From NCBI GenBank assembly GCA_018897435.1, contig JAHIKI010000002.1:1-35471 (forward strand): a DNA stretch of 35,471 bases, in the 5' to 3' direction. This DNA is from Acidobacteriota bacterium. GTDB taxonomy: Bacteria > Acidobacteriota > Aminicenantia > UBA2199. Shown here piece by piece: positions 1 through 35,471 of the stretch; the stretch's first letter is position 1; each line of letters starts with the position of its first letter. Both the position numbers and the translations under genes were made by a program. The notes below the pieces were generated by a model, which saw nothing but the letters and a program-made list of their open reading frames with translations, was not told the DNA's origin and did not search any database.

Positions 1-35
1 AACCACATTGAGCCTTCTGCCATAGGTACTCCCAT
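1..35 (-). CDS. Start of an unidentified gene running off the left edge, possibly an IS transposase
   Basis: An ATG at 35 on the minus strand opens a frame (MGVPMAEGSMW) that stays open to the window edge. It begins 7 bases after the stop of the AbrB-like gene and would be co-transcribed with it. Too little is present to identify a family. Small AbrB-like proteins of this type are often found next to transposases, which is the only reason for the suggestion. Confidence 0.2.
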   Translation of the reverse strand, partial: MGVPMAEGSMW

Positions 36-42
36 TGTTGGA

Positions 43-246
43 TTAATCGGTCTGAGGTTTTTTTTTAGTTTCTTTGGTTTGCTTCCTGGTGCGTTTGAGT
101 TTGAGGTGCTCTTTGTCATCAATGATCCATTCAACCACTTCTCCACGCTCAAATTCCATGGCTCGAGCCAGTGCTGTCGGGAAATTAACGTACCACTGCT
201 CATTGTGAGCGCGATTGATTAGTTGGACTTTTGTGGGGTATCCCAT
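43..246 (-). CDS. Small AbrB/SpoVT-like DNA-binding protein
   Basis: A 67-residue protein. Residues about 5-50 have the layout of a swapped-hairpin AbrB/MazE domain: a first strand (VQLINRAHNEQWYVNFP), a short helix (TALARAMEF), and a GEVVEW turn and strand followed by IIDDKEHLKLKR. The C-terminus is a Lys/Arg/Thr-rich tail. AGGAGG lies 5 bases before the ATG and fixes the start. The family binds DNA as a dimer and commonly autoregulates, either as an antitoxin or as an accessory protein next to mobile elements. The perfect palindrome just upstream is a plausible target. The downstream partner lies off the window, so antitoxin and IS-accessory roles cannot be told apart. Confidence 0.6.
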   Translation of the reverse strand: MGYPTKVQLINRAHNEQWYVNFPTALARAMEFERGEVVEWIIDDKEHLKLKRTRKQTKETKKKPQTD

Positions 247-259
247 GCGAACCTCCTTT

Positions 260-310
260 TCTAGTTTATAAACTAGATTTATTATCGCATAGAAATCTTA
301 TTGAAATCAA
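260..310 (-). promoter_or_regulatory. Promoter and 18-bp palindromic operator of the AbrB-like gene
   Basis: On the minus strand TTGATT (305-310) and GATAAT (281-286) are spaced 18 bp apart. The predicted transcription start, near 274, falls inside a perfect 18-bp palindrome, TCTAGTTTATAAACTAGA (260-277), which ends 13 bases before the ATG. Its position suits autorepression by the AbrB-like protein. That is an inference; the palindrome itself is directly visible. Confidence 0.45.
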
Positions 311-361
311 TAGCCCATCTAATCTTTTTTTATTTTTTACTTAGAAAAAGGCCAAACTCGA

Positions 362-388
362 GCGGGAGGGTTTAAAACCCTCCCCTAC
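362..388. repeat. Dispersed palindromic repeat, copy 1
   Basis: GGGAGGGTTT (364-373) and its complement AAACCCTCCC (375-384) flank one central base and are followed by CCTAC. It belongs to the GTAGGG...CCCTAC-ended intergenic family that recurs in this window. Confidence 0.75.
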
Positions 389-418
389 GAAAAAACAATA
401 GGCAGATTCCCCGTGGTT

Positions 419-447
419 TTGACATTTTATTTATATGCAATTACAAT
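419..447 (+). promoter_or_regulatory. vapBC promoter
   Basis: TTGACA (419-424) and TACAAT (442-447) are spaced exactly 17 bp apart, a strong sigma70 match. The predicted start of transcription near 454 lies downstream of an in-frame ATG at 435. That ATG therefore cannot be the start codon if this promoter is used. Confidence 0.65.
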
Positions 448-464
448 ACAGATTGGAGATGCAG

Positions 465-668
465 ATGAGGACAACGCTTAATATTTCCGAAGACATGCTG
501 GGGGAGATATCCAGACTCTCGGGAGTGAAGTGCAAGACAGAGATCATCGACAAGGCCCTGCGCGAGATGCTGGACCGGCTACGGCGGCAGAAGCTGAAAG
601 GGGCATGGGGGAAGATCGCCATCGATATGAATGTAAGGGACCTCAGGCGGAAAGAACTGGATGAGTAA
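465..668 (+). CDS. vapB: VapB-type antitoxin
   Basis: A 67-residue protein beginning MRTTLNISEDML. The N-terminal strand and two helices fit a ribbon-helix-helix fold of the VapB family (residues 1-50), and the rest is a basic, amphipathic toxin-binding tail. The ATG at 465 was chosen because GGAG (455-458) lies 6 bases before it. The ATG at 435 lies inside the promoter spacer, and 459 is possible but too close to the GGAG. The stop overlaps the vapC start by 8 bases, so the two are translationally coupled. As in the family, it should bind and neutralise the PIN RNase and repress its own promoter. Confidence 0.82.
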   Translation: MRTTLNISEDMLGEISRLSGVKCKTEIIDKALREMLDRLRRQKLKGAWGKIAIDMNVRDLRRKELDE

Positions 669-1065
669 CTACCTGGTGGACACCTCGGTATGGGTCGAGT
701 TCCTGCGCGGGGAGAAAACCGCAATCAAAAAACGGCTGGAAAAACTTCTGGACGAAAACCGGGCCGACGTGTCGGGAATCATATTGGCCGAATTGCTGAC
801 CGGAATAGGCACTGAAAAGGAGCAGCGATTTTTGGAAGATTGCTTTCTCGGACTGCCCTTTCTGGAAGCGACCCGCGAAATATTCGCCGCAGCCGGGAAA
901 ATGGGGGCTGCCTTGCGCAAGAAAGGGATCACCATGCCCCTCTCCGACCTGCTGATCGCCTCTCTGGCCAAGACCCATGCCCTGACGGTGCTCACCCTGG
1001 ACAATCATTTCCAGACCCTGGCCCGGCCTTTAAACGTCCAAATAGAGCTGCTGAAAGGTTTTTAG
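661..1065 (+). CDS. vapC: VapC-type PIN-domain ribonuclease toxin
   Basis: A 134-residue PIN domain. The four acidic residues of the family are all present: D7 in YLVDTSVW, E44 in ILAELLTG, D96 in MPLSDLLIA and D114 in VLTLDNHF. They would bind the Mg2+/Mn2+ used for endonucleolytic RNA cleavage, typically of tRNA or rRNA in characterised VapCs. The target here cannot be read from sequence. The length is normal for the family and the gene appears intact. It overlaps vapB and is read from the same promoter. Two palindromic repeats follow within 110 bases and may help end transcription. Confidence 0.88.
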   Translation: MSNYLVDTSVWVEFLRGEKTAIKKRLEKLLDENRADVSGIILAELLTGIGTEKEQRFLEDCFLGLPFLEATREIFAAAGKMGAALRKKGITMPLSDLLIASLAKTHALTVLTLDNHFQTLARPLNVQIELLKGF

Positions 1066-1078
1066 CATCCTGCTAAAA

Positions 1079-1104
1079 GTAGGGACGGGTTTAAAACCCG
1101 CCCG
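1079..1104. repeat. Dispersed palindromic repeat, copy 2
   Basis: GTAGGGACGGGTTT is followed by one base and AAACCCG plus CCC. The inner arms are CGGGTTT (1086-1092) and AAACCCG (1094-1100). It belongs to the same family as the copy at 362-388, but its right end has decayed. Confidence 0.7.
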
Positions 1105-1123
1105 TTTCTCCATATTCTATCCT

Positions 1124-1169
1124 CGCGGGAGGGTTTGACCCCCTGAAGGGGGCGCGAACCCTCCCCTAC
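1124..1169. repeat. Dispersed palindromic repeat, copy 3, with nested hairpin
   Basis: The outer arms are GGGAGGGTT (1127-1135) and AACCCTCCC (1157-1165), followed by CTAC. Nested inside is a second perfect hairpin, CCCCCT (1139-1144) with AGGGGG (1147-1152). It looks like a copy of the family with an inner palindrome inserted. Confidence 0.7.
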
Positions 1170-1216
1170 GTAAAAATAAATCTACAAAGAATTCTCGACT
1201 GCTTTAACTTTCTTGC

Positions 1217-1241
1217 AAATTGGAAATGTCATTTCCAATTT
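1217..1241. promoter_or_regulatory. 25-bp perfect palindrome, candidate operator
   Basis: AAATTGGAAATG (1217-1228) and CATTTCCAATTT (1230-1241) are exact reverse complements around a single T. It ends 13 bp before the -35 box of the AAA ATPase gene. It has no U-run and is not GC-rich, so it reads as a protein-binding site rather than a terminator. Confidence 0.5.
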
Positions 1242-1254
1242 ACATGAAATTAAT

Positions 1255-1284
1255 TTGACTTGCATATATGCTTTACGCTAAAAT
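1255..1284 (+). promoter_or_regulatory. Promoter of the AAA ATPase gene, predicted leaderless
   Basis: TTGACT (1255-1260) and TAAAAT (1279-1284) are spaced 18 bp apart. The expected transcription start is about 1291, which is exactly the second in-frame ATG of the gene. Confidence 0.5.
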
Positions 1285-2454
1285 ATGGACATGAAATATA
1301 TCAAGAGAGATTTGGAATCGACCATCATCAGAAAACTGAAGACCGTACCGGTTATAGCTGTCATTGGTCCGCGGCAAAGCGGCAAATCGACACTCATCAA
1401 GAACATCCTGAAAAAAAGAGATAATTCCTTGTATTTGGATCTTGAAAGACCATCGGATTTGAATAAATTAAGAGATGCCGAGTCATATTTCACCCTGAAT
1501 AAAGACATGCTCATTTGTCTGGATGAAATCCAGAGGATGCCTGAAATATTTCCACTGATAAGAAGTCTGGTGGATGCCAATGGCAAAAAAGGTCAATTCA
1601 TTATTCTAGGATCGGCGTCAGCAAAATTGTTGAAACAAAGTTCGGAATCTTTGGCTGGCAGAATAACTTATCTTGAATTGACCCCGTTCCTGATTCCTGA
1701 AATCGCCGCTAAAAAGAATATGACAAAAATCAGGTCCTTATGGTTGCGGGGAGGTTTTCCGAGAAGCTATTTGGCAGAAAATGATTTGGAGAGCTTGGAG
1801 TGGAGAAATGATTTCATCAAGACATTTACTGAAAGAGACATTCCTCTTTTTGGTTTCAATATTCCCAATAAGGGGATTGAAAGAATATTCAGCATGTGCG
1901 CCCATATGCATGGTCAAATCCTTAATCGATCAAAGCTAGGCGAGGCGCTGGGAGTATCCCATCATACTGTTCAGCATTATTTGGAAATCCTGTCCGAAAC
2001 CTTTTTGTTAAGGATAATAAAACCTTATGAAAAAAATACAAAAAAAAGAATAATCAAATCTCCCAAAATATATATTCGCGATTCCGGTTTGCTGCACGCC
2101 TTGTTGCATATAAAAAATTACGATGACCTGTTCGGACATCCTGCTTTTGGAGCATCATGGGAGGGATTTGCCTTGGAAAATATTGTTTCTGAACTGCCAG
2201 GATGGGAGACTTATTTTTACCGGTCATCGTCCGGGGATGAAATCGATCTGGTCATTGAAAATGGAAAAAATCGCTATGCCTTGGAGTTCAAGGCATCGGT
2301 AGCGCCGACAGTAAGCAAAGGATTTTATAACGCAATTGAAACTCTTGCAATCGATGCGGCCTGGATTATTTGTCCCATAGAAGGCCAATATCCAATTGGC
2401 AAGAATGTGACAGTTTCTTCCCCTCGCGCATTCCTTGAGCAACTGAAATCATAA
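1285..2454 (+). CDS. DUF4143-type AAA ATPase
   Basis: 389 residues. The N-terminal ATPase has a Walker A motif, GPRQSGKST (28-36, Lys34), and a Walker B, LICLDE (76-81), followed by the sensor-like stretch FIILGSAS. A winged-helix-like middle (LGEALGVSHHTVQHYLEIL) precedes the C-terminal DUF4143 domain, which contains the restriction-nuclease-like pattern EIDLVIENGKNRYALEFK. This is a very common prokaryotic family of unproven function, often mobile and multi-copy. No Shine-Dalgarno precedes the ATG at 1285. The promoter position favours the ATG at 1291 on a leaderless transcript. It stands alone between repeat elements and is codon-wise more AT-rich than the core genes, consistent with acquisition. 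Confidence 0.85.
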   Translation: MDMKYIKRDLESTIIRKLKTVPVIAVIGPRQSGKSTLIKNILKKRDNSLYLDLERPSDLNKLRDAESYFTLNKDMLICLDEIQRMPEIFPLIRSLVDANGKKGQFIILGSASAKLLKQSSESLAGRITYLELTPFLIPEIAAKKNMTKIRSLWLRGGFPRSYLAENDLESLEWRNDFIKTFTERDIPLFGFNIPNKGIERIFSMCAHMHGQILNRSKLGEALGVSHHTVQHYLEILSETFLLRIIKPYEKNTKKRIIKSPKIYIRDSGLLHALLHIKNYDDLFGHPAFGASWEGFALENIVSELPGWETYFYRSSSGDEIDLVIENGKNRYALEFKASVAPTVSKGFYNAIETLAIDAAWIICPIEGQYPIGKNVTVSSPRAFLEQLKS

Positions 2455-2493
2455 CGGCCCAGGCACAAAGGCCGTGGGTTTCCCCCGCCGTTG

Positions 2494-2538
2494 GTAGGGG
2501 TGCAATTAATCTCGAAGGAATTCGTATTGAACCCCTGC
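2494..2538. repeat. Dispersed palindromic repeat, variant with a different interior
   Basis: It begins GTAGGGGTGCAAT (2494-2506) and ends ATTGAACCCCTGC. The arms AGGGGTGCAAT and ATTGAACCCCT pair at 10 of 11 positions, with GAAGGAATTC inside. The ends match the GTAGGG...CCCTAC family but the interior is unrelated to the other copies. Confidence 0.55.
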
Positions 2539-2568
2539 ATCTTGTTCCCTGGATATTTTGCAATATCG

Positions 2569-2650
2569 CGAATTCTCACCCACGCGTGCCTTCAGGCACG
2601 ACAGGTATTCGCTGATTTTGATCTTCTTTGGGCAGGCCTTCACGCAGTTG
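2569..2650 (-). pseudogene. Remnant copy of the 3' end of sdhB
   Basis: These 82 bases align without gaps to the last part of sdhB (4326-4407). Read on the minus strand they encode ACPKKIKISEYLS, where the intact gene has ACPKKIKITEYLS. Over the 27 aligned codons 20 residues are the same, including the third-cluster Cys pair. There is no start, no upstream part of the gene and no matching stop. The similarity ends abruptly at 2650, 6 bases before the stop codon of the PIN gene. It is in the same orientation as sdhB. The divergence shows it is an old copy or came from another genome, not a recent duplication. Confidence 0.8.
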
Positions 2651-2656
2651 CTGTTA

Positions 2657-3070
2657 CTATTCCTTTCCGGATGCAATTTTTGTCAAGAAGTCTGCCGGGG
2701 AGAGAATGGGGATGCCGCGGTATTCGCTGATAGCCTGCAAGGCCTTGTCACCGCTGACGATCAGGTCGGCCTTCAAGGCGACGGCGCATTCTATGAACTT
2801 GTCGTCGTCGGGGTCTTTTTTGACAACCTTCAAGCGCGGTGTTTTGCGGGTGAATTCAATGTTCTGGCTCGAAGCCAAAAGCTTGAGCAATTCTTCCAGC
2901 TCCGTACCGGACTCCAAACCCAAATGCTGCAGCACCCGGACATACTCATCGAGGATGTCGGCTGAAAGGCACAGGCTGCTCCGGCCCTTTTTCCACAAAT
3001 CGATGATCTGCTTCGGTTTGCCGCCGAAAAACGAAGAAACAAAAACATTGGTGTCAATGACGGCTTTCAT
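2657..3070 (-). CDS. PIN-domain toxin of the TIGR00305 type
   Basis: 137 residues starting MKAVIDTNVF. The acidic PIN residues are visible: D6, E42 in DILDEYVRVL, the cluster in KKDPDDDKFIECA (86-90), and D108 in IVSGDKAL. The DPDDDKF...SGDK pattern is typical of the PIN group annotated as putative TA toxins. The start at 3070 follows the family's N-terminus. An ATG 39 bases upstream would add a non-family tail. The coding region overlaps the end of the upstream antitoxin by 17 bases, so the two form one operon. The predicted activity is RNA cleavage; its targets are unknown. Confidence 0.82.
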   Translation of the reverse strand: MKAVIDTNVFVSSFFGGKPKQIIDLWKKGRSSLCLSADILDEYVRVLQHLGLESGTELEELLKLLASSQNIEFTRKTPRLKVVKKDPDDDKFIECAVALKADLIVSGDKALQAISEYRGIPILSPADFLTKIASGKE

Positions 3071-3314
3071 GCTCTTGCCGGCGCACCGCCCGAACGGCCG
3101 CGGCCACATCGGTTGCTTTGACTTTTTTTGCTTTCAGTCTAAGTCCGATACGCTGCCAAAGGTCGTCGACGTAGCCTTCGATATCCCTTTCCCGGACATA
3201 ATCGCCCAGAATTTCCCTGACCATCTGGCTGTAGCTTTTTCCCTGCCTGCGGGCCAGCCGGCCGAGCTTTTCCTTGGTTTCGCCGTCGATCCTGATCAAC
3301 ATTTGCGTATTCAT
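3054..3314 (-). CDS. Ribbon-helix-helix antitoxin paired with the PIN toxin
   Basis: 86 residues. MLIRIDGETKEKLGRLARRQGKSYSQMVREIL is the expected strand-helix-helix of a CopG/RHH DNA-binding domain (residues 5-40, with S28 at the helix turn). The rest is a charged helical tail, likely the toxin-binding part. GAGG lies 5 bases before the ATG at 3314, and the promoter ends 19 bases upstream, so the start is well supported. Gene order (antitoxin first, overlapping toxin) is standard for type II modules. Four TATATCA repeats in its promoter are the probable binding site for autorepression. Confidence 0.78.
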   Translation of the reverse strand: MNTQMLIRIDGETKEKLGRLARRQGKSYSQMVREILGDYVRERDIEGYVDDLWQRIGLRLKAKKVKATDVAAAVRAVRRQEHESRH

Positions 3315-3327
3315 ATTCGCCTCATGT

Positions 3328-3372
3328 TATATCATATATATCAATTATATCAAATTGTCAACATTTATATCA
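3328..3372 (-). promoter_or_regulatory. Promoter of the RHH/PIN operon with four TATATCA operator repeats
   Basis: On the minus strand TTGACA (3356-3361) and TATATG (3333-3338) are spaced 17 bp apart. On the plus strand the heptamer TATATCA starts at 3328, 3337, 3346 and 3366. Three copies have an exact 9-bp period across the -10 region, and the fourth lies just beyond the -35 box. RHH dimers bind such short repeats cooperatively, so this is a credible autoregulatory operator. Confidence 0.6.
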
Positions 3373-3426
3373 ATGGCCGGCAATATGTTCAAAACTCATA
3401 CCCCTTCGGGACAGACAGTACCGATC

Positions 3427-3446
3427 ATCCGCCAAAGTCGGCGGAT
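3427..3446. repeat. Short GC-rich hairpin
   Basis: ATCCGCC (3427-3433) pairs with GGCGGAT (3440-3446) around a 6-base loop. It lies in the intergenic region between the RHH promoter and the secreted-protein stop. There is no U-run. It may be a weak terminator or a separate small repeat. Confidence 0.4.
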
Positions 3447-3477
3447 AGTTTGTGCTGCTAACCACCCCTACGAAAAA

Positions 3478-4197
3478 TCAATTAAACACCTTTTCCAGAG
3501 CCTGGTAGGCGCTGTGTACTTTCTCCACCAATTGAGGGATATCCTTTTCGAGGCCCGCTTTTCCGGCCGCTTCCAGAGCCTTGGTCTCGGCGAGCAATTT
3601 GGCGGCTGCGGCCTGGAAAGCCTCGATCTTGGCGGCCAGGCGCTTGGAGAGCGTGGCCTTGGTGACGGCTTCGGCCTTGGCCACCATGTCGGCGGCCACA
3701 TTGCCTATTTCGGCATATTTCTTTTCGGGCAGGTACTTATGGTAGACGACATAGAGGACCTTGTGGTAGGCGTCGACTTCCCTGGCCACCGGGCGGATAG
3801 CGCGCACCTGCATCTCGAAGCGCATGTGCAGCAGTTCTGCGGCATCGAGGAGCGCCTGGTCGTCGCTGCCGGCGGCGGCTTTCTTGTAGGCGTCCACGGC
3901 CCAGTTGAACTCGGCCAGGCCGCTTTCCCAGGCCTGTTTCTTTTCGCGCAAAATGCCAGGCAGGGCGGCGGCGTTGATCCTGGCCATCCCGGCCTCGATC
4001 TCGGGCAGAAAACCGCGCAGGGCATTATAATCCTTGGCCGGGAAGGCGGTGTGCCAGATGGGATAAATAATGTCATGGAAATCGATCAGCTCCGGAACCG
4101 TGCTATCGGTTTCGGGATCGGGTATCTGATCGCCGATCAGAACAAAACCCATGCTGAAAATGAAAATGAGCAAGGCAAAACGAATGGTCTTAATCAT
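3478..4197 (-). CDS. Secreted or lipid-anchored helical protein of unknown function
   Basis: 239 residues. The first 22 or so (MIKTIRFALLIFIFSMGFVLIG) form a hydrophobic export signal, so the protein should act in the periplasm. The rest is almost entirely helical: about six Ala/Glu/Lys-rich amphipathic segments, with HTAF, HMRFEMQVRAIRPVAREVDAYHKVLY and a C-terminal AKIEAFQAAAAKLLAE helix, suggesting a four-helix-bundle pair. There is no CxxCH heme site, so it is not a cytochrome c'. The start at 4197 was chosen over 4209 because GGAGG (4202-4206 on the opposite strand) falls 5 bases before it. It sits downstream of sdhB on the same strand but is separated by two palindromic repeats, one terminator-like. 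No family was recognised. Confidence 0.65.
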   Translation of the reverse strand: MIKTIRFALLIFIFSMGFVLIGDQIPDPETDSTVPELIDFHDIIYPIWHTAFPAKDYNALRGFLPEIEAGMARINAAALPGILREKKQAWESGLAEFNWAVDAYKKAAAGSDDQALLDAAELLHMRFEMQVRAIRPVAREVDAYHKVLYVVYHKYLPEKKYAEIGNVAADMVAKAEAVTKATLSKRLAAKIEAFQAAAAKLLAETKALEAAGKAGLEKDIPQLVEKVHSAYQALEKVFN

Positions 4198-4232
4198 ATA
4201 TTCCTCCATAAAATATTTGGCTTTTTTATCAT

Positions 4233-4261
4233 GTAGGGGAGGGTTTCAAGCCCTCCCTTAC
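4233..4261. repeat. Dispersed palindromic repeat, copy 4
   Basis: GTAGGGGAGGGTTT and CCCTCCCTTAC flank CAAG. The inner arms GGGAGGG and CCCTCCC are perfect. It is adjacent to copy 5, forming a tandem pair. Confidence 0.75.
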
Positions 4262-4280
4262 CTGAACTGCCAATCTGAAA

Positions 4281-4307
4281 AGGGCGGGTTTCAAAACCCG
4301 CCCCTAC
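4281..4307 (-). terminator. Palindromic repeat copy 5, likely terminator of sdhCDAB
   Basis: Read on the minus strand, GTAGGGGCGGGTTT is followed by TG, AAACCCGCCC and TTTT. This gives a strong GC stem with a short U-tract, 13 bases after the sdhB stop. It is a member of the dispersed palindrome family placed where it can end the sdh transcript. Confidence 0.55.
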
Positions 4308-4319
4308 ATGAAAACAGGT

Positions 4320-5027
4320 TTACAACGAGTTCTCGACCACCTTGACCTTCAGGCGCGACAGGTATTCGGTGATCTTTATCTTCTTGGGGCAGGCCTCCAT
4401 ACAGTTGAAGATGGTGTGGCAGCGCCAGACGCCGTTTTTATCGTTGACGATCTCAATACGCTGGTCGGCGCCATCGTCGCGGCTGTCGAAAATGAAGCGG
4501 TAGGCCTTGAGCAGGGCGGCCGGGCCCAGATACTCGCTGTTGGGCCATGAACTGGGGCAGGCAGCGCTGCAGGCGGCGCAAAGGATGCACAGGGTCGATT
4601 CGCCGATCGCTTCCAGTTGGGCGGGCGACTGGACGAATTCCTTGTCGGGCAGCGGTTTGTCCAGGAGCAGGTAAGGCTTGATGCGCTTCAGTTTGGCGAA
4701 GAAAGGATCCAGGTCGACCGCCAAATCCTTGATGATGTCGAACCCGGACAAGGGCTCGATCTTCAGTTTGCGGCCGAAGCGGTGGATGGGCGTTTCGCAG
4801 GCCAGCACGTTGCGGCCGTTGACCTTCATAGCGCAGGATCCGCAGATGGAACTGCGGCAGGAGCGGCGGTAGGCCAGGGTGCCGTCATGCTGCCAGTGAA
4901 TCTCGTTGAGCACGTCGAGAATGGTGGATTCATCTTCGACCGCGATGTCGAACACCTGCCAGTGCGGCTTCTCGTCTTTTCCCGGCTGGTATCTCAATAT
5001 TTTAGCGCTGATATCAATCATGGCCAT
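4320..5027 (-). CDS. sdhB: Succinate dehydrogenase/fumarate reductase iron-sulfur subunit
   Basis: 235 residues, the usual length for SdhB/FrdB. It carries electrons from the flavin in SdhA to quinone in the membrane subunits through three clusters. All ligands are present: C57, C62, C65 and C77 for [2Fe-2S] (CRSSICGSC...LAC). C147, C150 and C153 with C213 bind [4Fe-4S], and C157, C203 and C209 bind [3Fe-4S] (CILCAACSAACP; CHTIFNC; ACPKK). GGAGG lies 8 bases before the ATG. It is the last gene of sdhCDAB, 13 bases after sdhA. A diverged copy of its final 27 codons is found at 2569-2650. Confidence 0.95.
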   Translation of the reverse strand: MAMIDISAKILRYQPGKDEKPHWQVFDIAVEDESTILDVLNEIHWQHDGTLAYRRSCRSSICGSCAMKVNGRNVLACETPIHRFGRKLKIEPLSGFDIIKDLAVDLDPFFAKLKRIKPYLLLDKPLPDKEFVQSPAQLEAIGESTLCILCAACSAACPSSWPNSEYLGPAALLKAYRFIFDSRDDGADQRIEIVNDKNGVWRCHTIFNCMEACPKKIKITEYLSRLKVKVVENSL

Positions 5028-5040
5028 TTCTGCATCCTCC

Positions 5041-6774
5041 TTAGTATTTCCTTTCCTGGGGCTGGTACTGCGGGTAAATGACCACCCCCTTGCTGAAATC
5101 CAGAACGATCTTGCCGTCGCGGCGCCAGGCCAGCGTGTGCTTCAGCCACTCGCCGTCGTTGCGCTTGGGGAAATCGCTGCGGAAATGGGCGCCGCGCGAT
5201 TCCTGGCGCGCCAGGGCCCCCTCGACGATCACTTCCGAAAAACTGAGCAGGTTCTCCAGTTCCAGGGCCTCGATCAGGTCAAGGTTGAAGGCGTCACCAT
5301 GGTCGTCCACGGTCACCTGCCGGTAGCGTTCCTGCAGCTCCTTGATCATGACCAGCATTTTCAGCATGTCATCCTGGTTGCGGAAAACGCCGAGATACTT
5401 GGTCATGTTCTCCTGCAGCTTCTCGCGGATCGGGGCGTGCCTTTCCTTGCCCTGCCCGTTCCACAGCCGGTCAATCTTGCCCTGGGCAACCTCCAGCGGC
5501 TTGGCCGGAAGCCCGGCGAAACTGTTTCCCCGGCAGAACTCGGTCATGTGGATGCCGGCGATGCGGCCGAAGGTGGCCGCGTCCTGCAGGGAATTGGTGC
5601 CCAAACGGTTGGCGCCGTGCAATGACAGGCAGGAGGTCTCGCCGGCCGTGTACAGGCCCTTGACAACCGTGCCCGCGGCATCCTTGATCACTTCGGTACG
5701 CACATTGGCCGGGATGCCGCCCATGGAATAATGGGCCGTGGGCTGAATGGGCACGGCTTCCTTTATGCCGTCGACCTTCAGGTAATTCAAGGCCAAGTCA
5801 TAGATCTGAGGCAAGCGCTCCAGGATCTTCTCCCTGCCCAGGTGGCGCAGGTCAAGGTAGACATAATCCTTGCCGCCAATGCCGCGGCCCTCATTGATCT
5901 CGGTCTGTTCGGCCCGCGAGACCACGTCGCGCGGCGCCAGCTCCATTTTGGCCGCCGCATAAGTTTTCATGAAGCGTTCGCCCTTGTCATTGAGGATGTA
6001 AGCGCCCTCGCCGCGGGCGGCTTCGGAGAGCAGAATGCCGTGCTTGTAGAGTCCGGTCGGGTGGAACTGGACGAATTCCATGTCTTCCAGCGGCAGACCC
6101 GCTTCGAGCACCAGGGCCACGCCGTCACCGGTGTTGGCATGGGCGTTGGAAGTGACCTTCCAGGCCCGGCCGTAGCCGCCGGTGGCCAGCAAAACAGCGC
6201 GGGCCTGAAAAATATGCAAGCCGCCGCTACGGATATCCCAGGCCACCAGCCCCCTGGACACGTCCTCGCTGACCAGCAGCGACAACACCTGAAATTCGTT
6301 GAAAAAGAGGACGTTGTGCTGCAGGCACTGCTCGTAGAGAGTGTGCAGCAGCACGTGGCCGGTGACATCCTGGGCGAAACAGGCGCGCGGCGAGGAATGG
6401 CCGCCGAAGGGGCGCTGGTTGATGCGGCCGTCTTCGGTGCGTGAGAAGGGGACGCCCATATGTTCGAACTCGTACACGGTTTTGAGCGCCTCGTTGACGA
6501 AGCGCTCGATAATATCCTGGTCGGCCAGGTAGTCGCTGCCCTTGATGGTGTCGAACATGTGCGATTCCAGCGAATCTTCACTCACGTTGGCCAGGGCGGC
6601 GGCAATGCCCCCCTGGGCGCCGCCCGAATGGGAGCGGGTCGGATATACCTTGCTGATCACTGCCGCCGCCAAGCCGCTCTTGGCGACTTCCAGGGCGGCG
6701 CGCAGACCGGCCAGGCCGGCCCCGACGATCACGGTGTCAATTTTATGGTAATTCCTTGCTTCATCGATTTTCAT
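5041..6774 (-). CDS. sdhA: Succinate dehydrogenase/fumarate reductase flavoprotein subunit
   Basis: 577 residues. It oxidises succinate to fumarate (or the reverse) on covalently bound FAD at the cytoplasmic face of the membrane complex. [10 protein letters not shown] (18-27) is the Rossmann dinucleotide site. [10 protein letters not shown] with His49 is the flavinylation site. QFHPTGLY, the Arg in APRDVVSRA and the HYSMGG segment form the dicarboxylate site, and [13 protein letters not shown] is the C-terminal FAD signature. The protein is complete. It lies 12 bases after sdhD. The short C-terminal tail ([26 protein letters not shown] region) is normal for SQR-type subunits. Confidence 0.95.
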
Positions 6775-6786
6775 GGTGTCACTCCT

Positions 6787-7161
6787 TTACGCGACCGGCA
6801 GGGTGTAGAGCTTGATGATGGTCAGGGTGCCGACGAACAAAAGCACCGCTCCGACCGTAAGCAAAAGTCCGTACCAGACCAGGCGCCAGAATTTGTTGGC
6901 CGTGTAGTCTTCCAAAACCGACCAGACCCCGTTAAGGCCATGATACAACGCCGTGAGCAGGAAGGCGAACTGCAGCAGCGGGAACCACCAGCTGCCGGCC
7001 TTGGCCACGATCTCCTGATAGTTCACGGCCCGGCCCTTGGACAGGAAATGATAGGTGATGAAATGCAGCAGCAGCAGGACAAAAAGAATGACCGCGGAAA
7101 TGCGCTGTAACAGCCAGGGAAGCGAACCCGACCGGGAAGTTTGCTTGAAATCCTTGTTCAT
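6787..7161 (-). CDS. sdhD: Succinate dehydrogenase membrane anchor subunit D
   Basis: 124 residues with three transmembrane helices (about 16-40, 57-80 and 90-117). His residues in the first helix (LLLLHFITYHF) and second helix (ALYHGLNGVW) are placed like heme b ligands of SQR anchors. The ATG at 7161 overlaps the sdhC stop as ATGA, and TGGAGGG lies just upstream. A start 51 bases further upstream would run back into sdhC and add a non-family tail. It holds SdhAB to the membrane and helps form the quinone site. Confidence 0.82.
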   Translation of the reverse strand: MNKDFKQTSRSGSLPWLLQRISAVILFVLLLLHFITYHFLSKGRAVNYQEIVAKAGSWWFPLLQFAFLLTALYHGLNGVWSVLEDYTANKFWRLVWYGLLLTVGAVLLFVGTLTIIKLYTLPVA

Positions 7162-7544
7162 CCTGCCCTCCACTGCACATGTTGCAGAATCAAGTACGAA
7201 CCCAGCGCCCACAGGATAAAAGCCACGGCGATCAGCACGATGAACAACTTTTTATGCACCAGGGAGCCCTTGAAAAAATCGATGATCACGATGCGCACGC
7301 CGTTGAAGGCATGAAACAGGATGACTCCCCACAATCCGGTTTCCAGAAGCTTGAAGGGAACCCCGTTCAGGAAGGCCATCACATTGTTGAAGGCGGCCTC
7401 ACCATGGGTCAGGCTGTTGATGACCCAGATATGCAGGCACAGGTAAAAAATAAGCGCCAGGCCGGCGAGCCGATGGAGAATCCAAGCCCAGGAGCCGATA
7501 AAATTGTAATAGGTAAAATCATAGAAGCGCGTTCTTTTATACAA
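7158..7544 (-). CDS. sdhC: Succinate dehydrogenase cytochrome b subunit C
   Basis: 128 residues and three transmembrane helices. SWAWILHRLAGLALIFYL carries the HRxxG pattern of cytochrome b556 subunits, with a further His in CLHIWV and another in ILFHAFNGVRIV. Each anchor subunit thus has its own candidate His ligands, which would allow two hemes, though one shared heme is equally compatible. GGAGGAG lies 8 bases before the ATG. It is the first gene of the operon, preceded by a consensus-like promoter. Confidence 0.88.
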   Translation of the reverse strand: MYKRTRFYDFTYYNFIGSWAWILHRLAGLALIFYLCLHIWVINSLTHGEAAFNNVMAFLNGVPFKLLETGLWGVILFHAFNGVRIVIIDFFKGSLVHKKLFIVLIAVAFILWALGSYLILQHVQWRAG

Positions 7545-7579
7545 GCTTCTCCTCCTTAAATAAATATCAAAGAAAAAAC

Positions 7580-7608
7580 ATTTTAATATTTTAATGCGAC
7601 AACTGCAA
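7580..7608 (-). promoter_or_regulatory. Promoter of sdhCDAB
   Basis: On the minus strand TTGCAG (7603-7608) and TAAAAT (7580-7585) are spaced 17 bp apart. Transcription should start near 7573, about 29 bases before sdhC. Its -35 box lies 9 bp from that of the divergent diguanylate cyclase promoter, so the two probably influence each other. Confidence 0.5.
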
Positions 7609-7616
7609 CTGAAAAT

Positions 7617-7645
7617 TTGACTTTTATAGCAAAAAAAAATATTTT
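7617..7645 (+). promoter_or_regulatory. Promoter of the diguanylate cyclase gene, predicted leaderless
   Basis: TTGACT (7617-7622) and TATTTT (7640-7645) are spaced 17 bp apart. The expected start of transcription is 7652, the A of the ATG. The gene has only a weak AGG before its start, consistent with a leaderless transcript. Confidence 0.4.
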
Positions 7646-7651
7646 ATAGGC

Positions 7652-8824
7652 ATGGAAAATCAGGAAACCCCTCAGCCCGAGCTTCTACACCCCGATATCC
7701 TGGCTCTGAAACACATGTTCGGGAAAAACCACTGGCTGGTCCGCATCCGCTGGATTTACCCCATTTTCATCGTTACCTTTTTCCTGGCCTACCGGTTTCT
7801 GGCCCAGCGCTCGCTGATCAGTTCCCGTGACGCGCTGCTGGTTTTCCTGCTGCCGGTCATGGTGAATTTTCTTTTCATGCTGGATATCCGTAAAAAAGAA
7901 AAATTGGCCGACCGCCTGCCTGATTACAATAAGCTGCTGCACCTGGTTTCACTGCAGCTCGATTTTGACCTGGTGGCCCTGGCCTTGACCGTGTTTTTTT
8001 CCGGCGCCCTCAACAGCCCGATCATCGCCATGTTCATTGTCTACATCATGATCTCCACTTTCCTGATCGATTACCACAAGGCTTTCCGCAACACCCTGAA
8101 GGCCATATTCCTGCTCCTGGCCATCGGCTTGCTGCAGAATAGCGAAGGTTTTTTTTCCAGCCAGCAGCTCATGAGCATGCTGGCTTTCGACTTCATGTTC
8201 ATCTTCGCCTTTTTCGTCTCCGGCTACCTTTCCAAAAACCTGCGCAACAACGAAGAACTGCTCAAGAATCTGCTGCAGCAGACCAGGGAGCTTTCCATAA
8301 GCGACGGACTGACAGGCCTGTACAACCAGATGCATTTCTTTGAGCTCATGGACCTGGAGAACAAAAAATCACAGCGCTACAACCTGAGTTATTCATTGAT
8401 CATTTTCGATGTTGACCATTTCAAGAATTTCAATGACAGCAACGGCCACCTGCGCGGTTCCGAGACCTTGAGAGCCATAGGCGCCATAATGAAAAAAAAA
8501 TTTCGCTCCACCGACCTGCTGGCCAAGTACGGCGGCGATGAATTCGTCATCATCCTGCCCCAGACCGACAAGGTCGGGGCCTACCTGGCCGCGGAAAGGC
8601 TGCGCGAAAGTGTTGAAAAACAGCCGTTCCCCGGCGCCGAGACCCAGCCGCATAATAAGATCACAATTTCCATCGGCCTGGCCACCTACCCCGAACACGG
8701 ACTGACCGCTGAAGAGATTTTGAACCATGCCGATAAATCATTATATTTTGCCAAGGAGTCGGGGCGCAATCGCACCATCATATACAATGATAATATTGAA
8801 AAAGAACTTGAAGAATTCAGTTGA
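7652..8824 (+). CDS. Membrane-bound diguanylate cyclase
   Basis: 390 residues. Residues about 30-200 form six hydrophobic helices, a membrane sensor-like region of no named family, followed by a short coiled linker (RNNEELLKNLLQQTREL). The C-terminal GGDEF domain starts at SISDGLTGLYN. The active-site loop is intact (GGDEF, 294-298). An RxxD inhibitory site (RSTD, 285-288) lies exactly five residues before it. The enzyme should therefore make cyclic di-GMP from two GTP and be product-inhibited. The substrate Asp in FDVDHFKNFND and the ADKSLYFAKESGRN ending are present. There is no phosphodiesterase domain. It is divergent from sdhC and 44 bases before malQ, so it may share a transcript with malQ. 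Confidence 0.92.
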   Translation: MENQETPQPELLHPDILALKHMFGKNHWLVRIRWIYPIFIVTFFLAYRFLAQRSLISSRDALLVFLLPVMVNFLFMLDIRKKEKLADRLPDYNKLLHLVSLQLDFDLVALALTVFFSGALNSPIIAMFIVYIMISTFLIDYHKAFRNTLKAIFLLLAIGLLQNSEGFFSSQQLMSMLAFDFMFIFAFFVSGYLSKNLRNNEELLKNLLQQTRELSISDGLTGLYNQMHFFELMDLENKKSQRYNLSYSLIIFDVDHFKNFNDSNGHLRGSETLRAIGAIMKKKFRSTDLLAKYGGDEFVIILPQTDKVGAYLAAERLRESVEKQPFPGAETQPHNKITISIGLATYPEHGLTAEEILNHADKSLYFAKESGRNRTIIYNDNIEKELEEFS

Positions 8825-8868
8825 GCACCGGCAATTGAATCTGTCCCTGAAAATGAAAGGAGGCACCC

Positions 8869-10401
8869 ATGGCCATTAAGCGCACCAGCGGCCTGCTGCT
8901 CCATGTCACTTCCCTGCCCGGCCCCTACGGTTGCGGTACCATGGGAGAAGAGGCAGCCGATTTTGTCAATTTCCTGAGCGCCAGCGGCCAGTCCTACTGG
9001 CAGGTCCTGCCTTTGGGACCGGTATGTTCCCATTGGCATTTTTCCCCCTATTCTTCGCCATCGGCATTCGCCGGCAACGAAATGTTGATCAGCCCCAAGA
9101 CACTTCACTCCCAGGGTTGGATCTCGGCAGCGGAACTGCGGGAATGCCAAGATGATCCTGGAACGGATTTTTGCGACCTGCAAAACACCGCCGCCAGAAA
9201 AACGGAATTGCTGGCCAAGGCGGCCCGACATTTTTTTAAAAAAGACAGCCAGGCTGCCGCCGGCGCTTTTACACGTTTTCGTAGCGAGCAAAAGCACTGG
9301 CTCGAGGACTACTCCCTGTTCCGGGCTCTGGCCGACCACTTCCAGACATTTCAGTGGATCTCCTGGCCCACCGCTATCGCCCGCCGGCAGGCAGCCGCCG
9401 TTGCTCACTGGCAAAATAAAATGCAGGATGCGGTCTTGCTACGGCAGTTCGAACAGTTTGTTTTTTTTGAGCAGTGGCGGGCGCTTAAAAAATACGCCAA
9501 CAGCCGCGGCATCAAGATCATCGGCGATATTCCTTTCTACGTCAATTTTGAAAGCGCCGATGCCTGGTCCCACCCCGAAATATTCCAGTTGGACCGCGCC
9601 AGCGGTTTGCCGGCCGTAGTGGCCGGCGTGCCGCCCGACTATTTCAGTTCCAGCGGCCAGCGCTGGGGAAACCCGCTTTTCCGCTGGCGGCAGGGTGGAG
9701 AACTGCATCCCGGCACCATGGCCTGGTGGACGGCCCGCATCCACCACTTGCTGCAGCTGGTCGACGTCTTGCGCATAGACCATTTCCGCGGCTTTGATAC
9801 CTACTGGGCCATCCCGGCCTCCGCCCAGACCGCGGTCGACGGCCAATGGCAGCCGGGTCCGGGAGCGGCTTTCTTTGCTGCCGTGAAAAACGAACTGGGA
9901 GATCTGCCCCTGATCGCCGAAGACCTGGGCGAACTCACACCCGAGGTGGAGGCCCTGCGCGACCGCCTGGGCTTCCCGGGCATGAAGATCCTGCAGTTCG
10001 CCTTTGACGGCCAGCGCGGCAATCCTTACCTGCCCCACAATTTCAGCCACGCCAACTGTCTGGTTTATACCGGCACCCACGACAACAACACCAGCAACGG
10101 CTGGTTTTACGGCCGTGAAACCAGCGAAGAAACGAAACTAGCCATCCTGGACTATATGAACCTCGGCCACCGTGACGAATTTCACTGGCACTTCATCCGC
10201 CTGGCCATGCAATCGATCGCCGGCCTGGCCATGTTCCCGGTTCAGGATATTTTGGGATACGACGAACACTTGCGCATGAATACCCCGGGCCGGGGGGAGG
10301 GCAATTGGCGCTGGCGCTTGACTCCCGGAGCCCTTACCCCGGAGATCGGCCGTCGCTTGCTCCATTTAACTACTCTCTTCAACCGCCAATCGCAGACCTA
10401 A
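8869..10401 (+). CDS. malQ: 4-alpha-glucanotransferase (amylomaltase, GH77)
   Basis: 510 residues, normal for bacterial GH77. It transfers alpha-1,4-glucan segments between maltodextrins and releases glucose in cytoplasmic glycogen and maltodextrin metabolism. The N-terminus has the hallmark GLLLHVTSLPGPYGCGTMG. The catalytic residues are D304 (VLRIDHFRG, nucleophile), E351 (IAEDLGEL, acid/base) and D405 (GTHDNNT, stabiliser). AGGAGG lies before the ATG. No signal peptide is present. It ends 110 bases before the next gene, with no clear terminator seen. Confidence 0.95.
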   Translation: MAIKRTSGLLLHVTSLPGPYGCGTMGEEAADFVNFLSASGQSYWQVLPLGPVCSHWHFSPYSSPSAFAGNEMLISPKTLHSQGWISAAELRECQDDPGTDFCDLQNTAARKTELLAKAARHFFKKDSQAAAGAFTRFRSEQKHWLEDYSLFRALADHFQTFQWISWPTAIARRQAAAVAHWQNKMQDAVLLRQFEQFVFFEQWRALKKYANSRGIKIIGDIPFYVNFESADAWSHPEIFQLDRASGLPAVVAGVPPDYFSSSGQRWGNPLFRWRQGGELHPGTMAWWTARIHHLLQLVDVLRIDHFRGFDTYWAIPASAQTAVDGQWQPGPGAAFFAAVKNELGDLPLIAEDLGELTPEVEALRDRLGFPGMKILQFAFDGQRGNPYLPHNFSHANCLVYTGTHDNNTSNGWFYGRETSEETKLAILDYMNLGHRDEFHWHFIRLAMQSIAGLAMFPVQDILGYDEHLRMNTPGRGEGNWRWRLTPGALTPEIGRRLLHLTTLFNRQSQT

Positions 10402-10511
10402 ATTGCTGTCCCGAATTCCGCTTTTTTGGCGCCACATGTCACAAAAACAGGACAGATCGGTATCTCTAGAGTTGGCAAATAAAATGCTTTCTTAAAATTG
10501 AGGAGGTCAAC

Positions 10512-12635
10512 ATGAAAAAGACACTAATTACCCTTGTGAGCATGTTGCTGCTGTCAGGCGCCTGCTGGTCCGACGACACGGCCAATGAAGTCAAATATTA
10601 TGACAACGCCAAGGTCATCCGCATCAAGAACGTGGATGGCGAAGGTTTTGTCCAGCGTTCCTATGAAGAAGGCAACGAAGAAGCCACCGCCAACCTGCCC
10701 CTGTTTGAAAAAGATACGGTGGGCACAACGGCAGGCCGGCTGGGAATTTACCTGGGCCGGTTGAACTACCTGCGCCTGGACGCAGACAGCATCATCGTGC
10801 TGGAAAAGATTCCCCAACTGCGCAAAACCGACCTGAACGTGCGTGTGGAACGGGGTAGCATCTATCTGGACATTGAAAACCTGGACAACGAAAAAGACAT
10901 TGAAATTCAAACGCCGGACTGCGGCATCTTTATTCTGGACAAAGGGGTTTACCGCGTCAACGTCAGCGAGAACGCCCAGACCGAAGTGCTTGTCATGGAG
11001 GGCATCGCCGAAGTGGCCGGCCAGGAAAGCAGCCGCAACGTCAGGGAAAACCAGAAGATCGTCATGTCCGGCGGCGATATCGAGGAGAGGCCCTATTATT
11101 TCTACGCTTCGGAAAAAGACGATTTTGACCTCTGGAATGAAGCCCAGAACAGCAAGCTGAGCTATGCCCGCTACGGCACCTCCAGATATCTGCAGAACGG
11201 CTACGAAGATACCGAATACGAAATGTCCCGTTCCGGACGCTGGTCCTACATGTCCGAGTTCAACTCCTATGCCTGGATACCTTACAATACCCATGCCAAC
11301 TGGATGCCTTACGCCAACGGACGCTGGGTGTGGAATCCTTATTACGGTTACACCTGGATATCCTACGACACCTGCGGCTGGTTCACCCACCACTATGGCC
11401 GCTGGCATTGGAGTTATTCTTTCGGCTGGCACTGGCTCCCCGGCTACCATTGGTCGCCGGCCTGGGTCTCCTGGTTCGGCAACGACCATTATTACGGCTG
11501 GTCCCCTCTCAGCTGGTGGAACCGGCCGGTCGTCATCATCAACAACCGTTGGGACCGCAATTACGATTACCGCCGCGGCATCCCGCACCATTCGCGTTCC
11601 ACCATCATCATCCGCAAAAACGAACTCTCGGCCGCCAACGCGCAGCGCGTGGCCCTGAAAAAAGGCTCGCTGGGACAGAACGCCGGCCAGACCATCGCCT
11701 ACCGGGGCACAGCGCCCAGCGACCGGCCGGCCCTGAATAAGGTCACGGTGATCAACGCCAATGGCAAAGCCGTGACCTATAAGCAGAACGGCATTGTTTC
11801 CGGAGAAAAGTACCGGGTCACCAGCCCTGCTTCCGCAAACGGCAAGGCCGCTGTCTACAAATACAACCCTGCCGCCGACGGCAACAAAACTGGCAGCGCC
11901 TACAGGAAAAAGAGCACTGAAGGTTCCAGCCCATCGGCAAGCGGCACCTATTTCAGGTCCAAGAGCAGCAATGCCTCCCGCAGCGGTACCAGCACCCGTG
12001 TTTCTTCCTCCGGCTCCAGCGCCGAAAAATCTTCCGGGAAAACCAGTTACCGCAGCAAATCCGGAAGCTCGAGCAAAGCCAAAGCCTCATCTTCTTCCTC
12101 ATCCAGCAGTTCGAGCGGAACGAAAAAAAAGAAAAAGGGTGAGCCCGGATATTTGTCTGACAACAGTTACAAAAATTCGACAGGTGAGACGGCTGCCGCC
12201 GCACCGTATGCCCGCACCCAGAGCAAATATTCTGCAAGCACCAGCACTGCCTACCGCTATTCCAGCCGGGTTTATGAATCAAAACTCAAAAGCGCGACCA
12301 CTTCATCAACTTATACGACCTTCAGGGCCCCAACCCAGTCAAGGCCCGGTCTAGCTGCAAATGCGACCAGTCCATTTTCCAGCCGCAAAACCAGCGGCGG
12401 CAGTGCTGACTATTCTGCGCGCGGTACCAACACCCGTTACCGGGCGCCGGCCTCAACCGCAAGCCTTGGCTACAAAAGCAGCTCTGCCGCGAGATCTTAT
12501 TCCCCAACCAGCAGCGGCCAATCATCCAGATCCAGCAGCGCCTACCGCTCCGGCTCCTCTGCTTCGACTGCTTCCCGCAGCACGGCATCATCTTCTTCGC
12601 AAAGTTCAAGCGGAACGGCGGTAAAGAAAAAATAA
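10512..12635 (+). CDS. Exported FecR-like/DUF6600 protein with long Ser-rich tail
   Basis: 707 residues. A signal peptide (1-20) ends in SGAC, so it could be a lipoprotein, though the -3 residue is Ser rather than Leu. Residues about 30-200 look like a FecR-type beta domain (VERGSIYLDIENL, IEIQTPDCGIFIL, GVYRVNV, VMEGIAEVAG). Residues about 225-345 are a Trp/Tyr/His/Gly-rich repeat of the DUF6600 kind with WxPYxNGRW-like units. From about 400 to the end the protein is low-complexity Ser/Thr/Lys/Arg/Tyr, including a run of Ser near codons 526-536. The tail is probably disordered and surface-located. GAGGAGG lies 5 bases before the ATG. TTGGCA (10472) and TAAAAT (10493) form only a weak promoter. 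No catalytic motif is visible and the function is unknown. Confidence 0.82.
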   Translation: MKKTLITLVSMLLLSGACWSDDTANEVKYYDNAKVIRIKNVDGEGFVQRSYEEGNEEATANLPLFEKDTVGTTAGRLGIYLGRLNYLRLDADSIIVLEKIPQLRKTDLNVRVERGSIYLDIENLDNEKDIEIQTPDCGIFILDKGVYRVNVSENAQTEVLVMEGIAEVAGQESSRNVRENQKIVMSGGDIEERPYYFYASEKDDFDLWNEAQNSKLSYARYGTSRYLQNGYEDTEYEMSRSGRWSYMSEFNSYAWIPYNTHANWMPYANGRWVWNPYYGYTWISYDTCGWFTHHYGRWHWSYSFGWHWLPGYHWSPAWVSWFGNDHYYGWSPLSWWNRPVVIINNRWDRNYDYRRGIPHHSRSTIIIRKNELSAANAQRVALKKGSLGQNAGQTIAYRGTAPSDRPALNKVTVINANGKAVTYKQNGIVSGEKYRVTSPASANGKAAVYKYNPAADGNKTGSAYRKKSTEGSSPSASGTYFRSKSSNASRSGTSTRVSSSGSSAEKSSGKTSYRSKSGSSSKAKASSSSSSSSSSGTKKKKKGEPGYLSDNSYKNSTGETAAAAPYARTQSKYSASTSTAYRYSSRVYESKLKSATTSSTYTTFRAPTQSRPGLAANATSPFSSRKTSGGSADYSARGTNTRYRAPASTASLGYKSSSAARSYSPTSSGQSSRSSSAYRSGSSASTASRSTASSSSQSSSGTAVKKK

Positions 12636-12651
12636 TTCACTAAGATTACCT

Positions 12652-12687
12652 GTAGGGACAGGTTTTAAACCTGTCCCTACTTTTTTT
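12652..12687 (+). terminator. Terminator made from a perfect dispersed palindrome (copy 6)
   Basis: GTAGGGACAGGTTT (12652-12665) and AAACCTGTCCCTAC (12667-12680) are exact complements around one T, followed by seven T. It lies 16 bases after the stop of the plus-strand gene. It belongs to the repeat family and also works as a textbook rho-independent terminator. Confidence 0.8.
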
Positions 12688-12720
12688 AATTCAATTTTTT
12701 TCAGGATTGTAAAGCCGGGA

Positions 12721-14844
12721 TCAGATGTTTCCCTTCCAGGCAGCCAGCGCTTTTTCAGCTATCTTTATTTGTTCGGAGCTGAGTTCAGCGGCATGGCGGT
12801 TGACCGCAGTTTCCATGTTGGCCAATGCCTGCTCGATCTTGCCGTTCTTGGCCAGGACCAGGGCGTAATTGAAGAAGAACTTCCCCTCCGGCTTGATGGC
12901 CGCGGCCCGGGCCAGCATCTGCTCGGCATCGGCCATGCTCCCGTAACGCGTGTTCAGCAGCGCCACCTTCATAAGCAGTTCGGGCTGGCCGGCGGCCTCT
13001 TCGTTTTCCAATAACTGGTTGTAAGCAGCCACGGCCTGCGCGTACTTTTGGATGGTGATCAGCAATTCAGCGTACTTGATGCGCAGGGACACGTTCTGCG
13101 GTTCGATGTCCAGCGCCTGGGCGAAATATTCGACCGCCTCAGCAGTGCGGTTCTGCTTCTCCCTGATCTCTCCCAGCAGGATCGTGACCCGGGTATTGCG
13201 CGGATTTTTGTCCAGGATCTCGCGGCAGCGGCTTTCGGCCCGGTCGTACTTTTTCATGTCGAACAAGGCCAGGGCCAGGATCTGTTTGAAGTTTTCGACA
13301 TCCGGGAAATCGTCGATCGCCTGTCGCAGGCAATTCAAGGCCGCGTTGTAGTTGCGCTTGGACATGTATATCTTGTATTTCAGGTTGTATACGTGCGGCA
13401 TCTTCAGCCCGGGGTTTTCGGCCAGCAATCGCTGCAAGTCGCTTTCAGCTGCCGCTATCTTTTTCTGGCCGATCAACTGGCTGATCTCCCTCAGGCGCGC
13501 GTCGATCAGCACCCCTTGCTTGGGATCGAGCGCCGTGGCTGCCTGGCTGGAAAAGGCCGAAATGTAACCCAGCGCCTGCAGCTGCTCCTTGTCGCCGGCG
13601 CTCAGTTCGCGGCGCGTCTCGCCACTGCTCTGGGAATGGTCGGCAATGAACTTGGCCAGGCGCTTGTCCAAGTTGCGGGCAAGCAAGTTTTTTCTCAAAA
13701 ACAAATTCAGTTTTTCAGCGGGGTCGACGCCCAGATCGTACAACTCGGGATCGGGCAGCGACACGTACTTGTAATCCTGGTGCAAGAGCCCGGTCAGCGG
13801 CGCCCAATTCATCTCCTCACGGCCGTACAGGCTTTCGAAGTAAATTATCCGCTCCTCTTTCTCGGAGCCACCTTTGAGCAGGGAGCGGAAGCTGCGTCCC
13901 TGTACCGCCCGCGGAATCTCGAAACCCAGCAGGTCCAGCACCGTGGGCATGACATCGACCAGTCCCACCCTGGCAGCCACCGTCCTGGCCTTGCCAAAAA
14001 GTTTGGGAGCGTAAAAGATCAGCGGCACCTTCAGGGCCTCCTCGTAGCAAAAGATGCCGTGGCCCTGTTCCACATGTTCGCCGAAGGCTTCGCCGTGGTC
14101 ACCGGCGATGACCACCAGGGTGCGCTCCAGCAGTCCGCGTTCGCGCAAGGACTGGATGACACGGCCGACCCAGACGTCGGTATAGGCGATCTCACCGTCG
14201 TACAATCCTTTCGGGTTTGCAGGATAACGTTTGGCGAATTCCAGCGGCGGCCGGTAAGGGGTGTGGGGATCGTAAAAATGGAGCCAGTAAAAAAATCTCC
14301 GCCCATCGTTCTGGCCCAGCCAGGCGCTGAATTTTTCAAAGACCTGCTCGGCCGGGATCTCAGACTTGTAGTGACGGATCATTTCGTGGGTGTCCAGGCT
14401 GTCGTCGTAGAGTGAAAAGCCCTGGTTGACCCCGAATTTGGATAACAGGACAAATGAGGCGACCACCGCCCGCGTGTCGTAGCCCCGGTCTTGCAGAACT
14501 TCGGCCAGGGTGATTTCGTTTTCCGGCAGAAAATAACTGCCGTTGTTGCGCACATTGTTGGCGATTGGGTAGCGGCCGGTGAAAAGGGCGGCGTGCGAGG
14601 GCAGGGTCAAAGGCACGGGGGCGTAGCCATTCTCAAAGCGGATCCCCTGCCTGGCCAGGAGATCGATGTTTGGCGTTTGCGCCGTTTTGTAGCCATAGGC
14701 CCCGATATGGTCGGCCCGGGTCGTGTCCAGGGTGATGATGAGAACATTCCATGCCGTCCGGGTTCCGCCGCGGCGCTGCAGGAAAAAAAGACCGCTGGCG
14801 GCCAGCAGCAACAGCAGGATGACCAATAATTTTCTTTTGCTCAT
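12721..14844 (-). CDS. Membrane-anchored sulfatase-fold hydrolase with TPR tail, paralog A
   Basis: 707 residues. A signal anchor (5-23) puts the enzyme outside the inner membrane. Residues 32-415 form an alkaline-phosphatase/sulfatase-fold domain with NVLIITLDTTRADHIG (metal Asp40), FYDPHTPY and GDHGEAFGEH (D249, H250). The position of the formylglycine Cys/Ser is Thr80 in VPLTLPSHAALFTG, and the following Arg is His84. That argues against a formylglycine sulfatase and for a Thr-nucleophile phospho- or sulfo-hydrolase/transferase. Residues about 450-700 are TPR repeats. It lies 49 bases after paralog B and is probably in its operon. GGAG precedes the ATG by 10 bases. Confidence 0.85.
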   Translation of the reverse strand: MSKRKLLVILLLLLAASGLFFLQRRGGTRTAWNVLIITLDTTRADHIGAYGYKTAQTPNIDLLARQGIRFENGYAPVPLTLPSHAALFTGRYPIANNVRNNGSYFLPENEITLAEVLQDRGYDTRAVVASFVLLSKFGVNQGFSLYDDSLDTHEMIRHYKSEIPAEQVFEKFSAWLGQNDGRRFFYWLHFYDPHTPYRPPLEFAKRYPANPKGLYDGEIAYTDVWVGRVIQSLRERGLLERTLVVIAGDHGEAFGEHVEQGHGIFCYEEALKVPLIFYAPKLFGKARTVAARVGLVDVMPTVLDLLGFEIPRAVQGRSFRSLLKGGSEKEERIIYFESLYGREEMNWAPLTGLLHQDYKYVSLPDPELYDLGVDPAEKLNLFLRKNLLARNLDKRLAKFIADHSQSSGETRRELSAGDKEQLQALGYISAFSSQAATALDPKQGVLIDARLREISQLIGQKKIAAAESDLQRLLAENPGLKMPHVYNLKYKIYMSKRNYNAALNCLRQAIDDFPDVENFKQILALALFDMKKYDRAESRCREILDKNPRNTRVTILLGEIREKQNRTAEAVEYFAQALDIEPQNVSLRIKYAELLITIQKYAQAVAAYNQLLENEEAAGQPELLMKVALLNTRYGSMADAEQMLARAAAIKPEGKFFFNYALVLAKNGKIEQALANMETAVNRHAAELSSEQIKIAEKALAAWKGNI

Positions 14845-14893
14845 GCTTGATTCAACTCCGTTTTCCCTGCCAAGGGCTCAAAGGCGGCCCCGG

Positions 14894-16987
14894 TCATTGC
14901 CCGGCCGCTGCGGCAAGCAGGCGCCGCAACACGGCGCGGTCTGAAACAGAAAGCAACTGAAGGAATTGCGTCTGCAGCCGCTGCAGGTAATCGTTGGCCT
15001 CGGCTTTTCGTCCCGCGGCAATCAATGTGACCGCGATATTGAAATAGGCATCTATAAAATCGGGTTGTAACTCTAAAACTTTCTGCCAATCCGCGAGCGC
15101 CGCTTCAACCTGCCCGGTAAATTTGCGGGCGGCGCCCCTGCCGTTGTAGGCCGCGACCGATTTTGCATCCAACTCAATGGCCTTGTTGAAAGCGCCGACA
15201 GCCTTTTCACGCAGGGTCTCGTCTTTGGCCGCCACATAGCGGGCCAGGAACAAGGCGCCCAGGTTGGCGTAAACCATGGCATTTTGCGGATCCAGGGCCA
15301 GGGCTTTTTCGTAAGCCTCATAAGCCTTGCCGAAATTTTTCATGCGGAAAAAAGCGACCCCCAGGTAATTCCAATTGGCCGAATCGGCCGCATCAGCGGC
15401 CAGAACCTCTTTGAGTAAAACCACGGCTTCAGCACTGCGGTTTATTTCGGTTAAAAAAACGCCCAATTTCGACTTCAATTCCATACTGTCCGGCTTCCTT
15501 TGCAGCCCCTGGCGCAGGATATCCACCGCAACCTGCGGCTGGCGCAGATAATGCAGGGTATCGGCCAAATGCGCATAGGAACCTATGTCGTCCGGTCTGC
15601 TGGCGAGCACCTGCTCGTACAATTCCCGGGCTTCACGGTATTTTTTCTGGTTGAACAATTGGTTGGCGCTGCGCAGTTTGTTCTGGATGGGCAGCAGAGT
15701 TTTCAAATCATCGTCACGGGTGAAAACCGCTTTGGCCTCAACCTTGATCCCGGCCAAATACCCGAATGAGCGCAGCCGCCGTAATGTTTCCGCCGGCAAG
15801 GTCAGGCGCGCCGCGGCCGTTTCCGTTCCCGACATCTTGTTTTTCAATTCCGATAATTGCCGGTTCAGATCGGAAAGCTTGCGCGAGGAAATGATGTTCT
15901 TGCTTTCGGCAAAGTCCCGTTCGATATCGTAAAGTTCCTTGATGGGCTGGTCGATATATTTCAATTTGCCGTTAATGAACCCCTCCAGGGGCGCCCAGCC
16001 TTTGCTTAAAAAGGGACCTTTGGATTCAATATAGACCGGTCTTTCCGCTTCTGTCCCGCCGTTGAGCAGGGGCAGCAGTGACCGGCCCGCGAGCCCGGGC
16101 GGAGGAGCGCTGCCTAAAATATTGCAAACAGTGGGGAAAATATCAACATGGGACACAAGGGTCTTTATGGTCCTGGGCTGTGCCCCTGGCCGGCAAATGA
16201 TCAGGGGGATATGGATCGTGGAATTGTAGGCGAAAAAGCCGTGCTCGAATTCACCATGTTCGCCAAGGGCTTCACCGTGATCAGCGGTTATGATGATCAG
16301 AGTGGAAGCCAGGCGGCCCGATTTTTCCAGAAATGAAAACAATTTGCCAAGTTCGGCGTCCACATAGGCGATCTCACCGGCGTAGGGATCGGCGCTGTAG
16401 AGCTTGTCGAAGGGCGCCGGCGGAGCATAGGGAAAATGGGGGTCCCACAAATGCAGCCAGCAAAACCATTCGCCTTTCCGGCCCGCGATCCAATCCTGCG
16501 CCAGGGGGACGATTTCCGCGGCCAGGAAAGTGTCCTGGCTCAGGGGTTCACGATAAAGATCGAATCCCTGATCCAATCCGAATGTCTGGTCCAGCACAAA
16601 AGAACTTACAAAAGCGGCCGTGGCGTAGCCCTGGCCCCGCAACTGCTCGGCCAGGGTGAAAAAGCGTTTGTCGAGACAGTATCCGTTATTATCGGCAACG
16701 CCGTGATACAAAGGCGTGTGGCCGGTAAAGATATTGGCATGAGCGGGCAGGGTCATGGGCGTATGCGAGAAAGCACGGGTAAAAACCGAGCCGCGGCCGG
16801 CCAGGCGGTCGATATTGGGAGTCAACTGCCTCACCCCATAAACGCCGATGTGGTCGGCCCGGGTGGTGTCAAGGGTGATCAGCAGGACATTGCTAGCCTT
16901 CTCGCTTGCTTTGCCGCTTGCCGCGACAAGGGGCAGGAGCAAAAATCCCCATGCTGCCAATAAAAGAAAAAGCGGTTTTCTCTTCAT
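14894..16987 (-). CDS. Membrane-anchored sulfatase-fold hydrolase with TPR tail, paralog B
   Basis: 697 residues with the same layout as paralog A. An N-terminal signal sequence (about 5-23, AAS cleavage possible) is followed by NVLLITLDTTRADHIG (D40), Thr79 in TPMTLPAHANIFTG at the nucleophile site, WDPHFPY, and ADHGEALGEH (D236, H237). At least five TPR-like units fill residues about 430-670 (for example YREARELYEQVLASRPDD and FGKAYEAYEKALALDPQN). No Shine-Dalgarno precedes the ATG. A TGCTATAAT extended -10 box ends 7 bases upstream, so the message is probably leaderless. It is the first gene of a two-gene unit with paralog A. Its substrate cannot be read from sequence. Confidence 0.85.
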   Translation of the reverse strand: MKRKPLFLLLAAWGFLLLPLVAASGKASEKASNVLLITLDTTRADHIGVYGVRQLTPNIDRLAGRGSVFTRAFSHTPMTLPAHANIFTGHTPLYHGVADNNGYCLDKRFFTLAEQLRGQGYATAAFVSSFVLDQTFGLDQGFDLYREPLSQDTFLAAEIVPLAQDWIAGRKGEWFCWLHLWDPHFPYAPPAPFDKLYSADPYAGEIAYVDAELGKLFSFLEKSGRLASTLIIITADHGEALGEHGEFEHGFFAYNSTIHIPLIICRPGAQPRTIKTLVSHVDIFPTVCNILGSAPPPGLAGRSLLPLLNGGTEAERPVYIESKGPFLSKGWAPLEGFINGKLKYIDQPIKELYDIERDFAESKNIISSRKLSDLNRQLSELKNKMSGTETAAARLTLPAETLRRLRSFGYLAGIKVEAKAVFTRDDDLKTLLPIQNKLRSANQLFNQKKYREARELYEQVLASRPDDIGSYAHLADTLHYLRQPQVAVDILRQGLQRKPDSMELKSKLGVFLTEINRSAEAVVLLKEVLAADAADSANWNYLGVAFFRMKNFGKAYEAYEKALALDPQNAMVYANLGALFLARYVAAKDETLREKAVGAFNKAIELDAKSVAAYNGRGAARKFTGQVEAALADWQKVLELQPDFIDAYFNIAVTLIAAGRKAEANDYLQRLQTQFLQLLSVSDRAVLRRLLAAAAGQ

Positions 16988-16994
16988 GCTGCTT

Positions 16995-17003
16995 ATTATA
17001 GCA
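16995..17003 (-). promoter_or_regulatory. Extended -10 promoter of the paralog B/A operon, predicted leaderless
   Basis: On the minus strand TGCTATAAT contains a perfect TATAAT (16995-17000) with the extended TGn. No good -35 is present, which suits an extended -10 promoter. Transcription should start at about 16988, next to the ATG at 16987. Confidence 0.55.
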
Positions 17004-17018
17004 CAGCCAAAACAGTAT

Positions 17019-17053
17019 AAAAAAAAACCCCCTCCCCGAGTTCGGGGAGGGGG
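17019..17053 (-). terminator. Strong terminator of the TonB-dependent receptor gene
   Basis: CCCCCTCCCCGA (17028-17039) and TCGGGGAGGGGG (17042-17053) form a perfect 12-bp stem. On the minus strand it is followed by nine U, giving a clear rho-independent terminator 50 bases after the receptor stop. It separates the receptor from the downstream sulfatase-fold operon, which therefore needs its own promoter. Confidence 0.9.
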
Positions 17054-17102
17054 TCTCTTTTATCGGGTTTGATCGCTCAAACCCCAGTTTGGAGTTGCAG
17101 GT

Positions 17103-20027
17103 TTAGAAGTTGACGCGGATGCCGAACTGGAAGCAGCCCGGGTTGGTGACCACCTGGACCTCGTCCTTGTACGCGCCGATCAGGTTTTCCAGTTTCAGGG
17201 TGGCCTGCGCGTTGGTCACGTTGTACCAGTCGACGAACAGGGTGGCGCTGGTGGTGTCGGAAATTTTGAACACCTTTTCCAGGCCGAGGTTGAGGTAAGT
17301 GAAGTTCGGCAGCCGGTCATCGCCGAACTTCTTGCCGCCTTCATAGAAAAAGTTATAGCCCAGGCCGCCGGGGAGATAGACCCGGACCCTGTAGGGGATG
17401 ACGTAACCTTCGCGGGATTGCAGGACCGCCGACAGGTTCAGCCCCCAGGGCAGCTGGTAGAGGCCGGAGAGCTTGAACATCCAGCGCGAGTTCACGTAGA
17501 TGCCGGTATAGCCGGAACCGCCCGATTGTGGAGCGACCACGGCCTCGTTGTAGAAGTCGAAATTGTTCTGGTTGAAGTGTTCGCTCTTGTCCATGTGGCT
17601 TGTCCAATCCTGGTAGGTGAAGGAGGCGTCGGCCATCCACTTGCTGGACAGCTTCTTGGTCAAGACCAGTTCCACGGCCATGTACTTTTCGTAGTCATTT
17701 TCGTAGTTGGTGAAATAGGTACCGACCGGTACTACCTTGCGCAGCCACCTGGGCACCTTGGTGTCGCCAACCGTGACGGTGCCGCTCTCGTACCAGTTGG
17801 CCGCGGTTTCGATCGAGTCGTTGGGCATGACGCCGATTTCCCGGCCCAGATTGTGGCGCTTCTTGTAGAAACCGGTGACGCCGATGGCGAGGTCTTCGCC
17901 CAGGGCCTTTTGAAAGGAGAGGGTCAGCTCGTCGAGCAGCGGTGTGTTGTAATTGTTGTCATATTGATTTTTCCTGATGCCCTTGCTGTAATCGATCCGT
18001 TGGGTATTGGTCCAGGATTGATAGCTGCCGGAGTAGCCGGGACCATAATAATAGTAGGCCCAGTTGAAGACCTCGTTGTACTGGGGAATGTCGTCGAGGT
18101 TGGCGTCCCACCAGTAGAAGTCGGTCTCGCGGTAGGGGAAGAGGGCGGAAGCCAGGCTGTTGCCGCTCTGCGAACCGTAGCGGGCCAGGGACAGCTTCAA
18201 GACATTTTTACCGTCGCCGCTGATGTCATAGGTCAGCGAAAATCTGGGAGAGATCGTCGACCAGGCCACCGGCGCGTCCATGGCCGGAACCATCATATCG
18301 CCCATGATATCGGTCACGATTTTTTCATTGTGATGGGGTGAACCCGGCTCATACCAGGTAAGCGCTTTCTGCAGGCCGCCGTTCAGGGCGCCGCTTTCCT
18401 TGTCGTAGCGCAGGCCGAGGTTGACATTCAGTTTGCCGAAGCTGGCGGTATCAGACAAAAAGAACGACATTCTGTTGAAGTTGACGTCGTAATTGGCGTT
18501 GGGAACGAACCAGACTTCGCCCATATTGAGGGGCATACCGTAGGCATCCAAATACCCTTGCCCATACTTGACGGCGATCCTCTTGTTGGGATAGAGGGTC
18601 TGGGTGGTGGTGTCGGCGTTGACATAATCCACGCCGAAGCGGATCTCGTGGTCTCCGCCGAGGATGTTCTCGGCGAAGTAGTTGCCGTTCAATGACAGGT
18701 TCAGCTGGTTGCGGTTGGTGATGTAATGGTAGCAGTTGTTCAGCCATTGATTAGGCGAGAAAATATAGAGCCATTCGGCGCCCACGTGGTCGCCGTCAGC
18801 ATTGATCGTGCCGCCGCGGGGGTCGAGGACGAAGCCGCCGTCGGTGTAGGCCACCTTGGCGTCGAGCATCAGGTTGCCCATGATCTGCTGGATGGCGCCG
18901 TAATAGACCCAGCCCGGGCCGTCCTGGTCGAACAGCGAGCCGTTGTTCTGCTGGGCCGAGGAGAGGACCGTGCGGCCCCACTTCTTTTTGGCATCGTGGG
19001 AGAGGTTCAGGTCGCCGCTGGTGTTGCCGAACTGGAAGTTCAGCTTGGCGTAGCCGGAGAGCAGCCAGGTGGCATCTTCGTCATTGGTGATTTTCCGGGC
19101 GTGGATGTCCTGAATAGCGTAGGAACCCATGAAGAAGATATGATCCTTGAGGACCGGGCCGCCGAAGTTCACGCCGTACTGGAAAAGGCGGTTGATGCCC
19201 GGGATGACGAAGTTCTTGCGGGTCTGGTAGGGTGTCAGGTCCTGCTTCATTTCCCAGGCCTTGTCCTGCACGTACAGGTGGAAGTCACCGGCAAAGCGGT
19301 TGCCGGCGCGCTTGGAAACGAAGTTCAACTGCACGCCGCCGGTCTGGGCCGTGATGTCGTTGGCGCCCACGGTGATCTGCATCTCTTCGTAAGCGTTCAT
19401 GTTCAGGTAGGCGGGGGCCGCGCCGATGGCGGAGTTGTCGGTGATGTTGGCGCCGTCCACGTTCCAGGTGGTGTCGTCGCCGTCAGCGCCGCCGGATGTG
19501 AAGCTGGACTGCTGGCCGGACTCGGCACCGCCGATGTCGACGCGATCCATCATCATACCCGGAGCCAGCGCCATGACAGTGAAGGGGTTGCGGGCGGTAG
19601 GCAGCGATTGGATCATTTCCTTGGAAACGTTCATGCCCACGGTGGTCTTGCGGGTATCGACCACGCCGGCCTTGGCGGTAACGATCACCTCTTCCTGGAT
19701 GGTGGTCGTTTCCATGGGCACGGTCAGGGTGACGTTCTTGCCGAGGGACAGGCGGATGCCCTTGCGGATAACGGTCTTGAAACCTTCGAGCTCGAACTTC
19801 AGCTCGTAGTTGCCGGGAGACAATTTCAGGAACCTGAAGTTGCCTACCTCGGAAGTGACCGCCGTAATCTTGCCGCCGACGTCACTGGTGAGGGTGATCG
19901 TCACGCCGGGAATGGAGGAACCGTCAGGAAGCACAACCGTACCGTAAATGTCGGCCAGTTGCACTTGGGCCACGGCGACTGAACTGATCAGTGCCAGGGC
20001 TGCAAAAAGTAGCACGAGTTTTTTCAT
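17103..20027 (-). CDS. TonB-dependent outer-membrane receptor with carboxypeptidase-regulatory-like N-terminus
   Basis: 974 residues. A signal peptide (1-20, cleavage after SVAVA) is followed by a CarboxypepD_reg-like beta-sandwich (about 24-108, IYGTVVLPDGSSIPGVTITL). A TonB-box-like EEVIVTAK comes next, then the plug (about 120-235, with SLPTARNPFTVMALAPG) and a long beta-barrel ending in GIRVNF, a C-terminal Phe outer-membrane signal. It should import a ligand too large for porins using TonB energy. The ligand is unknown, but three sulfatase-fold enzymes flank the gene, which suggests a scavenged anionic glycan or phospho/sulfo-ester. AGGAGG lies 5 bases before the ATG and a strong terminator follows. 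Confidence 0.92.
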   Translation of the reverse strand: MKKLVLLFAALALISSVAVAQVQLADIYGTVVLPDGSSIPGVTITLTSDVGGKITAVTSEVGNFRFLKLSPGNYELKFELEGFKTVIRKGIRLSLGKNVTLTVPMETTTIQEEVIVTAKAGVVDTRKTTVGMNVSKEMIQSLPTARNPFTVMALAPGMMMDRVDIGGAESGQQSSFTSGGADGDDTTWNVDGANITDNSAIGAAPAYLNMNAYEEMQITVGANDITAQTGGVQLNFVSKRAGNRFAGDFHLYVQDKAWEMKQDLTPYQTRKNFVIPGINRLFQYGVNFGGPVLKDHIFFMGSYAIQDIHARKITNDEDATWLLSGYAKLNFQFGNTSGDLNLSHDAKKKWGRTVLSSAQQNNGSLFDQDGPGWVYYGAIQQIMGNLMLDAKVAYTDGGFVLDPRGGTINADGDHVGAEWLYIFSPNQWLNNCYHYITNRNQLNLSLNGNYFAENILGGDHEIRFGVDYVNADTTTQTLYPNKRIAVKYGQGYLDAYGMPLNMGEVWFVPNANYDVNFNRMSFFLSDTASFGKLNVNLGLRYDKESGALNGGLQKALTWYEPGSPHHNEKIVTDIMGDMMVPAMDAPVAWSTISPRFSLTYDISGDGKNVLKLSLARYGSQSGNSLASALFPYRETDFYWWDANLDDIPQYNEVFNWAYYYYGPGYSGSYQSWTNTQRIDYSKGIRKNQYDNNYNTPLLDELTLSFQKALGEDLAIGVTGFYKKRHNLGREIGVMPNDSIETAANWYESGTVTVGDTKVPRWLRKVVPVGTYFTNYENDYEKYMAVELVLTKKLSSKWMADASFTYQDWTSHMDKSEHFNQNNFDFYNEAVVAPQSGGSGYTGIYVNSRWMFKLSGLYQLPWGLNLSAVLQSREGYVIPYRVRVYLPGGLGYNFFYEGGKKFGDDRLPNFTYLNLGLEKVFKISDTTSATLFVDWYNVTNAQATLKLENLIGAYKDEVQVVTNPGCFQFGIRVNF

Positions 20028-20129
20028 TCGTACCTCCTAAAATTTTAGAGACACTTTATCTAAGCAATAACCATGCCATTTGCAGCATGCCCTTAATACA
20101 GGCATTGACAAGCGGAAGCCGGGGCCGAA

Positions 20130-20176
20130 ATTCAAATATTTGGATTTAGCGAGTGAGCGAATTCAATTATTTGAAT
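20130..20176. promoter_or_regulatory. Two near-palindromic ATTCAA-N4-TTGAAT-like boxes, candidate operator
   Basis: ATTCAAATATTTGGAT (20130-20145) and ATTCAATTATTTGAAT (20161-20176) are each nearly self-complementary. They are 31 bp apart, three helical turns. They lie between the divergent receptor and paralog C genes, 28 bp before the paralog C -35 box. They could bind one regulator of both genes, or be the arms of an inserted repeat. Confidence 0.45.
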
Positions 20177-20203
20177 AGCCTCCCGCCTGGCCGCGCCATA
20201 TTC

Positions 20204-20232
20204 TTGACTTCACAGCCGCCAAAAACTATAAT
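20204..20232 (+). promoter_or_regulatory. Consensus promoter of sulfatase-fold paralog C
   Basis: TTGACT (20204-20209) and TATAAT (20227-20232) are spaced 17 bp apart. Transcription should start near 20239, leaving a 15-base leader with AAGGGTG before the ATG at 20254. Confidence 0.75.
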
Positions 20233-20253
20233 GATTTTCAAGGGTGAAATACA

Positions 20254-22398
20254 ATGGCCAAAACTCAAAATAAAATCATTCCCCGCCAGCCACTTACCCG
20301 GAAAATGTTTTTTCTGCTGCTCGTGATCGTTCTAATCATTGCTTTTTTTATATTCTACCGCCGCCCCCAGGAAGTAAAGAGGGATCCCCAGAGCAATGTC
20401 CTGCTCATTACCCTGGACACGACCCGCGCCGACCGCCTGGGCTGCTCCGGCTACACCCCCGCCCAAACACCGAACCTGGACCGCCTGGCCGCGGCAGGGG
20501 TCAGCTGCGAAGCCGCTTACAGCCCGGTGCCCCTGACCCTGCCGGCCCACTGCACCATGCTCAGCGGCTTGTATCCCCCGGCCCACAAGGTGCGCAACAA
20601 CGGCAGCTATTTCCTCCCCGAACCCGTGCTTACCCTGGCCGAGATGCTGGGCCAAAACGGCTACCAGACTTCCGCCTTTGTCTCTTCCTTTGTCCTGGAT
20701 TCCCGTTTCGGTCTCGGCCAGGGTTTCACTGTTTTTAATGATGAGTTTGCCGGCGGCGGGGTCAAGACCTACAAATCGGAAAGAGATGCTGCCGCCGTCT
20801 TCGCCGCTTTTTCCCGCTGGTTCACCGGGCGCGGCGCCGGAAAATTTTTTTCCTGGGTCCATTTTTTTGACCCGCATGCCCCCTACGCTCCCCCCGAACC
20901 ATTCCGCAGCGCTTTCAGCGACAATCCCTATGACGGTGAGATCGCATATATGGATCATTATATTGGCGCCATCCTCGACCTGCTCAAAGAAAAACACTTA
21001 ATGGAAGACACCCTGGTCGTCATCGCCGGCGACCACGGCGAAGCGTTCGGAGAGCACGGCGAAACCGGACACCAGGTTTTCTGCTACGAAGAGAACCTGC
21101 GCGTGCCGCTGATCTTCCACGCTCTAAAACGCCTGCCGAAAAACATGCGCCTGAAGCGGAAAGTCGGTTTGACCGATGTTATGCCCACCATTCTTGATTT
21201 TTTGCAAATCCCCGTCCCTGCCGCGCTCCAGGGCCGGTCGCTGCTGCCGGCCATGCAAAAAATGGACACGGCCGAACCGGACCTGTACCTGGAAAGTTTT
21301 TTTGCCCACGAAGCCTTCAATTGCGCCCCGATCCAGGGCATCATCCAGAAAAACTACAAATATCTCGATCTGCCCAAGCCCGAATTGTACGATCTGCTGC
21401 AAGATCCGGGAGAAAGAAAAAACCTTGTCTCCGGCTCAGCTGTTCTGGGTCAAAAAATGAAAACTAGCCTGAACGAACTTACCCGCCGCCTGGGCGGCAG
21501 TAACATGCAGGGCCAACGCCGCATGACCGACGCGGAAAAAAATACCCTGGCCTCACTTGGCTATATCACTTCGGCCCCGGCCGCACAAAGCGCCGGTCCG
21601 CTGCCCGATCCCAAGGACAAGATCGCCGGCTGGCAGGTATTCAACCGCGGCGCCGAGCAGGCGGCCAACGGTCAAACCGGCGCAGCCGCAGCCAGCCTGC
21701 TCCAGGCCATCGAACTCATTCCCGATTACGCCGGATCTTACACCATATTGGCCAATGTCTATTTTAAAAACGGCCAGGGTGACAAGGCCCTGGCCCTGTT
21801 CCGCGACGCCTTGATCCGCATCCCGACCGATGCCACCCTGAAAACCGAGTACGCGGGCCTACTGATAAAAATGAACCGCCTTGACCAAGGCATGACCCAA
21901 TTGCAGGAATTGACAAAAACGGATTTGGTCGACAAAAAAGCCTTCGTCTATTCCCAGATGGGAAGCATTGCGGAAACACAGGGCAAGTCGCCCCAGGCCA
22001 TAACTTATTACCGCCAGGCTCATGAAAACGAACCCGACAACGATGGCTACGCCCGCAAGCTGGCTTACCTCCTGCACCGGACCAACCGCTTTGCCGAGGC
22101 CTTGGCAATATACCGCAGCCTGGAACAAAAACAGCCGGATGACATCCAGTTGATCCGCGACATGGCTATCGCCTACGCCCAGCTGAACGATCTCGAACAA
22201 GCCCGCAGCTATTTCACCAAGGCGCTGCAGCGTTCGCCCGACGCAAACCTGCATTACAATTTCGCGTTGCTGCTGGCCCGCCAGGGCCAATACGCCGAAG
22301 CCGCGGCCATGATGGAAAAATTCCTGATCGCAGTTCCGGCCGCAGCGGCCCAAGCCCAGGCGGCCCGCCGCTACCTTGCCGACTGGCGCAGCCGCTGA
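20254..22398 (+). CDS. Membrane-anchored sulfatase-fold hydrolase with TPR tail, paralog C
   Basis: 714 residues. Signal anchor at about 18-35. The sulfatase-fold domain (48-435) has NVLLITLDTTRADRLG (D55), Thr95 in VPLTLPAHCTMLSG at the usual formylglycine site, FDPHAPYAPP, and GDHGEAFGEHGE (D260, H261). TPR repeats run from about 465 to 705. It is closest to paralog A: both share PVPLTLP, VRNNGSYFLPE, FCYEE and ASLGYI/ALGYIS segments. It has its own strong promoter and is transcribed away from the TonB-dependent receptor. The Thr again argues against a formylglycine sulfatase. Confidence 0.86.
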   Translation: MAKTQNKIIPRQPLTRKMFFLLLVIVLIIAFFIFYRRPQEVKRDPQSNVLLITLDTTRADRLGCSGYTPAQTPNLDRLAAAGVSCEAAYSPVPLTLPAHCTMLSGLYPPAHKVRNNGSYFLPEPVLTLAEMLGQNGYQTSAFVSSFVLDSRFGLGQGFTVFNDEFAGGGVKTYKSERDAAAVFAAFSRWFTGRGAGKFFSWVHFFDPHAPYAPPEPFRSAFSDNPYDGEIAYMDHYIGAILDLLKEKHLMEDTLVVIAGDHGEAFGEHGETGHQVFCYEENLRVPLIFHALKRLPKNMRLKRKVGLTDVMPTILDFLQIPVPAALQGRSLLPAMQKMDTAEPDLYLESFFAHEAFNCAPIQGIIQKNYKYLDLPKPELYDLLQDPGERKNLVSGSAVLGQKMKTSLNELTRRLGGSNMQGQRRMTDAEKNTLASLGYITSAPAAQSAGPLPDPKDKIAGWQVFNRGAEQAANGQTGAAAASLLQAIELIPDYAGSYTILANVYFKNGQGDKALALFRDALIRIPTDATLKTEYAGLLIKMNRLDQGMTQLQELTKTDLVDKKAFVYSQMGSIAETQGKSPQAITYYRQAHENEPDNDGYARKLAYLLHRTNRFAEALAIYRSLEQKQPDDIQLIRDMAIAYAQLNDLEQARSYFTKALQRSPDANLHYNFALLLARQGQYAEAAAMMEKFLIAVPAAAAQAQAARRYLADWRSR

Positions 22399-22450
22399 CG
22401 GCTTGACGGTGAAAAGCGTTGATTGTCTTTGTTAAATTCCGAGCTTCTGC

Positions 22451-22456
22451 TATAAT
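22451..22456 (+). promoter_or_regulatory. -10 box of the fructose-6-phosphate aldolase gene
   Basis: A perfect TATAAT 29 bases before the ATG. The -35 at 17-bp spacing (TTTGTT, 22428-22433) is poor. A GGAGAAAAGG Shine-Dalgarno region follows. Confidence 0.45.
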
Positions 22457-22485
22457 GATTATTGTGCTTGTCATGGAGAAAAGGC

Positions 22486-23130
22486 ATGAAAATATTTCTG
22501 GACACGGCCAACATAACTGAGATCAAAAAAGGTCTGGCCTTCGGCGTCATTGATGGCGTCACCACCAATCCCAGCCTGGTCGCCAAGGAACAGCGGGAAT
22601 TCATCCCCCTAATCAAAGAGATCACCGCCGTCATCCCCGGACCGGTTTCGGTCGAAGTCACGGCCTGCAAACCCGAAGAAATGATCGCCCAGGCTGAAAA
22701 ATACGCGGCCATCGCCGCTAACGTGGTCATCAAGGTGCCCATCAACCTGGAAGGTCTGCAGGTGGTCAAGGCCCTGGCTGGCCGCGGCATCAAGACCAAT
22801 GTCACCCTGATCTTCTCCCCCTCCCAGGCCCTGCTGGCCGCCAAGGCGGGAGCGACCTATGTGTCGCCCTTCGTCGGCCGCATCGACGACATTTCCGGCG
22901 ACGGCATGGCACTGGTCGAGGACATCGCCCTTATCTACGACAACTACGACATTGCCACCGAGATCATCGTTGCCTCGGTGCGCCACCCGCTGCATTTCGT
23001 GCAGGCGGCCAAGATCGGGGCCGACGTGGCCACCATCCCCTTTGCCACCCTGGCCCAGCTGCTCAACCACCCCTTGACCGCCAGCGGCATGGAACGCTTT
23101 TTAAAGGATTGGCAAAAGGTCAAGCCCTGA
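22486..23130 (+). CDS. fsa: Fructose-6-phosphate aldolase / short-type transaldolase
   Basis: 214 residues, the length of the small decameric FSA/TalC group. [14 protein letters not shown] and [12 protein letters not shown] are the family's first strands. The Schiff-base Lys lies in [45 protein letters not shown] and the C-terminal [15 protein letters not shown] complete the TIM barrel. It could be a true transaldolase of the pentose phosphate pathway or an aldolase forming fructose-6-phosphate from dihydroxyacetone and glyceraldehyde-3-phosphate. The two are hard to separate by eye. The ATG at 22486 has AAAGG nearby. Its 3' end overlaps the open frame of the tamB-like gene. Confidence 0.92.
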
Positions 23131-26100
23131 CGGATGAAGAAAAAAATAAAAATCCTAATCAGTTTTTTTTTATACTTTTCTTTTTGGGAGGCGCCTATTA
23201 CGCCGTCAAATACTACATATACCATTTGATCGTTTCCGGCAGCCGCGTCGACATCCGCTTCAGTGATCTGCGCCTCTCCCTTTTCCCCCTGGGGCTTGAG
23301 ATCCGCGATATCAAAAATTTCCCGATCAAAAACGAAAACCTGGTCTCGTTCTCCGCGGTCAATGTTTACCTGCCGCCAACCTCGCTGTTCATGAAAAAAA
23401 AGGCGATCAGCATTGAGATCGAAAAACCGTTTTTCGTTCTCAACGACGAATTGCTGAAAAGCAAGACCGACGACAAAGCGCTCGGTTCAGCCTTTACCAT
23501 CAACCGCGTCAGCATCCGCCACGGCGAACTCGTCTACAAGGGCAAGGACGTGCAGGTGCAAATGCTCGATTTCAACTTGCAGTCAAGGATCATGACCGCC
23601 GGACTGTCCATGCGCTTGGATTCACCGCATTTGAAAGTCACCATTCCCGTCAGCGGTGAAGCGGTCACGCTGGAAGGCAACCTGACCGGCGATGTCCGCC
23701 GGCAGGGGACTTCCTGGCGGATCAACCAGTTCGTCTGGCAGACCCGGGAGGTTCTCTTCAACCTTAACGGCCGCATCCTGAAAGACGGTTCCTACTATTT
23801 CAATTCGTTCGCCCAGGGCAATCCCGAAAATATCCTGCGCCCGCTGTTGGGAGAATTGACCATCAAGGGCCTGGCCTATGTAAACGCCAAGATCGCCAGG
23901 AATGTGAAAAACAAGGTGCAGATCAAGACCGATTTCACATCGCCTTCCTTCCTGATCATGGAAAATTCCGGCAGCAACCTCTCCGGACATTTGAACTGGA
24001 ACAGCCAGAGCCGCAGCCTGGACCTGGAAGCCGCGTTCGACACACCACTGGCAAGGTCCTCGCTACGTATCGGCAGCAAAAGCGGGGAAACCAATATCGC
24101 GGTCAGGGACATTCCGGCCGCGTACATATCCCGCCTATTGGAAATTGAAGGCGACGCTCCCTTGGCCGGGATCATCACCAACGGCGCCTTGCAGATAAAC
24201 AGTGAATTCCTCCGCGGCCGGGCCGAACTGGATGCTGGCCCTTCCCATTCTTTCAGCCAGCCCTTCGTGGCCAGAGGCACCATTGATTTCCTGCGTGAAA
24301 AGAAAATAAAACAGACCACGTTTTCCGGACAGCGGCTGCAGTTCAACGGCGGGCAGGTCAGCATCAGCGGCAAGACCAATTCGCTGGCCAGGACAACGAA
24401 CATTAAAATTAGCGCCGAATTGGCGAACCTGGAAAACATGACGGCCTACTCAGCCTACTACCTGGACATCGATCTGCTGCCGTGGAAGCTGAGCCGGGGG
24501 AGCGGGTCGTTTCATCTAGATCTGGACAAAGGGCCGGGCCACAAGCAGATCGACAGCCGCTTTACACTTGCCAACTTCCTAGCCAACCAGCAGGGGATCT
24601 CATCGCTGCAGGGCGAAGTCCGCAGCACGCCGCTGCTAAGCCGGGGAGAATTCCTTATCAGCGCACCCGACCTGAGCTGCCGGGCCGAACTGAACATCGC
24701 CGCGCAAAAGACCAGCATCCGCTTCCGGGACGTGGCAGGCGAAGCGCAAAAGATCATGAAGATCCTGGGCATGGATCTAAACTTGCGGGGCAGGATCAGC
24801 GGTGATTTCACCTACAGCTCGGGCCGGGCCTTGCCACGACCGGAACTGTTCGGTTCCCTAACGGCACCGCGGCTGAATTTTATGGGATACGCACTCACAC
24901 AGATGAAGAGCATCCTGCGCTCCAATCTGCAAAATATAACCTTGAGCGGTTTGGAATTTCAATACAAGGGCGGCCGGGCCCATGCCGAGGTCAGCATCGA
25001 TTACGGGCAGAAAAAGTTCGACCTGCAGGGCCGCATCGACGGCATGGACGTCGCCCGATTGCACGGAGAATTCAGCGGCCGGGCCGACCTGGAGATCGAC
25101 GGCCGCGGGGAATTCCTTAAAGATCCGCTGGCGTTATCCTACCGATTCAGCAAAATTCATTTTTACCGCGACCGCGAATTCAGCGTCAAAGGCAGCGCCA
25201 AAATATTAACCGATTTTTCCGATTTCACCCTGAACACCAGTGGTGAAGTGCTCAACCAGGACGGCGTTTCCCCGTTTTCGATCGATATCAGCCGCAAAGC
25301 TTCGCGCTATTCCGGGTCATTCAATTTGAACCTGATGGATCTGAACCTGCTGATTCCCTGGAAAAACAATGCCGGCAGCATGCGTTTATTGGGACAAATT
25401 TATTCGGACAGCAGCGGCATCATCAACAGCCGGGGAGTGGCCATTTTTTCCGGCCAGACCCTCTCCTTGCCGAACTTCTCCCATTCACTGGACAATTTTC
25501 AGGGAACAATCACTTTTGTCAATAAGAATTTTATCCTGCAGTCGCTGCGCGGTGAAATGGGCGGCGGCACGGTGGAAGGCAATGGACGCCTGGTCATCGG
25601 CCCCAGCAGTTTGCAAAGCATGACCTTCAACCTCCAGGGAAAAGACCTGCGCCTTTATCCCATGGACCGTGTCTCCTGCCTAGTCGATCCCGACCTGACC
25701 CTGAAATACCGACAGAAAAAATTGCTGCTGTCCGGAACCCTGGTCTTCCAGTCGGTCGATTGGCAAAGAGAGATCGATGAACGCCTCATCTTTAACACCC
25801 GCTCGGAACTGTCAACCGCCGAATCAAAGATCCAGGAAATGCTGCAGCTGGATATTGAGATGAACAGCGAAAATATCCTGATGAGCAATTCCTTGGGCCG
25901 CGTCAAAGGCAAATTCAAGTTGCGGCTGACCGGCAATGCCAATTTCCCCATTTTAAGCGGGACCTGCGAAGGCAGCCAGGGAGAGATCTATTTTTCCGAC
26001 CGTTCCTTCAACCTGCTTAAAGCCAAACTGGTTTTCAAAAACAATTTTTTCATCGATCCGCTGATCCAGGTCGAATCGGAAGCGTTCATCCAGAATTACC

Positions 26101-26558
26101 GCATCCGCTTCGACATCCGCGGCAGCGTCTCACGCGCCAAACCCGAACTGGTTTCCTCGCCGCCGTTGCCGCCCCAGGATATCCTGGCCCTGGTCTCTTT
26201 GGGCGAGGGGTTTAAAAGAACGGGTTCGGCGGAACTCAGCTCGCAACTGGGCAGTACGGCCATGGTCACCACCAAGCTGACCGAAGAGATCAAGAAACGG
26301 GCCGACAAGCTGTTGGGCATCAACCTGCTGCGCATCGATCCCATCCTCTCCGGTCAATCGGAACTGGACACTTCGCGGCTGACCATCGGCAAAACCATCT
26401 CCAAGGATCTGATCGTCGTCTACTCCACCAACCTGTCCACGTCGCGCCAGGAAATCCTCTACATGCAATACCAACTGTCCCCGGCCATCTCCCTGATCGC
26501 CATGAGAAATGAAGAAGGGCGCTACAGTCTCGACCTGCGCCTGCGCACCCGGCGCTGA
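23109..26558 (+). CDS. tamB: TamB-like (DUF490) envelope lipid-transfer protein
   Basis: 1149 residues as an open frame. A short N-terminal membrane anchor ([20 protein letters not shown]) is followed by a long beta-rich AsmA/TamB-like repeat body and a C-terminal DUF490 domain ending with [27 protein letters not shown]. The family bridges inner and outer membrane and moves lipid or assists barrel assembly. The start is doubtful. The frame begins at a TTG inside the upstream gene with no ribosome site. A much better start, ATG at 23134 ([12 protein letters not shown]), is in another frame and would join this one if the T9 run at 23163-23171 had one more T. It is followed 1 base later by an Omp85 gene, the usual TAM partner. 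Confidence 0.82.
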
Positions 26559-26559
26559 A

Positions 26560-29295
26560 ATGGCCGTGAACTATCGCAAGATCTTCCGTCGGCAATTGCT
26601 CCCGGCCGTATTTTGCCTGCTTTTGCTGCAACCAGGGCGGCTGGCCGCCGCTCCGATCTGGGAAAATATAAAGGTCGGACAGATCCTGATGCTGAACGTA
26701 GACCAAAAGAGCGATCCCCGTCTGCTCCCTTATCGCGCCCTGATCAGCATACACAGCGGCGACTCCTACCATTACCGGAATGTCAGGAAAAGCATCGAGA
26801 ACTTATTCAAAACCGGGGTGTTTGCCGGCATTGAAGTCAAGGTCCAAATCCGGGATGCCGACCTGCTGGACGTCTTTTTCATCCTGCAGAACAAACCGAT
26901 CATCCGCGCCTTGCGATTCAGTGAAAGCAACTTCATCGGCAAACGGGAATTGCGCGCCGCCATTTATTCCCTGCGCACGAACGATCTGTTCGAAGCGAGC
27001 AAATTGGCCAAGGCCGTGGACGAACTGCAAGCCCTGCTCAAAGCCAAGGGCTATTTCAACGCCCGGATATCACCGCGGATCCTTATGGACAAAAAACGTT
27101 CCGACTGCACCATCCAATTCGCCATCGTTTGGGGCAAGATCGCCCGCATCAGACAATTGCTGGTCCAGGTCAACGACGATGAACTAGGGCGGATCATTCC
27201 GGGTTACTTTAAAAACTCCGGCTTCTATATCCAAAGCGAATTCGCCAGAAAAATCGAAAAAACCAGGAAACTTCTGAAAAAAAATCTCTATTATTTTCCG
27301 GAAATAAAAGTTCAGGAAGATTTCCTCGATCGCGAACGCTCGCTTCTGGATATCACCATCGACATCGCTTGCGGCTACAAGTACAATTTCGTTTTTCAGG
27401 GCATGGCCGCCAGGATGTCCCTGATCTCCGAGATCTGGGAACGTCAGGTCTTTGAAAAATGGGCCGAAGAGGAAAGCCGGGCCCGGCTGTTGAACTATCT
27501 GAAAAATGAGGGTCACTTCGACGCCCGCATCACTTCCGCCATCAGCACGGACGGGGTGAACAAAACAATCGTCTTCACGGTCCAAAAAAACCGCCGTTAC
27601 CGGCTGGGGACAATCACCGTGCACGGCAACCAGTCGGTAAGCGACGAAAAAATCAGGGAGATCATCAAGACCGATGACCTGATCTTCCATAAACTATTCT
27701 GGCTGCGGCTCAATTCTCTTATAGCCGATATGGAAGTTCTCAAGCTTTTTTATTACTACCAGGGGATATCACCTGTCGAGATCCAACTGGAACCGAGTTT
27801 CCGGGGCAAATACGCCGATATCGATTTTGTCATCAACGAAGGCCGGAAATTCCTTGTCGATAACGTCGAATTCAGCGGCAACCGGACCTTTCCCAGCCAG
27901 GAACTTTACCGGCTGATGCGCAGCAAGTCCGGCAGCCCCTATGTCCCCCGGCAGTTCAGCGAAGACATCGACCGGCTGCAGAATTTTTACTGGAATCGCG
28001 GTTATGATGAAGCGACCGTCAGTTACGAACTGTCGCCGGGACAACAAAAATCGCTCCTGATTAAGATTGACGAAAAGCAATTGAAAAAAATGGGCGAGCT
28101 GATCATCATCGGTGCTTCCAATCCCCAGAAAAACCTGATCAAAAAACGATTCCCCCTGCGCCAAGGCCAGCCATTCAGCCGCAATCAGATCGACGCCTTC
28201 CGCTCTGAAATTGAAAACAGCGCCATTTTTTCCGAGATCAGGCTGGACAAGATCGAAAATGACCAGGGCACCATCGACATACTGGCCAAAGTCACTCCCG
28301 ACCGCAGCCGTTTCTATGGTTTCGGCTTCGGCTGGGAAGAAAGACGGGGTCCGCGCGGCACTCTGGAGTACCAGGAAAAAAATCTGTTCAACTCCATCTC
28401 CTCGGTAGCCGTCATCCTGCAACTGGGCTTGAACGAGCGCCGCGGCATCCTGTCCCTTGACACCCCCTATTTTTTCAAAAACTTGATCACTACTTCGTTC
28501 AAGATCTGGGAAGAAGACGAAACCTATCCCAGCTACCGCTTCAACCGCTGGGGACTGGGCGCCACCTTGGTAAAGAAATTCTCGGACAAGCTGTATTTCC
28601 TGGGCTCAGCAAAGTGGTACCGCACCACCCTGACCGAATTGGCCATCCCGGTGGTGTTCAACGTCGACCAGTTGAACAAACCTTTCGACACAACCGCCCT
28701 CTCACTTTCTTTCGTTAATGAGAACCGCGATAACCCGTTCAATCCCCGCAACGGCGATTTTCTCAACGCCGAAATGAAATTGGGCTTGCCGGTTTTCGAA
28801 AAGGATTACACGTTTATAAAACTCTTTTGGAATTACCAAAAGCACTATCCCATCCTGCGCGAAGGCACATTTTCCTTTTCCGTCAAGAACGGATTCGGTT
28901 TCGGCGACATGTCGATCAGCGAACGTTTTTTCGCCGGCGGTTCCCATTCCTTCCGCGGCACGCGCAATGACCGCCTGGGCCCGATCAACCTGGACACTAT
29001 CGAGCCCGAGGGCCGGCCCGAGGGCGGCAATATCCTGCTGCTGTTCAACCTGGAAGTCACCGTGCCCAGCCTGCTCATCCCCATGGAAAACCTGTATTAC
29101 ACTTTTTTCGCCGACGTGGGCAACGTTTTCAGCAAGTCCAGCGACTTCAACCTGAACAAGATGGAGCGGGCCCTGGGCTTCGGCCTGAAATACCGCACCC
29201 CGCTCGGCCCCATCCGCCTCGATTTCGCCTTCAACCTGCGCAAAGCCGCCGAGCAGAATTTCTTCATTCACATCGGCATCGGCAACGTGTATTAA
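26560..29295 (+). CDS. Omp85-family outer-membrane protein (BamA/TamA-like)
   Basis: 911 residues. A signal peptide (about 1-31, ending RLAAA) is followed by about five POTRA domains (residues about 35-480; for example IIRALRFSESNFIGKRELRAAIYSLR, IDFVINEGRKFLVDNVEFSGNRTFPSQELYRLM). The 16-strand barrel contains FAGGSHSFRGT, matching the conserved loop-6 RG motif. The protein ends HIGIGNVY. The start at 26560 leaves only one base after the tamB stop (TGAAATG), so the two are translationally coupled. In that context a TamA-like role is more likely than being the sole BamA, but the POTRA number is BamA-like. A short copy of its 3' end lies at 30582-30617. Confidence 0.9.
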   Translation: MAVNYRKIFRRQLLPAVFCLLLLQPGRLAAAPIWENIKVGQILMLNVDQKSDPRLLPYRALISIHSGDSYHYRNVRKSIENLFKTGVFAGIEVKVQIRDADLLDVFFILQNKPIIRALRFSESNFIGKRELRAAIYSLRTNDLFEASKLAKAVDELQALLKAKGYFNARISPRILMDKKRSDCTIQFAIVWGKIARIRQLLVQVNDDELGRIIPGYFKNSGFYIQSEFARKIEKTRKLLKKNLYYFPEIKVQEDFLDRERSLLDITIDIACGYKYNFVFQGMAARMSLISEIWERQVFEKWAEEESRARLLNYLKNEGHFDARITSAISTDGVNKTIVFTVQKNRRYRLGTITVHGNQSVSDEKIREIIKTDDLIFHKLFWLRLNSLIADMEVLKLFYYYQGISPVEIQLEPSFRGKYADIDFVINEGRKFLVDNVEFSGNRTFPSQELYRLMRSKSGSPYVPRQFSEDIDRLQNFYWNRGYDEATVSYELSPGQQKSLLIKIDEKQLKKMGELIIIGASNPQKNLIKKRFPLRQGQPFSRNQIDAFRSEIENSAIFSEIRLDKIENDQGTIDILAKVTPDRSRFYGFGFGWEERRGPRGTLEYQEKNLFNSISSVAVILQLGLNERRGILSLDTPYFFKNLITTSFKIWEEDETYPSYRFNRWGLGATLVKKFSDKLYFLGSAKWYRTTLTELAIPVVFNVDQLNKPFDTTALSLSFVNENRDNPFNPRNGDFLNAEMKLGLPVFEKDYTFIKLFWNYQKHYPILREGTFSFSVKNGFGFGDMSISERFFAGGSHSFRGTRNDRLGPINLDTIEPEGRPEGGNILLLFNLEVTVPSLLIPMENLYYTFFADVGNVFSKSSDFNLNKMERALGFGLKYRTPLGPIRLDFAFNLRKAAEQNFFIHIGIGNVY

Positions 29296-29335
29296 AAATA
29301 AATCAATCGTTTTTTTAATACAATCAAAAAAAATT

Positions 29336-29841
29336 TTATCTCTTTTTTGGCTTCGGATTGATTGCATTGGCCTTATCCAGCAAATCGACTGGATTGGCAA
29401 AAGAAGGCATGGCAAAGGAAAAAATGGTATGACCTTTGCCATTGGCGATAGCCAAATCGCCGAGCTGGATGATGCTCATCCCGATCAAGATATCGATCCC
29501 CGGACTGTTCAATTCGCACTCGGTTACTTTCACATTCTCGATCATGACTCGGTTCGGCAAACCTATATTTACAAAATAAGTAAAGACTTCCATTTCACTG
29601 TTCACGCCGCGGACGATGGTCCTCCCGGTGGGAACCAAAGCAAGCTGCTTGACGATCGACCTGGTGATCACCGAATCGGTCGCTCCAGTGTCCCAAATGG
29701 CGTTAACCTTTATTTGTTTTGCAGTGCCAGAGCATGGGCGATGGCGCTGGGAGTTTCCACGTAAGCGGGGGTGACGATCTCACTCACAATTCTACCGCGG
29801 AATTCGGTCCGGAAAGCATGATGGATCGTCTTGTTCTTCAT
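29336..29841 (-). pseudogene. Retropepsin-like aspartic protease, frameshifted
   Basis: From the ATG at 29841 the first frame gives 43 residues (MKNKTIHHAFRTEFRG...ALALQNK) and stops at 29710-29712. The -1 frame continues at once with IKVNAIWDTGATDSVIT, the catalytic DTG loop of retropepsin-like proteases, then SPGIDILIGMSIIQLGDLAI, the flap/second hydrophobic-Gly motif, and ends at 29336. One base appears to be missing near 29708-29722. Repaired, the protein would be about 167 residues, normal for prokaryotic single-domain retropepsins. It starts 3 bases after the DUF5678-like gene and would be translationally coupled. It is either a pseudogene, a base error, or (less likely) a frameshift read-through. 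Confidence 0.72.
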
Positions 29842-29844
29842 CAC

Positions 29845-30081
29845 TCAGCGGAGACAGACCCGTGAGTGAAAGCGCTGGATATAATCTTTTTCCTTGGCGG
29901 TGATCTTCTGGATAAGGAAAGTTCCCAAAGCGAATTTTTTTGAAGCTACCTGCAAGGCCTCGGCTTCCGAGGGATACACCCCGACCACTTCTTCATTTTT
30001 AATGACAATGGTCTTGCCCAGGTATTTTTTTTGCAATTCATTCTTGTGTTCTTTAAAAAAATTGAACTCTTTTTCGAGCAT
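29845..30081 (-). CDS. DUF5678-like small protein
   Basis: 78 residues beginning MLEKEFNFFKEHKNELQKKYLGKTIVIKNEEVVGVYPSEAEA; this layout of two short helices, a GK.IVI.....V.GVY hairpin and a final helix is typical of DUF5678. The family often precedes retropepsin-like genes, as here. GAGGGA lies 5 bases before the ATG at 30081, and a consensus promoter ends 16 bases before it. An ATG 45 bases upstream lies within the promoter and was rejected. The function is unknown. The gene is intact although its partner is frameshifted. Confidence 0.72.
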   Translation of the reverse strand: MLEKEFNFFKEHKNELQKKYLGKTIVIKNEEVVGVYPSEAEALQVASKKFALGTFLIQKITAKEKDYIQRFHSRVCLR

Positions 30082-30097
30082 TGATCCCTCTGCTAAA

Positions 30098-30126
30098 ATA
30101 ATATGGCAATTCCCCGATTTTGTCAA
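30098..30126 (-). promoter_or_regulatory. Promoter of the DUF5678/retropepsin pair
   Basis: On the minus strand TTGACA (30121-30126) and TATTAT (30098-30103) are spaced exactly 17 bp apart. Transcription should start near 30091, giving a short leader with GAGGGA. Confidence 0.7.
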
Positions 30127-30228
30127 TTAAAAAAGCATTTGCTTTCACTTATTTGAGGTAGTGTCAAGATTTTTTCCCTGTAAAGAATACCCAAGATCAG
30201 TTTGCGATCTTTTTAAGTTTAGATAAGC

Positions 30229-30548
30229 CTATAAAATATCTGATGCTTCTTTAATCTCTTTCTCTCTTTCTTTTTGAACTTGTTTCCCATCTCCAACAGA
30301 AGTAAATGAAACTATCCCCTCATCAATTGAACTTGTGTGTCGTGATATTTCTATTTTTCTGTTTCCATTTTTCCAAAATACTTCTTTCTGAATAAATTTT
30401 GCACCCATTCTATTCTGAATTTCATATTCCTTAATCTTTAGTGGCTTACCAAATTAAAATAAATTTCAATCACTGGGGTAATTCGTCTCGATAAAATTCT
30501 AGTAAAAAGATTTGTGGATGAAAAGAGAAATTGAAAATTAAAATTCAT
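30229..30548 (-). pseudogene. Decayed small gene of unknown family
   Basis: Two overlapping minus-strand frames look like one gene broken by a single-base shift near 30440-30453. The first runs from ATG 30548 (MNFNFQFLFSS...RRITPVIEIYF) to a stop at 30438. The second runs from about 30453 (GKPLKIKEYEIQNRMGAKF ... KEIKEASDIL) to a stop at 30229. The second part has a protein-like residue mix despite the low GC of the region. No Shine-Dalgarno is present. The only other structure in 30130-30228 is a weak hairpin (AAGATC/GATCTT, 30193-30211). No family was recognised. Confidence 0.4.
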
Positions 30549-30581
30549 TAAACCGGAAATCGTTTATCTACCCGTGTTTCG

Positions 30582-30617
30582 ATGGTTTTTTCTATCGGCA
30601 TCGGCAACGTCTACTGA
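30582..30617 (+). pseudogene. Remnant copy of the 3' end of the Omp85 gene
   Basis: Read on the plus strand this encodes MVFSIGIGNVY and a stop. The intact gene ends NFFIHIGIGNVY and a stop. Seventeen consecutive bases (30594-30610) are identical to 29272-29288, in the same reading frame and ending at the same stop position. The preceding codons (TGNRLSTRVS, from about 30552) could be a further diverged barrel strand. It lies 1.3 kb downstream of the real gene end in the same orientation, with AT-rich accessory genes between. Confidence 0.65.
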
Positions 30618-30672
30618 GCGATCCGGCGATCCCGGTCACAGAAAACAAATTCAAAGATATTTTAATTAGGGC

Positions 30673-30701
30673 TTGACAACCTTATATTAAGGTTATAAAA
30701 T
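30673..30701 (+). promoter_or_regulatory. Operator-bearing promoter of the nucleotidyltransferase module
   Basis: TTGACA (30673-30678) and TAAAAT (30696-30701) are spaced 17 bp apart. The spacer is almost filled by an inverted repeat, AACCTTA (30678-30684) and TAAGGTT (30688-30694). A protein bound there would block RNA polymerase. The predicted start of transcription (about 30708) lies 2 bases before the ATG at 30710. Confidence 0.65.
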
Positions 30702-30709
30702 CCTAATTG

Positions 30710-31288
30710 ATGATTGAAAATAAGAACATAGAAATGATCTTTTCTGCCCTGGACAAGCAACTCGCGGTCAGTGGGGACAGAGGGATATCCCTGGTCGTTT
30801 GCGGCGGCACGGCATTGGCCGCCCTGGGCCTGGTGACCAGAACGACGAAGGATGTTGATGTGCTGGGCTCACTGAAAGGAGGAAGAATACATCAGATCGG
30901 CAAGTTCCCCTCCTGGCTCAGCGAAGCGGCCAAAAAAGTTGCCCGGGATTTCAACCTGCCGGAAGGCTGGCTGAACCTCGGGCCAGAATCGCAGTTGGAC
31001 ACGGGGCTCCCGGAAGGGCTGTCGAAAAGGCTGCAGAAAATAATCTATGGAGAGCGGTTGATAATTCATTTCATTAGCCGCGTCGACCAGATCCACTTCA
31101 AGCTTTACGCTTCCCTGGACCGCGGTGGCTATCATGTGGAAGATCTGTTCAAGCTGAACCCTTCAGAAGCCGAACTTTTCACAGCCTGCCGCTGGGTGCT
31201 CACCCAGGACGTGTCGATCGAATTCAAGCAGATTCTTATTTCATTCTTAAAGAAGCAAGGCCATGAAAAACTCGCCGGCAAAATTTAA
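30710..31288 (+). CDS. DUF6036/AbiEii-like nucleotidyltransferase, candidate toxin
   Basis: 192 residues. VVCGGTALAALGLVTRTTKDVDVLG contains the GG[T/S] motif (32-34) and the DxD metal pair (D48, D50) of the Pol-beta nucleotidyltransferase superfamily, as in DUF6036, AbiEii and MenT proteins. The rest is mostly helical (LSEAAKKVARDF, EAELFTACRWVLTQD). It may add nucleotides to tRNA or protein; the substrate is unknown. The ATG at 30710 follows a TTG at 30707, and the promoter predicts an almost leaderless message. It overlaps the next gene by 26 bases, so the two are coupled. The partner is a DNA-binding-like protein and the promoter carries an operator, which together suggest a toxin-antitoxin or phage-defence module. 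Confidence 0.75.
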   Translation: MIENKNIEMIFSALDKQLAVSGDRGISLVVCGGTALAALGLVTRTTKDVDVLGSLKGGRIHQIGKFPSWLSEAAKKVARDFNLPEGWLNLGPESQLDTGLPEGLSKRLQKIIYGERLIIHFISRVDQIHFKLYASLDRGGYHVEDLFKLNPSEAELFTACRWVLTQDVSIEFKQILISFLKKQGHEKLAGKI

Positions 31289-32174
31289 GGAATCCCTGCA
31301 AGAGGGTTTTCTGGTGCTCTTGTGGCGCCAGTGGCGAACGCTGGGGATCGCGGCCTACAGTCCAGAAACGAAACAATTGATTGACTTGGAAGCACTTATC
31401 TTGGCCACCGCGATCGCGGCCGAGCAAGATCAACGGTTGTGGACCGCAGTCATTCGCTGGCTTGCCTGTTTCCAGAATTGGGTGAACCAAGCCAGGCTCA
31501 AGCGCATGTCCGCTGCATTCATCAAGCCGGACGAATACCTAAAGAAACCACTGATCAAGAAAGAAATTTGGCAGGAAGTCGAATTGCTGCTTTCGACGAC
31601 GCTTTCCTCAAAAAAAACAACAACAAATACTTCCAGAGCCAAGCGCACGCTCACGCCGCCGCTTCTGAAGAAGCCCCCCCTGCTGCAACTGTATCTGCGA
31701 GGCATCTTCGGTGTCAACGCTAGGGCTGAATTGATCCTTTTTTTCCTGGTAAACGGCGAAGGCAATTCCAACCAGATCGCCCGGGAAACCTTTTACGACC
31801 AAAAGAACATCTACGTCATCCTGGAGCGCTGGGCGGAATCCGGTTTTGTCAGCAAAGAAAGCAGGGGCAAACAGAATCAATATTCCCTGGACAGCGGAGA
31901 TGTGTTTCTGCAAAGCAATATATCATCCTCATCATTTTGGAGCTGGCCTCCATTTTTTCAGCTCTACTCGCGCCTTCTGATTGCTGCATCTTCGCCCCCT
32001 TGGTCAAACGATCCCTACCTTCTCTCCTCGCTTTTCCGGGATGTCTATCCCCAGACAGCCCGAATCGCCAAAGCGACCGGAATAGCTCTGCCCGACCCGG
32101 ACCTCTTCCCCGGGGAAGAATTTTTCAACCCTATGGCGCGGGCATTATTGGATCTTTCAGATCGCTTTCAATAA
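31263..32174 (+). CDS. Winged-helix protein, candidate regulator/antitoxin of the nucleotidyltransferase
   Basis: 303 residues. Residues about 1-115 are helical (LLWRQWRTLG, LEALILATAIAAEQ, RWLACFQNWVNQARLKRM). A Lys/Thr-rich linker (115-138) leads to a winged helix-turn-helix at about 150-212: ARAELILFFLVNGEGNSNQIARETFYD, then KNIYVILERWAESGFVSKES and a wing ending NQYSLD. The C-terminal 90 residues are of unknown fold with several Trp. No enzyme motif is seen. Since it is overlapped by the nucleotidyltransferase and the promoter holds a palindrome, it is probably the autorepressor and neutraliser. In AbiE the regulator gene comes first, here it comes second. Confidence 0.65.
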   Translation: MKNSPAKFKESLQEGFLVLLWRQWRTLGIAAYSPETKQLIDLEALILATAIAAEQDQRLWTAVIRWLACFQNWVNQARLKRMSAAFIKPDEYLKKPLIKKEIWQEVELLLSTTLSSKKTTTNTSRAKRTLTPPLLKKPPLLQLYLRGIFGVNARAELILFFLVNGEGNSNQIARETFYDQKNIYVILERWAESGFVSKESRGKQNQYSLDSGDVFLQSNISSSSFWSWPPFFQLYSRLLIAASSPPWSNDPYLLSSLFRDVYPQTARIAKATGIALPDPDLFPGEEFFNPMARALLDLSDRFQ

Positions 32175-32281
32175 GATCCGGATAGTTTTAAACAGCCATG
32201 CTCTAACTGAGCGAAAAAACAACAAAGTAAGTTTACGGTCGATTTCAAGCCAACGAACGAAGTATTTCCGGAGCTGCCTGT

Positions 32282-34793
32282 CTAAAGGTTGAAGCGGTAA
32301 GTGGCCTTGAGCATGAAGATGTTGTCGCCCTGGGCCGAGATAAGGTCGCCCAGGTCGCGGCCGAAATCGAGGTCGCCGGGGTTGGTGAAATCCTGGCGGT
32401 TCTGCGTCCACACAAAATAGAAGGTCGAGCCGGGACGGTATTCCCAGCGGAAGACCACCGTGCCGCGCAGTGACTTGAAGTTGAAATCGGGGTTGCTGAA
32501 AGTGAATTCAGTGGCCGGTCCGGCACCGTCGGGATCAACCGTATAACCCTCATTGTCCTGGAAGATCGTCGAACCGTTGCGGCCGTAATAGTTGAACGAA
32601 TAGGTCGCCGGCAGCGCCAGCTCTTTGAACTCGGCGTACTTGCCCACGGCGATCAGCGGCTGCAGGAAGGCCTGCAAACTGATCTTCGGAGAAAATATCC
32701 AATTCAAACGGATCTCGGCCGAGAGCACTTTTTCGTTCAGGTAGGCGAAAACATAACGCCGGCCATAAGTGGCGGTATGGAAAGGATCGTCCACGTTGGC
32801 CACCCACTGGCGATAGGTGCGGATAAACTCCACTTCTGGATGAACCGACAACGAGACGTTGCTGCGCGGTTTCCAGCGCAATCGCGGGCCGATGGCGAAT
32901 TCGCGGCTGCCGTCCCGGCGCCGCGACGCTTCCCCTCGCAAAGAGAGCACCAGCGGTTTGCGGCTGTCACTGTAGGCATCGAATTCCATCCAGTAAGCGG
33001 CAGGCAACCGCAGCAGCGGTCCGCCGCGGCTCAATTCCTTGTCGTAAGCCGCGTCTATGAAGCCAAATTCGAGGCCGCCCCCCCAATAGTTCAAAAAATT
33101 GCCGTTCAAAAAGAGAAAATAATTTTTCATGATGGCGTTACCGCCGAAATCCCAGCCCCGGGCCATGGCTCCCAGCAGCGTAGCGCTGCGGAAGACCTTG
33201 CCGGGATGGAGCCAACTGTAACCAATAGCCAGGTGGGAGTTGATATAATCACCGCGCCATTGGAAGCCAAGGTCATTGGCTTCGAAACCCGGCGAGATGG
33301 CGCCCAGGGCGGCGTTGAAGATCCAGTTCCCCTTCTGGCGGTTCAGGGCCAGGCGCCCGGCCCAGCCGTTCAAAGAAGTGGCCTCGGGATCGAGCGCCAG
33401 GTGATCGGCGTCGGGACGCTGGAAATAATGCAAAGGCGCTTGCTGCAGGTCGAGAATGTAGTCGTGACTGCCGGCTACGCGGGTCGCACCCAACCAGCCG
33501 GTCAAGGCCCACTCCTGAGTTTTTCCAAGCTGCAGCCAACCGTCGGCCCCCAGGGTCAGAGCTTGACTGCCCAGAATATCCTGCAACCCCGGATCATCCA
33601 GGTCGCGAAAAACCCCGGTGCCCATGAATCCCAGTCCCTGCCGCCCCTGGTTGAACTCCTTCTGGACGCGCAGGACGCTGTAGTCGCTGAACGGCTCCAC
33701 CTCCTGGCTTGAACGGCGGCCCCTGCTGTCCACGTCGGCGTAGGCGCGCGCGGTCAAGGCGTTCAGAAAGCCGATGTTCCAGTTGCCGGCCACCTTGCCG
33801 CTCAGCTTGGCCGCACCCAGGATCGTGGTCATTTCCGGATAGCGGACATAGTTGTCGCCGTCGACCCAGCCCTGCGGCGGCCGGCCGACGCGGCGGCTGT
33901 AGAAGAATTCGGGATTGCCCCAGTTGAATCCGAAATTGCTGTTGGCGCCGCCGTAGCCGAAAGCGAAAATATTCGAACCTTCGATGAAAAACGGCCTTTT
34001 TTCAGAATAGTATGTTTCAAACACCGAGAGGTTGACCTCGGCCGGATCGACCTCGACCTGGCCAAAATCGGGATTCAGGGAAAGGTCAAGGGTCAAATTG
34101 CTTTTTAAGCCGTATTTCAAATCGAGTCCGATACTGGCAAACAGGTCGCTGCCTGTACGGAAAGGATTCCCCGCTTCCTCCGGGCTGAAGGTCAGCCGCG
34201 CAACCGTGTAGGGCATGGCTTCAAAATGGCGGCCGGGACGGATATCGCGAATACCGGTCAAGCGGGCGAAGCGCGAAACGAAGCCGTTCTCTTCCTTGGG
34301 CACCCAGGCGAAATAATCCTGCTCATTTTTACGCTGGATAATGCGCTTGAAATTGACCCCCCAGACATATTCGTCGCGGACGGGAAAACGCAATTGGTCG
34401 TAAGGGATGCGCATCTCCACGGTCCAGCCCTGTTCGTCGATCCGGGCCGCGCTTTCCCAGACCCCGTCCCAGGTGTCATCGGTCCATTCATCATTGTACA
34501 GGGTCTTGTCGATGATCGAGCCGGCGGGATTGACACTGAACTGGAAGCCGCTGCGCCGGTCAAAATAAGGGTCGACCGCGAAACTGAACCAGTCGGATTC
34601 GAGTTCGTCATCGCGGCGCCCGAGCAGACTGACGATTTTAGCCGGTTCGGTGTCGTACAGCCGGGCGGCCACGTACAGGGCTTTCTCGTCAAAAGCTACC
34701 CAGACCTCGGTGCGCTCGCTGGCCGGTTTGCCGTCCAAAGGATTGCGCTGGGTGAAATCGCCCACCCCGGCCCCCTGCCAAACCGCTGTCAGT
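32282..34793 (-). pseudogene. DUF5916 outer-membrane barrel protein, 5' end lost to an insertion sequence
   Basis: The frame from the GTG at 34765 gives 827 residues, and homologous-looking codons (LTAVWQGAGV before GDFTQRNPLDGKP) continue to about 34793, where IS sequence begins. Residues 1-190 are a CBM9-like DUF5916 N-domain (EVWVAFDEKALYVAARLYDTEP, DDELESDWFSFAVDPY, WTVEMRIPYDQLRF). The rest is a beta-barrel (PFFIEGSNIFAFG motif near 265) ending YRFNL. The signal peptide and first strand are missing, so export should fail. The remainder of the frame is undamaged, so the insertion is probably recent. DUF5916 proteins are outer-membrane proteins of unknown function, common near TonB-dependent receptors. 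Confidence 0.8.
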
Positions 34794-34794
34794 C

Positions 34795-34837
34795 CAAAGT
34801 AGTAATGTCCTATTCCTGCAAAGTAGAAATGTCCTAT
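34795..34837. repeat. Tandem 19-bp direct repeats at the IS left end
   Basis: CAAAGTAGTAATGTCCTAT (34795-34813) and CAAAGTAGAAATGTCCTAT (34819-34837) differ at one base and are separated by TCCTG. They are probably transposase-binding sites. Confidence 0.7.
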
Positions 34838-34889
34838 CGGGTAAGATATATGGATGATAAGACAAGCAGGAAAGGAGGAAATACTCCAG

Positions 34890-35471
34890 ATGAGCAGGCG
34901 CGAGTTGGACTGTAAGAGACTGCTGGACCGGGCATTGGACCGGGTGATCCGGCAGAAAGATGTGGCAGAGGAGTTAAAGGTGAGCGAGCGGCATGTACGG
35001 CGGTTGTTACACCAGTATCGAGAGCATGGGCCGCCGGGATTGATTTCTCAGCGTCGGGGCAAGCCGAGCAACCGGAAGATAACCGAAGAAGTGAAGATGA
35101 GGGCGACTACCTTGGTGCGAGATCATTATAACGATTTTAAACCAACCCTGGCCAACGAGAAGCTCAGTGATATCCACCAGATCAAGGTTTCGGTGGAAAC
35201 TCTGCGCCAATGGATGATCCAAGCTAATATCTGGCACGGGAAGTCTCGCCGCAAATTCAAGCCCCACCAGATGCGGGAGCGTCGTCCACGTCTTGGCGAA
35301 CTGATCCAGATCGACGGCTCTCCCCATGATTGGTTCGAAGGGCGGGGTCCCCAATGCACCCTGATCTTGTTCATCGACGATGCTACCAGTAAGTCGATGT
35401 ACGCCCTTTTCGTCCCGGTTGAAGCCAGCGAGGCCTACATAACAGTCTTCCGGCGCTACATCAAGAAGTTC
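34890..35471 (+). CDS. DDE (rve-type) transposase, partial at the right edge
   Basis: 194 codons are visible, with no stop before the window ends. The N-terminus has a helix-turn-helix (QKDVAEELKVSERHVRRLLHQY), followed by GPPGLISQRRGKPSNRK and a second DNA-binding segment (KVSVETLRQWMIQANIW). The integrase core begins RLGELIQIDGSPHDWFEGRG with the first catalytic Asp, and CTLILFIDDATSK holds the next Asp pair. The third acidic residue lies beyond the edge. The layout matches ISNCY transposases with an IS481-like core. GGAGG (34874-34878) lies 11 bases before the ATG. Confidence 0.88.
   Translation, partial: MSRRELDCKRLLDRALDRVIRQKDVAEELKVSERHVRRLLHQYREHGPPGLISQRRGKPSNRKITEEVKMRATTLVRDHYNDFKPTLANEKLSDIHQIKVSVETLRQWMIQANIWHGKSRRKFKPHQMRERRPRLGELIQIDGSPHDWFEGRGPQCTLILFIDDATSKSMYALFVPVEASEAYITVFRRYIKKF

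Follow-up and report, generated by a model that had tools for sequence, protein, structure and literature searches.

The succinate dehydrogenase gene sdhB of an Acidobacteriota bacterium was found to be a mosaic that is followed, within a few kilobases, by two stranded copies of its own 3′ end. The window analyzed here is a stretch of 35,471 nt from a MAG (2.19 Mb, 60% complete, 105 contigs) whose relatives are mostly Candidatus Aminicenantes MAGs. One remnant (R2) is a decaying copy of the last 27 codons that resembles sdhB of the two closest comparison genomes, G007 and G009; the other (R3) lies further downstream, and both sit in a slot whose content varies between relatives. We consider it probable, on comparisons of sequence, that a foreign sdhB tail entered together with cargo genes by homologous displacement and pushed the native tail aside. 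Comparisons were made against the 14 genus genomes that yielded an sdhB, 34 family genomes, and 141 genomes of the class; comparison genomes are labeled G001 to G019, with G019 belonging to another genus, and "own" denotes the sdhB of the window genome.

On the minus strand, sdhA and sdhB are followed by a palindromic repeat, a gene for a 243-aa protein, an RHH/PIN pair, R2, and another palindromic repeat. Left of this repeat come an ATPase gene, a hairpin, R3, a palindromic repeat, and a VapBC pair. The features are as follows.

5041–6774, minus strand: sdhA, upstream of sdhB.
4320–5027, minus strand: sdhB, intact, a mosaic gene by its jump in third-position divergence (NCBIfam PRK05950, succinate dehydrogenase iron-sulfur subunit, 305 bits).
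4320–4790, minus strand: putative replaced tract, the last ~470 nt of sdhB, apparently of a lineage outside the G007/G009 type (third-position differences; 5′ limit approximate).
4226–4314, no strand: palindromic (REP-like) repeat, a self-inverted match starting ~10 nt past the sdhB stop.
3478–4209, minus strand: gene for a 243-aa secreted protein with no Pfam or NCBIfam match, a recurrent sdhB neighbor in the genus.
3054–3314, minus strand: RHH antitoxin gene (Pfam RHH_1, E 2.5e-5).
2657–3109, minus strand: PIN-domain toxin gene, intact (Pfam PIN_3, E 1.4e-22; TIGR00305 above cut-off).
2569–2650, minus strand: R2, stranded and apparently decaying sdhB 3′ end, 27 codons, G007/G009-like (66/82 bases, placement, changes spread over codon positions).
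2494–2545: second type of palindromic repeat, directly behind R2.
1285–2454, plus strand: ATPase gene between R2 and R3 (Pfam AAA_14, DUF4143).
1195–1262, no strand: strong hairpin adjoining R3 (−17.9 kcal/mol, z −4.8).
About 1182–1217, minus strand: R3, second stranded sdhB 3′ end (KKVKAVENSL-stop), then spacer and REP as behind the real sdhB; 5′ limit uncertain.
435–1065, plus strand: VapBC toxin-antitoxin pair (VapB and PIN Pfam matches; VapC NF047959).

By profile matches, both RHH/PIN and VapBC are predicted type II toxin-antitoxin pairs, each with an antitoxin gene adjoining a PIN toxin gene. Elsewhere in the window, three paralogous sulfatase-like proteins of 707, 697, and 714 aa with C-terminal repeat regions (12721–14844 and 14894–16987, minus strand; 20254–22398, plus strand) flank a 974-aa outer-membrane-receptor-like gene (17103–20027, minus strand), the families being named by eye, and account for the long inverted repeats of the window. 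At the contig edge, a 67-aa protein (43–246, minus strand) with no Pfam or NCBIfam match is possibly a small insertion-sequence gene at which the assembly broke.

R2 had been described in the initial annotation as a diverged copy of the sdhB end, and its measurements were reproduced: positions 2569–2650 align without gaps to 4326–4407 on the same strand and in the right frame, with 66 of 82 bases and 20 of the last 27 sdhB residues identical (NCVKACPKKIKISEYLSCLKARVGENS versus NCMEACPKKIKITEYLSRLKVKVVENS), and the match ends 6 bases from the PIN stop codon. At its other end the match stops at the ENS codons, the final L and the stop of sdhB not being kept. The next best ungapped 82-mer within the window reaches 39/82 forward and 43/82 reverse, while the best matches in 300 shuffled windows average 38 and never exceed 43. 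A search of the whole genome with sdhB returned as close matches only the gene itself and R2 (E 3.9e-6), all others being distant (E > 0.003). As an RNA element R2 was rejected, its overall folding being not unusual (z 0.07), though a short hairpin within it is stable.

The substitutions in R2 point both to its decay and to its origin. Eleven of its changes are seen nowhere else in the genus and fall 3:4:4 over codon positions 1, 2, and 3, whereas live sdhB copies in the genus differ almost solely at third positions; judged by this pattern, R2 is decayed regardless of codon position. Six of these private changes (bases 52 and 62–66) cluster and yield a perfect CGTGCC/GGCACG hairpin; the cluster may be a single, perhaps templated, event, so that the independent changes could number fewer than 11. 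In window coordinates, an imperfect sdhB palindrome has become at 2590–2610 a perfect 6-bp hairpin, CGTGCC-TGAA-GGCACG, which suggests a template-switch mutation. At six sites G007 and G009 agree and own differs, and R2 sides with G007/G009 at five of them; its states at sites 7 and 72 are absent or nearly so among the other genus members, and its state at site 78 is found in one of them. A tree likewise groups R2 with G007/G009 and apart from own (94/86), a placement that, with only 82 nt, depends on a handful of sites. Given that the gene is G007/G009-like in its 5′ part, R2 is most simply read as the original sdhB tail of this genome. The 16 bases by which R2 and the present sdhB end differ are spread along the copy and leave no long identical core.

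Evidence that the present end of sdhB differs in ancestry from the rest of the gene came from comparing its two parts. Upstream of the tract, own is 92–100% identical to G007/G009 and 66–94% to the remaining genomes; over the last ~450 nt of sdhB it stands about equally far from G007/G009 (84–92%) and from most others (79–93%). Third codon positions were used to discount protein conservation. Between own and G007 they differ at 42 of 156 sites in the last 156 codons (27%) versus 82 of 656 upstream (12.5%; Fisher 2.1e-5), with a similar jump between own and G009 (p 1.6e-4), values that are somewhat optimistic because the boundary at 4790 was picked after inspection of the data. None of nine control pairs (G007–G009, own–G014, G007–G014, own–G013, G007–G013, own–G001, G007–G001, own–G002, and G007–G002) displayed a significant jump (p 0.08–0.92). 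In trees, own is sister to G007+G009 for both parts of sdhB, with a path of 0.06 for the 5′ part versus 0.14 for the 3′ part. A different lineage for the present end than for the 5′ part is supported by these sequence comparisons. Since own still joins G007/G009 in the 3′-tract tree (95/94), the donor would be a near rather than a distant relative, and thus probably a closely related but separate lineage. The 243-aa gene follows the pattern of the sdhB 3′ tract (own–G007/G009 identity about 84%, path 0.22).

Fitted to the own–G007 differences over a 3.2 kb upstream stretch, a single change-point model located the principal break at 2251 nt from the stop, drawn there by the near identity of the farthest part, and was replaced by the third-position comparison. 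Separately, identity to G007/G009 rises to 97–100% at 6570–7560, compared with about 92–97% over most of sdhA (5041–6570), which hints at a further recent exchange.

R3, a third sdhB end in the window, was absent from the initial annotation. Read on the minus strand, it consists of KKVKAVENSL-stop, ~10 nt, and a GTAGGGG palindrome, the same layout as behind sdhB of the window genome, G007, G009, and others; a comparison of sdhB tails also found the REP-like repeat similarly placed after the stop in several relatives. With the 116-nt surroundings of R3 as the query against the 34 family genomes, the best matches outside the window were the sdhB 3′ ends of G009, G007, and G019. A 23-base core pattern, in which one position may be A or G, has perfect matches only in the window and at the sdhB 3′ end of G019 among the 141 class genomes; allowing up to three mismatches gives five places, and two for the reversed control. 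The 5′ limit of R3 is uncertain because the stem of the neighboring hairpin, a very stable, A+T-rich structure between R3 and the ATPase gene, runs into R3 with one arm. R3 resembles sdhB of G019, and its differences from the genus lie mostly at third positions, so plain decay of a native end does not account for it. An arrival from elsewhere together with the A+T-rich ATPase segment is possible, the ATPase gene having a G+C content of about 40% versus ~60% for sdhA/B, and the position of R3 beside VapBC suggests an earlier event or layer of a similar kind.

All 14 genus genomes with sdhB carry a single copy of the sdhB end. A full second sdhB/frdB, which the initial annotation had named as the mark of a decayed paralog, was looked for and not found in the genus. 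Among the 34 family genomes, no other genome yielded a second R2-like fragment in protein searches, which would miss a fragment the size of R3. What follows sdhB differs between most relatives: in the genus, the slot holds the 243-aa gene (five genomes), other secreted proteins, a PhoH-like gene, VapBC (three genomes), or is skipped so that a large convergent gene follows directly, with names assigned by eye except for the Pfam-tested genes of the window. We conclude from this variety that sdhB borders a variable slot. The 243-aa gene, located directly behind sdhB in 5 of 14 relatives (G007, G009, G011, G013, and G001; 78–84% identity), is normal content of the slot, and the proposal that everything between R2 and the gene end is accessory had to be given up. 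The VapBC pair of the window also occurs in the slot of G001, G002, and G012 (81–84% DNA identity). Within the reach of their contigs, none of the 14 genus genomes has RHH/PIN or the window's ATPase behind sdhB; the nearest relatives of PIN/RHH in a donor search are only 55–61% identical and belong to other genera, and the search found no donor genome. The palindromic repeat at 2494–2545 has more than 20 similar places in G006. The empty-site check suggested initially was run as well: none of the 14 genomes has the sequence left of 2569 directly after sdhB. Because the repeat and ATPase segment left of R2 differs from what follows sdhB in G007/G009, a one-step displacement is insufficient, and at least one further event is needed.

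The incoming DNA would have been a chromosome fragment of a related but distinct species, carrying its own sdhB 3′ end, the palindromic repeat, the 243-aa gene, and the RHH/PIN pair. A homologous crossover inside the gene, about 470 nt ahead of the sdhB stop, would have joined one end, while the far end would have been joined without homology just past the PIN stop, 82 nt before the native sdhB end. The result would be a whole sdhB with a foreign tail and a native tail (R2) ~1.8 kb further downstream, decaying since; together, R3 and R2 would form a stack of displaced gene ends within the slot. The two remnants, the mosaic gene, the likeness of R2 to G007/G009, and the variable slot are shown by the sequences; from them we infer the direction of transfer, the illegitimate joint, and the order of events. 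Because the homologous tract is long and a recombinase is lacking, homologous recombination at one end and illegitimate joining at the other, as in homology-facilitated illegitimate recombination (HFIR), is favored over site-specific integration. Of the original proposal, the notion of incoming DNA with its own sdhB end is borne out by the mosaic gene and the native-like R2; integration aimed at the last bases of the gene is not, given a tract of ~470 nt and no integrase. ComEC, present in 11 of 16 genus genomes and not seen in this incomplete one, makes uptake of linear DNA plausible. A single crossover of a circle with only the 82-nt homology was rejected on account of the ~470-nt replaced tract; a circle with longer homology, trimmed later by deletion, is possible.

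Integrative elements that attach at gene 3′ ends restore the end of the gene and leave the displaced end at their far side, and tandem accretion of such elements and of their cis-mobilizable remnants produces several copies. An integrase-driven element, or a cis-mobilizable remnant, attaching at the last ~80 nt of sdhB, with R2 and R3 as distal sites of two tandem insertions, would account for the shared orientation, the location at the extreme 3′ end of a conserved gene that stays intact, and the ending of both remnants in the same few codons. We nevertheless regard it as unlikely, as there is no recombinase gene between the ends, the replaced tract of about 470 nt is not confined to the last 82, other family genomes have no comparable remnant, and no long core is identical between R2 and the present end, although cores may drift after inactivation. 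PF00589 (tyrosine recombinase) is found in all genus genomes and on none of the sdhB contigs, several of which are short; serine recombinases fall outside this profile. A phage search with the sdhB end gave only three matches (37–52% identity), and literature searches found no paper on sdhB as an integration site and nothing on "minimal mobile element".

A local tandem duplication in this lineage, covering the sdhB end with the DNA downstream of it and later decaying, fits two copies on the same strand and close together, with palindromic repeats behind them that could promote unequal exchange. It is similarly improbable: R2 lacks most private states of the present sdhB and has the G007/G009 state at the majority of informative sites, the 3′ tract itself differs in ancestry from the 5′ part, and no duplicated 243-aa gene or other partner accompanies R2. 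That the ends were already stranded in the incoming DNA, their history belonging to the donor, would suit the A+T-rich ATPase segment and the likeness of R3 to sdhB of another genus (G019, all 23 core bases matching with the A/G position open), but R2 resembles the version expected from the gene's own 5′ part, and we give this account little credence. MAG chimerism is possible in an assembly this incomplete and fragmented. An assembly that switched between co-occurring strains inside sdhB, making the mosaic only apparent, is nonetheless very improbable as the full explanation, since such a switch would not yield truncated sdhB ends abutting unrelated genes and structures (the PIN stop, the hairpin); R2 and R3 therefore stand even if the mosaic falls.

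Under homologous displacement, stranded gene ends beside accessory genes would directly record the entry of toxin-antitoxin-type gene sets without integrases or transposases, and the record at sdhB, with its mosaic gene, displaced native-like tail, and second tail, is unusually complete. How frequent this route is in uncultured bacteria could be gauged by scanning for short 3′-end copies of housekeeping genes that lie next to accessory genes. A bolder and rather doubtful extension is that the slot in this genus captures gene sets repeatedly, successive sets being stacked by recombination with the housekeeping gene as anchor and each leaving a fossil tail; the number and similarity of tails would then record acquisitions without mobile-element machinery.

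The non-homologous joint in HFIR often involves a few bases of microhomology. Combining a homologous crossover at one end with a non-homologous joint at the other, HFIR yields a net gain of non-homologous genes and has been shown experimentally (PMC3240628, with references there to S. pneumoniae, A. baylyi, and P. stutzeri). The sdhB locus shares its homologous tract at one end (~470 nt of sdhB, p 2e-5), acquired genes without a counterpart at the locus in the nearest relatives, and, judged on few sites, a displaced native-like gene end at the far junction, where R2 abuts the PIN stop; it differs in being inferred from sequence in an uncultured lineage. Sequential displacement is also known from T6SS effector genes in Vibrio cholerae, where it leaves behind orphaned immunity genes along with an effector 3′ end that has shifted, and where HFIR was proposed as the mechanism (PMC5361080). 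In both systems, one module follows another, each anchored through homology to a conserved part, and old ends are shifted downstream in an array, but the anchor here is a housekeeping gene of unchanged function, the cargo (toxin-antitoxin pairs, ATPase) lies behind it uncoupled, and there are only two remnants. Small variable segments at conserved bacterial loci, inferred from whole-genome alignments of one species and partly attributed to homology-assisted illegitimate recombination, likewise consist of short gene sets exchanged between conserved flanks (PMC2884548); at sdhB, it is the displaced gene end that preserves the record of the event. Integrative elements at gene 3′ ends differ from the locus by their recombinase, conserved core, and lack of a long replaced tract. 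The mechanism is already known, and the locus is a new, fairly well-documented, and readable example of it.

Follow-up and report, generated by a model that had tools for sequence, protein, structure and literature searches.

Three proteins encoded around a TonB-dependent-receptor-like gene in the window (the whole stretch of DNA that we analysed, 35,471 nucleotides from an Acidobacteriota bacterium) join a sulfatase-fold catalytic domain to a TPR tail and carry threonine at the position of formylglycine in sulfatases. With moderate confidence, we take them for single-span enzymes of the alkaline-phosphatase superfamily that face the periplasm and would act on a phosphomono- or phosphodiester rather than on a sulfate ester through a phospho-threonine. 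The annotation of such TPR-tailed proteins as sulfatases is probably wrong. The domain order, the residue set, the position of the family outside the Cys/Ser clade and its gene neighbourhood are described below as they can be read from sequence.

The locus and its proteins

The host is a Ca. Aminicenantes-like draft genome of 2.19 Mb on 105 contigs, 60 % complete. The features of the locus are the following.

12721..14844, minus strand: P0001, 707 aa, with a sulfatase-fold catalytic domain (aa 30-430) between an N-terminal hydrophobic segment and a TPR tail
12745..13497, minus strand: TPR tail of P0001 (approximate), from Pfam and the predicted model
14059..14100, minus strand: P0001 D249-H250-G-E...H262, predicted metal ligands and the His replacing the sulfatase Lys
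14605..14607, minus strand: Thr80 codon of P0001, formylglycine position, counted from the translation and controlled by alignment column
14894..16987, minus strand: P0002, 697 aa, with an anchor or signal peptide, a catalytic domain (Thr79) and a TPR tail
16751..16753, minus strand: Thr79 codon of P0002, counted from the translation
16991..17003, minus strand: extended -10-like box (approximate) just upstream of the P0002 start, with similar boxes in L011 and L014
17020..17061, minus strand: 19-pair terminator-like hairpin in the receptor/P0002 gap, with a similar one in L011 and L014
17103..20027, minus strand: P0003, 974 aa, TonB-dependent-receptor-like, with CarboxypepD_reg, OMP_b-brl_4 and a weak Plug match (Pfam)
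20204..20232, plus strand: sigma-70-like promoter upstream of P0004, by an 11/12 consensus match only
20254..22398, plus strand: P0004, 714 aa, with a signal-anchor, a catalytic domain (Thr95) and a TPR tail
20536..20538, plus strand: Thr95 codon of P0004, counted from the translation

The earlier note had described three sulfatase-fold/TPR paralogs around a single receptor, anchored to the inner membrane, with Thr at the formylglycine position and the metal-binding segments in place. Our analysis recovered all four open reading frames at these coordinates, the paralogs measuring 697-714 aa. The Pfam search matched the three proteins to PF00884 (E-values 2.7e-52, 2.8e-45 and 9.7e-42) and also to PF01663 (Phosphodiest), and behind PF00884 it placed several TPR models over their cut-offs in each, in agreement with the TPR fusion first described. 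Helix pairs are seen in the tail in an AlphaFold model. The best named match of P0001 comes from a Ca. Aminicenantes MAG (93 % identity). PF00884 has 14 matches in the host genome, where P0011 is a fourth TPR-tailed paralog. PADLOC returned matches at the TPR level only.

A hydrophobicity scan gave one N-terminal hydrophobic window each in P0001, P0002 and P0004. P0001 and P0004 are plausibly anchored in the inner membrane; in P0002, the segment (LVAASGKAS) could equally well be a cleaved signal peptide, and there this part of the earlier description does not hold firmly. A polytopic N-terminal membrane domain, as in EptA and LtaS, is absent from all three. The host genome also encodes two polytopic Thr-type paralogs, P0012 and P0015. 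Since the TPR-tailed proteins lack the domain that these two possess, a lipid donor is less likely for them, and the polytopic Thr-type paralogs (L001:4632-6893 and L004:5947-7986) are the better candidates of this genome for an EptA/LtaS-like lipid-donor transferase.

On one side of the locus lies P0005 (window 10512-12635), a DUF6600 protein with a Ser/Gly-rich tail, which also adjoins the P0001/P0002 pair in L011, L013 and L014. Behind P0004 (window 23109-29295) follow the TamB-like P0006 and an Omp85 protein over the BamA cut-off, P0007; a TamB-like gene likewise comes after the P0004 homolog of L178.

Active site and relationships

Thr80 of P0001 lies in PLTLPSH, Thr79 of P0002 in PMTLPAH and Thr95 of P0004 in PLTLPAH, that is, T-L-P-[S/A]-H replaces the [C/S]xPxR maturation motif in all three proteins. 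Their metal Asp (LDTTRAD) and DHGE..GEH..(G/E)H segments are kept, also as previously noted. Among 10 paralogs of the host genome, the Thr, the metal Asp, the Asp-His pair and two further His are invariant. Non-redundant rows from the retrieved loci, a set that leans to Thr since its rows from outside seven Aminicenantia genomes were chosen by similarity to the query, gave Thr in 119 of 129 cases, a gap in 10 and Cys or Ser in none. The pattern is not due to chance, given this count and the invariance in the ten paralogs. Over the 119 Thr rows, D40, T80, D249, H250, H262 and H194 (P0001 numbering) are nearly invariant.

We aligned reference proteins to a profile built from the ten paralogs. 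At the Thr80 position, 9/9 Cys/Ser reference sulfatases have Cys or Ser and 9/9 Thr references have Thr (EptA, EptB, EptC, LapC, OpgB, two Haladaptatus, Paenibacillus and Rubrobacter proteins, with the EptC, LapC and OpgB rows poorly aligned). In EptA, Asp40, Thr80 and Asp249-His250 are matched by Glu, Thr and Asp-His, and His194 and His262 by the two extra His; in the hhalign comparison, the Thr lands a few residues off EptA Thr280. The Lys/His pair of GKxH was found in 1/144 Thr rows vs 13/16 Cys rows. Column 262, the place of the second sulfatase Lys, holds His in P0001 and Lys in 3/9 Cys/Ser references, most others having it within 1-2 residues. An LxxLGY[ILV] motif close to where the catalytic domain ends is present in 116/144 Thr rows and 0/16 Cys rows; we know of no name for this signature.

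For comparison, choline sulfatase is described with FGly54, Asp14, Asp296, His297, His201, Lys309 and a Lys102/His104 pair (PMC9063841). MCR-1 has a phosphorylated Thr285, Zn on Glu246/Asp465/His466 and conserved His395 and His478 (PMC5031297), the one-to-one equivalence with our proteins being taken from the alignment to EptA and from residue numbering. The sulfatase metal ligands Asp, Asp and His/Asn are kept as judged by sequence alignment, and the fold is kept too. Loss of these ligands, which the earlier note had named as a refuting outcome, was not seen in the alignment. Two AlphaFold models confirm the fold and reproduce the metal site poorly, the pLDDT of the P0001 model falling below 50 at 43-53 and 252-269. 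In the alignment, the residues specific for sulfate are replaced, with the exception of the shared His, while the metal site stays.

Phylogeny had been set beforehand as a test. In a tree of 102 rows, built by a quick method and arbitrarily rooted, the family falls outside the Cys/Ser sulfatase clade (SH-aLRT 98). The rows comprised tail-bearing proteins (30/85: 2 from the window and 28 random), 40 Thr proteins without tail, 15 Cys types and 17 references; the label "TPR" stands for a tail of >180 aa and not for a TPR match row by row. OpgB and P0004 are not in the tree, the P0004 row having been dropped as a duplicate of L018, itself not drawn. In this tree, tail-bearing rows group with Cys/Ser rows (95) and not with EptA; they stand far apart from EptA/B/C, with weak deep forks and flagged long branches. 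The formylglycine sulfatases fall on one branch amid the Thr-type proteins; under the arbitrary root, this topology is compatible with a Cys/Ser nucleophile that arose only once.

By hhalign, the match to S1 sulfatases (E 1.5e-28 over 367 columns) is better than that to EptA/B/C (6e-13 over 264 columns). The fold search gave the best Z, 33-34, for formylglycine sulfatases vs about 30-31 for LtaP; EptA was not among the matches listed, which we regard as neutral. As judged by profile comparison and by fold searches with predicted models, which agree, S1 sulfatases resemble the catalytic domain more closely than EptA/LtaS do.

Distribution and gene neighbourhood

In seven Aminicenantia genomes, PF00884 proteins of any type gave Thr in 66 of 71 rows, five gaps and no Cys or Ser; Thr is therefore present in 66/66 rows that cover the position. 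Of 79 PF00884 matches, 72 were retrieved, the other seven being weak (28.4 bits or less), and reading the motif strings of the Aminicenantia rows disclosed no misaligned Cys case. The same procedure detects Cys types where they are present: it found them in four other Acidobacteriota genomes, and 15 Cys-type proteins were among the 30 loci returned by a five-genome search of the phylum. Two "T" calls of the control genomes (L212 and L215) are misaligned Cys types and were counted in the Cys group.

The catalytic profile matches 41/41 genomes of the set of relatives, the host included, 95/119 genomes of the phylum at E 1e-20 and, at 1e-80, 26/99 genomes of the phylum around a Planctomycetota locus. 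Such counts alone do not reveal whether a TPR tail is present; most of the listed frames are 600 aa or longer. In Acidobacteriota, the Thr-type TPR-tailed family occurs in multiple copies, and Planctomycetota also have it. Because it is multi-copy and widespread, its true reaction deserves to be determined.

Sulfatases in genomes of uncultured Acidobacteriota are taken as a sign of growth on sulfated organics. One paper lists them among the genus-specific proteins of new Acidobacteriota (PMC8528874). Such inferences fail for Aminicenantia if every PF00884 protein of this class is of the Thr type. The core of this warning is not new, since the 2016 SulfAtlas paper already reports Thr in 30/59 seed sequences of PF00884 and the misannotation that follows from it (PMC5066984). 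Our literature search found no description of the TPR-tailed Thr-type family, of its receptor neighbourhood or of the LxxLGY signature. A residue filter (T, H, H vs C/S, R, K, plus GKxH) would make a cheap test for re-annotation.

No anaerobic sulfatase maturase (anSME) exceeded the cut-off in the 16 same-genus genomes searched, including the host (60 % complete). Formylglycine-generating enzymes are expected to carry Cys at the domain end. The FGE-family domain of the host, located in a TPR protein (L016:589-2169), shows no Cys pair there when compared by eye with the FGE motif. Radical-SAM sulfatase maturases over the cut-off were seen in L226 (G034:C22) and L227 (G027:C13), in genomes where we found no Cys/Ser sulfatase, and no sulfatase-profile match lies near these two genes within the retrieved neighbourhood.

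L011 and L014 keep the order receptor, P0002-like gene, P0001-like gene. In both of them and in the window, the receptor/P0002 gap contains a strong terminator-like hairpin together with a -10 box. We considered a receptor-enzyme operon, in view of the conserved order on the same strand, and rejected it because of the hairpin and box between the genes in these three genomes. P0002 and P0001, 49 bp apart, may form one operon. Within window 16985-17110, the extended -10 box lies a few bases before the ATG, and a nearly leaderless transcript is possible.

A receptor was found within 1.5 kb of the query gene in 13/40 loci, vs 2.1 expected from a generously taken receptor density. In Aminicenantia, the count was 10/20 vs 1.1 expected, and outside this class 3/20 vs 1.0 (P 0.07); the P-values are optimistic, since the loci are related to each other. 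As a neighbourhood, the receptor link is significant in Aminicenantia and fails significance outside. A phylum-wide link based on a receptor at ≤1.5 kb in 24/44 loci was discarded, as this count admits any array gene and apparent genome repeats (L014/L180, L013/L179 and L011/G007). The envelope-modifying complex tied to the receptor, suggested in the earlier note, finds no clear support: enrichment is seen in Aminicenantia and is not clear elsewhere, and the terminator and -10 box separate the genes.

A secreted CarboxypepD_reg-TPR protein, which matches the receptor profile and was kept out of the receptor counts, occurs ≤1.5 kb from a tail-bearing gene in 11/44 loci. In the host genome, it (L003:5332-6285) adjoins the fourth TPR-tailed paralog. 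This protein of about 320 aa lies directly beside TPR-tailed sulfatase-fold genes in L164, L163, L166, L149 and others, and shares the type of its N-terminal domain with the receptor.

Proposed reaction and comparison with known systems

For the phosphoester reading that we prefer, we infer phosphorus chemistry, a covalent intermediate and a role of the TPR tail. A metal on Asp40, Thr80, Asp249 and His250 (P0001 numbering) would activate the Thr hydroxyl, which would attack phosphorus to give a covalent phospho-Thr. His194 and His262 may position the leaving group or bind a second metal, and water or a second hydroxyl would then accept the phosphoryl group, by hydrolysis or transfer. The TPR tail could dock a protein substrate or partner. 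We propose a phospho-Thr because in MCR-type enzymes the covalent phospho-intermediate sits on a Thr that is bound to the metal (PMC5031297). According to the SulfAtlas paper, Thr would yield a ketone and cannot become formylglycine (PMC5066984), hence these are not formylglycine enzymes. The view that they are unlikely to be ordinary sulfatases is upheld by the loss of [C/S]xPxR, GKxH and the second Lys and by the position outside the Cys/Ser clade. Counting against a phosphoester, similarity over the whole domain is highest to formylglycine sulfatases, by sequence and by fold.

A broader and rather doubtful idea is a cell-surface module of Acidobacteriota, in a lineage without formylglycine sulfatase, where TPR-tailed Thr phosphotransferases would recognise proteins by the tail and add or remove a phospho-form on the cargo or components of CarboxypepD_reg/beta-barrel receptors and of their CarboxypepD_reg-TPR companion.

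The Thr chemistry of EptA and LtaS had been invoked for these proteins from the start. True transferases of this kind, moving a phosphoethanolamine or phosphoglycerol head group from a membrane lipid to an envelope polymer or receptor cargo, would account for a residue set equal to that of EptA, for the N-terminal hydrophobic segment and for LtaP among the structural matches (Z about 30-31). The likeness to EptA holds for the active-site chemistry only: over its whole length the catalytic domain resembles S1 sulfatases more, and the multi-helix membrane part is missing. With a single hydrophobic segment, separate polytopic Thr-type paralogs (P0012 and P0015) as if that job were taken, a tree that does not unite the family with EptA and an hhalign match weaker to EptA than to sulfatases, we consider such transfer unlikely.

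LapC/YejM is a known regulator with a sulfatase-type fold. This precedent, the TPR tail and the paralog arrays would suit catalytically dead scaffolds whose fold and tail hold a complex together, but the near invariance of D40, T80, D249, H250, H262 and H194 over 119 Thr rows, needless for a dead fold, makes them clearly improbable. Thr-nucleophile sulfatases feeding on sulfated glycans imported by the receptor are most improbable of all: the PF00884 annotation and the S1 sulfatases as nearest relatives by sequence and fold speak for them, against the lost CxPxR, GKxH and second Lys, the lack of an anaerobic maturase over the cut-off in the 16 same-genus genomes and the host FGE-family protein without a visible Cys pair.

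Among known systems, the receptor P0003 can be compared with Oar, which has CarboxypepD_reg plus beta-barrel domains. On these domains we liken it to this TonB-dependent transporter of Myxococcus (PMC6434023); no protease cargo is known for P0003, and its link to the enzymes is one of neighbourhood only. The Thr-type PF00884 members of the SulfAtlas paper (PMC5066984) likewise have Thr for Cys/Ser and are falsely annotated as sulfatases; its account names TXNXE proteins and, as far as it was available to us, is silent on TPR-tailed members and on the genes around them.

The predicted models match LtaP in fold (Z about 30-31, 16 % identity in the structural match), and the proteins differ from LtaS/LtaP by the absent polytopic domain. 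LtaS and LtaP use a Thr nucleophile and a single metal site. With the EptA/MCR phosphoethanolamine transferases, the TPR-tailed proteins have in common the Thr nucleophile, Zn-type ligands (Asp here for Glu) and two extra His, whereas they carry a TPR tail, lack the polytopic membrane domain and lie far away in the tree, whose deep forks are weak. With formylglycine sulfatases (SulfAtlas S1; YidJ, choline sulfatase), the whole catalytic fold is common, including the C-terminal subdomain (SGSH_C match, ELYDLxxDPxExxNL), as are the first metal Asp, the Asp-His pair and His194. In contrast to these sulfatases, our proteins have Thr in place of Cys/Ser, and His has taken over from both the Arg of CxPxR and the second Lys; they are devoid of GKxH and possess the TPR tail and the LxxLGY signature.
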